In this document: piece after piece, positions 1 to 64,000 of the stretch | Position numbering within the stretch: position 1 is the stretch's first letter | Layout of the letters: every line of letters starts with the position of its first letter | DNA from: Labrenzia sp. PHM005 | GTDB taxonomy: Bacteria > Pseudomonadota > Alphaproteobacteria > Rhizobiales > Stappiaceae | Direction: 5' to 3' | Length of the DNA: 64,000 bases | Assembly (NCBI RefSeq): GCF_006517275.1 | Contig: NZ_CP041191.1 | Location: 3,715,001 to 3,779,000 of the forward strand | The notes under the pieces: generated by a model | Database searches by the model: none | The model's input: the letters and a program-made list of their open reading frames with translations, nothing else | What the model was told of the DNA's origin: nothing | Program-made: the position numbers and the translations under genes

Positions 1-691
1 CTTCCACCTCGATATAAAGCGCCAGCAAATCCTTGATCTCATCGCCGAGCAGATTGCCGTTCTTGTCCGCCATCAAAAAGAAGGTTCGGCCGTCAACCGG
101 GCCGGTGGAGACAAACACCGGCGGGATGCCGCCCGTGAGGCAGAGGTCCGCACAGGCTTTATGTGCCAGCCCGCGGCCCGGGCGCATGGCCCCGGCGTAA
201 CACTTGCCGTCACAGATCTCGCCAGAGAGTTTCCAACGGCCGAGCGGAACTGGATCCGATGGTTGAAAGCCCGTAGGTCCGTCTTCCGTGGCTTCGACCT
301 TGCCGACCTGGATCATGGTGAGATCGCCGCGGTTGACCGGCACGCCCCGCAGATTGACGGGTGTTTCCTTGTTGGCCTTTGCTGGCCCAAACACACCGCG
401 TTTGCCCTGGCCCGACAGCATGTAGGTTCGGGCAGGGGTGGTGCCATCAGCTGGTACCCGGAATACCGGATACGGCCGGAGTTCTAGAAGTCCGGCCTGT
501 TCAAACCGGTTGCCCCACTGAAAACCGCCGCTGCCGGGGTCGTTTTGCGTTGAAGACAGTGCCAGGGCCGCCAGGCCCATGCCACCGGCGAAACACACAG
601 CAAATATGCTCAGAAAAACCAGGAGTGGTTTCGGAACCGCATTCAGATAGCCAACATAAAACGGTGCGTCCTTGGTTTGCCGCCAACTCAT
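1..691 (-). CDS. membrane-anchored Cys-rich protein of the Rieske operon (partial)
   Basis: The reading frame enters at ATG 691 and runs off the window start, giving 230 visible residues with the C-terminus missing. GGAGGTG lies 5 nt before the ATG, which overlaps the stop of the upstream gene (ATGA). One membrane segment spans about residues 20-45 (PKPLLVFLSIFAVCFAGG...); the rest looks soluble and is probably periplasmic. A striking block at about residues 155-190 reads GEICDGKCYAGAM, then HKACADLCLTGGIPP. It has four cysteines and a histidine, suggesting metal or cofactor binding or disulfides. I recognise the block as conserved in uncharacterised membrane proteins but cannot name a function. 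As last visible gene of the operon, it could receive electrons from the heme/Rieske membrane protein; that role is inference. Confidence 0.75.
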   Translation of the reverse strand, partial: MSWRQTKDAPFYVGYLNAVPKPLLVFLSIFAVCFAGGMGLAALALSSTQNDPGSGGFQWGNRFEQAGLLELRPYPVFRVPADGTTPARTYMLSGQGKRGVFGPAKANKETPVNLRGVPVNRGDLTMIQVGKVEATEDGPTGFQPSDPVPLGRWKLSGEICDGKCYAGAMRPGRGLAHKACADLCLTGGIPPVFVSTGPVDGRTFFLMADKNGNLLGDEIKDLLALYIEVE

Positions 692-1755
692 GCCGCACCT
701 CCAATTTCCACCGGATCCACATGGGTCCCAGGTGGCAGAGCATTGGGATCGAGCAAGACTGTCGACCCAATCAGTTTCAGCCGGTAGGTCGAGATTTTCT
801 CGGTGAATGGAGCCGGTGCCCGGCCGTCAGCCAGATTGTACTGGTAGCCGTGCCAGGGGCAGGTGATACAGCCCCACAGCACCTTGCCTTCTCCCAAAGG
901 GCCATTCTGATGCGCGCAGGCGTTGGTGATGGCAGAAAGTTTGCCATCGTATTTGAAGATTGCGACACGCTCATCCTCATTCAGTGTTACGACCTTTGCG
1001 CAGTCTTCATCAATGTCGTCCAAGTCGCCGGCGACAACCCAGCCGTTTTCTTGAAGCGAGGCTTTAGCCGTTTCCTCACCGCGTTCGCGCGCAGCTTCCA
1101 TCCGTCCGGTCATAAAATGCAGCCCGCAGACAAGAACAACGCTGGCCGCCACGACACCGGTGAAGATCGGGTCGGCGGGGCCTTGCAATGCTCCAAACGC
1201 TACATGCAGCACGACAAAGGCGTAGGCGGCATAAATCGACATATGTAGCGCCTTCCAGATCGGCGCTCCGAGAAAACTCAGCCAAAAATCGTGACTGGTA
1301 GCCGCCAGAACAAACAGGATTAGAAGAGCCGCGATGCCAAGGCTTTCAAAGGGAAACCCAAGGACTTGGCCGTAACTTGTGTTGGACGACAGCAGGGCTG
1401 CATATTTGTCTGTTGGCGAAAAATTGAAATACCAGCCGAGAACGTAGTTGGCATGGACCGCGGCAATGCCGGCCGTCAAAACGCCGAAGTGGCGGCGGTT
1501 ATAGAGCAAAGGCAAAAAGCGCCGGTCGAGCCGGGCGAGGGGGCCAATACACAAGATGATCGTCAGCATCAGGAAGGCACAGCTGCCAAAGGCCCGCATC
1601 CTGAGAATTGCGCCGTCGATGGGTTTGCTGACATCTTCAAAGGCGGGGGCGACCCGGATGAACACGAAGAGATAGAGCCCAACGGCAATCAACAGAACAG
1701 CGTCGTAAAAAATCTTGTTCCGGTTCCACAAGACCGGCATGTATTGAACGCTCAT
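688..1755 (-). CDS. ferric-reductase-like membrane domain fused to C-terminal Rieske [2Fe-2S] domain
   Basis: 355 aa. Residues about 15-215 hold five to six hydrophobic helices with spaced histidines (H89, H101, H155, H171, H184), typical of the heme-b ferric reductase/MsrQ-like membrane fold. Residues about 235-345 form a Rieske domain with C280-x-H282 and C299-x2-H302 (ACAHQNGPLGEG ... CPWHG). There is no FAD/NAD module as in true ferric reductases, so electrons should enter through the Rieske cluster. The Rieske half follows the last helix and is probably cytoplasmic. ATG 1755 has GGGGAGG 7 nt upstream and overlaps the previous stop; the gene end overlaps the next start. Inferred role: moving electrons from cytoplasmic Rieske partners across the membrane. 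Confidence 0.85.
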   Translation of the reverse strand: MSVQYMPVLWNRNKIFYDAVLLIAVGLYLFVFIRVAPAFEDVSKPIDGAILRMRAFGSCAFLMLTIILCIGPLARLDRRFLPLLYNRRHFGVLTAGIAAVHANYVLGWYFNFSPTDKYAALLSSNTSYGQVLGFPFESLGIAALLILFVLAATSHDFWLSFLGAPIWKALHMSIYAAYAFVVLHVAFGALQGPADPIFTGVVAASVVLVCGLHFMTGRMEAARERGEETAKASLQENGWVVAGDLDDIDEDCAKVVTLNEDERVAIFKYDGKLSAITNACAHQNGPLGEGKVLWGCITCPWHGYQYNLADGRAPAPFTEKISTYRLKLIGSTVLLDPNALPPGTHVDPVEIGGAA

Positions 1756-1925
1756 TGGGAAGCCTCCCCAGAGGTTTCGCCGTTGGATGGTTTTTCGAGA
1801 AGGACGGCTGGCCGGTCCGCAGGCGGGGATTGGCGAAGCGCCAGGATGGTGAAGAAAGCCAGTGGCAGCGCGATGCCAAGCACTGTCCAGATGCGGGCGT
1901 GCGCGGTCCGGTGAGCCCGTTTCAT
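1752..1925 (-). CDS. 57-residue single-span membrane protein
   Basis: A short ORF from ATG 1925 (cat at 1923-1925), with AAGGAGG 7 nt upstream, to a TGA overlapping the next start (ATGA). It begins MKRAHRTAHARIWTVLGIAL, has one hydrophobic helix at about residues 11-28 after a basic N-terminus, and ends in a polar tail. The start also overlaps the stop of the upstream gene by 4 nt, so it is translationally coupled on both sides. Size and position suggest a small accessory subunit of the neighbouring membrane redox complex. No family is recognised, and the role is inferred from context only. Confidence 0.7.
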   Translation of the reverse strand: MKRAHRTAHARIWTVLGIALPLAFFTILALRQSPPADRPAVLLEKPSNGETSGEASQ

Positions 1926-2143
1926 TCTTCAGCCTCCTTTTCCCGTTCCAAATGGAACCAGCGATAGAGTACCAAGGGCCAGATCAGGCAAATGCCGGGG
2001 ATCAGCAATGGCCGGAAAGCGTAAGACTCCTGTGCAGAAGGCTCGACCCGCTCAATTCCGATGACAAGAAAAAGCACTGCAACGGCCCCGCCGGCATAAA
2101 GGTAATAACGGCCGATATCGATCAAAAACTCAGCGGTCTGCAC
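1922..2143 (-). CDS. 73-residue two-span membrane protein
   Basis: GTG start at 2143, preceded by a purine-rich AAGGGGAAGAAGA Shine-Dalgarno tract. Two hydrophobic helices are visible (about residues 10-30, YYLYAGGAVAVLFLVIG, and 44-62, FRPLLIPGICLIWPLVLYRW), followed by a charged tail REKEAEE. It overlaps the next small membrane gene by 4 nt and lies 71 nt after the TPP-enzyme gene. It is probably an integral subunit of the putative redox complex. Family unknown. Confidence 0.75.
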   Translation of the reverse strand: MQTAEFLIDIGRYYLYAGGAVAVLFLVIGIERVEPSAQESYAFRPLLIPGICLIWPLVLYRWFHLEREKEAEE

Positions 2144-2214
2144 TCTTCTTCCCCTTTACCGGTTACGGGAGGCATTCGTAGTTCCGGCCTCAGCCAGATA
2201 GAAATGGCGCTGCG

Positions 2215-4191
2215 TTACACGAGATCCGCATCGGTGATGATTTCCACCAGCGACGGCCCTTCCTGAGCGATGGCTTCAGCAAGGGCGGTGTTCAATTCCG
2301 CAGGATCTGTGACCCTGTGTCCATGCCCGCCGCACAGCCGGGCGAACGCGGCAAACGACGGGTTGGTGAGATTGGTTTCCCAGACCGGCCATTCTCCTGA
2401 CTTTTGCTCCTTGGTGATTTTCCCGAGCTGGCTGTTGTTCAAAAGAATATGCGTGATGTTCATGCTGTATTTGACGGCGGTGGTGAACTCCATTGCATAT
2501 TGGCCAAAGCCGCCGTCGCCAGAGATGGAGATGACCTTGCGGCCCTTGAACTCGTCGAAATCCTGGGTCGCGCACCAGGCGCCCAAAGCGGCCGGCAGGC
2601 TGAAACCGATGGAGCCAAGATATCCAGACATCAGGATCCGCTGGCCACGCGGCTCAAAATAACGTCCGAAAGAATAGGTGTTGTTGCCGACATCGACCGG
2701 AATGATCGCATCTTCCGGGCAAAGTTCGGTGAGCGCTTTAAATACGGCTGCGGAGTGAATACCCCCGCCATGATCTTCTGTCAGGCGCCGGTCTTTTTCT
2801 TCGCGCCAAATCGCCCAGCGTTCTGTGATTTCGCTGATCTGATTGGGGGCATCCGAAGGTTTGTTCACCTTGTCCTGCACGGCATCACAGAAGGTGCCGA
2901 TTTCGCCCCAGACCGGCAAGGTCACCGGATGGAACTTGCCGAGCTGCATACGCTCAAAATCCACCTGGATGATCGGCTTGTAGGGGGCAATGCCGGTGTG
3001 GTTCGCAAAGGAAGACCCAAGCGACACAATTAGATCAGCTTCGTTCATGAACCAGCTGGCAATTGGTGTGCCGGACCGGCCCAGAACACCGCAAGACAAA
3101 GGATGGGTGTCAGGAATGAGCCCCTTGCCTTTGAAGGTGGTAAGGACCGGAGCTCCGAGTTTTTCTGCCAGGGCTATGACTTTATCGCGCACATCCTTGG
3201 CGCCATATCCAAGGACGATCACGGGGCGTTTGGCTCCGTTGATCAGCGTGATGGCGTCAGTTAGGTCGTCATTCGACGGTGTCACCTCAATGCGGCTCAA
3301 CCGGCCTTCGGGTTGTCCTGCATCCTTGGTGCTTGGCAGGGTTTGCACATCGTCGGGAAAAATCAGATTGGCGACGTCCCGATCGACAATTGCGGTTTTT
3401 AAGGCCAGCGACATCAGCTCAGAATGTTTTGAGGAGCTGAGCACGGGCTGGGAGAATTTGGAGACCGCTTCAAACGCGGATTTCAGATCGATGTCTTGAA
3501 AAGCGCCCGGGCCGAACACCTGGGTCTGAACCTGTCCCGTTAATGCCAGAACGGGCGCACGATCGACTTTGGCGTCCCAAAGCCCGGTCAAGAGATTGGT
3601 CGCCCCAGGTCCGGCGATCGTCAGGCAGGCCGCGGGTTTGCCGGTCAATTTGCCGTAGGCGGAGGCGGCAAACGCTGCAGCGCCCTCATGGCGGATGCCG
3701 ATAAACTCGAGAGTGCCCTTGTTGGCCTGCAGACGGATGGCATCGGCGAGGCCGAGATTGGAATGCCCGACCATGCCGAACACCCGTTTGACGCCCCAAT
3801 TGACCATGGTTTCGGCCATCACATCGGTGACTGTGCGCTCATGCTCCGGTTCAGCTTCAAGTCCGACCAGAATGTCCCCATCCTCGATCTTGAGCGGATA
3901 GACTTTCTGGCCACTGTCTTCATGGCCGCCGGGTGGTTTGCCTGTGAGCGGATCAAAATCCCAGCCGTGCCACGGGCAGCGGATCCAGCACTTGCCGTCT
4001 GTTCCTTTTTCGATGGAGCCTTCACCGAGCGGCCCGCGCTGGTGCGGGCAGTGGTTGTCCATTGCCGCCCATTGGCCATCGAAGTGGGACAGGCAAATAG
4101 AGGTTGTTCTGGCTGTGACCGTTTTTACCCGGCCTTCCGGCAGATCATCCACGTGGCCGACTTTGATCCAGTCGAGATTTTGAGCGTCCAT
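2215..4191 (-). CDS. Rieske [2Fe-2S] domain fused to a thiamine-diphosphate (acetolactate-synthase-like) enzyme
   Basis: 658 aa from ATG 4191; GGAGGAATTC just upstream fixes this start over TTG 4212. Residues 1-115 form a Rieske domain (C48-x-H50, C72-x2-H75). Residues about 118-658 form a three-part TPP enzyme: N-terminal PYR domain with catalytic-type Glu169 (RHEG), a central domain, and a C-terminal PP domain with the GDG motif at 558-560 and the downstream NN of the TPP/Mg site. The family includes acetolactate synthase, pyruvate oxidase, oxalyl-CoA and benzoylformate decarboxylases; the substrate cannot be read from sequence. The Rieske fusion suggests that electrons from 2-oxoacid decarboxylation leave through an iron-sulfur cluster. 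It sits 21 nt downstream of the GltB-like/Rieske gene. Confidence 0.88.
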   Translation of the reverse strand: MDAQNLDWIKVGHVDDLPEGRVKTVTARTTSICLSHFDGQWAAMDNHCPHQRGPLGEGSIEKGTDGKCWIRCPWHGWDFDPLTGKPPGGHEDSGQKVYPLKIEDGDILVGLEAEPEHERTVTDVMAETMVNWGVKRVFGMVGHSNLGLADAIRLQANKGTLEFIGIRHEGAAAFAASAYGKLTGKPAACLTIAGPGATNLLTGLWDAKVDRAPVLALTGQVQTQVFGPGAFQDIDLKSAFEAVSKFSQPVLSSSKHSELMSLALKTAIVDRDVANLIFPDDVQTLPSTKDAGQPEGRLSRIEVTPSNDDLTDAITLINGAKRPVIVLGYGAKDVRDKVIALAEKLGAPVLTTFKGKGLIPDTHPLSCGVLGRSGTPIASWFMNEADLIVSLGSSFANHTGIAPYKPIIQVDFERMQLGKFHPVTLPVWGEIGTFCDAVQDKVNKPSDAPNQISEITERWAIWREEKDRRLTEDHGGGIHSAAVFKALTELCPEDAIIPVDVGNNTYSFGRYFEPRGQRILMSGYLGSIGFSLPAALGAWCATQDFDEFKGRKVISISGDGGFGQYAMEFTTAVKYSMNITHILLNNSQLGKITKEQKSGEWPVWETNLTNPSFAAFARLCGGHGHRVTDPAELNTALAEAIAQEGPSLVEIITDADLV

Positions 4192-4212
4192 GAATTCCTC
4201 CATCAGAACCAA

Positions 4213-5832
4213 TCAGCTGGATCGGGCTACACCACCGTACGCGACGCCGGACAGATCTGCCATCTCCCGTTTCCAAGTCGTCAAATCATCCGGATTGAAT
4301 TGATTAAGGTGCGTGTATCCGCAGGCACGTGCCATCACTTGCATCAGTTCAACAGAAGCTTCGAAAAAGTTGGTGAGCTGGCGGGCCGATTTTTCAATGA
4401 CCAGCCGGTTCACCAAATTGGGTTTCTGGGTCGCAATCCCGACCGGACAGTTATTCGTGTGGCAGGCGCGCATCGCGATACAGCCAATCGCCTGCATCGC
4501 CGCATTGGAGACCGCGATTGCATCTGCCCCAAGCGCCATGGCTTTGATAAAATCGGCAGGTTTCCGCAAGCCGCCGGTAATCACCAGCGATACGTCGGCA
4601 CGACCCAGTTTGTCCAGATGGCGCCGGGCTCTCGCCAAAGCTGGAATCGTTGGCACAGAGATGTTGTCGCGAAAGATGATTGGGGCGGCTCCCGTTCCCC
4701 CGCCGCGGCCATCCAGGATGATGTAGTCAACCCCGACCTCCATCGCGGCATCGATATCTTTTTCGATATGCTGGGCCGAGAGTTTGTAGCCAATCGGAAT
4801 GCCGCCGGTTCGGCTACGGACTTCGTCCGCAAATTCTTTCACCTGGGCGCAATTGGTCCAATCAGGAAACCGCGGCGGAGAGATGGCGTCATCGCCTTCG
4901 TTCAGTCCACGGACTTCGGCAATCTTTCCTTTGACCTTAGCACCGGGCAAATGTCCGCCAGTGCCGGTTTTGGCACCTTGTCCGCCTTTGAAATGAAAGG
5001 CTTGTGCCTTGCCAAGTTTATCCCAGCTGAAACCAAACCGGGATGAGGCCAATTCATAGAAATAGCGGGAGTTTGCTTCCTGCTCCTCGGGCAACATGCC
5101 GCCTTCGCCTGAACAAATGCCGGTTCCCGCGAGTTCTGCGCCCCGGGCCAGAGCGATTTTCGCAGGTTCGGAAAGGGCGCCGAAACTCATGTCGGAGACA
5201 AACAGCGGGATCTTCAGATGAAGCGGTTTTTGTGCGTTTGGTCCAATGACAACATCGGTTCCGACCGGATCCTCGTCCAAGAGGGGGAAGCGTTGCAGCT
5301 GTGCGGTCAGGAGTTGAATATCATCCCAATCCGGCAGCTGGACCCGCGGCACACCCATGGCGTCAACCACACCGTGGTGGCCGGTTTTTGAAAGACCATC
5401 CCGCGCGTAGGACTGGATCAGTCCAGTGTAGGGTTCTTCTTCCGTGCCATGGCTGGTGTCTGCATAGAGCCCCAGATATTTGTCGCGCTGAAACGGCTGC
5501 GGATTGTCATTGGCCCAAGCGGCAATTTCGTCGGCATCGACCAAGATCTGATCGCCTTCGACCCAGCTCTTGAATTTCGGCAAGGCCTCGGAATTGTTGT
5601 ATTCAGACACACCGCTGTCGATCCGGTAATCCCAGTAGTGAACCCCGCAGATCAGGTTGTCACCATCTACGTAGCCATCGGACATCAATGCGCCGCGGTG
5701 CAGGCAACGGCCATAAAACACCGACACCTCTTCATCAAACCGGACCACAACGAGATCAACATCTTCGACCAGTGCATATTGCGGATCCCGATCCGGCAAC
5801 GCGCTTAATTTGGCGACAACTTCAGTTCTCAT
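4213..5832 (-). CDS. Rieske domain fused to FMN-binding glutamate-synthase-like domain
   Basis: 539 aa. The N-terminal 100 residues carry a Rieske motif (C43-x-H45, C62-x2-H65). Residues about 170-520 match the FMN/[3Fe-4S] synthase domain of glutamate synthase: SDMSFGALSEPAK, GGQGAKTGTGGHLPG, LDGRGGGTGAAP, and a cysteine cluster CIAMRACHTNNCP (C-x5-C-x4-C) of the 3Fe-4S type. The glutaminase domain of true GltB is missing, so it cannot make glutamate from glutamine by itself. It belongs to the stand-alone GltB2-like family, whose substrates are mostly unknown. SD-like GGGGGATT precedes ATG 5832. It appears to be the first gene of the Rieske operon, 53 nt after the antiporter. Confidence 0.87.
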   Translation of the reverse strand: MRTEVVAKLSALPDRDPQYALVEDVDLVVVRFDEEVSVFYGRCLHRGALMSDGYVDGDNLICGVHYWDYRIDSGVSEYNNSEALPKFKSWVEGDQILVDADEIAAWANDNPQPFQRDKYLGLYADTSHGTEEEPYTGLIQSYARDGLSKTGHHGVVDAMGVPRVQLPDWDDIQLLTAQLQRFPLLDEDPVGTDVVIGPNAQKPLHLKIPLFVSDMSFGALSEPAKIALARGAELAGTGICSGEGGMLPEEQEANSRYFYELASSRFGFSWDKLGKAQAFHFKGGQGAKTGTGGHLPGAKVKGKIAEVRGLNEGDDAISPPRFPDWTNCAQVKEFADEVRSRTGGIPIGYKLSAQHIEKDIDAAMEVGVDYIILDGRGGGTGAAPIIFRDNISVPTIPALARARRHLDKLGRADVSLVITGGLRKPADFIKAMALGADAIAVSNAAMQAIGCIAMRACHTNNCPVGIATQKPNLVNRLVIEKSARQLTNFFEASVELMQVMARACGYTHLNQFNPDDLTTWKREMADLSGVAYGGVARSS

Positions 5833-5885
5833 TGCAATCCCCCAGCTAGTGGCGTGTCCGCCTTGGCGTTAAAGGTTTTGTGCTT

Positions 5886-7133
5886 TCAATCTTCCGTAAT
5901 ATTGGGCCGCATAGGCGGCATGGCAGCCATTTCCGCAGCTCCGTCGTTTCCCGCCATTCGGGCGCCGTATAACTTGGCAAGAGGCACTGCACTGATCCCA
6001 TGCAGAACAGCGCTGATCCAAACAGCGTTGATCGCAAGGTTCAAAAGGGTTTCGCCAATTTCATGATCGATCTGATCGACAATCAGCAGTGCAAACAGGG
6101 CGGTCGCCAATCCGCGCGGACCGAACCAGCCAAAAAACAGCTTTGTTGTCGGCGCGGCATCTGTCCCTAAAAGCGAGAGCCAGACCGCCAGAGGACGGAC
6201 CACAAACAGGCTTGTCAGAATAATCGTGAGGCTGAGGGCATCTAGGTGAGCAACGGCGTTGGGTAACAGGGCCAGGCCGATCAGGAAAAATGCGCCCCAG
6301 CTCAGCATCTGTCCTTCACTTTCGGTGAATTCGTAGATGAACGCACATTGGCCCTTGATGACATTGCCAAAACATAATCCAGCAATGAAGGCCGCGATAA
6401 ACCCGTTGCCATCAATCATTCCGGCCGAGAGATAGGCGCAGCCAGCCATTGCCAGCGCACCAATGCCTTCGATTTCGGCGGTGGTCATTTTTTGTTTTTT
6501 GGCTGCAAGGAACAAAACACCACCGATGCCACCGATAATAGCACCGACCAAGGGGCCGAAAATCAGCTGTTTTGCGCCAAAGAGCACCCAATTGGTGGCA
6601 TCTTGCTGCATCATTTCTGCAGTCAAGCTGGCAAACAGCAGGATGACCGGCAGCGCGAGCCCGTCATTCAGCCCGCTTTCCAGCGTCAGGGCGCGGCGGA
6701 CACGTTCAGGAACAGCTTTGTTTGTTACAACAGCTTGCCCGAGAGCTGCATCGGTTGGCGCAAGCAAAGCTGCGACAAGCGCTGCAACGATCAGCGGATA
6801 TGCCGGCAACAGGAGTGCGGCAAAAGCGGTTCCAATCAAAACCGACAAAGGCAAACCCATGACCAGCATACGAAAAGGCCATTGATGCCGTTCACGCAGG
6901 CTCTTGAGATTGATTTGGGCAGCATCCAGAAACAGAAGAACAATCAGCGCGAGTTCAGCAACGATGTGAAGTAGGTGTTCGGCTTCCGCAACAGGCATTT
7001 GACCTGCTTCCGCCATCAGAAACCCAAATGCTAAAAACAGCATGGGGGCGGTTAGGATTCCGTTCGACAGCTTCTTGGCCAAAAGCGTGTAGGCCATCGT
7101 GAACATTCCCAACATCAACAGCCCGTGTGTCAC
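5886..7133 (-). CDS. cation:proton antiporter (CPA1/NhaP-like)
   Basis: 415 aa, hydrophobic throughout, with about 12 predicted membrane helices. A polar pair in the core (LAPTDAALGQAVV, residues about 126-138) and the glycine-rich WFGPRGLATALFALLI segment near residue 340 are typical of CPA1 sodium/proton exchangers. There is no cytoplasmic TrkA or cyclic-nucleotide domain. The ion is not determinable. It is transcribed toward the Rieske operon with only 53 nt between them and no visible terminator, so cotranscription is possible. A link between ion gradient and redox chemistry is speculative. Confidence 0.85.
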   Translation of the reverse strand: MTHGLLMLGMFTMAYTLLAKKLSNGILTAPMLFLAFGFLMAEAGQMPVAEAEHLLHIVAELALIVLLFLDAAQINLKSLRERHQWPFRMLVMGLPLSVLIGTAFAALLLPAYPLIVAALVAALLAPTDAALGQAVVTNKAVPERVRRALTLESGLNDGLALPVILLFASLTAEMMQQDATNWVLFGAKQLIFGPLVGAIIGGIGGVLFLAAKKQKMTTAEIEGIGALAMAGCAYLSAGMIDGNGFIAAFIAGLCFGNVIKGQCAFIYEFTESEGQMLSWGAFFLIGLALLPNAVAHLDALSLTIILTSLFVVRPLAVWLSLLGTDAAPTTKLFFGWFGPRGLATALFALLIVDQIDHEIGETLLNLAINAVWISAVLHGISAVPLAKLYGARMAGNDGAAEMAAMPPMRPNITED

Positions 7134-7433
7134 GTCAATTCACCTCCCGTCGTCCGAGCCATTATTGGTCCGGTTTTATTCAACGTCTCAAATCATTTCG
7201 GCTTGACTATCCTGTGCGGCTGGTTTGATGGGCCTTCAAAAGGAATTGCTGCAATTTGTGACCCTGAGCACAAAAGCTCCCGGAAACCGGAAGCTTAGCC
7301 GCATGTTGCCAGAATAGTGAGATCACAATCGCTTGATTGGATCTCCATAAGCTCCATAAGCTCCAAAAGCAGCGCGTTTTCACAGACCGGCGTTTGCGTG
7401 CCGGCAAACGACTTTTTCGATTGTTTTGAGAAG
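7134..7433. other. intergenic region, no gene seen
   Basis: 300 nt between two minus-strand genes. No convincing ORF with a ribosome site is visible. It holds a short tandem repeat (CATAAGCTC twice at about 7347-7368) and a 7-bp hairpin CGTTTGC/GCAAACG near 7391-7410. That hairpin is followed by Ts only on the plus strand, where no gene precedes it. It presumably contains the antiporter promoter and the 3' end of the oxidoreductase operon. Confidence 0.5.
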
Positions 7434-8738
7434 CTATATCCCGAGCCGGTCCCTGACTCTGTAGACCATCACAGAAGGTGCGAGGAACCAAGGGTTTCCG
7501 GTGTAGAGTGGTCTGGTGCTGTTCGGGATTTTCTCGAACGCGGAAAGAACAGGTTCCCGTCCGGCTGCCTTTTGGCCGATACGCATGCCAAGGTAACTCG
7601 CCATGCCAACACCCGAGCCGCAATAACCATTGGCATAGAAGAGGCCCTGGTCTTCGCCGCAGTGGGCGAGCGTGTCGAAGGTGTAGCCGACAAACCCCAT
7701 CCAGCCGTGACTGACTTTGTATCGGGCAAGATCCGGGAAGAGGGCGCACATATCCAGGTGCAGCTTGCTGGCGCTGTTGCGTGGATCCGTTTCGCTCAAA
7801 GACACCCGGCCGCCGAAAATCACCCGTTTGCGGTCCGGCGACAGGCGATAGTAGTAGACCAGCTTGCGCGTGTCAGAGAGCACACGATTGGTCGGAAACA
7901 GCCGGTCGACGAGATCTTCCGGCAACTCTTCGGTCGCAATGACATAAGAGCCGATCGGGATGATGCGGCGTTGATGCCAAGGCGACAGCGGCCCGGAATA
8001 GCCATTGGTCGCCAGTATAACTTTTCCGGCTGTAACAGCGCCTTGTTCCGTCAGCACCTTGAAGCCGGATCCGGCCCGCTCCAGCGACAGCGCCCGGCAA
8101 TTGCCCTTGACCTGTGCTCCGAGTTTCAATGCGCGCAAGAGAAGGGATGGCAGGTATTTCGACACATCGATGCTGCAATGATGCGGATAGACGATGCCGC
8201 CGAAATAGGCATCCGTGCCAAGCTCGCTTGCCATCTCTGACTTCGGAACCATGAAGGCGTCCGGTTTCCAGACCGGATGGCCGCTTTCTGCTTCCCTCGC
8301 GAGTTTGCCATATAGATGCGGTTTGTGGGCGCCGTGAAAGCGGCCCACGTCCTTCAATCCCATGTCGAGACCGTCCGCTGACAGATCATGCATATAGTCA
8401 AGCGATGCTTGGCCTTCCTGGCACAATTGCGTTGCCAGCTCAGCTCCATAACGGCGGGACAGTGTGGAGAAGGAAGGTTTCAGGCTGGTGGAGAGCTGGC
8501 CGCCGTTGCGAAGGCTGCAGCCCCAGCCTGGGTCTTCCGCATCAATCACCAACGTGCTCATCCCTTCGCGCGCGGTTTGAAGGGCAGCATTGAGGCCTGT
8601 GTACCCAGCGCCGATAATCAGGACATCGACTTCGGCAGCAAGCTCATGTTCAGGGAGCGGTACATTGGGGGCGATGTCCTGCCAATAGGGCCTAGACTGA
8701 AAATCCGCCGCAAACACATCGCTCCACATTGTCTTCAA
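7434..8738 (-). CDS. FAD-dependent amine oxidoreductase (DAO/PuuB family)
   Basis: 434 aa. An N-terminal Rossmann motif VDVLIIGAGYTGLNAA (residues about 37-52) binds FAD, and the GCSLRNGGQLS segment downstream is typical of gamma-glutamylputrescine oxidase-type DAO proteins. The expected reaction is oxidative deamination or demethylation of a secondary or primary amine to an aldehyde, imine or keto product. It is the last gene of the transporter operon, 5 nt after the GMC oxidoreductase. With the spermidine-type transporter and the aldehyde dehydrogenase nearby it fits an amine-degradation pathway. The exact substrate is unknown. Confidence 0.85.
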   Translation of the reverse strand: MKTMWSDVFAADFQSRPYWQDIAPNVPLPEHELAAEVDVLIIGAGYTGLNAALQTAREGMSTLVIDAEDPGWGCSLRNGGQLSTSLKPSFSTLSRRYGAELATQLCQEGQASLDYMHDLSADGLDMGLKDVGRFHGAHKPHLYGKLAREAESGHPVWKPDAFMVPKSEMASELGTDAYFGGIVYPHHCSIDVSKYLPSLLLRALKLGAQVKGNCRALSLERAGSGFKVLTEQGAVTAGKVILATNGYSGPLSPWHQRRIIPIGSYVIATEELPEDLVDRLFPTNRVLSDTRKLVYYYRLSPDRKRVIFGGRVSLSETDPRNSASKLHLDMCALFPDLARYKVSHGWMGFVGYTFDTLAHCGEDQGLFYANGYCGSGVGMASYLGMRIGQKAAGREPVLSAFEKIPNSTRPLYTGNPWFLAPSVMVYRVRDRLGI

Positions 8739-8743
8739 TCCTC

Positions 8744-10366
8744 TTAAGTGTTCCGGGTGTCTTCCAGAATAAGATCCGCGCCTTTTTCTCCGACCATGAT
8801 CGCCGGTGCATTGGTGTTGCCGGAGGTCACTGTCGGGAAGATTGAGGCATCGACCACCCTGAGGCCATCGACACCATAGACCCGCAGACGCTGATCGACG
8901 ACGTTTTCGGTTTTATCCGTTCCCATCCGGCACGTGCTGACCGGGTGGAACACGGTGGAACAGCGGTTGCGGACATCTTCCAGCATGTCCTCATCGCTTT
9001 TAACGTCCGGTCCCGGTGCGATCTGGCTGTCGATGACCTCTTGAAACGCTGGGGCGGCAGCGATCTTGCGCAAGAGCTTGCAGCCTTCGATCATTTCCTT
9101 GCAGTCATGGTCTGTGCTCAAGGAATTGGGATGAATGGCCATCGGCTCAAATGCATCGGTCGATTTCAGCTCCAAATGCCCGCGGCTGGTTGGCCGGGTT
9201 GGCTGCATACCGAACAGGAAACCCGGGAATGGATCCGGATTCATTAGCGGCCGTTCTCCCTTCGGCGCCTTGGTGTAGCTGACCGGTGAGAAATAGAGCT
9301 GCATGTTCGGCCGTTCGCAGTCCGGATTGCCCTTCACAAATCCGCCCGCCTGATTGAGGCTCAGTGCCAAGGGGCCGCCGCGTGTCAGAACATAGCGGAT
9401 GCCTTGCGCCAACTTGCCCCACCAAGGATACAGCTGCTGGTTCAAAGTCGGCACCTTGGACCGGTAGAGGTGATCAAGGCCAAGGTGGTCCTGCATGTTC
9501 TTGCCGACCGCCGGGCTGTGGACTGCAGAGGCAATGCCTTTGGACTGAAGTTCGGCTCCGTCGCCGATCCCGGACAGCATCAGGATTTGCGGCGAGTTGA
9601 CCGCTCCTGCACTCAGGATAACTTCGCGCCGTGCCGAGACCGTTTGTTCGCGGCCACCACTTTCGTAGACAACTCCAGTTGCCCGGCTGTTTTCCAGAAG
9701 AATGCGCTTGGTGTGGGCCTTCGTCAGGATCGTTACGTTCGAACGCTTCTTGGCCCGGGCAAGATAGGCCCGGGCAGTGGACATGCGGAAGCCGTCCTTG
9801 GCTGTGATCTGGTAGTGGCCAACGCCTTCCTGGTCTGCGCCATTGAAGTCGGAATTAAATTTGAACCCGGCTTGTTCGCTTGCCTTGAAGAAGTTCTGGC
9901 ACAATGGATGTGTGTACTTCGTCATGCTGGACACATGAAGGGGGCCATCACCACCACGGAAGGCGTCGGCACCAGCGTCATTGGTTTCGGACCGTTTGAA
10001 ATAGGGCAGGACATCGTCCCAGCCCCAGCCGGTGTTGCCCATCGCTTTCCAGTCATCAAAGTCCGCGTGCTGGCCGCGGATGTAGACCATGGCATTGATC
10101 GAGCTGGACCCACCTAGAACCTTGCCGCGCGGCCAATATCCTTCACGGTTGTTCAGGCCTGGATCCGGTTCTGTGTAGTACATCCAGTTGATGTGTTTGT
10201 TGTAAAACGCCTTGCCGTAGCCGACCGGAACCCAAATCCAGAAGTTCAGATCCGAGCCGCCGGCCTCCAGAACGCAGACGGAATATTTGCCGTCTTCAGA
10301 CAAGCGGTCTGTGACGGCGGCACCGGCAGAACCGGCGCCGACGATGACAAAGTCAAACTCAGCCAT
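8744..10366 (-). CDS. GMC family oxidoreductase (choline dehydrogenase-like)
   Basis: 540 aa. ATG 10366 is chosen because it has AGGGA upstream and lies just after the permease stop, while the longer frame (10438) would overlap the permease. FAD-binding starts at once (DFVIVGAGSAGAAV). GMC signatures PRGKVLGGSSSINAMVYIRG and the SAGAVNSPQILMLSGIG motif follow. The C-terminal active-site histidine lies in FHPVSTCRMG, and GNTNAPAIMVGEKGADLI closes the FAD site. The family oxidises alcohols to aldehydes; BetA oxidises choline. A betaine-pathway role is possible with the downstream-acting aldehyde dehydrogenase, but the neighbourhood lacks classic betB/betI, so the substrate may be another hydroxylated amine. 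Confidence 0.88.
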   Translation of the reverse strand: MAEFDFVIVGAGSAGAAVTDRLSEDGKYSVCVLEAGGSDLNFWIWVPVGYGKAFYNKHINWMYYTEPDPGLNNREGYWPRGKVLGGSSSINAMVYIRGQHADFDDWKAMGNTGWGWDDVLPYFKRSETNDAGADAFRGGDGPLHVSSMTKYTHPLCQNFFKASEQAGFKFNSDFNGADQEGVGHYQITAKDGFRMSTARAYLARAKKRSNVTILTKAHTKRILLENSRATGVVYESGGREQTVSARREVILSAGAVNSPQILMLSGIGDGAELQSKGIASAVHSPAVGKNMQDHLGLDHLYRSKVPTLNQQLYPWWGKLAQGIRYVLTRGGPLALSLNQAGGFVKGNPDCERPNMQLYFSPVSYTKAPKGERPLMNPDPFPGFLFGMQPTRPTSRGHLELKSTDAFEPMAIHPNSLSTDHDCKEMIEGCKLLRKIAAAPAFQEVIDSQIAPGPDVKSDEDMLEDVRNRCSTVFHPVSTCRMGTDKTENVVDQRLRVYGVDGLRVVDASIFPTVTSGNTNAPAIMVGEKGADLILEDTRNT

Positions 10367-10379
10367 GATGTCCCTGCGT

Positions 10380-11237
10380 TTAAGCGTTTTTATCGCGCTG
10401 GATGAGAATGGACAGCAGCGCCAAGAGGCCTGAGCCAACCATCAGGAAGAACGACACGGCGTTTAGAACCGGCGTGGAGCCGACCTTAGCCATGCGGTCA
10501 TACATGGTGATGGTGAGCGGGGCTTCGGAGCCTACCAGGAACAGCGTCGTGTTGAAGTTTTCAAACGATACCAGGAAGGCAACAATCCCTGCTGCGAACA
10601 TCGCCGGCCGCAGGAAGGGCAGGGTAATCGTCCTGAGAACGCGTGCCCGGCTGGCGCCAAGGTTGAAAGCAGCTTCTTCCATGGTTTCATCAAACTTCTT
10701 CAAGCGCGCGGTGATCACCAGAGAGGTGATCGTGGCGATGAAGGAAAATTGTCCGAGTACAACAAGCAGCATGCCCGGTCGCAGGAATTCCAGCTCTAGG
10801 TCGAACTTGTTTTCCACGAAGTTCGCCGTGTCGCTGGCCAGAACCAGGATCGAGATACCCAGGATCACACCCGGGATCACGAGAGGCACGACCATCATGA
10901 TGTAGAAGAAGTTCTTGGCCGGAAAATCCCCGCGCACAAACAGGAAGGCGTTGGTGGTGCCGACAAAAACTGAGAGCGCAGCAACGAAAATCGCAATCAC
11001 AAAGGAATAGTAGAGCCCCTGCAAAAGCCGACGATCGTGGAACATGCCCAGTTTCGGTTCGGTGTCGGAAAAGAACCAGTCCAGTGTGAAACCTTGCCAT
11101 GGCAAAGCCGGGAACAAGCTGTCATTGAACGCAAACGCGCCAGCGGAGATGAGCGGTGCTGCCAGAAAGATGAAGAAGGCAAGCACATAGAGCCGGTAGC
11201 CAAAGAGGAACGGCGTGGTCTTGTTGGTCGCAAGCAT
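10380..11237 (-). CDS. ABC transporter permease, PotC-like (spermidine/putrescine type)
   Basis: 285 aa with six membrane helices. The cytoplasmic EAA loop reads EEAAFNLGASRARVLRTITLP, the ATPase-contact motif of binding-protein-dependent permeases. It is the second permease of the operon, after the PotB-like gene (11 nt gap). Similar to PotC/YdcV in the polyamine/opine/thiamine family. It forms the membrane channel with the preceding permease and the PotA-like ATPase. Confidence 0.88.
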   Translation of the reverse strand: MLATNKTTPFLFGYRLYVLAFFIFLAAPLISAGAFAFNDSLFPALPWQGFTLDWFFSDTEPKLGMFHDRRLLQGLYYSFVIAIFVAALSVFVGTTNAFLFVRGDFPAKNFFYIMMVVPLVIPGVILGISILVLASDTANFVENKFDLELEFLRPGMLLVVLGQFSFIATITSLVITARLKKFDETMEEAAFNLGASRARVLRTITLPFLRPAMFAAGIVAFLVSFENFNTTLFLVGSEAPLTITMYDRMAKVGSTPVLNAVSFFLMVGSGLLALLSILIQRDKNA

Positions 11238-11248
11238 GATCGTCCTCC

Positions 11249-12115
11249 TCAGCTCTTGGCAACAGTGTTGGCGAGCGTCTGTCCGCTAAGCTTCAAGCCC
11301 AACCAGATGACGAACGAGGTGAACATCAACAGCAGCATGCCGAAGGCCGCGCCACCTTCCCAGTTAAACCGGGTGATGAACTGGTTGTAGATCTGTTCGG
11401 TAAACCAGCTGGAGTTTTTGCCGCCCAGAAGGATCGGGGTGAGGTAGGAACCAGCGGTCAGCATGAAGGTGACGATACAACCAGCAACAATCCCCGGCAT
11501 GGCGTAAGGTACGATGATCCGGCGCAGAACTGTAAAGCCGTTGCCACCCAGATTGTAACCCGCCTCGATCATGGAATTGTCCATACCATCCAGTGTTGAG
11601 ACCAGCGGTACGATCATGAACAGGATTACAGTGTAGACCAGGCCGACGATGACGGCTGCGTCGTTGTAGAGGAACTCAATCGGTGTGCCGGTGACGCCAG
11701 TCCATAATAGAAAGTTCGATATCACGCCTGTTTCCCGCAAAAGGAGAATCCAGCCGAAGGAGCGGATCAGATCGCTGACCCAAAGCGGGATCAGGCACAG
11801 CAGAAACAAGCCGCCGCGCGCCCGCGGCCCGGCGATCTTGGCAATGTAATAAGCAATCGGAAAACCGATCAGCAGGGCCAAGGCGGTCACCAGAAGCGAC
11901 ATCGACCCAGTGCGCAGCAGTGTGTTCCAGTAAATCGGTTCGTTGATGAATTCCAGATAGTTGGCAAAGCTGTATTCATAGACCCGCGGTGCGACTTTCT
12001 CTCGCAGCGACAACATCACCATGCCGATGTGCGGCAGGATGATCAGAAGAATGATCCAGAGTGCAAAGGGCGCAAACAAAAGGATCAACGACAGGCGTTT
12101 GATGTCCTTTTGCAT
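11249..12115 (-). CDS. ABC transporter permease, PotB-like
   Basis: 288 aa, six membrane helices. It has the EAA-type loop IEAGYNLGGNGFTVLRRIIVP. The start overlaps the stop of the ATPase gene by one base, indicating translational coupling. It pairs with the PotC-like permease; the type I importer family handles polyamines, opines or similar cationic amines. Confidence 0.88.
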   Translation of the reverse strand: MQKDIKRLSLILLFAPFALWIILLIILPHIGMVMLSLREKVAPRVYEYSFANYLEFINEPIYWNTLLRTGSMSLLVTALALLIGFPIAYYIAKIAGPRARGGLFLLCLIPLWVSDLIRSFGWILLLRETGVISNFLLWTGVTGTPIEFLYNDAAVIVGLVYTVILFMIVPLVSTLDGMDNSMIEAGYNLGGNGFTVLRRIIVPYAMPGIVAGCIVTFMLTAGSYLTPILLGGKNSSWFTEQIYNQFITRFNWEGGAAFGMLLLMFTSFVIWLGLKLSGQTLANTVAKS

Positions 12116-13236
12116 CAGGCGGGCTCCTCATTTGCAAAGCACATGGCTTGCTTGGAGGACCAGACAAGTCGGACGTCTTCACCCGGTTTGATGTCATTAT
12201 GTCCAGTTAGGGTCACATCGGATTCAATCAGTTCCCCATTGCCGGAGCGCACAAGAACGCGGCTGTTGGCGCCGTTGAACAACAGGCTGTCGACAACGCC
12301 GTCCATCTGGTTGTCGCCGTCAACACCGCTCTTTGCCGCCTCAGACGCGCGCACGGTGTGAATGAATTCCGGCCGCACGAAGATGTCGACTTTGGAGCCT
12401 TCGCCGATCTTGCTGCCGCCAGCGGCGGAGAAGTTCATCGGCAGGCCTTGGCTTGTCTCCACTTTGCCGCCAGTGCCATCGCTGGATTTGACGGTGCCGG
12501 ACCACCGGTTGCTGTCACCGACAAACCCGGCGACGAATGCTGTCTTCGGTTCATGGTAGAGCTCTTGTGGCGTGCCGATCTGTTCGAACTGTCCCTGGTT
12601 CATGATCGCGACGTTGTCGGACATGACCAATGCTTCGGATTGGTCATGGGTGATGTAAATAAAGGTGGTGTTGAACTGGTGCTGCAGCAGTTTCAATTCG
12701 ATCTTCATCGCTTCGCGCAGCTTCAGATCGAGCGCGCCGAGCGGTTCATCGAGCAATAGAACGTCCGGGTCGAGCACCATGCAGCGGGCAATCGCGATGC
12801 GCTGTTTCTGACCACCGGACAGCTGGTGAATTTCGCGTTCGGCTACATCCGGCAGCGCGATCCGCTCCAGAACGTCGTGAACTTTTTTCTTGATGTCCGC
12901 ATTGCTGGCGCCGTTGCAGCGCAACCCGTAGGCGATGTTCTCATAGACATTCATCATCGGGAACAGCGCCAGGTGCTGAAACACCATCTTAACGTTGCGC
13001 TTGTTCGGCGGTGTCCCCAGAACGGATTTGCCCTTGATCTTGATCTCGCCGGATGTCGGCTCCTCGAAGCCGGCAATCATGCGCATCAAGGTGGTTTTGC
13101 CGCAGCCGGACGGCCCCAGAATGGAAAAGAACGAGCCGCTTGGAATATCGAAGGACACGCCCTTCACGGCCTGGAAGGACCCGAAGTTCTTGGTCAATCC
13201 GGCGCATTCGAGGTCGTAATGGGGAGGATTTGTCAT
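12115..13236 (-). CDS. ABC transporter ATP-binding protein, PotA-like
   Basis: 373 aa from ATG 13236. An in-frame GTG at 13281 would add 15 poorly family-like residues; neither start has a strong Shine-Dalgarno. Walker A GPSGCGKT (about residue 48), signature LSGGQKQR, Walker B VLLLDEPLGALD, H-loop ITHD. The C-terminal about 120 residues form the TOBE regulatory domain found in PotA/UgpC/MalK-like subunits. It energises the two adjacent permeases. A hairpin between it and the binding-protein gene may set the ratio of the two proteins. Confidence 0.88.
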   Translation of the reverse strand: MTNPPHYDLECAGLTKNFGSFQAVKGVSFDIPSGSFFSILGPSGCGKTTLMRMIAGFEEPTSGEIKIKGKSVLGTPPNKRNVKMVFQHLALFPMMNVYENIAYGLRCNGASNADIKKKVHDVLERIALPDVAEREIHQLSGGQKQRIAIARCMVLDPDVLLLDEPLGALDLKLREAMKIELKLLQHQFNTTFIYITHDQSEALVMSDNVAIMNQGQFEQIGTPQELYHEPKTAFVAGFVGDSNRWSGTVKSSDGTGGKVETSQGLPMNFSAAGGSKIGEGSKVDIFVRPEFIHTVRASEAAKSGVDGDNQMDGVVDSLLFNGANSRVLVRSGNGELIESDVTLTGHNDIKPGEDVRLVWSSKQAMCFANEEPA

Positions 13237-13335
13237 GGATTTTAAGACACTACTGGAGAGGTGATGAAGTTGGGGGGACACCGTTTATGGCGGCATCCCC
13301 CGAGATTTAGGCTTTCGCTCTTCGGCGTATGGCCA

Positions 13336-13368
13336 ATTGGCGGGAGCAGATAAGCTATGTCCGCCAAT
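13336..13368 (-). other. intergenic hairpin between binding-protein and ATPase genes
   Basis: The inverted repeat ATTGGCGG (13336-13343) / CCGCCAAT (13361-13368) has a 17-nt loop. It lies just after the substrate-binding protein stop. On the minus (coding) strand no T-run follows, so it is not a strong terminator. It could stabilise the 3' end of the binding-protein message, a common way to raise binding protein over transporter subunits. Confidence 0.4.
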
Positions 13369-13388
13369 TTTACTTTTAGATCAGTCGA

Positions 13389-14465
13389 TTAGCCGCCGGT
13401 TGCCGCTTTGATTTTCTCCAAAGTTTTGCCTTCCATGTCTTCCACGCCCGGAGGAATATTGGCAAAGAACTTGAGATTGTTGATGTCGGCGTCGGTGAAG
13501 GCCGCGTTCACGGCAGCTTTCTTGTCTGCCGGAAGCAAGTCCTTGCCGCCTTTGACGGCTGCGATTGCGCCGGAGCTGGCGGACATCACAGTGACGTTTT
13601 CCGGACGCAGCACAAAGTTGATCCACTTATATGCGGCATCATCAGCCTTGGCCTTGCGTGGCAGGGCAAAGGTGTCGATCCAGGCCAGAGCGCCTGTTTC
13701 CGGCGGAACGAAAGTGATGTTCGGGTTCTGGTCGAACAGCTTGTAAGCCGTGGAATCCCAGGTCTCGGAGGCCACGATTTCGCCGGAAAGCATCATCGCG
13801 CTGAGGTCGTCGCCGCCTTTCCAGTAGGCTTTGATGTTGGCCTTACATTCGATCAGCTTGTCAGCGACTTTATCCAAAATGCCCTGGTATTTTTCCAGGT
13901 CAGAGTAAGCCTCGAACGGGTTCTCACCCATGGCGAAGGCAGTGCCGAGCAAGATTGTGCGCTTCAAACGCATGGAGGTCTTGCCTTTGTAGGCCGGATC
14001 GCAAAGATCGCCCCAGCCCTTGAAGTCAGGTGCCTTCGTCTTGTCGGCCATCAGGCCGGAGGTGCCCCATTGGTGCGGAACCGCGTAGACTTCGCCCTCA
14101 ATGGTGGTGTTTTCTTTCACGCCGCCAAGGAGGCTCCCTTCCATGACGCTGGTGTCGATCTTTGACAGGTCCAGCGGCTTGTAGATGTCATATTCCAGCT
14201 GAGCTGCGTAAATACGGTCGTGGCTTGGCTGAGCAAGGTCAAATCCAGCACCGCCGGTCGCGCGCAGCTTGGCAATCATTTCCTCGTTGTTGGAAAAGGT
14301 GACTTCCACTTCAATGTCCGGATATTCGGCTTCGAATTTCTGGATCAATTCATCGGGAGCATAGGAGCCCCAGGTCAGAAGGCGCAGGGTTTCGGCCTGT
14401 GCCGAACTAGCGCCCGCAAGCATTGTTGCCGCCAAAAGGCCGGTAAGAGTTGACTTTAGATGCAT
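13389..14465 (-). CDS. periplasmic substrate-binding protein, PotD/PotF-like
   Basis: 358 aa. A signal peptide ends at about residue 24 (GLLAATMLAGASSAQA), then the mature protein begins ETLRLLTWGSYAPDELIQKF, typical of spermidine/putrescine-family binding proteins (LNVYNWSDYI-type start). It delivers its ligand to the PotABC-like transporter encoded downstream. First gene of the operon. Its upstream region carries copies of the AGWCCAATT motif shared with the MocR divergent promoter. Ligand unknown: polyamine, opine or quaternary amine are plausible. Confidence 0.87.
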   Translation of the reverse strand: MHLKSTLTGLLAATMLAGASSAQAETLRLLTWGSYAPDELIQKFEAEYPDIEVEVTFSNNEEMIAKLRATGGAGFDLAQPSHDRIYAAQLEYDIYKPLDLSKIDTSVMEGSLLGGVKENTTIEGEVYAVPHQWGTSGLMADKTKAPDFKGWGDLCDPAYKGKTSMRLKRTILLGTAFAMGENPFEAYSDLEKYQGILDKVADKLIECKANIKAYWKGGDDLSAMMLSGEIVASETWDSTAYKLFDQNPNITFVPPETGALAWIDTFALPRKAKADDAAYKWINFVLRPENVTVMSASSGAIAAVKGGKDLLPADKKAAVNAAFTDADINNLKFFANIPPGVEDMEGKTLEKIKAATGG

Positions 14466-14513
14466 AACGTCCCCCTGAAATCATCATTTTTGTCAGTGAA
14501 TACGGTAGGTTTC

Positions 14514-14561
14514 AATTGGACTGCGAAATATATCCATTCCAGATATTTTTACAGACCAATT
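14514..14561. promoter_or_regulatory. putative MocR operator copies upstream of transporter operon
   Basis: AATTGGACT at 14514-14522 is AGTCCAATT on the minus strand, and AGACCAATT occurs at 14553-14561 on the plus strand. The two face each other in the 111-nt gap before the binding-protein gene. The same nonamer occurs three times between mocR and the enolase-superfamily gene. Shared motif is seen; binding by the MocR protein is inference. Confidence 0.45.
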
Positions 14562-14576
14562 TGCACCTCAAAAACG

Positions 14577-16064
14577 TTAGCCTATTTTGCATGCGGGTAA
14601 AACATCTTTAAGTGTCTGAATGCCTTTACGGATATCATCCGGGCTGGCGCTGCCGAAGCCAAGAACCAGTCCGCGTTGGCTGAGATCGGATAAAGCGTAG
14701 CGTGCCAATGGAGCTGTTGTGATGCCTCGGGCAGCCGTTTCGGCGACAAGTTTGTTTTCATCCAATTTGTCATTGATCAGACCTACGGCATGAAATCCGC
14801 TGCTGGTCGGCTGCAGGTCTATATCGCCGGCAAGGTCGGCGGCAGCGCTCATGAGTGTATCGTGGCGATGTTTGTAAAGCTGGCGCATCGTGCGGATGTG
14901 AGTGGCGAACATACCTTCATCCATAAATTCGGCGACCATTGCCTGGGTCACGGTTGGAACGCCGCTGAGCCACGTCAGAAAGATGCGTTCAAAACTTTCC
15001 ACCAATCCTTCCGGCGCCAGCAAAAAACCGAGCCGGAGAGCCGGAAACAGCGATTTGGAAAAGGTGCCGACATAGATGACCCGGTCATGCGTGTCGATGC
15101 TTTTGAGGGTCGGCGGCGGTTGGTCGCCGTAATAAAACTCACCGTCATAATCGTCCTCGACAATCATGGCATCGGCTTCGCTCGCCGCTTTCAACAGCGC
15201 CAGGCGGCGGGACAGGCTCATGACATGGCCGAGTGGTTGTTGGTGCGATGGTGTAACAAAAGCGAGGCGGAAGTAGGGTGCTTTTGCAAGCCCATCTTCA
15301 ACACACAAGCCTTCTTCGTCTACTGGCACTGGGACCGGCTGGGCACCGATCGCGATAAAGGCGTTTCGTGCGCCAATGGCGCCGGGATTTTCAAACCAGA
15401 CAGATTCTCCTGGATTAACCAGCGTGCCGCCGATGAGGGAAAACGCCCGCTGAGCGCCGTTGGTCACAAAAATCTGTTCCGGCGCGCATTTGATGCCGCG
15501 CGATGCATTGAGTTGACGGGCGATCGCCTCGCGCAATGGAGTATAACCGAAGGGTTCGCCATAGCCGGTAATGTTATCCCGGTCTTTCCGCCAATGACGG
15601 GCCGACAGCTTCGACCATTGCGCCATTGGGAACGCGTCAAGCGCCGGGAGAGCAGTGACAAAGGCCTGAGATTTGTGCGGCAGGCGCTTGCGGACGGCAA
15701 AGTCCGGGATTGCGTGTTTGGCGGCGTGCGAAATACGTGGAACCGCTTTGATGACGTCGCTGGTCGACGGCAAGGGTTTGGGTTCAAGCCGGGCCTGCAA
15801 AGCTTCGCTGACAAAAGTTCCGGCGCCGACCCGGGCTTCCAGCAGGCCTTCAGAAATCAGCCGGTCGATGGCATCGATCACTGTCGTGCGCGAGACGCCG
15901 ATCTCCTGGGCCAGTGTCCGGGTTGCTGGCAGCCGGTCGCCCGGCATGAGCGCGCCTGTCAAAAGAAGGTCACGCAAAGCCATATAGAGTTGGATCGAGA
16001 TTTTCTTTTCGGCGCTCTTGTCAATCTTGATGGAGGACAGGACCGCGCCCGCATGCCGTTTCAT
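14577..16064 (-). CDS. MocR/GabR-type PLP-dependent transcriptional regulator
   Basis: 495 aa from ATG 16064, which has GGGAG 7 nt upstream; this is preferred over the longer 16121 frame. The N-terminal GntR winged helix spans about residues 20-85 ([20 protein letters not shown]). A linker and a fold-type I aminotransferase domain with the PLP lysine in [16 protein letters not shown] follow. MocR proteins sense amines or amino acids through PLP chemistry and often bind direct repeats. It sits between the transporter operon and the divergent enolase/aldehyde dehydrogenase operon, with a shared sequence motif in both control regions, so it is probably the pathway-specific regulator. Confidence 0.87.
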
Positions 16065-16075
16065 ACAATTCTCCC

Positions 16076-16146
16076 AATTGGTCTGGGAGATTGCGCAAAA
16101 CGGACCTTCTATCAAGTCCAATTCTGGATAACTTGACAGTCCAATC
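16076..16146. promoter_or_regulatory. divergent control region with three copies of AGWCCAATT
   Basis: Between mocR and the enolase-superfamily gene there are direct repeats AGTCCAATT (16115-16123) and AGTCCAATC (16138-16146), 23 bases start to start or about two helical turns. An inverted copy AATTGGTCT (16076-16084) overlaps the mocR ribosome site region. The arrangement suits a MocR dimer binding direct repeats and controlling both directions, with autoregulation. The repeats are seen; regulator identity is inferred. Confidence 0.5.
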
Positions 16147-16192
16147 TACAAAAACTGCGCTCCGGGAGCCCCGTTCAAGGACCTCAAGCCCC

Positions 16193-17299
16193 ATGAAAAT
16201 ACAATCAATTGAGACATTTACCAATGAGTTTGTCTGTTTCACCCGTGTGACGGCAGATTCTGGCGAAACCGGTTGGGGCCAGGTCGCGCCGTACTATGCA
16301 GACATCACGGCGGAAGTTGTCCACCGGCAAGTGGCCCCATATGCACTTGGCGAAGATGCGCTAAACATCGAACATCTGATGGATATCATCCCGGACCGCG
16401 AGCACAAGTTCCCGGGTTCTTATCTGCGCCGTGCCATGGGCGGTCTCGACACTGCGCTGTTCGATCTGCGCGGCAAGCTGGAAGGCAAACCAGTTTGCGA
16501 ACTGCTCGGTGGCACGGCTGGTCCGGTACGCGCTTATGGCTCGTCGATGAAGCGGGACATCACACCGCAAGATGAAGCGGACCGGCTGAAAAGGCATCAG
16601 GACGAACGCGGTTTCACAGCTTTCAAATTCCGGATTGGGGCAGAATGCGGCCGCGATCAGGACGAATGGGAAGGCCGGACAGATGAAATCGTGCCCTTGA
16701 TGCGCAAGAGCTTTGGCGATGAAACTTCATTGCTGGTGGATGCCAACTCCTGTTACTCCCCGGTCAAAGCAATTGAAATCGGTCGTTTTCTGGAAGCCAA
16801 CGGCATCTCTCACTACGAAGAGCCTTGCCCGTATTGGCACTATGACCAGACCAAACAGGTCACCGAGGCGCTCAATATTGATGTCACCGGTGGTGAGCAG
16901 GATTGTTCTCTGGTCGACTGGAAACGCATGATCGATCAAAAGGTCGTCGACATCATTCAGCCGGATATCTGTTATCTTGGCGGGATGGTGCGTACGATGA
17001 AGGTCGCGCAGATGGCGCACGCCGCCGGCATTCCCTGCACCCCGCATGCAGCCAACCTGTCGCTGGTGACGCTGTTCACCATGCATTTGCTGCGCGCCAT
17101 TCCGAATGCCGGAAAATATCTGGAATTCTCCATCGAGGAGGAAGACTACTACCCGTGGCAGTACGACCTCTTCGTCAAGTCTCCATTCGACATCGTCGAC
17201 GGCAACGCTCTCGTGACCGACGCCCCGGGCTGGGGTGTTGAAGTCAATCCGGAATGGCTTGCCAAGTCCACCTACAAAATCAGCTCCCTGGAGGGCTAA
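16193..17299 (+). CDS. enolase-superfamily enzyme (mandelate racemase/muconate lactonizing subgroup)
   Basis: 368 aa from ATG 16193; upstream in-frame residues look non-coding. The capping domain (about 1-120) and TIM barrel are complete. Metal ligands are visible as D in LLVDAN, E in YEEPCP and E in TGGEQD. A His in CTPHAANLS pairs with D in [11 protein letters not shown] as the MR-type catalytic dyad, and FKFRIG occupies the second-strand Lys-x-Arg/Lys position. These enzymes abstract an alpha-proton of a carboxylate for racemisation, epimerisation or dehydration. First gene of the plus-strand unit opposite mocR, followed after 2 nt by the aldehyde dehydrogenase. Substrate not assignable; betaine or hydroxyamino-acid epimerisation is one option. 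Confidence 0.82.
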
Positions 17300-17301
17300 T
17301 C

Positions 17302-18795
17302 ATGACGTCTCAACAAGACCTCATCGCCGAATACGAAAAGACCGGCACACTCTCTGCTTTGCCATTGGGCCACTTCATTGACGGCGCGTTCACGCAGCCG
17401 TCACACAATCGCACCATGGAAAGCTTCGATCCGGGCAAGGGGGCAGCGTTTGCCCGCTTTACCGCCGGAACGGCTGAGGATGTCGATGCGGCTGTGGCTT
17501 CATCGCGCAAGGCGTTTGAAACTGTCTGGCGCGACATGGCACCGGTGGAACGCTCCCGCATTCTTTTGAAAACGTCGGAACTGATCCTCGAAAACTTGGA
17601 TCTGCTTGCGGTGGTCGAAACACTCGATTGCGGCAAACCGCTGCAAGAATCCATCGGCGATGTTCGTGGTGCAGCACGCACGTTCGAATACTATGCCGGT
17701 GCCTGTGACAAGTTGCAGGGCGACAGTTTCCCGCTCGCGGGCGATTACATTGGCTATTCAATTCATGAACCGGTCGGGGTGACTGCGCACATCATTCCGT
17801 GGAACTTCCCGATTTCAACAGCCGCCCGCGGCTTTGCACCAGCTCTGGCGGCTGGATGTACCGTTGTGGCAAAACCGGCCGAACAGACCCCGTTCACCGC
17901 GCTGCTTTTGGCCAAGATCTTGTCGGACGCCGGCTTGCCGGATGGGGTTTGCAATGTGGTCACCGGAACAGGCATGGAAACCGGTGCGCCTTTGACCCAA
18001 AACACAGGTGTTGATCACATCACCTTCACCGGCTCTGTCCAGACTGGCAAGGCAGTGATGAAGGCGGCTGCCGATGACATCACCCGCGTTGTGCTGGAAC
18101 TTGGCGGCAAATCGCCGGTGGTTGTTTTGGCTGATTGCAACAAGGAACAGGCGCTCAACGGCATTATGGGCGCCATCTTTGAAAACGCCGGTCAGATCTG
18201 TTCGGCCGGCTCGCGCCTTGTGATCGAAAAATCGATCCATGAGGAGTTCGTTGCCGAACTGGTCAAGCGCACCAAAGCGCTGAAAATCGGTCATGGGCTC
18301 AGCCAGCCTGAACTTGGTCCGGTCAATTCTGCCGAACATCTGTCCAAGATTGCTGGTTTCATCGATCGGGCGAAAGAGCGCGGCGCAACCGTTGCAGTCG
18401 GTGGCGCCATCACCAACGATCCGGAAACAGGCGCTGGCTGGTTCTTTGAACCGACCATCGTAGACGCTGTTCCGGCCAAGGACGAGCTTGCCCAGGAAGA
18501 GATCTTCGGTCCGGTGCTGACCGTACAGGTTGCCGACGACGCCGATCACGCGCTGGAATTGGCCAACGACTGCCAATACGGCCTGGTCGCCGGCATCTAC
18601 ACATCTAACTTTGCCAAGGCGCATCAGCTTGCACGCAAGATCGATGCAGGCCAGATCTACATCAACGAGTATTTCGCCGGTGGCATTGAAGTGCCGTTTG
18701 GCGGTAACAAGAAATCCGGTTTCGGCCGGGAAAAGGGCATCGAAGGTCTGAAGAGCTACTGCAAGACCAAGAGCATTGCGGCAAAAATCGGCTAG
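17302..18795 (+). CDS. NAD(P)-dependent aldehyde dehydrogenase (betaine-aldehyde-dehydrogenase-like)
   Basis: 497 aa from ATG 17302, with GGAGG 9 nt upstream inside the end of the previous gene. Family motifs are complete: IIPWNFPIS, the cofactor loop FTGSVQTGKAVM, the catalytic Glu in LELGGKSP, the nucleophile Cys in NAGQICSAGSR, and EEIFGPVL. It oxidises an aldehyde to an acid. Candidate aldehydes come from the GMC or DAO flavoenzymes of the divergent operon (betaine aldehyde, aminobutyraldehyde or similar). A hairpin with a T-run ends the unit near 19047. Confidence 0.9.
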   Translation: MTSQQDLIAEYEKTGTLSALPLGHFIDGAFTQPSHNRTMESFDPGKGAAFARFTAGTAEDVDAAVASSRKAFETVWRDMAPVERSRILLKTSELILENLDLLAVVETLDCGKPLQESIGDVRGAARTFEYYAGACDKLQGDSFPLAGDYIGYSIHEPVGVTAHIIPWNFPISTAARGFAPALAAGCTVVAKPAEQTPFTALLLAKILSDAGLPDGVCNVVTGTGMETGAPLTQNTGVDHITFTGSVQTGKAVMKAAADDITRVVLELGGKSPVVVLADCNKEQALNGIMGAIFENAGQICSAGSRLVIEKSIHEEFVAELVKRTKALKIGHGLSQPELGPVNSAEHLSKIAGFIDRAKERGATVAVGGAITNDPETGAGWFFEPTIVDAVPAKDELAQEEIFGPVLTVQVADDADHALELANDCQYGLVAGIYTSNFAKAHQLARKIDAGQIYINEYFAGGIEVPFGGNKKSGFGREKGIEGLKSYCKTKSIAAKIG

Positions 18796-19050
18796 GAGGT
18801 CCAATCAACCAGGCGATGGGCGCGGCAGATACTCTCGATCACATCCCACCTAGAAAGAGATGAGCTGCTGCGGCCTATAAAACGGGACGGTGAAAGCCAG
18901 CCCAATTATGTTTTGAGGCAGTGCGCATGAGGCCCTCGGATTGAGGGGCGGCGGACGTGCTGTCTAGCCTGGTAAACGGGATCCCTCGGCAGATTTATTC
19001 CGCGAAAGGCCAGTTTTCCGTTCCCCGGAGCTGGCCTTTTCTTTTTTCGA
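18796..19050 (+). other. 255-nt untranslated region, possible structured RNA
   Basis: No ORF with a ribosome site is seen. The stretch holds several short GC-rich inverted repeats, for example GCCCTC/GAGGGGC at 18932-18949 with loop GGATT, and ends in a terminator hairpin. Such a long structured 3' region could yield a 3'-UTR-derived small RNA. I could not match it to any known RNA family by eye. Confidence 0.3.
19005..19047 (+). terminator. intrinsic terminator after aldehyde dehydrogenase
   Basis: Stem AAAGGCCAG (19005-19013) pairs with CTGGCCTTT (19031-19039) over a 17-nt loop, followed by TCTTTTTT. It lies between convergent genes; read on the minus strand the T-run is short, so it acts mainly on the plus strand. 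Confidence 0.7.
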
Positions 19051-19920
19051 TTATCGATCCTTTGCTACAAGAAGCAACTCGTTGGTCACCAGCGTCGGGC
19101 AACCACCTGGCTGGGCATTGCCCTCAAACTGGTCTTTGTTCAGATCGATGGTGCGCAGAGGCAGATGCAGATGGCCATCTGCGTTCAGGCCAGCCCCGTT
19201 TTGAAGGAGAATTTCGGAGATCAATCCGGTCATGGGTGGGCCGTCAGTAAAGGCCGCTCCGGCGAGACTGCCAAGGCCATGAACGGAATAGGCGGAACCT
19301 GGTAACGCGGCTCCAAGTTCCTCAATACTGGAATGAAGGTCGGTAAAAGGCGCCAAAGTGGTGATCAGCGCATTGCAGGCCTTGCCATCTATCTCTTCGG
19401 GACCGGATTTGACGCGGAACAGAGTGAATTCTGTTTCCGGGTCAAGGGCTGCTTCAAAACGCGCACCGGTGATGCCATGCCCAGAGACTTGAGCATCTTG
19501 TGCAAGTAAAAGGGTTTCGGGCAACAAATGCGCAAGATGCGCGTCTCCGTTTTCCTGCCAATAGGCATGAATATGGGCAAACCAGCAGCCGTCCCGCCAG
19601 CCGATGATCGCGACGGCCTCGTCAAGCCTTGCGCCCTTGGAGGTATGGGTATCGCTGTACCAGGCCGCATGGCGGTCATCGATCGCCCGGTCCGGCATGA
19701 CATAGTCGAAGGGCGCCAGATGGAGGCCGGAAAGATCCAAGACGGCAGAACCATATCCTGCGTTGGTTGCCCAGTGTCCCAAAGCGTTGAGCAGTGGTTC
19801 GTTGCCAGTCAGCTGAAAGGAAACCGGTGCAGCATGGCACAAGGCATGCGGCAACCGGTTTTCCGCCTTCGGCCCTGGATGCCGAACGTCTTTTAGGGCG
19901 CGTGGTGCCGGGCGTCTCAT
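19051..19920 (-). CDS. DUF296/PPC-domain-like protein
   Basis: 289 aa, no signal peptide. The middle region has the pattern of the DUF296 (PPC/PCC) fold: a His-rich strand FAHIHAYWQENGDAHLAHLLPE (about residues 112-133) followed by VSGHGITGARFEA and a strand ending ETEFTLFRV. The C-terminal half looks like a degenerate second copy (HGLGSLAGAAF). The bacterial family has no settled function. It overlaps the acyl-CoA ligase stop by 4 nt, so the two probably act together. Family assignment is by motif only. Confidence 0.6.
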   Translation of the reverse strand: MRRPAPRALKDVRHPGPKAENRLPHALCHAAPVSFQLTGNEPLLNALGHWATNAGYGSAVLDLSGLHLAPFDYVMPDRAIDDRHAAWYSDTHTSKGARLDEAVAIIGWRDGCWFAHIHAYWQENGDAHLAHLLPETLLLAQDAQVSGHGITGARFEAALDPETEFTLFRVKSGPEEIDGKACNALITTLAPFTDLHSSIEELGAALPGSAYSVHGLGSLAGAAFTDGPPMTGLISEILLQNGAGLNADGHLHLPLRTIDLNKDQFEGNAQPGGCPTLVTNELLLVAKDR

Positions 19921-21497
19921 AACAGACCTTTTTCAGTAAGATACTCACGCACCAGCTTCTTGGTGATCTTGCCATAGGCGCTGGTCGGCATTTCCTCAAT
20001 AAAGAGATAGCGTGCCGGCATCTTGTAACGGGTTATTTTATCTTTCAGGAAATCAGAAAGCACCGCGCTGTCCGGCTGGTTGCCAGGTTCCGCCACACAG
20101 ACAGCTAGGCCGACTTCGCCCCATTGCGGATCAGGAATGCCGAGAATGGCAACTTCTGAAATGGCGGGATGGGTCAGAAGGATCTCTTCGACTTCCTTTG
20201 GATAAACGTTGGAGCCGCCAGAGATATACATGTCTGAGGCCCGACCTGTGAGATAGAGATAGCGGGCCTCATCCATGTGGCCGATGTCGCCAGTGCGGAA
20301 CCATCCATTTCTAAATGACTTTTGGTTGGCGCCGTCATCATCCAGATAACCGGAACAGACGGCAGATCCGACGACACAGACTTCTCCGGTTTCCAGCGGA
20401 CCTAGGACCTTGCCCGTATCATCTTGAATGGAAATCTCGATCCCGGTGCGTTCCACGCCGCAGGTGCCAGTCCGTGTATGGGGCCCGTCCTCCATAGAGT
20501 GCTCACTGGGCCTTAGGACCGTGATGTTTCCGGTCACCTCGCCAAGGCCATAATACTGCACCAGCACCGGGCCGAGTTTTTCCAAAGCCTGTTTTTGATC
20601 TTCCCTATACATGGGGGCGCCCGCATAGATCAGATGCCGCAGGCTGGAGTGATCAAACTCATCAACGGCTGGATCCTCCACCAGCCGTTTTACGATCGTC
20701 GGCACGGTGAACATGTTCGAGATCTTGTGCTCTTCGATCAAGCGGAAGGCATCGGACGGTTTGAATCCGCCTTGCGGCATCAGGATATGGGCAGCGCCAC
20801 AAGAAAGCTGTGCGATCAGTTGTAGACCGGCCCCATGGGAGAGAGGGGCAATCACTAGAGAGGCATCTGTCTCGGAAGTTCCGGGCAGAAGGTCGGCCAT
20901 GTAGTTGACTGTGACAAAGCCGATCTGGCCATGGGTGAGCACCACCGCTTTCGGACGGCCAGTTGAGCCAGAGGTGAAGAAATACCAGCAGGGATCATTG
21001 TGATCGACGTTCGCATTGCCAATGGACGTGCCTGCATGTTTGGCAATCAAGGTCTCATACGACTGCCCGAATGCGCTTTCCCCGATGGTGATAACACCGG
21101 CTATATCCGGGCAAGCCGTTTTCACCGCGTCCGCTTGAGCCGCATAGTCAGCATCACACAGGAAAAGATTGGCCTTGGACTTCTCCGCCGCATAAGCGGT
21201 TTCACCCGGAGCCTGGCGGAAATTGCAAGGAACCCAAATGGCGCCAAGCCGGAAAGCGGCCAGCATGATCTCCACCATCTGATTGGAGTTTTGCGCTTGA
21301 ACCAGAATGCGGTCGCCCTTGGTAATCCCCAAGTCGGTTGTAAGGGCAGCACACAGAGCTGAAACGCGTTGATCAAGGTCCTGCCAGCTCCAGGTTCTAT
21401 TCCCCCAGACAAGCGCCGGACGTTCCGGCCAGCGGCGGGCATTGCGCGTTAGAAAATGCGCGAGGTTTTGCACACGATTGGAACAGCGCTCGATCAT
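19917..21497 (-). CDS. AMP-forming acyl-CoA synthetase/ligase
   Basis: 526 aa from ATG 21497, supported by GGGAGG 11 nt upstream; the in-frame start at 21533 is less likely. P-loop FFTSGSTGRPKAVVLTH, the RTGDIGHMDE hinge region, and the C-terminal catalytic lysine in SAYGKITKKL are all present. It activates a carboxylic acid to acyl-AMP and then acyl-CoA. The acid cannot be told from sequence. It is first in a two-gene unit with the DUF296-like gene, overlapping by 4 nt. Confidence 0.88.
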   Translation of the reverse strand: MIERCSNRVQNLAHFLTRNARRWPERPALVWGNRTWSWQDLDQRVSALCAALTTDLGITKGDRILVQAQNSNQMVEIMLAAFRLGAIWVPCNFRQAPGETAYAAEKSKANLFLCDADYAAQADAVKTACPDIAGVITIGESAFGQSYETLIAKHAGTSIGNANVDHNDPCWYFFTSGSTGRPKAVVLTHGQIGFVTVNYMADLLPGTSETDASLVIAPLSHGAGLQLIAQLSCGAAHILMPQGGFKPSDAFRLIEEHKISNMFTVPTIVKRLVEDPAVDEFDHSSLRHLIYAGAPMYREDQKQALEKLGPVLVQYYGLGEVTGNITVLRPSEHSMEDGPHTRTGTCGVERTGIEISIQDDTGKVLGPLETGEVCVVGSAVCSGYLDDDGANQKSFRNGWFRTGDIGHMDEARYLYLTGRASDMYISGGSNVYPKEVEEILLTHPAISEVAILGIPDPQWGEVGLAVCVAEPGNQPDSAVLSDFLKDKITRYKMPARYLFIEEMPTSAYGKITKKLVREYLTEKGLL

Positions 21498-21656
21498 ACG
21501 GTTTGAAACCTCCCAGATTATCCGTGCAGCCAAGGTAGGGGGTACTTGCGTGATTTGACAAGCAATATGAATGGCCTAAGCGGCATTTCAATTCGCTAGA
21601 AAATCAGGCAAGGTTGCCAGTTCAAATAGGAACGCATGTGAGTGCAGGAAAGATTG

Positions 21657-22463
21657 ATGACACTTTCGCCAGATTTCGATTGGGACGATGCCTACGCCAA
21701 TGGCGCATATATTGAGAACGCCGACAGTTATCCCGCGCGCTGGGCTGATGAAGCGCTGAATTTCCGGTCTAGCTGGATCAAAAAAGATCTGGACATCATT
21801 TATGGCGACGGCGACCGGCAACGCCTGGATCTGTTTCACCCGGATGGCTCCAGCAAAGGCCTGGCGGTTTTTGTACACGGCGGCTATTGGCGCCGGTTTG
21901 ACAAGTCCTATTGGTCTCATCTGGCTGCCGGTGCGCTGGGCAACGGCTGGTCCGTCTGCATGCCGAGTTATGACTTGGCGCCGACGGTTCAGATTTCGGA
22001 GATCACATCTCAGATCGGTGCAGCGCTCAACAAGGCCGCACAACGCGTCGAGGGGCCGGTCCGCCTCTCTGGGCATTCTGCGGGCGGTCATCTGGTTACG
22101 CGGATGGTTTGCAAGGATACACCGCTCAAGCCGGACGTTATAAGCCGGATCGAAAAGGTCGTTTCGATCAGCGGCCTGCATGACTTGCGGCCGTTGATGA
22201 AGACCGCGATGAACGATGATTTTCTGCTCAATGAAGAAGGCGCGGAAAAGGAAAGCGCAGCGCTGCTTGCGCCGGCTACCTCGTGTCCGGTGACCGCTTG
22301 GGTCGGGGGAAGTGAACGGCCGGAGTTTATCCGCCAATCCCAGCTGTTGGCCGATGCCTGGGAGACGGCAACTTTTCATGAAGATCCGGGCAAGCACCAT
22401 TTTGATGTAATTGAGGGTCTGGCCGATCCGTCAAGCCAGCTGACGTCGGAACTTTTGGGCTAA
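21657..22463 (+). CDS. alpha/beta hydrolase (kynurenine-formamidase/esterase-like)
   Basis: 268 aa from ATG 21657 with GCAGGAAAG upstream; an in-frame GTG at 21642 is rejected. The oxyanion motif HGGYWRRF and nucleophile elbow GHSAGGHL are those of the HGG esterase group that includes bacterial kynurenine formamidases. The catalytic His is likely in HHFDVIEGL near the C-terminus. Cytoplasmic, no signal peptide. Stand-alone gene, ending 3 nt from the convergent PilZ gene. Substrate uncertain. Confidence 0.8.
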   Translation: MTLSPDFDWDDAYANGAYIENADSYPARWADEALNFRSSWIKKDLDIIYGDGDRQRLDLFHPDGSSKGLAVFVHGGYWRRFDKSYWSHLAAGALGNGWSVCMPSYDLAPTVQISEITSQIGAALNKAAQRVEGPVRLSGHSAGGHLVTRMVCKDTPLKPDVISRIEKVVSISGLHDLRPLMKTAMNDDFLLNEEGAEKESAALLAPATSCPVTAWVGGSERPEFIRQSQLLADAWETATFHEDPGKHHFDVIEGLADPSSQLTSELLG

Positions 22464-22466
22464 GCC

Positions 22467-22835
22467 TCAGTCCTCAAGTGCATAGAAGCGCTGGGCAAGC
22501 CGACGTACACCGGTGTTTTCATAAAGTGCGATGCTGGCGGGCGGCACCAGATAGGCCACACCGGCTTCCAAGCCGTCCCGCCAGCACAGCCGGACCTCCG
22601 AAATGGTTCGTTCCGTGACATCGAAGACGTAGAATTCCTTGGGCAGCGGCAGGTCTTCGTTGAGTATGAGCCGCAAGCCGCCCTGGGAAATGTCCCGGGT
22701 GGTGCAATCGCAAATGTAATCGTTGGTCAGGTTGGCGAGTTTCGCCGGCCGTAATCGCGTGCGCCAGCGCGGGAAAAAACGTTTTTGAACGGCACTCATG
22801 GCCGTTTGCCTGTTGAGGCCTAAACCTTTGAACAT
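22467..22835 (-). CDS. PilZ domain protein (c-di-GMP receptor)
   Basis: 122 aa from ATG 22835 with GAGG 7 nt upstream; the TTG at 22847 is less likely. It carries both PilZ ligand motifs: an RxxxR-type basic run RWRTRLR near residue 23 and DISQGG (D/N-x-S-x-x-G) near residue 48. It is a stand-alone PilZ domain. It lies about 0.8 kb from flgB and divergently oriented, so it may tie c-di-GMP to motility; that is inference. It follows the glycine-zipper gene with an 8-nt gap. Confidence 0.85.
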   Translation of the reverse strand: MFKGLGLNRQTAMSAVQKRFFPRWRTRLRPAKLANLTNDYICDCTTRDISQGGLRLILNEDLPLPKEFYVFDVTERTISEVRLCWRDGLEAGVAYLVPPASIALYENTGVRRLAQRFYALED

Positions 22836-22843
22836 TTTGAACC

Positions 22844-23413
22844 TCAACGACGCGGTGCCGCCGGTGGCGGGGAAGGTAGTGATGGGGGAGGTGGCGGTGC
22901 GAGCTGCGGCCGCGGATCGAGAGCAGGTGGTGGAGCCTGCTGTTTGATCAGCGGCCGCCCCCGGTACGTCGGATCGCCAAGAGTTGTTGGGTGATGGGTG
23001 ACGCTGGACTGCTCATTGACGCACATCCGGTAAGCAAGGTCATAAAGACTTCGCCAGCCGGCCGGATAATTGCCTAAGTTGTCCAGAACCGCGAGGGCCC
23101 CGCCGATTTTCGCGCCGCGTTCCGCACCGCTGGGTCCGGCCCAGATGCCGCCGACAACAGCGCCGCGGGATCCGCGGTCATAGATCTCCAGATCCGTCCC
23201 GCCGGGATTGACATGGGCGTCCGCATAAGCACGCGCATAGGCATGACAATTGTAAGGCTGAGCCAGAACGCCTGGGATCGGGGCGATGCAAACGGCTGCA
23301 ATCGCACCAAGAGTCCACAGCTTGGCCGTTGCAATTTGGTAGGCAGGCGCCGCCTGGCTTTTTAGTGGCTCTTCGATCAACGCGCCGTCCTTGAGACGCC
23401 ATCGCTGGGTCAT
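22844..23413 (-). CDS. exported glycine-zipper protein, Pro-rich tail
   Basis: 189 aa, family not recognised. A hydrophobic stretch at about residues 32-51 (LWTLGAIAAVCIAPIPGVLA) ends in a signal-peptidase-like site or acts as an anchor. A Cys/Tyr-rich segment YNCHAYARAYADAHVNPGG and a glycine zipper GAVVGGIWAGPSGAERGAKIGG follow. The last about 40 residues are almost all Pro/Ala/Gln. It is divergent from flgB and upstream of the PilZ gene in the same unit. Probably an envelope protein. Confidence 0.7.
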   Translation of the reverse strand: MTQRWRLKDGALIEEPLKSQAAPAYQIATAKLWTLGAIAAVCIAPIPGVLAQPYNCHAYARAYADAHVNPGGTDLEIYDRGSRGAVVGGIWAGPSGAERGAKIGGALAVLDNLGNYPAGWRSLYDLAYRMCVNEQSSVTHHPTTLGDPTYRGRPLIKQQAPPPALDPRPQLAPPPPPSLPSPPPAAPRR

Positions 23414-23533
23414 TGCGGTCTCCGCTCGACAGGATTGGGCCGGCGGCTAATTGCCGGCAATCGGAAAGTTATCAGCGTCATCCATGCCTTACGGAGATTG
23501 CGCGAGCCTTACGGTGCCGCTGGTTAGCGGAAC

Positions 23534-23549
23534 AGCCTCAGACAAGCTT
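23534..23549 (+). promoter_or_regulatory. conserved flagellar box upstream of flgB
   Basis: AGCCTCAGACAAGCTT, one of six copies of AGCYTCRCRCAAGYTY found before flagellar blocks; two mismatched positions here. It ends 43 nt before the flgB start. Likely part of a promoter or activator site. Confidence 0.55.
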
Positions 23550-23592
23550 GGGATTTTAGAACTGCTTCGATCCCGGCTGAATGGAGGTTTTT

Positions 23593-23973
23593 ATGGAACC
23601 GGTGTTCCTGAACAAACTGGTCTCGCAGAACAATGAATGGCTGTCTGTTCGTCAGGCAGCAATTGCAGAAAACATCGCCAATGCGAACACCCCAGGTTTT
23701 GGCACCAAGGATGTCGAGCCGTTTACGTCTGTGATCAGCAAAAGCCAGCTGGCAATGACCGCAACGCACGGTAGTCACCTCGGTCAGACCATGGAAGCGG
23801 CGCGAGCCTCGGATGTCGAAAAGGCCGATAGCTGGTCCGTGAGCCACTCCGGCAACTCTGTCAGCCTTGAGCAAGAGCTGATGAAAGCCGGTGAGGTCGC
23901 GCGCGATCACTCGCTGAACGCGTCCATCGCCAAGTCGTTCCACAAAATGTACCTCGCAGCCGTCAAACCCTAA
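23593..23973 (+). CDS. flgB: flagellar proximal rod protein FlgB
   Basis: 126 aa from ATG 23593; GGAGG stands 5 nt before it. The N-terminal rod motif AIAENIANANTPGF (residues about 25-38) and the C-terminal amphipathic helix are those of rod proteins. It builds the proximal rod with FlgC and FliE across the periplasm. First gene of the flgB-flgC-fliE-flgG-flgA-flgI block, under a copy of the flagellar box. Confidence 0.93.
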   Translation: MEPVFLNKLVSQNNEWLSVRQAAIAENIANANTPGFGTKDVEPFTSVISKSQLAMTATHGSHLGQTMEAARASDVEKADSWSVSHSGNSVSLEQELMKAGEVARDHSLNASIAKSFHKMYLAAVKP

Positions 23974-23992
23974 GCCCAGGTGATTTCAATCC

Positions 23993-24409
23993 ATGTCCGA
24001 TCCTCTTTCCGCCACATTAGAAATTGCCGCTTCCGGTTTGAAAGCCCAGTCCGACCGTATGCGGATCGTGTCTGAAAACCTGGCCAACGCCCGGTCGACC
24101 GGCGAAGCCTCTGGTGACGATCCCTACCGCCGCAAGACGATCACGTTTGAAAGCGAATTCAACCGGGCAAGCCAAGCCAATCTCGTGTCTGTGAAAGGGA
24201 TCGGCACGGACAAGGCGCCGTTCACCGTTGAATACGATCCCGGACATCCGGCAGCGGACATCGATGGCTACGTGAAAATGCCAAACGTCAACACGCTGAT
24301 GGAGCTCGCGGATATGCGCGAAACCAACCGATCCTATGAAGCCAATTTGAAAGTCATGACCCAGGCCCGCGAAATGGTCATGCGCCACATCGACCTGTTG
24401 AGGACCTGA
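23993..24409 (+). CDS. flgC: flagellar proximal rod protein FlgC
   Basis: 138 aa, normal length. It has the rod-protein N-terminus [20 protein letters not shown] and the C-terminal helix [20 protein letters not shown]. Forms the proximal rod with FlgB. Starts 19 nt after flgB and is followed by fliE after 2 nt. Confidence 0.95.
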
Positions 24410-24411
24410 TC

Positions 24412-24750
24412 ATGATCAACGAAATCTCTGCCCTGACATCGGCATCGTCGACGGATGGGATTTTGAATTCAACGTCAACCACGCGCTACATGTCCGGTCC
24501 CCCGGATCTTGGCGGAGCCGAACAGGTTTCCGGCCTGTCTTTTTCCGATGCGATTGCAGAAGTGTCGCAAACGGCAATCGACAAGGTCAAACAGGGCGAA
24601 GCTGCAGCGATTGCCGGTGTGGATGGCCAAGCCTCCGTTCAGCAAGTTGTTGAAGCCGTCATGCAGGCTGAATCCACCCTGCAAACCGCCATTGCCATTC
24701 GCGACAAGGTCGTCAGCGCTTATCAGGAAGTAAGCCGCATGACGATTTGA
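24412..24750 (+). CDS. fliE: MS-ring/rod junction protein FliE
   Basis: 112 aa. The C-terminal half, QASVQQVVEAVMQAESTLQT to IRDKVVSAYQEVSRMTI, is the FliE helix that joins the MS ring to the rod. Lies between flgC and flgG, as in other Rhizobiales. Confidence 0.93.
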   Translation: MINEISALTSASSTDGILNSTSTTRYMSGPPDLGGAEQVSGLSFSDAIAEVSQTAIDKVKQGEAAAIAGVDGQASVQQVVEAVMQAESTLQTAIAIRDKVVSAYQEVSRMTI

Positions 24751-24813
24751 TCCGCCTCGAAATTATCGAGCGCGATTAAATCGCTTTATCAGCGACTTTA
24801 GGAGACTAGAATT

Positions 24814-25602
24814 ATGAAAGCCCTTGCTATCGCGGCGACCGGAATGAGTGCTCAGCAACTCAATGTGGAAGTGGTTGCCAACAACATCGCCAACATGAAC
24901 ACCACTTCGTTCAAACGGGCGCAAGCCGAGTTTTCAGACCTGCTCTATCAGGCAGAACGCTTGCAGGGTGTGCCAAACCGCGGCGGCGAAGATCCAGTGC
25001 CGGAAGGCGCGCAGCTGGGTCTTGGTGTGCGCACGGCAGGTATCCGCAAACTGCATGTGCAAGGTCCAATGAACAACACCGGCAACCAGTTAGACGTGGC
25101 ACTGGATGGCCGGGGCTGGTTTGAGGTCACCGGACCGGATGACGAGACGCTTTACACGCGTGCGGGTTCCTTCAACAAGAATGCAGACGGCCGCCTGGTC
25201 ACCATCGATGGCTACACTGTCGAACCGGCGATCATTGTTCCCAATGACACGATTGAAGTTGTGATCAACGAAAGCGGTCAGGTCTATGCCAAGATCGATG
25301 GCGAGTTGAACCCGCGCGAACTCGGCCAGCTGACCCTTGCCAACTTCGCCAATGACGTCGGTCTCGACCCGGTTGGCGGCAATCTCTTCCGCGAAACGCC
25401 TGCGTCGGGCGCACCGGTTGCCGGCGTTCCTGGAGACCCAGGATTTGGTGTGATCCGTCAGGGCTATCTGGAGACATCGAACGTCGACCCGGTGAAGGAA
25501 ATCACCGCGCTCATCTCCGCCCAGCGGGGATATGAGATGAATTCCAAGGTCATGAAAGCGGCCGATGAAATGGCCAACACCGTTACCAACGGCATCCGAT
25601 AA
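24814..25602 (+). CDS. flgG: flagellar distal rod protein FlgG
   Basis: 262 aa, family length. N-terminal motif [20 protein letters not shown], central [20 protein letters not shown] and C-terminal [20 protein letters not shown] are diagnostic for FlgG. AGGAG precedes ATG 24814. Forms the distal rod that passes through the P and L rings. A small palindrome GCGATTAAATCGC sits in the 63-nt gap upstream. Confidence 0.95.
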
Positions 25603-25624
25603 CCAGGCACCGGGGGCGAAGCTC

Positions 25625-26083
25625 ATGACCAAAGTCCTTAGAACCCTGACAGTGCTGTTTGCTGTGCTTAGTTTGACGCAGGTGGTCCAGGCGGCAGGCA
25701 TTCAATTGCCGGTCCCGCGCCAGACGATCCCGCCGGGAACGGAAGTCGGACACCAGGATTTGATTGAACGCAAGTTCCCGAGCCGCACAGCTCAGCAATT
25801 TGCCGTGGCAGCGCATCGCAGCCAGGTCGTGGGGCTGGTTGCCCGGCGAACCTTGCTGCCCGGCCAACCAATCCCGGTCAGTGCGGTCGAAAAACCGCTT
25901 CTGGTTAAGCGCGGTGAACCCGCCCGGCTGGTGTTTCACGAGCAGGGTTTGATGATCATCATGCAGGTGGAAGCGCTTCAAAACGGCGGTGCCGGCAGTT
26001 TTGTCCGTGTCCGCAACGTCGACAGCGGTCTGGTGGTGTCCGGCACGGTCCAGCAAGACGGTTCGATCCGCGTGGAGAATTGA
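25625..26083 (+). CDS. flgA: P-ring assembly chaperone FlgA
   Basis: 152 aa from ATG 25625, with a GGGGGCG ribosome site. A signal peptide ends at about residue 24 (VLSLTQVVQA). The mature part is the SAF-type domain of FlgA (PVPRQTIPPGTEVGHQDL, ARRTLLPGQPIPVSAV). It is shorter than the enteric protein, as usual in Rhizobiales. It helps FlgI polymerise in the periplasm; flgI follows after 3 nt. Confidence 0.9.
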   Translation: MTKVLRTLTVLFAVLSLTQVVQAAGIQLPVPRQTIPPGTEVGHQDLIERKFPSRTAQQFAVAAHRSQVVGLVARRTLLPGQPIPVSAVEKPLLVKRGEPARLVFHEQGLMIIMQVEALQNGGAGSFVRVRNVDSGLVVSGTVQQDGSIRVEN

Positions 26084-26086
26084 TAG

Positions 26087-27187
26087 ATGGTCCGGATTTT
26101 CATTTGCCTGCTGGCTCTTCTGACGGCCATGCCGGCCACCGCAATGGTGCGGATCAAAGACATTGCCAATCTGCAAGGGGTGCGGGACAACCAGCTGGTT
26201 GGTTACGGCCTGGTGATTGGGCTGAAAGGCTCCGGCGATACCTTGCGCAATTCACCTTTTACCGAGCAATCTTTGCAATCGATGCTCGACAGCCTCGGCG
26301 TCAATGTCCGCGATACGCCGCTTAGAACCCGCAATGTGGCTGCTGTCGTGGTGACCGCCGAAATGCCATCGTTTATCGGCAAGGGATCGACCATTGACGT
26401 CAGTGTGTCTTCGCTGGGCGATGCAACATCGCTTGCGGGCGGCATGCTGGTTGCAACACCGCTTTTAGGCGCGGATGGTCAGATCTATGCTGTGGCGCAG
26501 GGCCCGGTGGCTGTTTCAGGGTTCGCCGAACTCGGAGCCGCGGAAAGCCTCACTCAAGGCATTCCAACCGTTGGCCGGGTGCCAAACGGTGGTTTGATCG
26601 AGCGGGATTTGCCGGCAAAGTTTGCGCAAATTCCCGACCTGGTTCTTGAGTTGTCCAACCCGGATTTCAAAACAGCGGTGCGCATTACCGATGCCATCAA
26701 CCGCTATACCAGAGAACGTTATGGCATTCGGGTTGCCAAGGAGCGGGACTATCGGTCGATTGATCTGACACCACCGAAAAAAGTTAGCATGACCCGGTTT
26801 ATTGCGGAAATCGAATCCATCCGTGTTAGGCCCGACCAAAGCGCCAAGGTCGTCATTGATGAACGCACAGGGACAGTGGTCATCGGCAAGGATGTACAGA
26901 TTTCGACGGTCGCGATCACCCATGGCAATTTGACCGTTCGGATTTCGGAAGCGCCTGAAGTGTCTCAGCCTTCGCCATTCTCGCAAAATGGGGAAACGGT
27001 GGTAGTGCCACGCACCTATGTGGATGCGCAGGAAAGTGGCGGCCGGCTCGCCGTTGTTGGCGGCACGGATCTGCCGACCCTGGTGCGCGGTCTTAACCGC
27101 ATCGGCCTGCGGCCGACCGGGATCATCGCCATCCTGCAGGCGATCAAAACCGCCGGAGCTCTTCAGGCAGAGCTTGTGGTCCAGTAA
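26087..27187 (+). CDS. flgI: flagellar P-ring protein FlgI
   Basis: 366 aa. A short signal peptide (ICLLALLTAMPATA) precedes the conserved VRIKDIANLQGVRDNQLVGYGLVIGLKGSGD. The C-terminal LPTLVRGLNRIGLRPTGIIA is typical. Forms the peptidoglycan-level bushing of the rod. Last gene of its block: a strong terminator hairpin begins 27 nt after the stop. Confidence 0.95.
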   Translation: MVRIFICLLALLTAMPATAMVRIKDIANLQGVRDNQLVGYGLVIGLKGSGDTLRNSPFTEQSLQSMLDSLGVNVRDTPLRTRNVAAVVVTAEMPSFIGKGSTIDVSVSSLGDATSLAGGMLVATPLLGADGQIYAVAQGPVAVSGFAELGAAESLTQGIPTVGRVPNGGLIERDLPAKFAQIPDLVLELSNPDFKTAVRITDAINRYTRERYGIRVAKERDYRSIDLTPPKKVSMTRFIAEIESIRVRPDQSAKVVIDERTGTVVIGKDVQISTVAITHGNLTVRISEAPEVSQPSPFSQNGETVVVPRTYVDAQESGGRLAVVGGTDLPTLVRGLNRIGLRPTGIIAILQAIKTAGALQAELVVQ

Positions 27188-27214
27188 ACGCTCGTGAATT
27201 TCTGGACTTGCAAG

Positions 27215-27252
27215 AAGAAGCGCCGCGCGCCAGCGGCGCTTCTTTTGTTTTT
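27215..27252 (+). terminator. strong intrinsic terminator between flgI and motE
   Basis: A perfect 12-bp stem AAGAAGCGCCGC (27215-27226) / GCGGCGCTTCTT (27233-27244) with a 6-nt loop, followed by TTTGTTTTTT. It splits what would otherwise look like one operon and also argues against the long upstream start for motE. Confidence 0.88.
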
Positions 27253-27262
27253 TGCAGCCGAC

Positions 27263-27278
27263 AGCCTCGCACAAGCTC
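27263..27278 (+). promoter_or_regulatory. conserved flagellar box upstream of motE
   Basis: AGCCTCGCACAAGCTC, a full match to AGCYTCRCRCAAGYTY. It sits 11 nt after the terminator and 50 nt before the motE start, as expected for a new transcription start. Confidence 0.6.
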
Positions 27279-27328
27279 GCTCAGCGATTGTCCAATCAAA
27301 CTGGTCACTCGCAAAGGACAGTGCTCAC

Positions 27329-27892
27329 ATGCCTACTTTCGTGGACGGATGCCGGACGGCCGGTATTCTGACATGCCTGGCTCTCCAGATCGTTTGCGCC
27401 GGCAGCGCCGCGCAAGCTGAGACACCGCCGGCCAAGCCGGTGAAAGTCAAGACGGTTGAGATCCAACACCCGGATCACCACGGTCAGCCGAAGCGCGACA
27501 GCGAGCTTTATTGCAAAAACATCGCTGATGCCGCCAGCGATGCCCGCATCCAATGGCAGACCTGGAAAATGATTGCTCTGGAAGGCCGCCTGCAGGCCCG
27601 CATTGCTGAACTGCAGCGCAAGGAACGGGAGTTTGAAGCCTGGGTCGCGCGCCGTGAGGAACTGCTGGAACAGGTTGAAGATCAGGTGGTCACGATCATT
27701 GGCCGGATGCGTCCAACGGCGGCTGCTGAACAACTGTCGACCACAGAAGATGAAGCTGCCGTCGGTGTGCTTCTGAAACTAAAAGCCCGGGTTGCCAGCG
27801 CGATCCTTGACGAAATGGAGCCGGCCCGGGCGGCCCAGCTGACCCAATCCATGATGGGCTTCACGAACCCCGTCGTACAACGGAGATTTTAA
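27329..27892 (+). CDS. motE: MotE-like flagellar protein (MgtE N-domain/coiled coil)
   Basis: 187 aa from ATG 27329; the longer frame from 27194 would read through a terminator. Signal peptide or anchor at about residues 10-30 (ILTCLALQIVCAGSAAQA). A charged coiled coil (ARIAELQRKEREFEAWVARREELLEQVEDQ) and a C-terminal MgtE-intracellular-like helical repeat (AILDEMEPARAAQLTQSM) follow. In Sinorhizobium, MotE is a periplasmic chaperone for MotC. Gene place between flgI and flgH agrees. The start overlaps no other gene; the stop overlaps flgH by one base. Confidence 0.82.
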   Translation: MPTFVDGCRTAGILTCLALQIVCAGSAAQAETPPAKPVKVKTVEIQHPDHHGQPKRDSELYCKNIADAASDARIQWQTWKMIALEGRLQARIAELQRKEREFEAWVARREELLEQVEDQVVTIIGRMRPTAAAEQLSTTEDEAAVGVLLKLKARVASAILDEMEPARAAQLTQSMMGFTNPVVQRRF

Positions 27893-28596
27893 TGCGTTTG
27901 ATGCTCATGTCTTTGGGGGCAGCTGTGCTTTCTGGCTGCGCCGGGCAACTGGAAGATCTCGGCAAGGCGCCGGAAATGTCGCCGGTCGGGTACGGACTGG
28001 CCAACCGGCCGGCAACGGTTTATCCGCTCAGCACCTTCGCGCCGGGCGGTGTCAAGGACTACAACTCGCTTTGGCGGAATGACCGAGAAAATTTCTTTGC
28101 CGACCCGCGCGCAAAAAAAATCGGCGACGTTCTGACTGTCGCGATCCAGATCGATGACAAGGCGGAATTGGACAACTCATCCGAGCGCGGCAGGAACTCC
28201 GACATCGGGATTGGCGGGTCTTTTAACGCCGGCAGCAATGGCAGCACATCCGGCGGCCAGGCGGACCTGAGCGGCAATTCTGCGTCGACCTCAGCCGGTT
28301 CTGGATCCATCGACCGATCAGAAGAAATCAACCTGTCCGTTGCCGCTGTTGTCACGGACCGCTTGCCCAACGGCAATTTGGTTATCTCCGGCTCCCAGGA
28401 AGTGCGCGTGAACTACGAAATGCGCATCCTCAATGTCAGCGGCATCGTGCGTCCACGCGACATCGAAAGCAACAACACAATTCCCTACGACAAGATCGCG
28501 GAAGCCCGGATTTCCTATGGTGGACGCGGCCGGATCACTGAAGTTCAGCAGCCGGGTTGGGGCCAGCAGATCTATGACATCATTACGCCGTTTTGA
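27892..28596 (+). CDS. flgH: flagellar L-ring protein FlgH (lipoprotein)
   Basis: 234 aa. Lipobox VLSGC at residues 12-16, so the mature protein is lipid-anchored in the outer membrane. Family motifs: SLWRND, RAKKIGDVLTVAIQIDDKAELDN, LPNGNLVISGSQEVRVNYE, ISYGGRGRI. Forms the outer-membrane ring around the rod. Confidence 0.95.
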   Translation: MRLMLMSLGAAVLSGCAGQLEDLGKAPEMSPVGYGLANRPATVYPLSTFAPGGVKDYNSLWRNDRENFFADPRAKKIGDVLTVAIQIDDKAELDNSSERGRNSDIGIGGSFNAGSNGSTSGGQADLSGNSASTSAGSGSIDRSEEINLSVAAVVTDRLPNGNLVISGSQEVRVNYEMRILNVSGIVRPRDIESNNTIPYDKIAEARISYGGRGRITEVQQPGWGQQIYDIITPF

Positions 28597-28614
28597 GCTA
28601 CCGGGGGCACGACT

Positions 28615-29112
28615 ATGACCAACAGTGTTGTTCCATACAGCTTTGCAGAAACAGAAAGCGGCCGGTCCAGCTTCCTTGCTGCCTTGATCTTGATCGGGTT
28701 GGTTGGCGCTGGAGCTGGGGCCGGTCTGGCGAAATTCGTCTCTGACATGACAGAAACCGCTGTGCATGGCCGGATCCGCGAGGCTCAGGCGTTCAGCCAG
28801 ACTTTGCCATTTGCACCATCTACGCGGTTACAGCGGTTGGAGCCGTTGGTCACCAATCTGGCAGTTCCAAACAAAGCCTGGATCCGCCTGCAAGCCTCGC
28901 TCCTGCTTGAGGATGATCTAGATGGCGATGTCGCGGTTTTGCGCAAGCGCATCGAAGACGATTTCATGAGTTATTTGCGGACGCTGACGATGGCACACCT
29001 GGAAGGCAGCGTCGGGCTTCAGCACTTGCGGGAAGACCTCAATGAACGCGCCAAAGTGCGCAGCAAAGGCCAAGTTCGGGAAGTCATTTTGGAGTCTGTG
29101 GTAATTCAATGA
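28615..29112 (+). CDS. fliL: flagellar basal-body protein FliL
   Basis: 165 aa with one N-terminal membrane helix (about 21-44, AALILIGLVGAGAGAGLAKF) and a periplasmic domain. The C-terminus DDFMSYLRTLTMAHLEGSVG ... VREVILESVVIQ is FliL-like. FliL surrounds the stator and modulates torque. Its sequence is divergent, but the place between flgH and fliP is the standard Rhizobiales one. Its stop overlaps fliP by 4 nt. Confidence 0.85.
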   Translation: MTNSVVPYSFAETESGRSSFLAALILIGLVGAGAGAGLAKFVSDMTETAVHGRIREAQAFSQTLPFAPSTRLQRLEPLVTNLAVPNKAWIRLQASLLLEDDLDGDVAVLRKRIEDDFMSYLRTLTMAHLEGSVGLQHLREDLNERAKVRSKGQVREVILESVVIQ

Positions 29113-29864
29113 TCCGATTGTTTGTAACAGCCGCCGCGCTCTTGGTCCTGCCTATCGGCATGTCCAGCGGCGCCTTGGCCCAAGTGCCCGATCTCTCCGC
29201 GCTGCTGCCCGAAGGCGAGGGAAGTGCGTCCGGCCGCATCATCCAGATGGTGATGCTGCTGACGGTGCTGTCGCTGGCGCCCGGCATTCTTATCATGGTC
29301 ACAAGTTTCATCCGTTTTGTGATCGCCTTTTCCTTCTTGCGCTCTGGAATTGGTCTTCAGACAACGCCGGGCAATCTGATCCTGATCTCCCTAGCGCTGT
29401 TCATGACGTTTTATGTCATGGCGCCGACCTTCGACAAAGCCTGGGAAGACGGTGTGCAGCCCTTGATGAACAACGAGATCAGCGAACAGGAAGCTTACGG
29501 GCGGATCACAGAACCATTTCGCGATTTCATGCTCAGCCAGGTGCGCGAACAGGATCTCGTGCTGTTTGATGATCTGGCGGCCGGCCGGGTGACGGAAGAG
29601 CCGGCTGAATCGGCAGAAGAAGTCGAACTTCGGGTCCTTGTACCAGCATTCATGATTTCCGAGCTGCGCCGCGGCTTTGAGATAGGGTTTCTGATCGCGC
29701 TTCCGTTTCTGGTGATCGACATGATCGTTGCCACCATCACCATGTCGATGGGCATGATGATGCTGCCGCCAACCGTGATCTCCCTGCCGTTCAAGGCTTT
29801 GTTCTTCGTCCTGATCGACGGCTGGAATCTTTTGGTCGGCAGCCTGGTGCGGTCGTTCTTCTGA
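29109..29864 (+). CDS. fliP: flagellar export gate protein FliP
   Basis: 251 aa with a cleavable signal peptide (LLVLPIGMSSGALA) as in other FliPs, then four helices. Conserved MVTSFIRFVIAFSFLR, GLQTTPGNLILISLALFMTF, RRGFEIGFLIALPFLVIDM and MGMMMLPPTVISLPFKALFF are diagnostic. It forms the core of the type III export gate. A terminator follows at once. Confidence 0.96.
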   Translation: MIRLFVTAAALLVLPIGMSSGALAQVPDLSALLPEGEGSASGRIIQMVMLLTVLSLAPGILIMVTSFIRFVIAFSFLRSGIGLQTTPGNLILISLALFMTFYVMAPTFDKAWEDGVQPLMNNEISEQEAYGRITEPFRDFMLSQVREQDLVLFDDLAAGRVTEEPAESAEEVELRVLVPAFMISELRRGFEIGFLIALPFLVIDMIVATITMSMGMMMLPPTVISLPFKALFFVLIDGWNLLVGSLVRSFF

Positions 29865-29890
29865 CACTTAATCCGGATTGAAGAGACAAA

Positions 29891-29918
29891 GGCGGAGCCA
29901 ATGGCTCCGCCTTTTTTG
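29891..29918 (+). terminator. intrinsic terminator after fliP
   Basis: Perfect 10-bp stem AGGCGGAGCC (29891-29900) / GGCTCCGCCT (29904-29913), loop AAT, then TTTTTT. Ends the motE-flgH-fliL-fliP unit. Confidence 0.9.
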
Positions 29919-30276
29919 TGTGATATTATCGCGCGCGATAAAGATATCTTGGGTTGCTGATACAGGGCATTTTTGTTTCTGAGCAGGATTGGCTGCTTGA
30001 ATGTGCGTTGTTTGAATGATCGCACTGGAAAGAAAATACGTGAAGCAACCTGCAAAAAAATGGCGTTTTCCTCAAAAGAACGAAAAACTTCAACTTGAAA
30101 GAAATCACGTAAGCTTCGCGCAAGTTTTGATGTCTAGTCTCTAAATCACACGACGGGTTGAGCCTCACTGACCTTGAAGGGCTCAAAAGCATGACGCTGC
30201 CCCGCCGTCCCGGTGAAACTCCGGAATGTCCCAATCCAAGTACCAGTACCTACTGTAACACTGAAAGGGACATATC
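29919..30276 (+). promoter_or_regulatory. flagellin control region
   Basis: 358 nt without a gene between the fliP terminator and the flagellin. It is AT-richer than its surroundings and includes an A-rich tract at about 30047-30100. It contains the flagellar box at 30112-30127, which leaves about 149 nt before the flagellin start, so the mRNA should have a long 5' leader. Such leaders are targets of FlbT, encoded later in this cluster, which controls flagellin translation in other alphaproteobacteria; the link here is inference. Confidence 0.5.
30112..30127 (+). promoter_or_regulatory. conserved flagellar box upstream of flagellin
   Basis: AGCTTCGCGCAAGTTT, a full match to AGCYTCRCRCAAGYTY. 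It is the only copy far (149 nt) from its start codon; the others are 43-52 nt away. Confidence 0.6.
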
Positions 30277-31212
30277 ATGTCTAGTTTGATGACCAACGCT
30301 TCTGCGATGACTGCATTGCAGACCCTGACTTCCACAAACAAAAACCTTGCGACTACGCAAAACCGGATTTCCACCGGTTTCCGTGTGGCGGGTGCTGAAG
30401 ACAACGCCGCTTATTGGTCAATCGCAACCACCATGCGGTCTGATAATATGGCCTTGTCTGCTGTTTCCGATGCTCTCGGGCTCGGCGCAGCGACTGTGGA
30501 CGTCATGTATACGGCTATGAACAGCACCGTGGACGTGATGAACGAGATTAAGGCGAAAGTTGTTGCTGCCAAAACACCAGGTGTTGACCGCGGCAAGATC
30601 CAGTCTGACATCTCACAGCTGCAGAACCAGCTTAAGTCGACAGCAGACTCGGCTGTCTTCAACGGCGAAAACTGGCTGTCCGTTGACTCCAGTGCAGCTG
30701 GCTACTCAGCAACGAAGGACATCGTGTCTTCGTTCAGCCGTGCAGGCGGCACCATCACCGTTCAGACCATTTCAGTCGATATTACATCTGCTGCTGGTGG
30801 TACTGAATTGTACGATGCTGCTGACCAATCCGGCATTCTGGATCAGGACCGCGGTTTTGCGGCTCTAACCAACATTACCGGTGCCGGTATCGCTGACTTT
30901 GACATCTCTGCTGTTACCGATGCAGACCTTGCCGGTCTGGATACGGTGATTGCTGGTGTTGACGCAGCGCTCGGTCAAATCACGGATGCTGCGACGTCCC
31001 TCGGTTCGATCAAGTCCCGTGTTGATCTTCAGAAAGACTTTGTCTCCAAATTGACTGACGCGATTGATCGTGGTGTCGGTCAGCTTGTTGACGCTGACAT
31101 GAACAAAGAGTCCACCCGCCTTCAGGCTCTGCAGACCCAGCAGCAGCTCGGCATTCAGGCTCTGTCCATCGCCAACCAGGGTTCTCAGAACATTCTGTCC
31201 CTGTTCCGCTAA
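30277..31212 (+). CDS. flagellin
   Basis: 311 aa. The N-terminal D0/D1 helices (SSLMTNASAMTALQTLTSTN ... NRISTGFRVAGAEDNAAYWS) and C-terminal LQTQQQLGIQALSIANQGSQ are typical of Rhizobiales flagellins. The central variable part is short (about residues 140-230). It is the only flagellin in the window, whereas many Rhizobiales carry several in tandem. Monocistronic: own box upstream and terminator downstream. Exported without a signal peptide through the flagellar gate. Confidence 0.95.
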   Translation: MSSLMTNASAMTALQTLTSTNKNLATTQNRISTGFRVAGAEDNAAYWSIATTMRSDNMALSAVSDALGLGAATVDVMYTAMNSTVDVMNEIKAKVVAAKTPGVDRGKIQSDISQLQNQLKSTADSAVFNGENWLSVDSSAAGYSATKDIVSSFSRAGGTITVQTISVDITSAAGGTELYDAADQSGILDQDRGFAALTNITGAGIADFDISAVTDADLAGLDTVIAGVDAALGQITDAATSLGSIKSRVDLQKDFVSKLTDAIDRGVGQLVDADMNKESTRLQALQTQQQLGIQALSIANQGSQNILSLFR

Positions 31213-31234
31213 TCTTCACCGATTACCGGATGAG

Positions 31235-31263
31235 AGGCCGCGCCCAATGGGCGCGGCCTTTTT
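31235..31263 (+). terminator. intrinsic terminator after flagellin
   Basis: Perfect 11-bp stem AGGCCGCGCCC (31235-31245) / GGGCGCGGCCT (31249-31259), loop AAT, then TTTTT. Confidence 0.92.
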
Positions 31264-31298
31264 CGTTTTGAAATCAACTTGTTCGATCAAGGCATGAC

Positions 31299-31314
31299 AG
31301 GCTCGCACAAGCTC
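31299..31314 (+). promoter_or_regulatory. conserved flagellar box upstream of fliF
   Basis: AGGCTCGCACAAGCTC, one mismatch (position 3) to AGCYTCRCRCAAGYTY; ends 52 nt before the fliF start. Confidence 0.55.
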
Positions 31315-31366
31315 CACTGCCGATAGTGCCAGGAACTTGAGACGAACGTGCATGAAGGGGTTATGC

Positions 31367-33013
31367 ATGCCGGGCCGTGAACACGCCGAAAAACTTTGGG
31401 CCAACTTGATGGAATTGGGCATGCGCCGTTTGATCGCGCTTGCCTTGATCGGCCTTGCCACCATCGCCACCGTCGGCGCTGGGGCCTTTTATCTGAGCCG
31501 GCCGGAAACGACGCCGCTCTACACCGGACTTTCGGGCGAAGATGTGTCCCGGATTGGGTCCGCCTTGCGTGATGCTGGCATCCCGTTTGATGTCAATTCC
31601 GCCGGAGATGCAGTTTTGGTCCGTCATGGCCAGACAGCCAAGGCACGAATGCTTCTCGCCGAAAAAGGCCTGCCGCGGGGTGCCAACTCCGGTTATGAGC
31701 TGTTTGATGATCTCGGGTCCCTCGGCCTGACATCCTTCATGCAGGAAGTCACGAGGGTCAGAGCGCTCGAGGGCGAACTTGCCCGCACCATCCAGCTGAT
31801 GAAAGGCATCCGGGCAGCGCGTGTCCACATCGTTCTGCCGGAAAAAGGATCGTTCCGCCGTGACAAGCAACCGCCGTCGGCGTCCGTTGTAATCCGTTCC
31901 GATATTCCCGATGATGTCCGTACCGCTGATGCCATCCGCCATCTTGTTGCCGCCGGTGTCCCCGGCATGGAAGCGGCCAAAGTAACAGTTCTGGATACAT
32001 CGGGTGGCATCCTGGCAGCCGGGAAAGACCCGACCAAAGCGTCTGCCGGTCAGATGGCCAGCCTTGAAATGGCGGTGAACAATCGCATTCAGGAAAACAT
32101 CCGCAAGACCCTGACACCGTATCTGGGCCTCGACAACTTCCAGGTCAGCGTTGCTTCCGAACTGAACACCGACCGAAAGCGGATTGCCGAGACGATCTTT
32201 GACCCGGATTCGCGGATCGAGCGATCCGTGCGGACCATCCGCGAAAATGAAAACGCAGAGAATTCCAGCACGACTGAACCGGTAACTGCCGAACAGAACC
32301 TGCCGGAAGAAAATGTCACGGCTGACGGCGGGGAACGCTCATTGGAAGAAACAGAACGGCGGGAAGAAACCGTCAATTACGAGATTTCGTCCAAACGGAT
32401 CGAAACCTCTCAGGACGGCTATCGGGTTGACCGGCTGTCAATCGCTGTCCTGGTCGACAAAACCCGTCTGTCAGACTCCCTGGGCGGGTCCCCGACACAG
32501 TCACAAATTGAAGAACAAGTCCGGGAAATCGAAGCGCTGGTGGCGTCATCCGCTGGGGTAACACCCGACCGGGGCGATCTCGTAAAAGTGTCTGTGGTCG
32601 ACTTTGTCGATGGCGGCCGTGATCTTGAACCGATCCCGCCGATTGGCGTAACCGAATACCTGCTGCGTCAGTCCGGTAACATCGTCAATGCCTTGGCCAT
32701 TCTGACTGTATCCATGCTGGTGATTTGGTTTGGCCTGCGACCGGCTGTGGCCGCCCTGGTTCCGCAAGTGACCAGTGAACAGGCCGAAATGGCTGAAATC
32801 GGGTTGCTGCCGGATGGCGCTGAGGCGCCTGCCGAGTTGGCCGAGGGCGAACAGGGGTTCCTCGTGCCGCCGGATCACTCAGATCTTCTTCAAGACCTCA
32901 ACAGCAAGCGCAACCAATCCGCGCTGAAGAAACTGGAATCTCTCTTGGAATTCAACGAAGAGCAATCTGCCGCAATCCTGCGCCAGTGGCTCTATGACAC
33001 GGAGCGTACCTGA
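31367..33013 (+). CDS. fliF: flagellar MS-ring protein FliF
   Basis: 548 aa from ATG 31367, which has AAGGGG 8 nt upstream; earlier in-frame starts at 31337 and 31352 lack this. N-terminal helix LIALALIGLATIATVGAGAFYL, ring-building region with ARVHIVLPEKGSFRRDKQPPSASV, and C-terminal helix IVNALAILTVSMLVIWFGL followed by a FliG-binding tail. It forms the ring in the inner membrane around the export gate. In other Rhizobiales fliF often heads a different part of the cluster; here it heads fliF-fliH-motB-motC-fliK-lytic transglycosylase. Confidence 0.95.
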   Translation: MPGREHAEKLWANLMELGMRRLIALALIGLATIATVGAGAFYLSRPETTPLYTGLSGEDVSRIGSALRDAGIPFDVNSAGDAVLVRHGQTAKARMLLAEKGLPRGANSGYELFDDLGSLGLTSFMQEVTRVRALEGELARTIQLMKGIRAARVHIVLPEKGSFRRDKQPPSASVVIRSDIPDDVRTADAIRHLVAAGVPGMEAAKVTVLDTSGGILAAGKDPTKASAGQMASLEMAVNNRIQENIRKTLTPYLGLDNFQVSVASELNTDRKRIAETIFDPDSRIERSVRTIRENENAENSSTTEPVTAEQNLPEENVTADGGERSLEETERREETVNYEISSKRIETSQDGYRVDRLSIAVLVDKTRLSDSLGGSPTQSQIEEQVREIEALVASSAGVTPDRGDLVKVSVVDFVDGGRDLEPIPPIGVTEYLLRQSGNIVNALAILTVSMLVIWFGLRPAVAALVPQVTSEQAEMAEIGLLPDGAEAPAELAEGEQGFLVPPDHSDLLQDLNSKRNQSALKKLESLLEFNEEQSAAILRQWLYDTERT

Positions 33014-33654
33014 TGACAGCATCCGCAGCAGCGCACATTCCGGTTCTATCAACACCGACTTTCAAATCTTTCGAAAACCTGGATGGCGTCCTGGCTGACG
33101 TTATTGAGCCGGCAAACAACGCCGTAGCTCCGGCAAGCGAGGAAGATCTCCGGCTGGCGAACTATGAGCGCGGCTTGACCGAAGGGGATAGCCGCACCCG
33201 GGCGCACTACAAGGCGCTCCTTGAACAGGAACGTGAGGTTCACGCCAAACAGCTCGACGAAGAACGTCTTCGGTTTGAAATGCGTGAGGCTGCAAACATC
33301 AGTGCCGCGATCGAGGGCTTTCTTCAAATTACTGAACAGCGGCTATCCTATTCACTCTCCAAGCTCCTGATGCCGTTCCTGAAACAAAAAGTGGCCGATC
33401 AGCTTGTTGAGTCCTTTGCAGGCCGGCTCCGCCAATTGTCGGAAGTCCCCGGAGGGACAACCATCCGTCTGCGCGGTCCTGAAACACTCGTTGCTCAAGT
33501 CCTGCAACAACTTCCAGACATGAAAGACCGGATCTCTGTTGAAACCGCCGACCAGGTTGAGCTGCAAGCAGTGTTTGACGAAACCACGATCGAAACCCGC
33601 CTAGGCGATTGGTTGGGACAGTTGGAGAGCCTGCAGGCGGAAGGAAAAGACTGA
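33013..33654 (+). CDS. fliH: FliH-like flagellar protein
   Basis: 213 aa. The central part is a charged coiled coil (about residues 60-105, HYKALLEQEREVHAKQLDEE), followed by a globular C-terminus (LVAQVLQQLPDMKDRISVET) that resembles the FliH/YscL fold. It overlaps fliF by one base and motB by one base. FliH binds the export ATPase FliI, whose gene is not in this window. Assignment rests on architecture and place rather than on strong motifs. Confidence 0.62.
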   Translation: MTASAAAHIPVLSTPTFKSFENLDGVLADVIEPANNAVAPASEEDLRLANYERGLTEGDSRTRAHYKALLEQEREVHAKQLDEERLRFEMREAANISAAIEGFLQITEQRLSYSLSKLLMPFLKQKVADQLVESFAGRLRQLSEVPGGTTIRLRGPETLVAQVLQQLPDMKDRISVETADQVELQAVFDETTIETRLGDWLGQLESLQAEGKD

Positions 33655-35090
33655 TGGATAGCCTGCCGAATGAAATTGTCATTGTCCGGCGCCGCAACGC
33701 TTGGGAAGAAGATCATCAACCCCACGGTGTCTGGAAAATCGCCTATGCGGATTTCATGACCGCTTTGATGGCCTTCTTTCTGGTTATGTGGCTGATCAAT
33801 GTGACGGATGAAAGCGTGCGCCGCGGCGTCGCCCAGTATTTTAATCCAGTCAAACTCGCCTCGACAGCGCCCAACCGTAAGGGACTGAACGATCCGATCG
33901 TCAACGGCGATACCAACGAAAACGGAACCAAACTTTTTACTGGAAAATTGGGCGGTTCGGATGAGAGAGCCGAAGAAAGTCCGAAATTCGGGGAAGGTGA
34001 AAACAAAGGAAACACGGCGGTTGAAGCTGATGAAATCCGGGAGCAGGGCGGGGCTCCGGCTGCTGAGGGGCAGTTTACCCAAACACACGCAGAATCAATC
34101 CTGTTCACGGATCCCTACGCCGTTCTCGATACGCTCTCTCAAAAAATCCAGGTGGCAAAATCGGGTGAAGCCAATCCAGACGGCATTGGGTCAGGCCTGC
34201 AAAAGCAGCAAGGCGCTCTTGGCGGCGAAGCGTACCGGGATCCGTTCGATCCGCAATTCTGGCAGTTTCGGCCTGGCCGTGGTGTCGATGGAGCTGCAAC
34301 AGTCACCAAAGGTTTGCCTTCAGACACGGGGACCGGAGGAGGTTCCGGGCCAAGCGATGTTCAGCAAGATGGGGACAAAGCCTGGGCAGCGCCGTTTGGC
34401 AAGGACGGCACATCGAAGGCGGAAAAAACCAGTCACGTTACGGACCAGACAAGCTATACAAAAACAGGCACCCGAAACACTTCGGACAACACGGCAACTC
34501 CGCAAGTTGATCCACTGGTCGCCCATGTCTCTGGTAAGCCCGTGGACGAGACCACGAATTTCCAGTTAAAGGATTCTGAGGCCACAAGTCTCAACGCCGG
34601 TGCAGCTGAGGAGGCCACCGCAGCCCGTTTGGTGGCGGATCTGAGCCAAGTTCTGAAATCTGCTGAAGGGACGCTCCTTGAAAACACGGCCGCTCAAATC
34701 ACGGTAAGCCGTCAGGATAATGGTGCCCTAATCAGCCTGACGGACGATCAGAACTTCGGCATGTTTGCCATTGGATCTGCAGAGCCGCGCCCGGAACTGG
34801 TGAAACTGCTGGAGCGCCTGGGCAAGGTGATTGCCGACTCCGAAGGACAGATCGTCATTACAGGGCATACGGATGCGCGCCCGTTTAAGAGCAAGAGCTA
34901 CGACAACTGGCGCTTGTCCTCGGCCCGCGCGCACATGGCGCTTTATATGCTCAACCGGGGCGGGGTCGGCAAAGACCGATTTATCCGGATTGAAGGGGCT
35001 GCTGACCGTCACTTGAAAGTAGAAGACGATCCGTTTTCTGCATCCAATCGGCGGGTTGAGATTTATCTTTTTGAGGAGGGCGCGGAATGA
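33654..35090 (+). CDS. motB: flagellar stator protein MotB (long linker)
   Basis: 478 aa from ATG 33654, sharing the A of the previous TGA, with AAGGA upstream. The membrane helix FMTALMAFFLVMWLINV (about residues 34-50) contains the start of the stator plug; YADFMTALMAFF is the MotB signature with the proton-binding Asp. A very long low-complexity linker of about 250 residues, rich in Gly/Asp/Thr, leads to a C-terminal OmpA-like peptidoglycan-binding domain (ITGHTDARPF, NWRLSSARAHMALYML). MotA is not in the window. The linker is longer than in enteric MotB. Confidence 0.93.
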   Translation: MDSLPNEIVIVRRRNAWEEDHQPHGVWKIAYADFMTALMAFFLVMWLINVTDESVRRGVAQYFNPVKLASTAPNRKGLNDPIVNGDTNENGTKLFTGKLGGSDERAEESPKFGEGENKGNTAVEADEIREQGGAPAAEGQFTQTHAESILFTDPYAVLDTLSQKIQVAKSGEANPDGIGSGLQKQQGALGGEAYRDPFDPQFWQFRPGRGVDGAATVTKGLPSDTGTGGGSGPSDVQQDGDKAWAAPFGKDGTSKAEKTSHVTDQTSYTKTGTRNTSDNTATPQVDPLVAHVSGKPVDETTNFQLKDSEATSLNAGAAEEATAARLVADLSQVLKSAEGTLLENTAAQITVSRQDNGALISLTDDQNFGMFAIGSAEPRPELVKLLERLGKVIADSEGQIVITGHTDARPFKSKSYDNWRLSSARAHMALYMLNRGGVGKDRFIRIEGAADRHLKVEDDPFSASNRRVEIYLFEEGAE

Positions 35091-36319
35091 TCACGGGCAA
35101 GTCCGCAGTTCGATCGCTTTTTATGGCGCGTGCGATAATCTTGGGTGCGACTTTATTGATGGGTGCACCAGTATTTGCACAGGAAACAAAAGGCAGTCAT
35201 AGCCTTGACGCCCCCTTCAAGATGGTGCGGGTCCTACAGTCCGCACAGGAGCAGATTGCTTCGGGAAACAACACTGCAGCCTCGGCACAGCGTGCTTTGC
35301 TGATGAAGATGGACGAAGAGTTTTTGGCAATGCCCGGAACTGTTTGGCAGGATCCGCGCAATGCCCGCGCAGCAATCATCCATTTGCTCAGTGGTGGCAA
35401 TCCCTCTGTCATGCGGCACTTGCTCAAGCTGGATCCTCTGCCCGCGATCGATCACAATTTGATGGAAGCGTCTTTGGCGTATGTGGAGGGGCGGGAGCAG
35501 GAGATGCTCAAGCTTCTGGTCAACGTCGACCCGCTCGATCTACCCGCAAGCCTGGGAGGTCATATCGCACTGGTGAAAGCTGTTCCCTATATCCAAGCCG
35601 ATCCGCTGAAAGCCATGGAACTTCTCCAGATTGCGAGCCTCTTGATGCCCGGAACCTTGGTGGAGGAAGCTGCTTTGAGGCGAGAAGTTCTTGTCGCCGG
35701 TCTGGTCGGCGATATTGAACGGTTCCGCACTTTATCGATCCGGTACCTTCGCCGCTATAGCGGCTCGGTCTACGTTGGTGATTTCCGGCGCAGGTTCGCA
35801 ATAGCGCTCGATACGCTCGGCTTCATTGAAAACACCGACAAGTTTGAACTGCTTTATGGGGTTTTGGAGGAATTTGAGGAAGACAGCCGCCGGGGCCTTT
35901 ATTTGCGGCTGGCACGGTCGGCGCTTCTGGGCGGCAACTTACAAGTGGCAGCCAAAGCGACGGAACAGGCCCGGATCCTGGCGATCCCGGGAACTGCGGA
36001 ACACGAGATCCTGAAAATCTACCAGGTCGCAACACGGCTTGAGCCGGAAACGGTTCAGTCGAACCGGGAGCTGCTCTGGTCGATCGATAAATCTTCTCTC
36101 GCGGCGGAAGACCTCGATTTTCTATATGCCGTTTATACTGTGCTCAACTCCATCCGCCATTTCCCGGACCCACCGGACAACTTCATTGGTGATTTCAATT
36201 CCGGCGGCAGCTTGAAAGAGCCTGCAAAACGGGACTGGCTGACAAGTGATATGGAGCTTGCCGAGCTTCTGCTGAGGCGGACGGAAACGATGCTTGCCCT
36301 TGCAGGAGAACAAAGATGA
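35087..36319 (+). CDS. motC: motor protein MotC
   Basis: 410 aa with a signal peptide (AIILGATLLMGAPVFA, cleaved near residue 28) and a helical periplasmic body. MotC is specific to Rhizobiales; in Sinorhizobium it binds the MotB periplasmic part and is needed for rotation. Here it follows motB with a 4-nt overlap and is followed by fliK with a 4-nt overlap. Its partner MotE is encoded 8 kb upstream. Confidence 0.87.
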   Translation: MITGKSAVRSLFMARAIILGATLLMGAPVFAQETKGSHSLDAPFKMVRVLQSAQEQIASGNNTAASAQRALLMKMDEEFLAMPGTVWQDPRNARAAIIHLLSGGNPSVMRHLLKLDPLPAIDHNLMEASLAYVEGREQEMLKLLVNVDPLDLPASLGGHIALVKAVPYIQADPLKAMELLQIASLLMPGTLVEEAALRREVLVAGLVGDIERFRTLSIRYLRRYSGSVYVGDFRRRFAIALDTLGFIENTDKFELLYGVLEEFEEDSRRGLYLRLARSALLGGNLQVAAKATEQARILAIPGTAEHEILKIYQVATRLEPETVQSNRELLWSIDKSSLAAEDLDFLYAVYTVLNSIRHFPDPPDNFIGDFNSGGSLKEPAKRDWLTSDMELAELLLRRTETMLALAGEQR

Positions 36320-37641
36320 GTGTGAACACACAAGCGCTTGTGCGATTTGCGCAGAATGGGTCTCTGGCGGTTGATGGCAAGTCCGGTGAGGGCGGGCAAA
36401 ACGACCCCAAGGATGCGGCTGAAAAGTTTCAGTCCATGATGACAAGTCTGCGTGATGGAGAAGCCTCCAAATCGAAGGACGGCCCAGCTGTAAAATCCAC
36501 CGATAATCATCCGAATTCGGAAGACGGTTCCGCGCAGGGTGACTTCTCCGACGGTTCTACCTCCAATAACAGCCCAAAGAATGTGGGTTCGGCTTCACCA
36601 GGAGCATCTTATCCGGTCACCAATCTAGCTGACGCCATCCGGACGGTTTCGCAAACCGTTATGGGGAGATCTGCAGACGGTGAAGTTGCTACCGGCACTG
36701 CTGGCGCAGGCTCAGAGAGCGTGGATGCCAGACCGCAATTGCCGACCGGTTTGTCCGGAGCGCTTCCTCTGGGAACTGTGTTGGCGGCAAGATTGCAAGG
36801 GAGCCAAAACCAGGCACCAGCCGGACCAATAGCAGCTCAACAAGGAGCTGCTCAGCAAAATGGCCCCGCGTTTCCAATAGGTTCCGCCGTTAGTGAAACT
36901 GCAGCGGGGGAGGGTGCGGCCAAAACCGGAACATCTTCCTTGTTCGCCCAGTTCGGTATCGAGCCTGAGCAGGTTAGTGAAACAGGTCTACGGGCTGCCA
37001 GGAATGCTTTGCCCGAAGAGGCGGCCGGGACAGTCAAGGTTCTCCGTCAGGAAACCCATTTTGCGCCGAACCTGCGTTTGTCTCCGGCGCAACAGATTGG
37101 TGAGCAGATCGCAACAGCCTTGAAAGATATGCCGTCCGAAATGGGGCGTCTGCAAGGCGGGGTGACTGCCAAAGCCGAAGGTCCTGTCTTAAAAACGCTC
37201 GACATTCAGCTGACCCCGCATGAACTCGGCACAGTGAAGGTGTCTTTGCAGATGGTCGGGGACAACGTCGAAGTTACTCTTGCCACCAGCAAGGCACAAA
37301 CGGCAGAACTTTTAAAGCAGGACCGGCAGTTGCTCGACCAGATGCTCCGGACCACTGGGTTCAAGGCCGATACGATCACTATTCAGGCTGCCGATGACCG
37401 CGGCGGAGCAATGTCTACGACCTTGTCTAACAACAGCTCCGCACAAGCTCAACAAGGTACAAATGGCGGTGCCTTTGGTGACAATCAAAACGAGAGTGCA
37501 TCCGGAAACAGTGCCGGCGGTCGCGGCGGACAAACAAGTGGCCAGGACGATCACAGTGACACTTCCGGATATGAACCGGCAATGGAGCAAGGTGATGAAG
37601 ATAGCGTGGGCAGCAACCTGTCTGACGGCATCTATCTGTAG
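36316..37641 (+). CDS. fliK: flagellar hook-length control protein FliK
   Basis: 441 aa. The N-terminal two thirds are Gly/Ala/Ser/Gln-rich and probably unfolded. The C-terminal domain has the FliK core LDIQLTPHELGTVKVSLQMV and LLKQDRQLLDQMLRTTGFKA (about residues 295-355), then a Gly/Ser/Asp-rich tail. It measures hook length and switches export specificity. Formerly called MotD in Sinorhizobium. The last 47 nt overlap the transglycosylase gene in another frame. Confidence 0.9.
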   Translation: MSVNTQALVRFAQNGSLAVDGKSGEGGQNDPKDAAEKFQSMMTSLRDGEASKSKDGPAVKSTDNHPNSEDGSAQGDFSDGSTSNNSPKNVGSASPGASYPVTNLADAIRTVSQTVMGRSADGEVATGTAGAGSESVDARPQLPTGLSGALPLGTVLAARLQGSQNQAPAGPIAAQQGAAQQNGPAFPIGSAVSETAAGEGAAKTGTSSLFAQFGIEPEQVSETGLRAARNALPEEAAGTVKVLRQETHFAPNLRLSPAQQIGEQIATALKDMPSEMGRLQGGVTAKAEGPVLKTLDIQLTPHELGTVKVSLQMVGDNVEVTLATSKAQTAELLKQDRQLLDQMLRTTGFKADTITIQAADDRGGAMSTTLSNNSSAQAQQGTNGGAFGDNQNESASGNSAGGRGGQTSGQDDHSDTSGYEPAMEQGDEDSVGSNLSDGIYL

Positions 37642-38173
37642 CGCTTATGGCGCGCTTACCGTACCTGCGGTCGCGGAGGACCAAAATGTTTGCGAGCGTG
37701 AAATGGTGGCCGCTGCCCAGAAATACCGGGTACCGCTCGGCATTTTATATGCAGTTGGTTTGACGGAAACCGGACGGCGCAATTCGCTCTATCCTCACGC
37801 CCTGAACATTGAGGGAAAATCCGTTTTTCCGCCCAGCCTGCAAGCTGCCAAAAGCGATATTGAGGCTGCCCGCAAACGTGGCAAGAAACTGATTGATATT
37901 GGCTGTATGCAGATCAATCACCACTATCATGGTGATCAGTTCAACTCCGTGGAGCATATGCTGGAACCCAAGGCGAACGTGCAATACGCGGCCCGTTTCT
38001 TGAAAGAACTGCGCGGCCGTCAGGGCTCCTGGACCATGGCGGTTGCCCGCTATCACGCAGGACCGAACAACAACCCGGCGCAAAAGCGTTATGTCTGCAC
38101 GGTGATCCGCAACATGGTGGCCTCCGGGTTCGGCAATTGGACCACGCAGTCCAAGGCGTTCTGCGGCGCCTGA
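37595..38173 (+). CDS. lytic transglycosylase (SLT domain), flagellar cluster
   Basis: 192 aa from ATG 37595, chosen because a signal peptide follows directly (MKIAWAATCLTASICSAYG). The catalytic-type Glu is in LYAVGLTETGRR, with IGCMQINHHYH and AVARYHAGPNNNP completing the SLT fold. It cleaves peptidoglycan, probably to let the rod pass; the window's FlgJ has no muramidase domain, so this enzyme likely supplies that activity. It lies inside the end of fliK by 47 nt. Equivalent genes follow fliK in other Rhizobiales. Confidence 0.88.
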   Translation: MKIAWAATCLTASICSAYGALTVPAVAEDQNVCEREMVAAAQKYRVPLGILYAVGLTETGRRNSLYPHALNIEGKSVFPPSLQAAKSDIEAARKRGKKLIDIGCMQINHHYHGDQFNSVEHMLEPKANVQYAARFLKELRGRQGSWTMAVARYHAGPNNNPAQKRYVCTVIRNMVASGFGNWTTQSKAFCGA

Positions 38174-38280
38174 CGAACACCTGTTGGTCCGGCAGCTTCC
38201 GGGTTTGATTTTGGTCCCGATAGTTAAAATTTTAGCTAAATAAGTTATTGTAATTATTGCGAAAAATTCCGCTGGCGAAC

Positions 38281-38296
38281 AGCTTCACGCAAGTTA
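38281..38296 (+). promoter_or_regulatory. conserved flagellar box upstream of flgE
   Basis: AGCTTCACGCAAGTTA, matching AGCYTCRCRCAAGYTY except the last base; ends 46 nt before flgE. Confidence 0.6.
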
Positions 38297-38342
38297 GATC
38301 GGTTTGACTGGCTCCAGTTGATTTTGAAACTGGAGATAATCC

Positions 38343-39626
38343 ATGGGTCTTTCAGGTATTATGCGCAGCGGTGTGTCCGGCATGAACGCGCAATCGAGCA
38401 AGCTTGCCGCTGTGGCCGACAACATCCAAAACTCGAGTACGACCGGCTACAAACGGGCCGAGACCGAGTTCTCGTCCATGGTCTTGTCTCAAGGGGCGGG
38501 CACTTATAATTCCGGTGGCGTTCAAGCGCATACCAAATATGCCATCTCCGATCAGGGGTCCATGAGCTTCACGACCTCGAAGCTGGATCTTGCGGTTGAC
38601 GGAAACGGTTTTTTTATCGTGTCTGATGGGACTGGGGCCGCAGCCTCCCAGGGGCTGACACGCGCCGGATCTTTTGTCCCGGATGGCAACGGTTATTTGG
38701 TCAACACGGCCGGCATGTACCTGCAAGGCTACCCAATCACAAACGGCGCGGCACCGTCCGTTGTAGCCAATGGTCTGGGTGGTCTGGAGCCGGTGAACAT
38801 CACGCAGAACCAGCTGGAAGCAACGCCGACCAGTACGGCGACCCTCCATGTCAATGTCGATGAAGATTCCGCCATTGTTGCAGCGGCCAATCTGCCGTCC
38901 GCGAACGCGGCCACTGCCGAATATTCTCACAAGACATCTTTGGTGGTTTACGACAACCTCGGCAACGAGCTGACGCTGGATGTCTATTACACCAAGACAA
39001 CAGACACACCGCCGACAACCGATTGGGAGGTCACGGTTTATAACGCCGCTGACAGGGATCCAACGTCTGGTGGGTTCCCATATGGTGCCGGCAACATCGG
39101 CACAAGTACGATCCATTTCGACACCACGACCGGTCAGCGGACTGGGGCCACTACAGCGGTCAACATCACTGTGCCGAATGGCGGTACCTTCGATGTTGAT
39201 CTCACCAATTCCACCTACACGGATGCAAATTTTACCGTCACAAAAGTGGATGCGGACGGCAATGTTCCGAGCTCTGTCGAGAAGGTGGAATTTGGCGAAG
39301 ACGGCACCTTGTACTCCATCTACACGAACGGTGACCGCCGTGCGATCTACAAGATCCCGCTGGCCGATGTCCCGAGCCCGGACAAGCTCGATCCGGTGTC
39401 TGGAAATATTTACCGGCCATCGATCGACTCCGGTGATGTTCGGGTCGGTTTCCCCGGAGATGGTGGAATGGGCAATCTGGAAGTTGGTGCACTCGAAGGA
39501 TCCAATGTCGATCTGGCGGGTGAACTGACGTCGATGATCGAATCCCAACGAACCTACACGGCCAATTCCCAGGTGTTTAAGGCTGGTTCCGATCTGATGC
39601 AGGAACTGGTGAACCTGGTTCGCTGA
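38343..39626 (+). CDS. flgE: flagellar hook protein FlgE
   Basis: 427 aa. N-terminal rod/hook motif GLSGIMRSGVSGMNAQSSKL, AVADNIQNSSTTGYKR and C-terminal ELTSMIESQRTYTANSQVFK are typical of FlgE. Forms the hook. First gene of a unit running flgE-flgK-flgL-flaF-flbT-flgD-fliQ. The 169-nt gap before it holds no rem/ftcR regulator gene, which in Sinorhizobium lies here. Confidence 0.95.
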   Translation: MGLSGIMRSGVSGMNAQSSKLAAVADNIQNSSTTGYKRAETEFSSMVLSQGAGTYNSGGVQAHTKYAISDQGSMSFTTSKLDLAVDGNGFFIVSDGTGAAASQGLTRAGSFVPDGNGYLVNTAGMYLQGYPITNGAAPSVVANGLGGLEPVNITQNQLEATPTSTATLHVNVDEDSAIVAAANLPSANAATAEYSHKTSLVVYDNLGNELTLDVYYTKTTDTPPTTDWEVTVYNAADRDPTSGGFPYGAGNIGTSTIHFDTTTGQRTGATTAVNITVPNGGTFDVDLTNSTYTDANFTVTKVDADGNVPSSVEKVEFGEDGTLYSIYTNGDRRAIYKIPLADVPSPDKLDPVSGNIYRPSIDSGDVRVGFPGDGGMGNLEVGALEGSNVDLAGELTSMIESQRTYTANSQVFKAGSDLMQELVNLVR

Positions 39627-39661
39627 TGTTTTTCCGTGATGAAACCCGAAAGTATTAAGTC

Positions 39662-41152
39662 ATGAGTTTGTCCGTCGCCCTGCAGGTGGCTCAGTCCGCG
39701 CTGGCTGCCCGCCAGACAGAATCCGCAGTGGTCGCCCGCAATATCACGGGCGCCCAGGATCCTGGATATTCGCGCAAATCCGTAATGCTCAGCACGGCCT
39801 ATACAGACTCCGGCCAAGCCGGCGGTTTGCGGGTCAACGGAGTTTCGAGGCTGGCGGACAGCGCGCTCTATTCTTCGTTGCTGGCCTCAACCTCGACCGG
39901 CTCCTCTCAACAAGCAATCCTCACCGGTTTGGGGCGGCTAGCCGAAACGGTGGGCGATACCGGTCTTGAAATGTCACCGGCAGCCAGGCTGGGAGAACTG
40001 CAACTGTCTTTGCAAAATTATGCTTCTGATCCGAACAATATCGTTATGGCGCAGGAGACCTTGCAGACCGCCAAGAATATGGCGGAAAGCCTGAAATCCA
40101 GTTCCGCTCTCGTTCAGGACGTACGGGCAAACGCCGACGCCGACATGGCGACATCCGTCAAGGATATCAACACGCTGCTTGGTAAGCTTGAAGATCTCAA
40201 TTCCGTCATCGTCAAGGGTACACAATCTGGAGCCGATGTCACCGATGCACTCGACAGCCGGGATCAGGTTCTCTTGTCGCTGTCCGAAGAAATCGGGATT
40301 ACAACGCTGGACCGGGCCAACGGCGATGTTGTTGTCTATACCGACAGCGGTGTGACGCTATTTGAGACGACAGCTCGGTCGGTCACGTTTGCGCCGACGA
40401 CAGTCTATAACGCTACAACGGTGGGAAATTCGGTAATCGTCGATGGGGTTCCTGTCGCGGGGCCGGGGGCCATCATGCCGATCTCATCCGGGCGTTTGCA
40501 TGGGCTGGCAGAGCTTCGGGACACGACTGCCGTGTCTTATCAAAACCAGTTGGATGAAGTCGCCCGCGGTTTGATTGAAGCCTTTGCCGAAAGTGACCAA
40601 AGCCTGGGCGGTAATCCGGATCAGGCGGGCCTGTTTACTTGGTCCGGGGCTCCAGCTGTACCAGCAACAGCCACACTGTCGGTTGGCCTTGCGTCCGATA
40701 TCATCGTGAACCCCAACGCGGACCCGGACCAAGGCGGCAGCCTGGACCGTATCCGAGATGGCGGTCTGTCCGATCCGCTCGACCCAAACTACGACTACAA
40801 CCCTACAAATGCCGCTGGTTATTCAGACCGGCTTCAAGAATTGGTTGGTGCATTGGACAGCGACCGGACCTTTGACCCGGCGGTTGGACTTGACCCGGAT
40901 GCAAGTCTCTTGGGCTTTGCCGCGTCATCGGTGAGCTGGGTTGAAAGCGGCCGCAAGACGATGACGAGCAACGTCGAAATCCAATCGGTGATTGTCGGCC
41001 GGACAGCAGAAAATCTGAACAACACCAAAGGCGTCAACATCGATGAGGAGCTGACCCTGCTTCTTGAAATCGAACGGGCCTATGCAGCTGCATCCAGGCT
41101 GATCACTGCCGTTGACTCCATGCTTGATGATCTCTTGGCCGCTGCGAGGTAA
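39662..41152 (+). CDS. flgK: hook-filament junction protein FlgK (HAP1)
   Basis: 496 aa. The N-terminal segment SLSVALQVAQSALAARQTES and C-terminal GVNIDEELTLLLEIERAYAA are the FlgK end helices. The middle is about the family's usual length. Joins hook to filament together with FlgL, encoded 5 nt downstream. Confidence 0.93.
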   Translation: MSLSVALQVAQSALAARQTESAVVARNITGAQDPGYSRKSVMLSTAYTDSGQAGGLRVNGVSRLADSALYSSLLASTSTGSSQQAILTGLGRLAETVGDTGLEMSPAARLGELQLSLQNYASDPNNIVMAQETLQTAKNMAESLKSSSALVQDVRANADADMATSVKDINTLLGKLEDLNSVIVKGTQSGADVTDALDSRDQVLLSLSEEIGITTLDRANGDVVVYTDSGVTLFETTARSVTFAPTTVYNATTVGNSVIVDGVPVAGPGAIMPISSGRLHGLAELRDTTAVSYQNQLDEVARGLIEAFAESDQSLGGNPDQAGLFTWSGAPAVPATATLSVGLASDIIVNPNADPDQGGSLDRIRDGGLSDPLDPNYDYNPTNAAGYSDRLQELVGALDSDRTFDPAVGLDPDASLLGFAASSVSWVESGRKTMTSNVEIQSVIVGRTAENLNNTKGVNIDEELTLLLEIERAYAAASRLITAVDSMLDDLLAAAR

Positions 41153-41157
41153 CAGCC

Positions 41158-42204
41158 ATGAAAACGACCTTCATATCAACGTTCTCGCTTGCCGATTCCT
41201 CAAGGCGGAACATCATGAGCCAGTCCAACCTGGTGAATAAGCTGAGTGTTGAACTGTCCTCGGGGCGCAAGTTCGATGTTGGTTTGGACCTGGGAACGAA
41301 GACCGGCGAAAGCGTAGCACTGCGGTCAGAGTTCCATTTTCTACACGGGATCATTGATACCAATGCACTTACCGCATCGCGGCTTGATGCAAGCCAGGCT
41401 GCAATGAGTGACATGCTGACTGATGCTCAGGATTTCTTGGCGTCATTGGTCGCCTTGCAGCAAAATCCCGCCAGCGCCGACATCCTCGATACGGATGCTA
41501 CGGGCAATTTGGGATTGTTAACATCGCGGCTGAACACACAGCTGAATGGCAGCTATCTATTTGCCGGTATCAATACAGGCCAGCAGCCCATTGCTGATTA
41601 TGCGGACCCGGCATCAGCCAACAAAGTTGCTGCGGACGCGGCATTTCTCGCTGAGTTCGGATTTACGCAAAGTGATCCGAACGTTGCCACGATCACACCA
41701 GCAGCTATGTCGGCCTATTTGACCGGTAACTTCGAGACAATGTTCCAGGACCCGGCTTGGGGCACAACCTGGTCGTCCGCATCTGACACGCCGACGACCA
41801 GCCGGATTGCTGCAAATGAGTCTGTGTCTTCGTCCGTCAGTGCCAATGAAGAGGCCTTCCGCGAGTTGGCGCAGGTTTATACAATGATGTCGGATCTTGG
41901 AAACGCAGATCTAGGCCAAGATGCGTTCAAAGTTGTGATCGATACGGCAACCGAAAAACTCGGCTCCGCTATTGGCAAATTGACTTCCGAAATGGGCAAG
42001 CTGGGCACGGTTCAGCAACAAGTTCATCTGGCGAGCGAACGGTTAACGGTTCAGACCGACATCTTGAATGTCCGCGTCAATGACCTGGAGACGGTCAATC
42101 TGGAAGAAACTTCCGTGCGTCTCAACACCGCGCTCACCCAGCTCGAAACCACTTATGCCGTTACGTCCAAGATGCAGGGGATGAGCCTCCTGAATTACAT
42201 CTAA
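41158..42204 (+). CDS. flgL: hook-filament junction protein FlgL (HAP3)
   Basis: 348 aa. Flagellin-like N-terminus (SSRRNIMSQSNLVNKLSVELSSG written as NIMSQSNLVNKLSVELSSG) and C-terminal helix QLETTYAVTSKMQGMSLLNY. Forms the second junction layer between FlgK and flagellin. Confidence 0.9.
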   Translation: MKTTFISTFSLADSSRRNIMSQSNLVNKLSVELSSGRKFDVGLDLGTKTGESVALRSEFHFLHGIIDTNALTASRLDASQAAMSDMLTDAQDFLASLVALQQNPASADILDTDATGNLGLLTSRLNTQLNGSYLFAGINTGQQPIADYADPASANKVAADAAFLAEFGFTQSDPNVATITPAAMSAYLTGNFETMFQDPAWGTTWSSASDTPTTSRIAANESVSSSVSANEEAFRELAQVYTMMSDLGNADLGQDAFKVVIDTATEKLGSAIGKLTSEMGKLGTVQQQVHLASERLTVQTDILNVRVNDLETVNLEETSVRLNTALTQLETTYAVTSKMQGMSLLNYI

Positions 42205-42252
42205 CTGACTGACCAGGCACCAAGAACTTCAACTGAGCACCAGAGAGGGGCC

Positions 42253-42603
42253 ATGTATAATCTGTCTTACGCCGAGGTGATCGAAGACCTTTGCGCCGAC
42301 GAACGGCTGAATGAGCACGAGGCGATGTCTATCGTCATCGGAAAGTTGGCAAATGCGCAGGAGAAAGGCGTTCGGTCCGCAGAGGCTATCGATGCGCTGT
42401 TCTATACCCGCAGAGTATGGGGGTACTTCATGGAGCACCTGGCGGATGATGCCAATCAGCTGCCCGATGAGATGCGGGCCAACCTGATCTCCGTAGGAAT
42501 CTGGGTGTTGAAGGAAGCCGAAGCCCTGCGGCAGTGGGAGAAAGACGACTTCGCCGACATCATCGAAATCAATTCCATCATCCGGGACAGTTTGGCGGGG
42601 TAA
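42253..42603 (+). CDS. flaF: flagellar biosynthesis regulator FlaF
   Basis: 116 aa, cytoplasmic, helical. The pattern VIGKLANAQEKG ... VWGYFMEHLADDANQLPDEM and GIWVLKEAEAL are FlaF. In Caulobacter and Rhizobiales FlaF promotes flagellin secretion or synthesis, acting opposite FlbT. It lies right before flbT, the usual pair. Confidence 0.92.
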   Translation: MYNLSYAEVIEDLCADERLNEHEAMSIVIGKLANAQEKGVRSAEAIDALFYTRRVWGYFMEHLADDANQLPDEMRANLISVGIWVLKEAEALRQWEKDDFADIIEINSIIRDSLAG

Positions 42604-42607
42604 GACC

Positions 42608-43075
42608 ATGAAAATTGCACTGAAGTCGGGTGAACGTCTGTTTATCAACGGTGCGGTGATCCGCGCTGAGCGCAAGACCAGTTTAGAACTGCTGAATGAT
42701 GCTGTGTTCCTGTTGGAATCTCACGTTCTGCAGCCCGAACAGGCCACAACACCGTTAAAGCAGCTCTATTTCATTTTGCAGACGATGATCATGGATCCGG
42801 TGTCAGCGCCAGCCGCCAAAGACATGTTCCATCTGGTGATGGCATCTGTATCCGGTGCTTTTTCGAGCCCGGAAGTCCTGGAGCAGCTTGGGAACGTCGA
42901 GGACCTTGCCCAAAACGACCGCTGGTTTGAGGCCATGAAGATCGTTCGTGGTCTCTATCCAATCGAAGCGCGTCTTATGGCAGCCGATCATCGGGCCCGG
43001 CAGGAGGACGATAACTCACCACCTCTGCGGGGCAGGGAAGTGGTGCACCAGGGACCGCAGTTGGCGGTGGTTTAA
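42608..43075 (+). CDS. flbT: flagellin mRNA repressor FlbT
   Basis: 155 aa. Conserved KIALKSGERLFINGAVIRAE start and YFILQTMIMDP ... MKIVRGLYPIEARLMAADH. FlbT binds flagellin mRNA 5' leaders and blocks translation until the hook is finished, or in some species activates it. The flagellin here has a long leader, consistent with this control. It starts 4 nt after flaF. Confidence 0.92.
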   Translation: MKIALKSGERLFINGAVIRAERKTSLELLNDAVFLLESHVLQPEQATTPLKQLYFILQTMIMDPVSAPAAKDMFHLVMASVSGAFSSPEVLEQLGNVEDLAQNDRWFEAMKIVRGLYPIEARLMAADHRARQEDDNSPPLRGREVVHQGPQLAVV

Positions 43076-43087
43076 GGAGTAACAGGT

Positions 43088-43483
43088 ATGACCAGCGTAA
43101 ATCCGGTGGCTGCAGAAAACAAACAAGGTACAGCCTCTGCCGCTCAACAACAGTTGACGGTAGATTACAACGCTTTCTTGCAGCTGATGATGGCGCAGAT
43201 GCAGAACCAGGACCCGACCAACCCGATGGATGCATCTGAGCAGCTGTCACAGCTCGCCAGTTTCTCTCAAGTCGAACAAACCATCCAAACCAATCAGAAG
43301 CTGGAAACCATGCTGACCAACATGTCGTTTGGACAGGTGGACGACCTGATTGGCAGGACGGTCACGGATCCCAATGGCATCACTGGTGTGGTGGAGCGGG
43401 TGGAAGTCTATTCTGACGGTACACTTCTCGGCTTGGACAATGGTCAGGGCATTTTGCTTGGACCGGGCGTTTCCATTTCTTGA
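43088..43483 (+). CDS. flgD: flagellar hook-capping protein FlgD (short form)
   Basis: 131 aa. The FlgD core YNAFLQLMMAQMQNQDPTNP (about residues 24-43), then SQLASFSQVEQTIQTNQKLE. The long C-terminal domain of enteric FlgD is missing, as is usual in Rhizobiales. Caps the growing hook. AAGGAG precedes the ATG. Confidence 0.92.
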   Translation: MTSVNPVAAENKQGTASAAQQQLTVDYNAFLQLMMAQMQNQDPTNPMDASEQLSQLASFSQVEQTIQTNQKLETMLTNMSFGQVDDLIGRTVTDPNGITGVVERVEVYSDGTLLGLDNGQGILLGPGVSIS

Positions 43484-43498
43484 AGGTCGACGCGCAAT

Positions 43499-43765
43499 AT
43501 GAATGAAGTTGATGCCCTGGATCTGGTGCGCTCTGCAATCTGGACAATCCTGATTGGGTCCGCGCCGGCAATTGTCCCCGCGATGGTGGTCGGGATTGGG
43601 ATCGCCCTCCTGCAGGCCCTGACCCAGGTTCAGGAAATCACCTTGACGTTCATCCCGAAAATCGTCGCGATCCTGGTGATGATTGTTGTGGCTGGACCTT
43701 TTATCGGCGGTCACATCTATACGTTGACCGGATTGATTTACAGCCGGATCGAAAACGGGTTCTGA
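43499..43765 (+). CDS. fliQ: flagellar export gate protein FliQ
   Basis: 88 aa, two membrane helices. Typical PAIVPAMVVGIGIALLQALT and QVQEITLTFIPKIVAIL segments. Part of the FliPQR export gate. Last gene of the flgE block; a hairpin follows. Confidence 0.94.
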   Translation: MNEVDALDLVRSAIWTILIGSAPAIVPAMVVGIGIALLQALTQVQEITLTFIPKIVAILVMIVVAGPFIGGHIYTLTGLIYSRIENGF

Positions 43766-43789
43766 CCCTAGTTTCGGATAGTGATTGCG

Positions 43790-43836
43790 ACGGCGGCGGC
43801 TGGGTACTGAACCAGCCGGCCGCCGTTTCTGTTTTG
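43790..43836 (+). terminator. intrinsic terminator after fliQ
   Basis: ACGGCGGCGGCTGG (43790-43803) pairs with CCAGCCGGCCGCCGT (43812-43826) with one bulged base and an 8-nt loop, followed by TTCTGTTTT. Separates fliQ from flhA. Confidence 0.75.
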
Positions 43837-43870
43837 CAACAAAAATGCTTTGCCCAAATCAACCGGAAAA

Positions 43871-43886
43871 AGCCTCGCGCAAGTTT
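43871..43886 (+). promoter_or_regulatory. conserved flagellar box upstream of flhA
   Basis: AGCCTCGCGCAAGTTT, a full match to AGCYTCRCRCAAGYTY; ends 44 nt before the flhA start and follows a terminator by 34 nt. Confidence 0.6.
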
Positions 43887-43930
43887 GAGCAGTGATTTTT
43901 GCACCAGCAGACACGCGCAAGAGAGTAGGC

Positions 43931-46021
43931 ATGACAGACATTTCCCTTACATCCGGCGTTGACGGGGTTCCAGAAAGCCGCCGGGACGTAGGTTTCGCGC
44001 TTGGTATCGTTGTGATCCTCGCGGTTCTGTTTCTTCCGATTCCGACGTTTTTGATTGATGTGGGCCTCGCCATGTCGATTGCCCTGTCCGTGCTGATCCT
44101 GATGGTTGCCTTGTGGATCCAAAAGCCGCTGGATTTCTCTTCCTTTCCGACAATCCTGCTGATCGCGACGATGTTGCGGCTATCGCTCAATATCGCAACA
44201 ACCCGGGTGATCCTTGCCAACGGCCATGAAGGTCTGACAGCGGCCGGGTACGTCATCAACGGCTTTTCCCAGTTCGTCATGAGCGGTGATTTTGTCATCG
44301 GCCTGATCGTTTTTGCGATCCTGGTTACGGTGAACTTCATGGTGATAACAAAGGGCGCAACCCGGATCGCGGAAGTCGGCGCCCGGTTCACGCTGGATGC
44401 GATCCCCGGCAAGCAGATGGCGATTGACGCCGACCTCTCAGCCGGACTGATTGATGACAAGGAAGCCCAGAAGCGCCGGAAAGAACTGGAAGAAGAAAGC
44501 TCTTTCTTCGGCTCTATGGACGGTGCCTCAAAATTTGTGCGCGGCGACGCGGTCGCTGGCTTGATCATTACTGCTGTCAACATCCTGGGCGGTATTGTCA
44601 TCGGGGTGACCCGCTATGACATGACCGTTTCGAATGCTGCAGATGTCTTCACCAAACTGTCCGTGGGCGATGGTCTGGTTTCCCAGATCCCGGCGCTGAT
44701 CGTGTCGCTTGCAGCTGGTCTTCTGGTCTCCAAAGGTGGCACCCGCGGTTCTGCCGACAAGGCGGTCTTGGGCCAGCTCAGCGGTTATCCGCGGGCACTT
44801 TTCGTGGCCGCAGTCCTGATGGGTGTTTTTGCTCTGATGCCAGGTCTGCCGATGCTGCCATTTCTGTTGCTGGCTGGGGTATTGGGGTTCATGGGTTACA
44901 CAATCCCGCGACGCTTGGCCGCCCAAAAAGATGCCGAAGAGAAAAAGCGGCAGGCCGCCGAACAAAAAGCCAGATCGGAAGAAAAAGACTCCGTCAAAGA
45001 GTCCTTGAAAACCGCCGAAATAGAGCTAGTCCTTGGCAAGCAGTTGTCCGCAGAACTTGTGGCAAATCACGGCGAGCTTTCCCGCCGGGTCGCCAAAATG
45101 CGCCGAAAATTTGCTGAGCTGTATGGCTTTGTCGTTCCCGAAATCCGGGTCTCAGATAGCCTGACCATTGATCCGAAGAGCTATCAGATCAAGATCCACG
45201 GTACGATTGTCGCGGCTCAGCAATTGAAAGTGGGCGAACTCCTGGTCATTCCTTCGGGAGATCAGACCTTGCCGGTGCCGGCGGATCAAACCCGCGAACC
45301 AGCCTTCGGCATGCCGGCCTTATGGGTGCCGCCTGCCTACCGGGATGAGCTGAAACGCTATGGTCTGGAACCGGCGGAAAACAACACGGTTGTTCTGACA
45401 CACCTCAGCGAAGTGATCCGCAACAACCTGCCGCAGCTGCTCTCCTACAAAGACATGCGCAACCTGTTCAACCGGCTAGATCCGGAATACCAAAAGCTGC
45501 TTGATGACATTTGCCCGGCGCACACCTCGTTCTCCGGTTTGCAGGCGGTCATGAAACTCCTGCTGGCTGAACGGATATCGATCCGCAACCTTAACCTGAT
45601 CCTTGAAGCGATTGCCGAGATTGTGCCGCACGTGCGCCGGTCCGAACAGGTGGTGGAACACGTGCGCATGCGCATTGCCCAGCAGATCTGCGGTGATCTG
45701 GCCGAAGGCGGACCATTGCAAGTGCTGCGCCTTGGCAACCGCTGGGATCTGGCATTTCACAATGCGCTGAAACGCGATGCCAAGGGTGAAGTCACCGAGT
45801 TCGACATTGAACCGCAACTGGTCGAAGATTTCGGATCGCAAATGTCGGACGCCGTCAAGAAACACATGAAGGACGGTCAAAAATTCGCAATCGTTGCAGC
45901 GCCGGACGCCCGGCCGTACGTGCGCATGATCGTGGAACGTATGTTCCCGACATTGCCGGTCCTGTCCCATCTGGAAATTGCACGCGGGGTTGATGTCACC
46001 TCTCTCGGAACCGTGTCGTGA
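43931..46021 (+). CDS. flhA: flagellar export apparatus protein FlhA
   Basis: 696 aa from ATG 43931. About eight N-terminal membrane helices, with the FHIPEP signature [19 protein letters not shown] and [20 protein letters not shown]. The soluble C-terminal half (from about residue 330) binds export substrates and chaperones ([40 protein letters not shown]). Forms the nonameric export channel. Its stop overlaps fliR. Confidence 0.96.
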
Positions 46022-46794
46022 TCCCCGGCGGAATGCTCTTCAGCGCCTATGGATCCTCGCTGATCCTGGCTGTATTCCTTCTGTTTTGCCGGATTGGTGC
46101 CTGCTTGATGGTGATCCCGGGCTTCGGCAGCAATCGGATCCCGATGCGGGTGCGTTTGTTCATCGCCCTGGCGATTTCTCTGGCTCTGTCGCCATTGCTG
46201 GCGGAGGACATCCAGGGGGCGTTGCCGGATGAATCCCTTGGCACCGTTTCAACCTTTATCGGTGCGGAGCTGTTGACCGGGATATTCATCGGCTTTCTAG
46301 GCCGGATTTTCCTGGCGGCTTTGGAAACCCTGACAACCCTGGTCTCCATGGCAATTGGCCTGTCCAACATGCCGGGCATGCCGATTGATGGTGTTGATGC
46401 GCTGCCGCCGGTGGCCAACCTCTTCACGCTCACCGCAACGGCCATGGTGTTCATCGCCGATCAGCATTGGGAGATCTTGCGCGGGCTGGTGTCGTCTTAT
46501 GAGGTAATCCCGGCCGGCCAGCCGCTGGCCGCGGTCGCCAGTCTGGAACAGTTTGCCGAACAACTTGGCCGCACTTTTGTGCTGGCGCTCCGGGTGGTCA
46601 GCCCGTTTGTCGTCTACACGATCGTGGTCAACCTGGCGATTGGCCTCATCAACAAACTGACACCGCAGATTCCGGTCTATTTCATCTCACTGCCGTTCGT
46701 GATTGCGGGCGGTCTCTACTTCCTTTATCTCGTCGCTGCCGAAGCCATCATGATCTTCCTCGACGGGTACTTCACTTGGCTTCAACTAGGATAG
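46018..46794 (+). CDS. fliR: flagellar export gate protein FliR
   Basis: 258 aa. GTG 46018 overlaps the flhA stop (GTGA); ATG 46033 is an alternative. Six hydrophobic helices; [40 protein letters not shown] and [20 protein letters not shown] match FliR. With FliP and FliQ it completes the export gate core, all three being in this window. Confidence 0.94.
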
Positions 46795-46798
46795 TTCA

Positions 46799-47179
46799 AT
46801 GGCAAGAACCAGTCAGGAAATCGAACGCATGTTCAAGATGCAGCAGCAGATATTGAAGCTGTCATCCTGGATCCTGCAAAACCTCGATGACCAGGCCTAT
46901 CAACTCAATGAAAAGGAGCGGCGGATCCTGACCGCGCTCTCTACCGGGGACTTGGCTCAGCATGACCGATTCATTGCCAATGCGGCCGCGCGATTGCGGA
47001 TGATCATCGAAGACATGGCCCGCATCAACTCCGCGCGCGAAAAGGTCAGCTCCGAATTCGACCGGCAACGGATGATGCTCAAGGTGATGTCGGAACGGCT
47101 GGCTGTGATGCGGGGCGAAGAACAACGTGCGGAAGATGAGCGCGATCTGCAAGAGATCTTGGAACGCCGGTATGGGTGA
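46799..47179 (+). CDS. coiled-coil protein after fliR (FliJ-like candidate)
   Basis: 126 aa, nearly all charged helix, no signal peptide. A first segment (MFKMQQQILKLSSWILQNLD) and a long coiled coil (INSAREKVSSEFDRQRMMLK ... RAEDERDLQEILERRYG) give a FliJ-like look and size. FliJ is not otherwise seen in the window. The place 4 nt after fliR points to an export role. Conserved hypothetical genes occur here in other Rhizobiales. The FliJ link is inference from shape only. Confidence 0.6.
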   Translation: MARTSQEIERMFKMQQQILKLSSWILQNLDDQAYQLNEKERRILTALSTGDLAQHDRFIANAAARLRMIIEDMARINSAREKVSSEFDRQRMMLKVMSERLAVMRGEEQRAEDERDLQEILERRYG

Positions 47180-47276
47180 AATACGCCTTCCGGGGCGCAA
47201 GCTTGCCGCAAGCTGCAAGGCCTAGAACACATAGAAATTCAAGACGCGGCATGTCCGCATGAGATGGAGACCGGCG

Positions 47277-47708
47277 ATGGCTATTTCGCCCCCTTCAGAT
47301 TTGATCCTGGATGTCGCCAAGGCGGCCGATCCAATGGAAATCAAAGAAGCGGCCAATCGGCTAAAGACGATGGCTGTCAATGCAAGCGGTGCTGATTTTA
47401 GTTTGGCATTTTACTCTGCAAAAGCTGGCACTCCGGGTACTGCAGGATTTGATTTGTTCCGCCCGGGTAGTGCCGGGGAAACTCCGGCGCAGAAATCGCC
47501 GGCTGAGAAATTCGAAGCGATGATCCTCACCCAGTTTGTTGAAACCATGCTGCCAAAAGAGGCCGAGATGGTGTTCGGCAAGGGCACCACCGGTGAAATC
47601 TGGAAATCGATGCTGGCCGAACAGGTTGCTGGTCAATTGGCTGCCAGCGGAGGAGTTGGTGTTGCCGACTTGATCTCAGACACTCTCACTCAAGGAGCTA
47701 AAACCTGA
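47277..47708 (+). CDS. flgJ: rod-binding protein FlgJ-like (no muramidase domain)
   Basis: 143 aa from ATG 47277 with GGAG 8 nt upstream. The FlgJ N-domain pattern AEKFEAMILTQFVETMLPKE ... MLAEQVAGQLAASGGVGVAD is clear. The C-terminal peptidoglycan hydrolase of enteric FlgJ is absent; the SLT enzyme at 37595-38173 may replace it. Acts as rod cap. Confidence 0.85.
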   Translation: MAISPPSDLILDVAKAADPMEIKEAANRLKTMAVNASGADFSLAFYSAKAGTPGTAGFDLFRPGSAGETPAQKSPAEKFEAMILTQFVETMLPKEAEMVFGKGTTGEIWKSMLAEQVAGQLAASGGVGVADLISDTLTQGAKT

Positions 47709-48106
47709 TGGACACCGCACAGGACCTTGTCGTGCGAACCCCGATCGGGAATCCGGCCGCTTCCGCGCCTCTGCTTGTTGCCGTTGAGCGCGCCATTGAA
47801 GTAGTGGATGCTGAAACCAAGGCATTGCGCGCGGATCCGACAACCAATCTGAAGCCGTTTGAATACCGCAAGAGCCAGGCACTTTTGGACCTGACCCGCG
47901 CCCGGTCGGCGGTTCCCGCGCCAGCTTACACAGATGAGTTGAAGGACGGTCTGCGCGAATTCAAAGCGGCGCTGGAAGAAAACGTCAAACTTCTGGGACT
48001 GCATATGGATGCGGTGTCCGAAGTTGTTCAAATCATGTCGCGCACGATGATTGATCAAGAGTCGGACGGTACCTATGAAGCGCCGTTCCCGGAGCCCGCC
48101 CGATGA
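47708..48106 (+). CDS. flgN: FlgN-like flagellar chaperone
   Basis: 132 aa, cytoplasmic, all-helical. It overlaps flgJ by one base. Segments VAVERAIEVVDAETKALRA and LREFKAALEENVKLLGLHMD resemble the FlgN chaperone of FlgK/FlgL. It has weak sequence signature, so the call leans on place (after flgJ, as in other Rhizobiales) and size. Confidence 0.6.
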   Translation: MDTAQDLVVRTPIGNPAASAPLLVAVERAIEVVDAETKALRADPTTNLKPFEYRKSQALLDLTRARSAVPAPAYTDELKDGLREFKAALEENVKLLGLHMDAVSEVVQIMSRTMIDQESDGTYEAPFPEPAR

Positions 48107-48561
48107 TGAAGATGCTAGCGGCAGGTCTATGGATGTCGTTCACAATGCTGGTGTCCGGATATGGAACGGCCAAATATATCTCGGCTCAAAACCAGTCCGG
48201 CCCGCCGGAAGAAACGGCCTTTGTCGGGCTCGATTACGAGACCTTGAAACCGGTGAACGTGCCGATCCTGTTTGAAGGCGCGCTGCAAGGCTATGTGGTT
48301 GCCAAACTGGTGTTCACCGCTGATGGCGACACCCTGCGCCGCTTGCCGGTGCCGCCGCATCCGTTCCTGGTCGATGAGGCCTTCCGGGCGCTTTATGCGG
48401 ATGAAACCCTCGATTTCCGCAACCTGGAACGCTACGACCTCGAAAGTCTGACCAAGCATGTGAAAGAAGTCACCAATCAGCGTATTGGCCGAAAGGTCGT
48501 GCAAGATGTTCTGGTGGAAGAATTCAACTATTTCGACAAGGAGGATGTGCTGAGCCACTAA
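48103..48561 (+). CDS. conserved hypothetical membrane-anchored protein ending the flagellar cluster
   Basis: 152 aa, family not recognised. An N-terminal hydrophobic helix (MLAAGLWMSFTMLVSGYGTA) anchors a periplasmic domain: VPILFEGALQGYVVAKLVFT, LPVPPHPFLVDEAFRALYAD, KHVKEVTNQRIGRKVVQDVL. The overall plan (one helix, then a short domain with GYV-V-L) is reminiscent of FliL, but no firm match is claimed. It overlaps the FlgN-like gene by 4 nt and is followed by a terminator, so it belongs to the flhA unit. Confidence 0.7.
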   Translation: MMKMLAAGLWMSFTMLVSGYGTAKYISAQNQSGPPEETAFVGLDYETLKPVNVPILFEGALQGYVVAKLVFTADGDTLRRLPVPPHPFLVDEAFRALYADETLDFRNLERYDLESLTKHVKEVTNQRIGRKVVQDVLVEEFNYFDKEDVLSH

Positions 48562-48617
48562 CGCTTCGGCAATCGTCCCTTGTCATCCGTTCTCCATGCC
48601 GCCTCCCGGGCGACCAG

Positions 48618-48651
48618 CCGGCGTTTGCTTCGTGCAAGTGCCGGTTTTTTT
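48618..48651 (+). terminator. intrinsic terminator at end of flagellar cluster
   Basis: CCGGCGTTTGC (48618-48628) / GCAAGTGCCGG (48634-48644), 11 pairs with two G-T wobbles, loop TTCGT, then TTTTTTT. Confidence 0.82.
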
Positions 48652-48666
48652 GTTCTATTGGATTAG

Positions 48667-48694
48667 GAAAACGGTCCCGGCTCAAGGCCGGGAC
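48667..48694 (-). terminator. intrinsic terminator after M3 oligopeptidase
   Basis: Perfect 8-bp stem GTCCCGGC / GCCGGGAC (48674-48681 and 48687-48694) with a 5-nt loop; on the minus strand it is followed by CGTTTTCC. It lies 16 nt after the peptidase stop. Confidence 0.7.
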
Positions 48695-48710
48695 AGCGAT
48701 ATAGTGCGAA

Positions 48711-50756
48711 TTAGGCTGCGGCCAAGCCGCGTTTTTCCAAGAGAGCATCGATTTTCGGAGCGCGGCCGCGGAAGGCGATATAGGCGTCCTCCGGATCGGG
48801 CTTGCCGCCAGCAGAATAGATGTTGTCCAGTAGCTTTTGAGCCGTTTCCTTGTCGAAGATATCGCCTTTTTCTTCAAAGGCGCCAAAGGCATCAGCGTCC
48901 ATCACCTCCGACCACATGTAGCTGTAATAGCCGGAGGAATAACCATCGCCGGAAAAGACATGTTGAAAGTGCGGAATGCGGTGGCGCATGGTGATCGCCT
49001 TCGGCATGCCGATCTTCTTTAGTTCCGTCTTTTCAAATTCGACCGGGTCGAAGCTGGAGGGATCGTCGAGAAGATGCAGATCGAGGTCCAGCAGCGCGCA
49101 GGCCGTATATTCGACCGTGGCAAAACCCTGATTGAAATTCGCGGCGGCCAGCAGCTTGTCCAAAAGTGCTTTGGGCATGGCTTCGCCGGTTTTGTAGTGA
49201 ACGGCGAATTTAGACAGGACTTCGGGCTCCGACAGCCAGTGCTCATAAAGCTGGGAAGGAAGCTCGACAAAGTCGCGTGCGACCGATGTTCCGGAAATCA
49301 TCGGATAGGTGACATTCGACAAGAGCCCGTGCAGCGCATGGCCAAACTCGTGGAACAACGTGCGGGCATCGTCAAAGGTTAAAAGCGTCGCTTCACCTTC
49401 CGCGCCTTTTGAGAAGTTCATCACGTTGACGATCACCGGCGTGACATCACCGTCGAGCCTGTGCTGGGAGCGGAACGCGCTCATCCAGGCGCCAGAACGT
49501 TTGGAGGGCCTAGCGAAATAATCCCCCAAGAATAGTCCTGCATGGTTTCCGGCCTTATCCAGCACCTCAAAGACGCGGACATCTGGATGATAGACCGGCA
49601 TGTCGTTTAATTCTCGGAAAGAGATTCCGAAGAGACGTGTTGCCGTATCAAAGGCGGCCTCGATGATCTTGTCGAGCTGCAGATAAGGCTTCAGTTCAGC
49701 TTCATCGAGATCATGTTCGGCCTTGCGGACTTTTTCCGAATAAAACCGCCAGTCCCAGGCTTCGATGTCATGGTTTTCGCCGAGGCTTTGGGCCATCTCT
49801 CCCAGTTTTTCCGCTTCCTCGTTTGCGCGTTTGACGGCAGGCGCCCAGACTTTGGTCAGCAGATCCCGGACATTCTCCGGTTTTTTGGCCATGGTGTCGT
49901 CGAGCTTGAAAGCGGCGAAATTTTCAAATCCGAGCAGCTTGGCCCTTTCAGAGCGCAGCTCTAAGGTTTCCTTGATGATCGCACGGTTGTCGGTTTCGCC
50001 GCCATTTTCCCCGCGGGCGGACCAGGCCTTGAAGGCTTCTTCACGCAAACGCCGGTTGGTAGAAAACTGCAAGAATGGTTCGATTGAGGAGCGGGAGAGG
50101 GTGATGACGTGTTTGCCGTCAAGGCCGCGCTCCTTGGCAGCTTCAGCTGCTGCGGCGATCAGGAAGTCGGGAAGGCCCGCCCGGTCTTCATCGGTTTCCA
50201 GAATCAGCTGGTAGTCTGATTCGTCCTTCAACACGTTTTGCGAGAAAGACGTGCCCAGCGTTGCCAGCTTTTGGGAAAGACCGGCCATGCGGGTCTTGTC
50301 ATCGGCATCAAGGCCGGCACCGGCGCGCTGGAACATCTTGTAGTAGCGCTCCAGGACCTTAGCGTCCTCGTCGTTCAGGCCGAGCGTATCTTTCTGTTCC
50401 CAAAGAGCGGCAATGCGGCCATAGAGTTTGGCGTTCAGCAGGGTATCCGAGCTGTGTTTGGCGAGTTTTGGCGCCAGATCCCGCTCGATCTTTTGCAGAG
50501 ATTCATTGGTGTGGGCGCCGGTCAGATTGAAAAAGGTCCGGGCGACCTTGGTCAGAACTTTGCCGGACTTTTCCATGGCAACAACAGTGTTTTCAAACGT
50601 TGCTGCGTCCGCCTGATCAGCAATTTGATCGATCTCGATACGTGCGTCTGCCATCGACTTTTCGAACGCCTCTTTGTAATGGCTCGGCTCAATCTCAGAA
50701 AACGGCGGTAGCTCGAACGGTGTGGTCCAGTCGGCAAGAAGCGGATTGACGGTCAT
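48711..50756 (-). CDS. M3 family zinc oligopeptidase (Dcp/OpdA-like)
   Basis: 681 aa, full family length, no signal peptide, so cytoplasmic. Zinc site HEFGH at 469-473 with third ligand Glu498 in DFVELPSQ; the Tyr-rich SSGYYSYMWSEV near the C-terminus completes the active site of Dcp/oligopeptidase A. It degrades short peptides. Monocistronic with its own terminator; convergent with the flagellar cluster. Confidence 0.92.
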   Translation of the reverse strand: MTVNPLLADWTTPFELPPFSEIEPSHYKEAFEKSMADARIEIDQIADQADAATFENTVVAMEKSGKVLTKVARTFFNLTGAHTNESLQKIERDLAPKLAKHSSDTLLNAKLYGRIAALWEQKDTLGLNDEDAKVLERYYKMFQRAGAGLDADDKTRMAGLSQKLATLGTSFSQNVLKDESDYQLILETDEDRAGLPDFLIAAAAEAAKERGLDGKHVITLSRSSIEPFLQFSTNRRLREEAFKAWSARGENGGETDNRAIIKETLELRSERAKLLGFENFAAFKLDDTMAKKPENVRDLLTKVWAPAVKRANEEAEKLGEMAQSLGENHDIEAWDWRFYSEKVRKAEHDLDEAELKPYLQLDKIIEAAFDTATRLFGISFRELNDMPVYHPDVRVFEVLDKAGNHAGLFLGDYFARPSKRSGAWMSAFRSQHRLDGDVTPVIVNVMNFSKGAEGEATLLTFDDARTLFHEFGHALHGLLSNVTYPMISGTSVARDFVELPSQLYEHWLSEPEVLSKFAVHYKTGEAMPKALLDKLLAAANFNQGFATVEYTACALLDLDLHLLDDPSSFDPVEFEKTELKKIGMPKAITMRHRIPHFQHVFSGDGYSSGYYSYMWSEVMDADAFGAFEEKGDIFDKETAQKLLDNIYSAGGKPDPEDAYIAFRGRAPKIDALLEKRGLAAA

Positions 50757-50896
50757 GAAAGTCCTCGAAGCAATCGGAAATTGTTTCCTCAGATATGGCG
50801 CGGCAGAGCGCCGGTTCCAAGAGGCAATTGTTTTGATTGGATCTTATGCCCAAACGAAACTGCCTCAACACAAATGATCTTCTGGGATCAGGAAAA

Positions 50897-51747
50897 TCAG
50901 AATCGTTTGAGGGCTAGAGACCCAAGGCCGGACATGGCGATGAGGGTGAGACCGCCAAGGGCGATTGGATCGGGCCAGTCGCCAAAAACCAAAATGCCGA
51001 GAAGGGTTGCGGAAATCAGCTGCGTGTAGACCAATGGCGCGACAAGGCTGGCGTCGGCCATCCGGTTGGCAACAACCAGCAGGTAATTGCCGCCGGCCGA
51101 CCCAAGAGCGCTCGCCACAATCAGAAGCCAAAGGACAGTGTCATTCGGTGGTAGCGGTGAATTCAATCCAATAGGGGTGAGCAGAAGCGTGCCGATAATA
51201 AGCTGCGAAACCAGCAAGACACTTGCGCGCATGGCCCCGGCCAGCAGTTTGGTCATGAAGAGATAACAGCCGTAAAAAATCCCGGCGAGGATCGCAAACA
51301 ATGTCCCCGTCGACATGCCAAATCCGGGTTTGACCACCAAAAGAACACCGAGGAACCCAAGGCCGAGCAACAGCGAGTGGAGAGGTGTTGGCCGCTCTTT
51401 CAAGAAGATGATGGCCAGAATGTAGGAGATGATTGGGCCGACAAAGAACGCGCCAAAAACATTTGCAATCGGTTCTGTTTTGAGGGCAATGAGGATCGAG
51501 CAAATGCCGCCGGTGATGAAAACTGCGCGGAGAAGCACGCGCCAGTCCTTCAGTACGATCAAATCGCACCAGCTAAACCGGGCCAGTGGCAATAGCGCCA
51601 AAGCTCCGATGGCAAACCGGGACCAGGCCACCACAAAGGGGCGACACCAGCTTGGGTCAACAGCTTGCCGCAGGTGTCTCCAACAACCACCAGGGAGACG
51701 GCGAGAAAGACGGTGCTCGCAAGACGGCTCAGTTCGATTGCGGACAT
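50897..51747 (-). pseudogene. EamA/DMT-family transporter split by a one-base frameshift
   Basis: The N-terminus (MSAIELSRLASTVFLAVSLV, from ATG 51747) and the remaining 245 residues lie in different frames. The break is at a GGGG run at 51638-51641 (CCCC in the gene). Adding one base restores a continuous GVAPFVVAWSRFAIGALALL, the expected end of the first helix pair of EamA transporters. The C-terminal part has about nine helices and two EamA repeats. It is either a recent pseudogene, a phase-variable homopolymer, or a sequencing error. Substrate unknown. Confidence 0.75.
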
Positions 51748-51882
51748 GAAAAACAACTTGAAAAGACGAGAAAGGACTTCTTCAGCGGTCAGTCATCAGA
51801 GGCCTAAAGAGCTGCCTTGGCAAGGCCGGAATTGTGGTTTTGGTACGGTCTGATCCAATGCAAACCTTGCAAAAAAGAAGGA

Positions 51883-52281
51883 TCAGCTGCCAAAGAGAAC
51901 CTTATGCATCAGCCTGCCGGGCATGAAGGCGAAAAAACCAGCGACCACCAGCGCCCCGGAATAGAGCAAAATCATTGTTTTTCGATGTTCCGGCACCTTT
52001 TTGTTCCGGGCTTCGCGAACACCGTTGAGGACCCCGGCAAGTGCCAGCAGCGACAAAAGATGGATCGGACTGAACGGCCCCCAGAGGCGGATGTCATAGA
52101 TGAAGAAGCTCGACCCGGCCGTCCAAAGCATCAGGACGATCCAGAAGTAGCCAAGTGTTCTGTGCTGGCCGGAGCCCTTGGCAGCGGCCAGCTGATAGGC
52201 TCCCACAAAAAACGCCAATGTTGCAGCGATTGCATGGCTGGCGATCAGGAAGCCAGCATCAAACAAGGGTGTCAGGTCCAT
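51883..52281 (-). CDS. DUF2306-like membrane protein
   Basis: 132 aa with four membrane helices. HRTLGYFWIVLMLWTAGSSF after the first helices and HRKTMILLYSGALVVAGFFA near the end give the repeated H-R motif of DUF2306. It may bind heme through the conserved histidines, which is inference. It is 11 nt downstream of the agmatine-deiminase-like gene and likely cotranscribed. Confidence 0.7.
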   Translation of the reverse strand: MDLTPLFDAGFLIASHAIAATLAFFVGAYQLAAAKGSGQHRTLGYFWIVLMLWTAGSSFFIYDIRLWGPFSPIHLLSLLALAGVLNGVREARNKKVPEHRKTMILLYSGALVVAGFFAFMPGRLMHKVLFGS

Positions 52282-52292
52282 CCTGGTTGTGC

Positions 52293-53426
52293 CTATACTG
52301 TCTTAGGTTGCTGCTGGGTGGCGCAATGAATGCCGCCGCCTGTTTCTCCAAGAGGATCGACATTTAAGGCGATGACTTCGCGGCCGGGATACAACGCCTT
52401 CAGTGTTGTAGCCGCTTCATGATCCGTCTCCGGATCACCAAACTGGGCACAGACGACAGCACCATTACAAACGTAATAGTTCACGTAGGAGGCAACAAAG
52501 TCATCCGAGGTCACACGGGTGCGGTCAGGTGAGGGGATTTCGCTGATTTTTACTGGGCGGCCACGGGCATCTGTTGCTGACCTCAAGATGGATAGTGTTT
52601 TTCTAGCGGAGACGGAAAAGATATCATCGTCTTTAGGATAAGGGACCTGGATGATGACTTCACCCGGCCGAATGAACCTAGCCAAAGCATCGATGTGATC
52701 GTCCGTGATGTCGTATCCGGGGACACCTGGCGCCCAGATCATTTTTTCTGCGCCGTAGGCGGACAGCAATCTGTTTTCGATTTCAGCTTTGGGAAGTGCG
52801 TTCCGATTGTCATTTACCCAGCAGCTTTCATGGGCGAGCAAGGTGCCGTCGCCGTCCCATTCCACACCGCCAGGTTCGCCAAATAGGCCGCTGGGATAGA
52901 TCTCTAGGCCGAGCCGGTGAGCGACACGCGCAGCAATCTCGCCATCGTTGCCGTGAACCTGTTTGCCGCCCCAGCCGTTAAACTGAATGCCGGAGATGGC
53001 GAGACCGCCATTGTCATTGATAACAAACAGCGGACCTGCATCCCGGCACCACAAATCGTCTGTCGGAATGTCCCAGACTTCGACTGGATCAGAAAGAAGC
53101 CGGGAAGCAGCTGGCAAGTGCTCTTTGCTCATGAGCATTACGACCGGCTCAAATTCGGCTATGGTGTTGGCGATATCGGCGATCGTTTGTTGCAGGTCTG
53201 CAAGGAACCAACGGTCCGGATGCACGGTTCGATTGACAGGCCACTGCATGAAAGTGCGCTCATGCGGCTCTTCTTCGGCCGGCACATAAAAGCCATCCGG
53301 TAATCCATTGATTGATGCCCGTGCTGGCATAAGCGAACCACCTCCAGAAACTGCTGCCGTCATCAATGTGGCGGTTGCACCGCTTCGCTTCAAAAACTGC
53401 CGCCGTGTGAGCTTTGTCTTCGTCAC
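52293..53426 (-). CDS. Tat-exported agmatine deiminase family protein
   Basis: 377 aa from GTG 53426, which overlaps the upstream stop (GTGA); ATG 53456 is an alternative. The N-terminus carries a twin-arginine signal, LTRRQFLKRSGATATLM, cleaved near ARA. The enzyme fold is of the agmatine/peptidylarginine deiminase family: WPVNRT, DDLWCRDAGPLF, GEPGGVEWDGDGTLL, DDHIDALARF and the nucleophile Cys368 in GGGIHCATQQ. It would hydrolyse a guanidino group to a ureido group plus ammonia. Export by Tat is unusual because AguA is cytoplasmic. Substrate might be agmatine or another guanidine in the periplasm. Confidence 0.85.
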   Translation of the reverse strand: MTKTKLTRRQFLKRSGATATLMTAAVSGGGSLMPARASINGLPDGFYVPAEEEPHERTFMQWPVNRTVHPDRWFLADLQQTIADIANTIAEFEPVVMLMSKEHLPAASRLLSDPVEVWDIPTDDLWCRDAGPLFVINDNGGLAISGIQFNGWGGKQVHGNDGEIAARVAHRLGLEIYPSGLFGEPGGVEWDGDGTLLAHESCWVNDNRNALPKAEIENRLLSAYGAEKMIWAPGVPGYDITDDHIDALARFIRPGEVIIQVPYPKDDDIFSVSARKTLSILRSATDARGRPVKISEIPSPDRTRVTSDDFVASYVNYYVCNGAVVCAQFGDPETDHEAATTLKALYPGREVIALNVDPLGETGGGIHCATQQQPKTV

Positions 53427-54031
53427 CACATGGTTCCCTTCGCCCGGTCCAGCCATTCTGAATCATAGGTTTTTCCGTCGAAATTGTCCTTAATTTCCTG
53501 CAGGATCTGGCCGGGTGTTGGCACATCGTTTTTGGTGACCTGTTTGTCCAGGTTCCAGAGATCTGCCCGCATAAGGGCACGGGCACATTGGAAATATACT
53601 TCTTCGGTCGTGATTTCGATAACCGATCGTGGTTGTTCGCCTTCCTTTTCAAAGGACGCCAGCAAAGCCGGGTCGACCGAAATGACCGCCTGTCCATTGA
53701 TCCTGAGTACATTGTTCCAGCCCGGGATCATGAACATCAGCGACACACGGGAATCGCGAATGATATTGCGCAGCGAATCCATGCGATTGTTGCCGCGCCG
53801 ATCGGGCATCTGCAGGGTACGTGAATCTTTGATACGAACGACAGGTCCGGCCTCGCCGCGCGGGGAACAATCGAGCCCTTCAGGGCCAGCTGTTGTCAGG
53901 GTGCAAAAACACGATTTTTCGACAATGTCCCGGTAGGCCCGTGTGAGTCGGTCGGTCACCTTGATCACGGACGTTTCACCCGGAACTCCGTAGTGATTTT
54001 CCAGTTCATCAATCGTTTTAACAATAGTCAT
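53423..54031 (-). CDS. pyridoxamine 5'-phosphate oxidase-like FMN protein
   Basis: 202 aa from ATG 54031; the longer 54073 frame has no better ribosome site. The split-barrel FMN domain shows FCTLTTAGPEGLDCSPRGEAG, LQMPDRRGNNRMDSLRNI and VSLMFMIPGWNNVLRINGQA. It is the MSMEG_1061-type group of PNPOx-like flavoproteins, not true PdxH. Function of this group is mostly unknown. It overlaps the agmatine-deiminase-like gene by 4 nt, suggesting joint expression. Confidence 0.82.
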   Translation of the reverse strand: MTIVKTIDELENHYGVPGETSVIKVTDRLTRAYRDIVEKSCFCTLTTAGPEGLDCSPRGEAGPVVRIKDSRTLQMPDRRGNNRMDSLRNIIRDSRVSLMFMIPGWNNVLRINGQAVISVDPALLASFEKEGEQPRSVIEITTEEVYFQCARALMRADLWNLDKQVTKNDVPTPGQILQEIKDNFDGKTYDSEWLDRAKGTMW

Positions 54032-54516
54032 TTTACACTCATGAGCTTGGCCAATTGGGCAGGAAATAAACAAATGCTGTTTTTATGGGCAGTTTCGGAG
54101 CCTGTGCAACGGTTGAACCGATGCTCTGATACCAGATTCTCATATAACTTTTGTCTAATAGCTCCCAAGTGGGCTGATTTTAGAGGTTTACGTAAAGGTT
54201 ATATTGCGGTGCAGCGTGCCGTGAGGCCGGTTGGCTGTAATGATGGCGCGTTTAATGTTTGCGCTGCATCATGAATGCTCTCTCACTGGCAGTATTTAGC
54301 CGGTGTTACTTCGAAAGTATTATACGCTCTCGTAATAGGGCGATCCGATAGTCGTATTGCTGTTCAGTTCTCAACGTTTTTACAGTCGGCGCAGCTCGCA
54401 GTTTTGACTCAGAGGATCCGGATTACCGGACGGGGAACAGGTCGAAGCTGCTGGCCGCTGTACAGCTATTGCAGGCGTGCTCAAAGGGAGCATGTCATGC
54501 CTTTCGGGAGGAAAGA
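54032..54516. other. intergenic control region between PNPOx-like and Liv operons
   Basis: 485 nt between divergent genes. It is AT-richer in the first half. No convincing gene is seen; an 81-codon plus frame ending at 54520 has no family features. It should hold promoters for both directions, but I could not pick a clear -35/-10 pair. GGGAGGAAAG at the end is the ribosome site of the binding-protein gene. Confidence 0.5.
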
Positions 54517-55869
54517 ATGAGCTTAATTCGCAAACCCCTTAATCGCCGTTCGATCTTGCGCGCTGGCGCCATGGGCGGGGCTGCTCTTGCAACACCGACT
54601 ATCTTCACTAGCAAAGCATGGTCCGCTGGATACTTGAATGAGCCAAAGGGCGCTGAAGTTATCTTGGGTTTCAACGTCCCGCAGACCGGCGCTTATGCCG
54701 ATGAGGGCGCTGATGAGCTGCGCGCCTATCAGCTCGCTGTTAAGCACCTGAACGGTGAAGGCGACGGCGGTATGCTGAACACCTTCTCGTCCAAGGTTCT
54801 GCAAGGTGAGGGCGTCAACGGCAAAAAGGTCGCTTATGTAACCGGTGACACGCAAACCAAGTCCGATGCAGCCCGTGCGTCTGCTAAGCGCATGATCGAA
54901 AAAGACGGTGCGGTGATGATCACCGGCGGTTCGTCTTCTGGTGTGGCGATTGCGGTGCAATCTCTGTGTCAGGAAGCTGGCGTCATCTTCATGGCCGGCC
55001 TGACCCACTCCAACGACACCACCGGTAAAGACCGCCGGGCTAACGGTTTCCGTCACTTCTTCAACACGGAAATGACCGGTGCTGCTCTCGGTCCGGTGCT
55101 TAAGAACGCATTCGGCTCCGACCGGAAAGCGTATCACCTGACCGCTGACTACACTTGGGGCTGGTCTCAGGAAGGATCCATCAAGAAGTACACTGAGGCT
55201 CTGGGTTGGGAAACCACCGCTGCAGTCCGCACGCCGCTCGGCGCTGGTGACTTCTCCCAGTACATCACTCCGGTTCTGAACTCCGGTGCTGACGTTCTGG
55301 TTCTGAACCACTACGGCAAGGACATGGTGAACTCCCTGACACAGGCTGTTCAGTTCGGTCTGCGCGACAAGCAAGTCAACGGCAAAGACTTCCAGATCGT
55401 CGTGCCGCTGTTCTCGCGTCTGATGGCGCAGGGTGCCGGTGAAAACATCAAGGGCATCTTCGGTTCTACCAACTGGAACTGGTCACTGCAGGACGAAGGC
55501 TCCAAGGCATTCGTCAAGTCCTTCGGTCAGGAATACGGCTTCCCGCCGAGCCAGGCAGCTCACACCACCTACTGTCAGACTCTGCTTTATGCAGATGCTG
55601 CTCAGCGCGCTGGTACGTTTGAGCCTTGCGCAGTTGCTGCTGCTCTTGAGGACTTCGAGTTCGACGGCCTCGGTAATGGTCCGACCCTCTACCGCGGTGC
55701 TGACCACCAGTGCTTCAAGGACGTTCTGGTCGTGAAGGGTAAAGAAAACCCAAGCTCGCAGTTCGACCTTCTCGAAGTGGTTGAAGTGACCCCGCGTGCA
55801 CAGGTTGAGTACGCACCGGACATGGCAGATGTCGCTGGTGAACTCGGCACTTGCAACAACGGCGCTTAA
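54517..55869 (+). CDS. ABC transporter substrate-binding protein, Liv/amide type, Tat signal
   Basis: 450 aa from ATG 54517 with GGGAGGAAAG 3 nt upstream. The N-terminus has a twin-arginine signal (NRRSILRAGAMGGAALATPT). The mature protein is a periplasmic binding protein type 1 fold: ILGFNVPQTGAYADEGADEL, ITGGSSSGVAIAVQSLCQEA, YHLTADYTWGWSQEGSIKKY. Codon use is highly biased (many CTG/GGC/ACC), typical of an abundant binding protein. The first gene of a complete five-gene importer. Ligand unknown: branched-chain amino acid, urea or amide are all known for the family. Confidence 0.88.
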   Translation: MSLIRKPLNRRSILRAGAMGGAALATPTIFTSKAWSAGYLNEPKGAEVILGFNVPQTGAYADEGADELRAYQLAVKHLNGEGDGGMLNTFSSKVLQGEGVNGKKVAYVTGDTQTKSDAARASAKRMIEKDGAVMITGGSSSGVAIAVQSLCQEAGVIFMAGLTHSNDTTGKDRRANGFRHFFNTEMTGAALGPVLKNAFGSDRKAYHLTADYTWGWSQEGSIKKYTEALGWETTAAVRTPLGAGDFSQYITPVLNSGADVLVLNHYGKDMVNSLTQAVQFGLRDKQVNGKDFQIVVPLFSRLMAQGAGENIKGIFGSTNWNWSLQDEGSKAFVKSFGQEYGFPPSQAAHTTYCQTLLYADAAQRAGTFEPCAVAAALEDFEFDGLGNGPTLYRGADHQCFKDVLVVKGKENPSSQFDLLEVVEVTPRAQVEYAPDMADVAGELGTCNNGA

Positions 55870-55884
55870 TCGCCCGAACTAAAG

Positions 55885-55918
55885 CAGCCGCCGGAGGTGT
55901 ATCTCCGGCGGCTGTTTT
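55885..55918 (+). terminator. hairpin/attenuator between binding protein and permease
   Basis: Perfect 12-bp stem CAGCCGCCGGAG (55885-55896) / CTCCGGCGGCTG (55903-55914), loop GTGTAT, then only TTTT. A short T-run suits partial termination plus mRNA protection, giving more binding protein than membrane subunits. Confidence 0.75.
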
Positions 55919-55957
55919 CTGAAATGAGCCTATGGCTTTGGAACGAGCGGCAAAATC

Positions 55958-56986
55958 ATGGATGTGATTCTACTTCAACTGCTTAACGGGCTAGACAAAG
56001 GCGGAGCCTATGCGCTGATCGCCCTTGGATTGACCCTTATTTTCGGTACCCTCGGTGTCGTGAACTTCGCCCATGGTGCGCTGTTCATGCTTGGTGCTTT
56101 CTGCGCGGTGACCTTCAACAGACTGTTGAGTGTTGAATTGGTGACCTTGGACCCAACCAAAACAACGGCCTGGGGAACACCACTGGAAGTCCGGGTTCCT
56201 TATGTGGAGGCCTATCTTGGCGATTTCGGCGCCTGGATCCTCAACTACTCAGTTCCTGTCTCCATCCTTGTCGCCATTCCGGTGATGCTGCTGATCGGCT
56301 TCATTATGGAACGCGGGCTGATCAAGCATTTTTACAACCGGGCGCACGCTGATCAGATCCTGGTGACCTTCGGTCTTGCGATCGTAATTCAGGAAATCAT
56401 CAAGTCTATGTATGGCGCAAATCCGATCCCGCAAACAGCACCAGAGGCTGTTCGCGGCGCTGCCGATATCGGCGCTATTTTCGGATTTGATCCTGGGGTT
56501 ATCGTTTACCCATACTGGCGTATGGTCTATCTCGGCTTTGCCGCTGCCGTGATTGCCGCTGTCTTTGCTTTCCTACAATTCACCACCTTTGGTATGGTGG
56601 TCAGGGCCGGCATGGCAGACCGCGACACAGTTGGCCTTCTCGGCATCAACATCCAGCGCCGTTTTACGATTGTTTTTGCAATCGCTGCCGTCGTCGCGGG
56701 TCTTGCCGGGGTCATGTACACACCGATCTTGCCACCTGATTACCACATGGGCATGGACTTCCTCGTTCTGTCATTCGTCGTGGTGGTTGTGGGCGGAATG
56801 GGCTCGCTGCCAGGCGCAGTCTCAGCCGGTTTCCTGCTTGGAATTCTACAGTCATTTGCCTCCATGAACGAGGTCAAGGCAATCCTGCCGGGCATCGACC
56901 AGATCATCATCTATCTTGTTGCCGTGGTCATCCTACTCGTGCGTCCGCGCGGGCTGATGGGCCGCAAGGGCGTCATGGAGAACTAA
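55958..56986 (+). CDS. ABC transporter permease, LivH-like
   Basis: 342 aa, about eight membrane helices. LivH motifs: [36 protein letters not shown], and [18 protein letters not shown] before the cytoplasmic contact region. It lacks the long N-terminal extension of UrtB. It is followed by the LivM-like permease after 4 nt. Confidence 0.9.
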
Positions 56987-56990
56987 GAAC

Positions 56991-58136
56991 ATGGTCAAAA
57001 ACTCATCTCCTTCGCTTGATCTGATCTACTTTCTGGTCTTTGCAGGCGCCGTACTGACAATGCCGATCTGGCTGACCCCGATCGGGGCCGGCTATCCGGA
57101 TCTCTTGCAGAAGTTCGCAATCTTTGGTCTCTTTGCTACTGGCTTCAATCTGCTGTTCGGCCTGACAGGATACCTGTCCTTTGGTCATGCGGCATTCTTG
57201 GGGGTCGGCTCCTATACTGCGGTCTGGTCGTTCAAGCTTCTGGGCATGAACCCGATCCCGGCCGCGATCCTGGCGGTGCTGACAACCGGCTTGTTTGCCT
57301 TGGCAATCGGCTACATTTCGCTGCGCCGGTCGGGTATTTACTTCTCGATCCTGACGCTCGCCTTTGCGCAGATGTCCTACAATCTGGCTTACTCTGTGCT
57401 GACGCCGATCACCAACGGTGAAACCGGCCTGCGTGTTCTGGAAAGCGATCCGCGGATTTTTGATGGTGCAGGTTCTGCTGACGGTCCCTTGATCTCCAAT
57501 CTCTTCGGCATCGAAATGACGGGCTATTCTGGCTTCTATTTCTGCGCCGTTGTGATGCTGATCGGCTTCTTTGTTGCTCAGCGGATCTTCCGCTCGCCGT
57601 TCGGTATCATGCTGCGCGCAGTGAAGACCAACCAGAACCGGATGACATACACAGGGCTCAATCCGCGTCCTTATACGCTGGCCGCGTTTGTCATCTCCGG
57701 CATGTATGCTGGCCTTGCCGGCGCGTTGATGTGTATCACGGATCCGCTGGCCGGTGCTGAGCGCATGCAGTGGACGGCGTCGGGTGAGGTGGTCCTCATG
57801 ACCATTCTCGGCGGCGCGGGCACCTTGCTCGGACCGATCTTCGGTGCTGCCTTGATCAAATATTTTGAGAACATCTTCTCCGCTTTCAACGAGCAAACCT
57901 TGCATGAAATCTTTGGTTTCCTGCCGGACTTCGTGGAAACGCCTGTTGTGGCCATCTCTGGTCTATTTGTCGGCGAAGGCTGGCACCTGACCCTGGGGGT
58001 TCTGTTCATGATGATCGTGATCTTCCTGCCAGGTGGCTTGATGGAAGGGTTCGCGCGGATTGGACGTTTGTTTAAGCGCATAACGTCAAAGTCTGACACA
58101 GACACCCGTGGTGCGACCACGGCCCCTGCAGAGTAA
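56991..58136 (+). CDS. ABC transporter permease, LivM-like
   Basis: 381 aa with about nine helices. Typical: [60 protein letters not shown] and [20 protein letters not shown]. Second permease of the Liv-type importer. The tail after the last helix is polar and about 25 residues long. Confidence 0.9.
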
Positions 58137-58147
58137 GGAAAACATAG

Positions 58148-58903
58148 ATGGATATCCTTAAAGTAGAGGGCGTGAACAAGTCGTTCGGCGGACTGAGAGC
58201 CCTCAATGAAGTAAACTTCTCGGTAGAAGAAGGAATTGTTCACGCGATCATCGGCCCGAATGGGGCCGGCAAATCGACCTTCTTGAACTGCATGATCGGC
58301 CGTTTGGCGCCGGACACAGGCACCGTGATGTTTGGCGACATCTCACTCACCGGGATGAAGCCTTATGAGATCAATCAGGTCGGTGTATCGCGCGTGTTCC
58401 AGACCCCAGAGATCTTCACGGATTTGTCGCTTCTGGAAAACGTCATGATCCCGAGTATGGCCAAGCGCGATGGTGTCTTTGCTCTGCAGGCGTTCAAACG
58501 CCTGGACCAGGATGCGGAGATCATCGACAAGGCTATGCACATGCTGGAAGACGTTGGCCTGGCGGAGAAAAAAGACATTGTGGCTGGTTCGTTGTCACGC
58601 GGTGATAAACGGCGCTTGGAGCTGGCGATGTGTCTGTCCCAGGATCCGAAACTTTTGCTCCTGGATGAGCCGACTGCGGGCATGTCCCGTGCAGATACCA
58701 ACAACACCATCGATCTTCTGAAACGGATCGGCGATCGCGGCATTACCAAGGTGGTCATCGAGCACGACATGCACGTTGTGTTCTCGCTGGCCGACAAGGT
58801 CTCTGTGCTGGCTCAGGGCGCGATCATCGCCGAAGGCAAACCGGAAGACATCAAAGGCGATCCGCGCGTACAGGAAGCCTATCTCGGAGGAGCGCACCTG
58901 TGA
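58148..58903 (+). CDS. ABC transporter ATP-binding protein, LivG-like
   Basis: 251 aa. Walker A GPNGAGKST, Walker B LLLLDEPTAGMS, H-loop IEHDMHVVFSL. The signature segment reads LSRGDKRRLELA rather than the usual LSGGQ; similar departures occur in UrtD/LivG subunits. Overlaps the next ATPase gene by 4 nt. Confidence 0.9.
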   Translation: MDILKVEGVNKSFGGLRALNEVNFSVEEGIVHAIIGPNGAGKSTFLNCMIGRLAPDTGTVMFGDISLTGMKPYEINQVGVSRVFQTPEIFTDLSLLENVMIPSMAKRDGVFALQAFKRLDQDAEIIDKAMHMLEDVGLAEKKDIVAGSLSRGDKRRLELAMCLSQDPKLLLLDEPTAGMSRADTNNTIDLLKRIGDRGITKVVIEHDMHVVFSLADKVSVLAQGAIIAEGKPEDIKGDPRVQEAYLGGAHL

Positions 58904-59682
58904 CGACTATTCTGGAAAACCAGTTTGAGGGCAAATCCGCACCGGGTATGAAACCGGTGACGGCAAAGGGTGGTGCGCCTGCCTTTTTCTCCGCCTGGGA
59001 TTTGCATGCTTACTACGGCGAAAGTTACATCGTTCAGGGTGTGAATTTCGATGTTCGTGAAGGTGAAATCCTGGCCTTGTTGGGCCGGAACGGCGCTGGC
59101 AAGACGTCGACCTTGCGCGCAATCGCAAGGATGGATGATCCGCAGCTGACACGTGGCGAGATTTGGCTGGATCACCAGCCGCTGCACGATATGCAGAGTT
59201 ATCAAGCGGCACGGGTCGGCGTTGGTCTTGTCCCTGAAGACCGGCGGATTATTCCAGGCCTGACGGTTGAGGAAAACCTTGAACTGTCGCAAATTGCCGA
59301 GCCGAAGGGCTGGTCGATTGAGCGGATTTACGAACACTTTCCGCGTTTGGCCGAACGGCGGATGCAGGAAGCTGTGACCATGTCCGGCGGGGAACAGCAG
59401 ATGCTCGCCGTTGCCCGGATCCTGGCCCGCGACATCAAGCTGCTGCTGCTGGATGAGCCTTATGAAGGCCTGGCTCCGGTAATCGTTCAGGAAATTGAGC
59501 GCATTCTGGAAGGTGTCAAAGAGCTTGGCATGACCACAATCATCGTGGAGCAAAACGCCATCGCTGCGCTTCATCTGGCCGACCGCGCTGTGATCTTGGA
59601 TATGGGCGAGGTGGTGTTTGACGGCACGGCCCAGGAAGTTCTCGATAACGCTGAACTTCGTCAGGAGTATCTCGCGATCTAA
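58900..59682 (+). CDS. ABC transporter ATP-binding protein, LivF-like
   Basis: 260 aa from GTG 58900, which overlaps the upstream stop, with GGAGGAG 9 nt before it. About 30 extra residues precede the ATPase core, which is longer than usual LivF. Walker A GRNGAGKTS, signature MSGGEQQML, Walker B LLLLDEPYEGLAP, H-loop IVEQN. Last gene of the importer; a terminator follows at 59708. Confidence 0.9.
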   Translation: MTTILENQFEGKSAPGMKPVTAKGGAPAFFSAWDLHAYYGESYIVQGVNFDVREGEILALLGRNGAGKTSTLRAIARMDDPQLTRGEIWLDHQPLHDMQSYQAARVGVGLVPEDRRIIPGLTVEENLELSQIAEPKGWSIERIYEHFPRLAERRMQEAVTMSGGEQQMLAVARILARDIKLLLLDEPYEGLAPVIVQEIERILEGVKELGMTTIIVEQNAIAALHLADRAVILDMGEVVFDGTAQEVLDNAELRQEYLAI

Positions 59683-59707
59683 GTTTCTGGACACTGAGTT
59701 TTAAAGG

Positions 59708-59733
59708 GCCGGCGCTTTGCGCCGGCTTTTTTT
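59708..59733 (+). terminator. intrinsic terminator after Liv operon
   Basis: Perfect 8-bp stem GCCGGCGC (59708-59715) / GCGCCGGC (59719-59726), loop TTT, then TTTTTTT. Confidence 0.92.
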
Positions 59734-59900
59734 ATGTCGGCAAAAAAGGATTCCAGGCCGGATATATTGCTTGGTATCCGGTGACAAATTAGGGGTAGTC
59801 ATTTATCAGGGTTTGATGATGAGTATTGCTATTTCCGATTGAATATATTGTCATAAATACCTATTATTTTTCGAAATTAAATTGCATTTGGAGAATATAC

Positions 59901-60293
59901 ATGCGGTCCTTGTTGGGGTTCATTTTTTTCATTGGATTTATTGCCTGCGCGCAGGCGGACACGATCAGACGAGACGCACCTGCAAACAAAACCTCTTATG
60001 TCGGTGGTCATTCGGTTTACAATCCCGACTGCACAGCTGGGGCCATTCCCATATTAAAGCTGACAAAAAAACCAAAACACGGGAAAGTCACATTTCAGAA
60101 GCACAAGCATAAGCTCGGCGAAAGGGCTGGCCGGTGCGAAGGCACCCAGGTCACCGGTAATTTCATTCTGTACCAGCCGGAACGCGGTTTTAAAGGGGAA
60201 GATACGTTTAAGGTTGGTTTCGTTATGGATCACTATGACGAAGGTTCAGAGATTAGGCACGTTGTGAATAAATACGTTATAACCGTCAAATAG
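59901..60293 (+). CDS. small secreted protein with Ig-like/cadherin-like fold
   Basis: 130 aa from ATG 59901 with GGAG 8 nt upstream. The signal peptide ends near CAQA (LGFIFFIGFIACAQA). The mature part, about 110 residues, has two cysteines (NPDC, RC) that may pair, and a pattern LTKKPKHGKVTFQKH ... YQPERGFKGEDTFKVGF resembling bacterial Ig-like repeat domains. The gene and its flanks are distinctly AT-rich compared with neighbours, suggesting recent transfer or relaxed selection. Function unknown. Confidence 0.7.
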   Translation: MRSLLGFIFFIGFIACAQADTIRRDAPANKTSYVGGHSVYNPDCTAGAIPILKLTKKPKHGKVTFQKHKHKLGERAGRCEGTQVTGNFILYQPERGFKGEDTFKVGFVMDHYDEGSEIRHVVNKYVITVK

Positions 60294-60437
60294 AGATGAA
60301 TTATTACTTCCGGATATCAAACTTAGATCGGAAGATAATGGAATTACGATTGGGGGATAATTGTACGTTGTCCGCCTTTATCTTTTTCCTATACTGAGCA
60401 TGATAAAACAGCCATTCATGAACTCGGCGGGGATAGA

Positions 60438-61538
60438 TTGTCTATTTTAAGATCTGAACTTCCCAGCATCGTAGCATTTCTTGTATTTGCCGGATTTAAA
60501 GTCGCAGGCGATGCGGTGAAACCGGATACGGTTGGAACGGCGGGCAGTTTGGTGCTGCTCGCGCTGATTTTTGCTGTGGTGATGTGGTGTGCCTTTTCGG
60601 TTGTCCGGCATGCTGAGTGTTTGGCGACGCTTTTCGGTGAACCCTATGGCACGTTGATCCTGACACTCGCCGTAATCGGCATCGAAGTTGCCCTGATCGT
60701 TGCGATTATGTTGTCCGGCGATGCGGTCCCCACCATGGCGCGGGATACCATGTTTTCGGTCATTATGATCGTGTTGAATGGGCTTGTCGGCTTGTGTCTC
60801 CTGCTAGGCGGAATTCGGCACCGGAACCAAAGCTACAATCTGCAAGGAGCCAACGCGTTTTTGTCGGTTCTGGTGCCCTTGGCGGTGTTTGCGCTGGTTT
60901 TGCCGCGCATCACGCATTCCGCCCCCGGTGGTGAACTGTCGAGCGTCCAGGCAGGTTTTGAGATTGCCATGTCTGTATTGCTCTATGGCGTGTTCTTGGC
61001 GATCCAGACCGTTACACACAGTGATATCTTTCAGCAGCCCGATGTTGGCGGCAATGATGATGGCCATCATGATGTCGTCGTGCGGACTGTGCCGTTCCAT
61101 GTCGTGGGGCTTATGGGGGCGCTGGTGCCAATCATTTTGCTCTCCAAAAGCCTGGCGCTGTATGTCGAGTTTGGCATTGAGGCGGTCGGAGCGCCGATTG
61201 CGTTTAGCGGGTTCATTGTTGCAGCGCTTGTGTTGATGCCGGAGGGCATGAGTGCGGTTCAGGCCGCGCGGGACAACAAACTGCAGCGGGCGGTCAATAT
61301 CTGTCTCGGCTCAGCTGTTGCGACCATAGGCCTGACGGTCCCTGCAGTGCTGATCGTGGGCTGGGTCACCGGCCTACGGATCGAGCTGGGTCTGGAAACT
61401 GCGGACATCATCCTGCTGATGCTGACGTTGTTTGTCAGCTTGTTGACCTTCGGCAGCCGGACCACAAATTACCTGCAAGGCGCGGTTCATTTGGCTTTGT
61501 TTGCCGCTTACATAATGATGATCTTCGATCTGTCCTGA
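60438..61538 (+). CDS. ChaA-type calcium(sodium,potassium):proton antiporter
   Basis: 366 aa from TTG 60438 (GGCGGGGA upstream; the next internal ATG would remove the first helix). About ten or eleven helices in two homologous halves. The ion-binding motif FGEPYGTLILTLAVIGIEVA (about residues 67-86) and its partner LVLMPEGMSAVQAARDNKLQ in the second half are the CaCA alpha-repeat acidic residues. A short His/Asp-rich loop (GGNDDGHHDVVV) links the halves. Exports Ca2+ or monovalent cations using protons. Confidence 0.86.
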   Translation: MSILRSELPSIVAFLVFAGFKVAGDAVKPDTVGTAGSLVLLALIFAVVMWCAFSVVRHAECLATLFGEPYGTLILTLAVIGIEVALIVAIMLSGDAVPTMARDTMFSVIMIVLNGLVGLCLLLGGIRHRNQSYNLQGANAFLSVLVPLAVFALVLPRITHSAPGGELSSVQAGFEIAMSVLLYGVFLAIQTVTHSDIFQQPDVGGNDDGHHDVVVRTVPFHVVGLMGALVPIILLSKSLALYVEFGIEAVGAPIAFSGFIVAALVLMPEGMSAVQAARDNKLQRAVNICLGSAVATIGLTVPAVLIVGWVTGLRIELGLETADIILLMLTLFVSLLTFGSRTTNYLQGAVHLALFAAYIMMIFDLS

Positions 61539-61638
61539 ACCCGCATCCGGTAATGTGTGTTTAATCCGTTCTGGTGCTTGGTCTGGCGGAACAAATATGA
61601 TTTGGTGGCCCGATCTTTTTCACAAGTACCGGTAAACC

Positions 61639-62583
61639 ATGCTGCTTTTGTCCGAAGACCAAACCCGTCAGGCCCTGCCATTTCCTGAGTTGATCGACAG
61701 TTTGGATGAGATTTTCCGCTCCGGCTGCGTGATGCCGACCCGTCATCACCACGACATTGAAATGCAGGGTGAACCGGATGCGACCATGCTGTTGATGCCG
61801 GCCTGGGTTCCCGGTGAGTATAGCGGTGTGAAGGTCGCAAATGTCGTGCCGGGCAACTCAGACCGCGGCCTGCCAGCTGTCTCGGCCCAATATCTGCTTT
61901 GTTCCGCCAAAACCGGGGAGATGCTGGCCCTGATTGACGGAGGTGAACTCACAGCCCGCAGGACGGCGGCCGCATCGGCTTTGGCCGCGCGGTACCTGGC
62001 ACGCGAAGACGCGGGTCACCTGCTTATTGTCGGCACTGGCCGGTTGGCGCCCAATCTGGTTGGCGCCCATATGGCTGTCCGGCCGATCTCCAAAGTTACG
62101 ATTTGGGGAAGATCTCAACATAAAGCGGCTGACTTTGCTCGGCAAATCAGTGCCACTTATTCCATCAATGTGACGGTTGCTGAGGAGCTGGAAGCGGCTT
62201 TGGGAGAGGCCGATATTATTAGTGCTGCGACCTTGTCGAACGACCCACTGGTAAAGGGTGCCTTGGTGAAACCTGGCGCACATGTCGATTTGGTCGGGGC
62301 CTTCAAGCCGTCCATGCGCGAAAGCGATGATGATCTCATCAAACGTGCCGATCTATTTGTCGACACCCGCGACGGCTGCCTGGTGGAGGGGGGCGACATC
62401 GTCCAGCCGCTGAAGGCTGGTTTGATCACACCTGAAGACATTCGAGCAGACCTTTATGATCTTTGCCGGGGAACATATCCGGGCCGGCAGTCAAATGACG
62501 CGGTCACACTGTTTAAATCCGTCGGCGCCGCGCTCGAAGATCTGGCTGGAGCCATGCTCGCCTATAAAACCGCGAGCAAATAG
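61639..62583 (+). CDS. ornithine cyclodeaminase/mu-crystallin family protein
   Basis: 314 aa. Family motifs: the N-terminal substrate region (MPTRHHHDIEMQGEPDATML), GELTARRTAAASALAARYLA, and the NAD-binding HLLIVGTGRLAPNLVGAHMA. The Rossmann loop lacks the usual GxGxQA, having GTGRLA instead. Members cyclise ornithine to proline or reduce cyclic imines (ketimine reductase). Product here uncertain. It may relate to the amine genes nearby only by theme. Confidence 0.83.
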   Translation: MLLLSEDQTRQALPFPELIDSLDEIFRSGCVMPTRHHHDIEMQGEPDATMLLMPAWVPGEYSGVKVANVVPGNSDRGLPAVSAQYLLCSAKTGEMLALIDGGELTARRTAAASALAARYLAREDAGHLLIVGTGRLAPNLVGAHMAVRPISKVTIWGRSQHKAADFARQISATYSINVTVAEELEAALGEADIISAATLSNDPLVKGALVKPGAHVDLVGAFKPSMRESDDDLIKRADLFVDTRDGCLVEGGDIVQPLKAGLITPEDIRADLYDLCRGTYPGRQSNDAVTLFKSVGAALEDLAGAMLAYKTASK

Positions 62584-62592
62584 GAAAGTCCG

Positions 62593-63444
62593 TTAGCCGA
62601 GTTCAAATGTGGTGATGCCAAACATCTGATCGAGCGGAAGATCAGGGGCAGGGCCCTTGTACATGCGGAAAGTCTCAAACTCCGGCGACATCTCGTATTT
62701 TTCGACGAGCAGCAACGCTGCGGCATTTGGTTCCGGCGTGTCCAGAATGACGGTCTGTCCTTTCACCTTGCCTGCCAAGGCCTTGAAAAGGATTTCTGCG
62801 ATCTCCGGGGTGTCGGCAAAGAGCGGGCCGATTTTGTATCCGTCCCCGCATTGACGCAGGACGCCATAACCTTGAACCTCTCCATCTTCAACAAAAGCAA
62901 ATCCGCTGCGGGTTTCTGCCTCTGGTGAGGTCCACAGTTTGATAAATTCGCTTCGTTCTGCCGGGAAGAAACGCCGGTCATACTCCTGGAGAGACGGAAA
63001 CAAATCCTGGTCCAACGGAGTGAGCCGGGGGTCCATAGGCGTGTCACAAATTGGCGTCCCGACATACCGGACATTCCGGTAGACTGGCTTAAATCCATGT
63101 TTGGCGTATCTTGGGGTCTGTTCCTTCACGGCATCGAGCCCCAAGGTCCGGCCGTTGAGGTAACTCATGGCATGGTCCCAGATGAGCTGCCCATAGCCTT
63201 TGGCCCGGTGTTCCGGTTTTGTGATAAACAGCCCGATAAAGCCGAAGTCATGACCGTAGCGCACAGCTGAGATAACGGTGACCAGTTGTCCGTTTACCTC
63301 GCCAGCAAAAAAGCCAGTTTGATCTGCTTCTAGAAATGCGGCCGCATCTTCGAGACCTGGGTTCCATCCCTCATTCGCTGCCAAGTCGATGGCGGTTTGA
63401 ATATCTTCCGGGCCGAGATTTCTGATTTTTAGGTCGGTGGTCAT
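62593..63444 (-). CDS. GNAT N-acetyltransferase with YitH/HolE-like C-terminal domain
   Basis: 283 aa. The N-terminal GNAT domain (about 1-130) has the acetyl-CoA loop FITKPEHRAKGYGQLIWDHA. The C-terminal half (about 145-283) is of the DUF1248/YitH type (EYDRRFFPAERSEFIKLW, YGVLRQCGDGYKIGPLFA). Substrate unknown. Convergent with the cyclodeaminase-like gene. Confidence 0.83.
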   Translation of the reverse strand: MTTDLKIRNLGPEDIQTAIDLAANEGWNPGLEDAAAFLEADQTGFFAGEVNGQLVTVISAVRYGHDFGFIGLFITKPEHRAKGYGQLIWDHAMSYLNGRTLGLDAVKEQTPRYAKHGFKPVYRNVRYVGTPICDTPMDPRLTPLDQDLFPSLQEYDRRFFPAERSEFIKLWTSPEAETRSGFAFVEDGEVQGYGVLRQCGDGYKIGPLFADTPEIAEILFKALAGKVKGQTVILDTPEPNAAALLLVEKYEMSPEFETFRMYKGPAPDLPLDQMFGITTFELG

Positions 63445-63724
63445 GATTTCTCCGGGAGAATGGGGCTTGATAATGGCACGCGGTATGAAAAGGCTACCAT
63501 AGGCAAAAAGGGAGTTATCTTTTCATTTCTATGATAATCTGAGTGGATTCAAGAGTTTGGGCAAGGTAACAACAAATGAGTCTGGAAGAAAATTTTCTAT
63601 TTGGACCGGAAACAGTCATTTTGTGACAGCCGCCACATGAAGATCCCAGACAGTTGTTATATTAAATTACACAAGGCCTCTGCACAGGACGCAGTGCCAC
63701 AGAATTATTGTACAGGAGACTGAC
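63445..63724. other. divergent intergenic region
   Basis: 280 nt between the GNAT gene and the exported-protein gene at the window end. AT-rich with no ORF that has a ribosome site. It should hold both promoters; none is clear enough to mark. Confidence 0.4.
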
Positions 63725-64000
63725 ATGACGGTCCTATCCGGTTTCTTCTTCGCCTGTCCGAAGTCCGCCCGGATGAAAGCTGCCGGTGCTGCCATCGGGG
63801 GCATTCTGGCAGCCGGGGCTGCGCAGGCTGAACCAATCGCACTTGTTCTGGACAAATCCGAAGCAGTGACGTTTCCAGCCTTTACAGAATTGTCTCCCGG
63901 CGATGTCGTGGAACTTGGCAATTCCGGGCATATCGATCTTCTCGACTACAGCGCCTGCCGCGAAGTTCGGATCACATCTGGCCGCGTCATGATCTCTTCG
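63725..64000 (+). CDS. exported protein of unknown function (partial)
   Basis: 92 residues from ATG 63725 (AGGAG 9 nt upstream), cut by the window end. A signal peptide of about 36 residues ends in GAAQA. The mature part EPIALVLDKSEAVTFPAFTE ... LSPGDVVELGNSGHIDLLDY looks like a small beta-rich domain of the kind seen in FecR-like or envelope sensor proteins. No firm family. Confidence 0.65.
   Translation, partial: MTVLSGFFFACPKSARMKAAGAAIGGILAAGAAQAEPIALVLDKSEAVTFPAFTELSPGDVVELGNSGHIDLLDYSACREVRITSGRVMISS

What the first reader, a model, noticed from the sequence alone, without database searches (positions are those of the whole stretch)
1..5832. Operon with three different Rieske fusions: a possible undescribed electron-transfer system
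Seen: six tightly packed or overlapping minus-strand genes. Three carry intact Rieske motifs (C-x-H ... C-x2-H), each fused to a different module: GltB-like FMN/3Fe-4S domain, thiamine-diphosphate enzyme, and ferric-reductase-like heme membrane domain. Two small membrane proteins and a Cys-rich membrane-anchored protein complete it. Known: Rieske domains accept or pass single electrons; TPP enzymes can decarboxylate 2-oxo acids; GltB-like domains transfer electrons via FMN. Inference: the cytoplasmic enzymes feed electrons through their Rieske domains to the membrane heme protein and on to the exported Cys-rich protein or to quinone. I know no described pathway of this composition.
Basis: partly seen in the sequence, partly recalled or inferred. 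Interest (0 to 1): 0.85.

Follow-up and report, generated by a model that had tools for sequence, protein, structure and literature searches.

The report
Rieske-wired transmembrane electron-transfer operon
In a marine Roseibium-type bacterium, and in scattered relatives, genes for a heme-type membrane protein with a Rieske iron-sulfur plug and an exported cysteine/histidine protein lie together, often with two enzymes that carry matching plugs; they look like an undescribed way to pass electrons from metabolism across the cell membrane.

Summary
In detail: six minus-strand genes, three with intact Rieske ligands. An antiporter gene precedes them and another small membrane gene follows beyond the window. 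In 80 named loci S73 (78) and CYS (80) stay with FRD; GLT (43) and full TPP (32) are optional. In 385 alphaproteobacterial genomes, Rieske-GLT is in 8 of 18 with FRD and 1 of 367 without. FRD's model has the STEAP/NOX fold, the YedZ/STEAP arginine signature, and a cytosolic Rieske domain where NOX has its flavin dehydrogenase. CYS is an unnamed membrane-anchored, probably periplasmic protein with an invariant Cys-His-Cys-Cys set. New here: four FRD-less genomes carry the same GltB domain (67-69% identical) behind tandem CDGSH instead of Rieske, and 5 of 7 FRD-less TPP proteins add CDGSH domains. The two most divergent FRD loci (one lineage) have a Rieske-FMN reductase fusion and no CYS. Best reading: Rieske-tagged cytosolic enzymes pass electrons to a Rieske-tagged STEAP/MsrQ-like hub and on to a periplasmic acceptor. 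Substrates, direction and acceptor are inferred, not shown; donors are not obligatory, and one FRD genome has no tagged donor. Nine open-text searches found no description.

The parts
5886..7133 (-). NHE: CPA-type Na+/H+ (K+/H+-like) antiporter, 415 aa; optional operon member upstream of GLT
   Evidence: Pfam Na_H_Exchanger 131.9 bits; directly upstream of GLT in 17 of 20 Roseibium-type and 9 of 33 other loci, also where GLT is away from the core (L138, L140, L143)
4213..5832 (-). GLT: N-terminal Rieske [2Fe-2S] + GltB-like FMN/3Fe-4S domain, 539 aa
   Evidence: Pfam Glu_synthase 306 bits, Rieske 44.5 bits; ligand conservation
2215..4212 (-). TPP: N-terminal Rieske + pyruvate-oxidase-like ThDP enzyme, 665 aa (likely start 4191)
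   Evidence: Pfam; best NCBIfam PRK08611 pyruvate oxidase 398.5 bits, below its cut-off of 742; closest PDB sequence E. coli PoxB
1922..2143 (-). S73: small protein with two hydrophobic segments; no Pfam or NCBIfam match
   Evidence: in 78 of 80 loci, the two misses at contig edges; G18, F25, R44, P49, W55, P56 at 1.00 in 92 rows; hydropathy
1752..1925 (-). S57: 57-aa protein with one hydrophobic stretch (by eye); continuous with S73 in other lineages; no Pfam or NCBIfam match
   Evidence: ORF, scans; the S73 reading frame runs on to the FRD start in 25 of 99 loci, room for a separate S57 in 67, 7 not assigned; fused translations read in L050, L074, L085, L094
688..1755 (-). FRD: ferric-reductase/STEAP/NOX-like membrane domain + C-terminal Rieske (cytosolic by charge rule), 355 aa
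1..691 (-). CYS (cut by the window edge; whole 253 aa in L009:8930-9691): one N-terminal anchor, an OB-fold domain and a second beta domain with a C-x12-H-x2-C-x3-C motif
   Evidence: AlphaFold model pLDDT 85.4; OB-fold matches for residues 55-140 only; C164, H177, C180 in 97 of 97 and C184 in 96 of 97 rows

Best explanation
A modular transmembrane electron-transfer system. SHOWN: a conserved core S73(+S57)-FRD-CYS, usually with a small membrane gene following, in which a STEAP/NOX-fold membrane domain with conserved histidines carries a C-terminal Rieske domain; optional cytosolic enzymes (GltB-like FMN enzyme, pyruvate-oxidase-like ThDP enzyme, in one lineage an FMN reductase) carry their own Rieske domain, and GLT and TPP co-occur with the core. 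INFERRED: the enzymes oxidise cytosolic substrates, most likely an amino acid to its 2-oxo acid (GLT) and a 2-oxo acid to the decarboxylated acid (TPP); electrons leave through their Rieske domains, hop to the Rieske domain of FRD on the cytosolic face, cross the membrane via b heme (outer pair H101/H184; H171, H89, H155, H213 may hold a second heme or a quinone near the inner face), and are handed to the periplasmic Cys/His centre of CYS. The antiporter would balance ions (H+, K+ or NH4+).
For: Co-occurrence in 385 genomes: Rieske-GLT 8 of 18 FRD+ vs 1 of 367 FRD-, TPP 7 of 18 vs 8 of 367, including genomes where they are not next to the core: in G406 and G524 GLT lies about 18-19 kb and TPP about 64-66 kb from FRD, in G504 and G599 both are on other contigs. 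CYS full length in 19 of 21 FRD+ and 0 of 30 FRD- genomes. Fold: STEAP1/NOX5. Charge pattern puts the N-terminus and Rieske in the cytosol, as for the NOX dehydrogenase domain. Natural domain swap: the GltB domain carries tandem CDGSH, another His-ligated [2Fe-2S] carrier, in 4 FRD- genomes, one clade 99/100; 5 of 7 evaluable FRD- TPP proteins add two CDGSH domains, 0 of 7 FRD+ ones do. PoxB continues 45 residues beyond the match, TPP only 5; that PoxB tail is, from memory, its membrane/quinone contact. Rieske-FMN_red next to FRD in L130/L131 parallels the Fre-MsrQ pair (PMC5676040 passages).
Against: No experiment. GLT and TPP are optional; 10 of 18 FRD+ genomes lack both, and G590 has no Rieske-tagged enzyme that the Rieske model finds, so FRD must have other donors there. 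TPP with Rieske alone occurs without FRD in G400 and G703. Rieske-GLT occurs without detected FRD in G460 (67% complete). CYS is absent from G588 and G741. Heme binding, FAD in TPP and any GLT substrate are untested; GLT has H294, invariant, where GltS has Gln, recalled as part of the 2-oxoglutarate site, so its substrate may not be glutamate. FRD lacks the first canonical NOX histidine, so two-heme transfer is not assured; a hydropathy scan found five of the six expected membrane segments and the model is of middling confidence (pLDDT 74.7). The inner loop 4-5 has only one K/R. Genomes share ancestry, so the Fisher p-values overstate independence; CDGSH-GLT counts are small (4).
Confidence: 0.5

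Rival explanations
1. Quinone-linked dehydrogenase system: FRD takes electrons from the Rieske-tagged enzymes and reduces ubiquinone in the membrane; CYS and the small TM proteins are assembly or structural parts.
For: TPP's closest solved relative is E. coli PoxB, recalled as quinone-dependent; FRD has extra invariant residues near the inner face, H89, H155 in S-H-D-F-W, H213 in 99 of 101 rows; respiratory use is the commonest fate of such electrons (general knowledge).
Against: CYS is beside FRD in 80 of 80 loci and keeps a Cys/His set, which a mere structural subunit need not; FRD-superfamily proteins of known function pass electrons outward (PMC3591440 and PMC5676040 passages).
Confidence: 0.2
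2. STEAP-like metalloreductase: the core reduces periplasmic Fe3+ or Cu2+, held by CYS; the enzymes are incidental electron sources.
For: Top fold matches STEAP1, STEAP2, STEAP4, tied with NOX5; small, weakly matching relatives of the CYS C-terminal domain sit in operons with SCO1/SenC genes, a copper-chaperone family; in this genome CueR/CopA lie next door.
Against: CueR/CopA neighbours were found in 0 of the 80 loci; the GLT/TPP association is unexplained.
Confidence: 0.15
3. Electrons run the other way: the core feeds reductant to GLT for a reductive amination and to TPP as a redox switch.
For: GltB domains in GltS act reductively (general knowledge).
Against: No glutaminase domain in GLT and no GltD-like gene in the operon; membrane potential favours outward electron movement (general knowledge); TPP is oxidase-like.
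Confidence: 0.07
4. The Rieske domains are sensors or cluster stores (as proposed for some CDGSH proteins), regulating enzymes and antiporter rather than carrying current.
For: CDGSH proteins can transfer electrons or clusters (PMC5859297 passage); the Rieske/CDGSH swap is compatible with this too.
Against: Fusion to flavin- and ThDP-type redox enzymes and to a heme-type membrane domain; co-occurrence with FRD and CYS.
Confidence: 0.08

Closest known systems
MsrQ/YedZ with MsrP and Fre (E. coli two-component NOX-like system)
   Same: FRD-fold membrane protein passing cytosolic electrons to a periplasmic protein, with a soluble flavin reductase as possible donor (PMC5676040 passages); Arg in place of the first heme His (PMC3591440); MsrQ model matches FRD weakly (38.6 bits)
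   Different: Rieske domain fused to the membrane protein; proposed acceptor is CYS, not a molybdoenzyme; Rieske-tagged donors
NADPH oxidases / ferric reductases (NOX, FRE, SpNOX)
   Different: Rieske in place of the FAD/NADPH dehydrogenase; first canonical His is Arg
STEAP metalloreductases
   Different: no NADPH domain; has Rieske; CYS partner
Type 5 CISD (tandem CDGSH-glutamate synthase domain)
   Same: GltB domain 67-69% identical, N-terminal His-ligated [2Fe-2S] carrier
   Different: Rieske instead of tandem CDGSH; associated with FRD
PoxB, pyruvate oxidase of E. coli
   Same: ThDP domains and motifs; closest solved sequence (228 bits)
   Different: N-terminal Rieske, no C-terminal tail; below the family cut-offs
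Rieske-FRD architecture (model M4) in the FRD domain survey, PMC3591440
   Same: Rieske listed as an extension of the ferric reductase domain (figure legend passage)
   Different: no operon, partners or function described in the passages and section read

Membership tests
NOX/FRE long form | four conserved heme histidines in TM3 and TM5 | tested here: not met
   R87, not His, 14 residues before H101; H171/H184 present; R87 in 101 of 101 rows (criterion from PMC3591440 section 12)
NOX/FRE long form | FAD/NADPH dehydrogenase domain | tested here: not met
   C-terminal domain is Rieske; no such Pfam match at E up to 0.01
YedZ/STEAP group of the FRD superfamily | first canonical His replaced by conserved Arg | tested here: met
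   spacing R87-14-H101, H171-13-H184
MsrQ (NCBIfam NF003831) | curated model score | tested here: not met
   38.6 bits vs cut-off 130
MsrQ | heme b binding and electron transfer to MsrP | not testable with these tools
   needs protein
Rieske [2Fe-2S] domains | C-x-H and C-x2-H ligands | tested here: met
   all three window proteins; homologues aligned keep them apart from one gap row in GLT
Glutamate synthase (GltS) | full-length model with glutaminase domain | tested here: not met
   PRK11750 135 bits vs cut-off 1047, only positions 865-1156 of 1490
Glutamate synthase (GltS) | 3Fe-4S cysteines C-x5-C-x4-C and FMN-type domain | tested here: met
   C451/C457/C462; Glu_synthase 306 bits
Type 5 CISD | tandem CDGSH N-terminal to the glutamate synthase domain | tested here: not met
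   Rieske instead in the window protein; of 70 GltB-like rows 53 Rieske, 4 CDGSHx2, 13 neither
PoxB / pyruvate oxidase | ThDP motifs (catalytic Glu, GDG...NN) | tested here: met
   E176 45 of 45; G565 45, D566 and G567 44; N593 44, N592 34 (His in 10) of 45
PoxB / pyruvate oxidase | curated family score | tested here: not met
   PRK09124 318 vs 792; PRK08611 398 vs 742 bits
PoxB / pyruvate oxidase | FAD binding | not tested
   no sequence or structure test was run

The most novel reading that the evidence does not exclude
A plug-and-socket respiratory network: His-ligated [2Fe-2S] modules (Rieske or CDGSH) are exchangeable electron plugs on conserved oxidative enzymes (GltB-like, pyruvate-oxidase-like, FMN reductase), and the plug decides the socket. 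Genomes with the Rieske-tagged STEAP-fold hub (FRD) use Rieske plugs and deliver current to an unnamed periplasmic Cys/His protein; genomes without the hub mostly use CDGSH plugs. It would be a new route of transmembrane electron transfer and a first functional setting for CDGSH-glutamate-synthase fusions.
Probability: 0.3. Interest if true: 0.87.

Novelty: new variant of a known kind. Interest (0 to 1): 0.73.

Why it matters
If right, a NOX/STEAP-type membrane conduit is loaded by one-electron Rieske contacts rather than by a flavin dehydrogenase, so several metabolic enzymes can share it. The Rieske/CDGSH swap on the same catalytic domain gives a direct, testable handle on what the CDGSH (NEET) domains of type 5 CISDs do; the passages read in PMC3174974 and PMC5859297 leave that function open.

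Tried and rejected

Literature: ten searches in open-licence PMC text; one search was for MsrQ, the other nine for the set or its parts; none of the listings described this gene set. PMC3591440 was seen as passages and one section, PMC5676040, PMC3174974 and PMC5859297 as passages; all other papers as listings with abstract starts. Outside Pseudomonadota only bears on FRD: it scanned all species but keeps the best 80 of at least 564; all are labelled Alphaproteobacteria except L053 (Myxococcota MAG, 3.7-kb contig) and L062 (Nitrosovibrio MAG), which are probably mis-binned. Mended on checking: GLT was first counted as 44 of 80, but one of these (L040, 25 bits) is the Rieske part of FRD; the count is 43.
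Full report
OBSERVATION. Pfam assigns Rieske to three of them, with Glu_synthase, TPP_enzyme N/M/C and Ferric_reduct as partners. S73 and S57, S57 and FRD, and FRD and CYS overlap by four bases. CYS runs off the window; the genome stretch L009 gives it 253 aa and shows S85, an 85-aa gene with two hydrophobic segments, overlapping its end. Upstream, 53 bases before GLT, is a Na+/H+-exchanger gene. The genome is close to Roseibium (TPP 97% identical to a Roseibium sp. record).

NEIGHBOURHOOD. In these 80, CYS is beside FRD in 80 (in L039 only its start, cut by the contig end), S73 in 78 (the two misses, L044 and L053, start at the contig edge), GLT in 43, full TPP in 32, both in 28 and neither in 33. 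Nineteen of the 80 are Roseibium-type; among the other 61, GLT is in 24 and TPP in 14. A small reading frame with a hydrophobic segment follows CYS directly in 84 of 96 loci that could be judged, over the named and unnamed sets together (no chance control). The S73 frame runs on through S57 to the FRD start in 25 of 99 loci, which argues that the two work together. The antiporter is directly upstream of GLT in 17 of 20 Roseibium-type and 9 of 33 other loci, and stays with GLT where GLT has left the core (L138, L140, L143). The order of GLT and TPP relative to the core varies.

CO-OCCURRENCE. In an even draw of 385 alphaproteobacterial genomes (taken to be the same draw, by its size and the handles listed), FRD is in 18, GLT with Rieske in 9 and TPP in 15. 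Rieske-GLT is in 8 of the 18 FRD genomes and 1 of 367 others (G460, 67% complete); TPP in 7 of 18 and 8 of 367 (Fisher p 3e-11 and 7e-7, uncorrected for ancestry). Co-occurrence is not only adjacency: in G406 and G524 GLT lies about 18-19 kb and TPP about 64-66 kb from FRD, and in G504 and G599 both are on other contigs. In 51 genomes chosen by FRD, GLT or TPP status, full-length CYS is in 19 of 21 with FRD and 0 of 30 without; two of the 30 have weak matches to its C-terminal part. In a Pseudomonadota draw 7 of 398 genomes have FRD, all of the window's class.

THE SOLUBLE ENZYMES. TPP is nearest to pyruvate oxidases and E. coli PoxB. Its match ends 5 residues before its own C-terminus and 45 before PoxB's; from memory, that PoxB tail is the membrane- and quinone-contacting part. 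The catalytic Glu is in 45 of 45 rows; of GDG...NN, N592 is His in 10 of 45. GLT keeps the GltB FMN/3Fe-4S core but has no glutaminase domain. In the QGAKTGTGGHLPG stretch H294 is in 54 of 54 rows where GltS has Gln, so the substrate may differ from 2-oxoglutarate (the role of that Gln is recalled). GLT is the most conserved part (median 79% identity outside the Roseibium type, TPP 72%, FRD 57%, S73 46%, CYS 43%).

DOMAIN SWAP. Five GLT matches without the Rieske segment turned up in FRD-less genomes. One is cut by a contig end (G707). The other four (L158-L161) carry two CDGSH domains in its place (motif in all four; Pfam in the three scanned, L158-L160), which is the known type 5 CISD architecture (PMC3174974 passage). 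On the tree of the catalytic domain they form one clade (99/100) next to the Rieske forms, though the deeper forks are weakly supported; two untagged rows lie inside the Rieske side, L163 (contig end) and L072 (tag not recovered). The eleven other GltB-like rows, from FRD+ and FRD- genomes, carry neither tag by motif. Of seven evaluable TPP proteins in FRD-less genomes, five add two CDGSH domains before the Rieske (L136, L165-L168; with Fer4_19 between them in the three scanned) and two have Rieske alone (L135, L164), against 0 of 7 in FRD genomes (p 0.02). Tag type by FRD status for GLT: Rieske 8 of 9 FRD+, CDGSH 0 of 4 (p 0.007). In L165 the CDGSH/Rieske-TPP gene is followed by an FMN_red gene and the antiporter. 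In the two most divergent FRD loci (48% identity, one genus), L130 and L131, the gene after FRD is a Rieske-FMN_red fusion, and CYS is not found in either genome.

READING. These facts fit a shared membrane hub, loaded by one-electron contacts between Rieske domains, with interchangeable donors. The nearest working parallel is Fre-MsrQ-MsrP (PMC5676040 passages). The pair GLT then TPP would make a short oxidative path (amino acid to 2-oxo acid to decarboxylated acid), but this is inference from enzyme class alone. Against it: donors are not obligatory, 10 of 18 FRD genomes lack both enzymes, G590 has no tagged partner, two FRD-less genomes keep a Rieske-only TPP, and nothing shows the direction of flow. 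Rivals are a quinone reductase, a STEAP-like metal reductase, reverse flow, and a sensing role.

KNOWN OR NOT. Rieske as an extension of the ferric reductase domain appears as model M4 in a 2013 survey, CDGSH-glutamate synthase as type 5 CISD, and CDGSH in association with Glu_synthase, Fer4_19 and Rieske_2 domains in a 2018 phylogeny. Nine full-text searches of open-licence PMC papers listed no description of the operon, of the Rieske-GltB or Rieske-TPP proteins, or of CYS. Most subscription papers are not in that library.

Noticed in passing
L165 7001-9613 (-), L166 6998-9655 (-), L167 6329-8959 (+), L168 6125-8932 (+), L136 7001-9391 (-): CDGSH + Rieske + ThDP-enzyme proteins in FRD-less genomes; Pfam shows CDGSH, Fer4_19, CDGSH, Rieske and TPP parts in L165, L166 and L168; L136 and L167 by motif only
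   Followed up: partly
L183 3893-4351 (-), L184 3928-4398 (-), L185 3942-4427 (+), L188 3852-4370 (+), L189 2195-2641 (-): Short (about 150-170 aa), probably secreted relatives of the CYS C-terminal domain with a C...H..C...C set; in L184, L185 and L188 followed by a Cys-containing protein and a SCO1/SenC gene
   Followed up: partly
L130 3362-4474 (-), L131 6257-7381 (+): Rieske-FMN reductase fusion directly after FRD in the two most divergent FRD loci, where CYS is missing
   Followed up: partly
L135 8974-9714 (+), L140 8612-9457 (+), L143 5148-6002 (-): DUF5996-like gene directly after TPP or GLT in three loci
   Followed up: partly
L009 5706-8631 (outside the window, from 3294 to 369 bases before its first coordinate zero point): CopA-type copper ATPase and CueR regulator convergent with the operon's end in this genome; not seen in the 80 other loci
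   Followed up: yes
L009 545-5285: TonB-dependent receptor, ExbB/ExbD-like and TonB-like genes next to the copper genes (ExbB/D and TonB named by eye)
   Followed up: no
window 7434-16121: Amine-type cluster: FAD oxidoreductase and GMC oxidoreductase (Pfam), ABC transporter genes and a MocR-like regulator (by eye)
   Followed up: no
L086 10001-11044: Roseibium aggregatum PHM038 carries an FRD locus of another lineage (55% identical, no GLT or full TPP in the flanks), while the 17 nearest Roseibium-type FRDs are 85-91% identical
   Followed up: no
L053, L062: FRD loci in MAGs labelled Myxococcota and Nitrosovibrio, probably mis-binned alphaproteobacterial contigs; L062 shares neighbours with Acetobacteraceae loci
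   Followed up: partly
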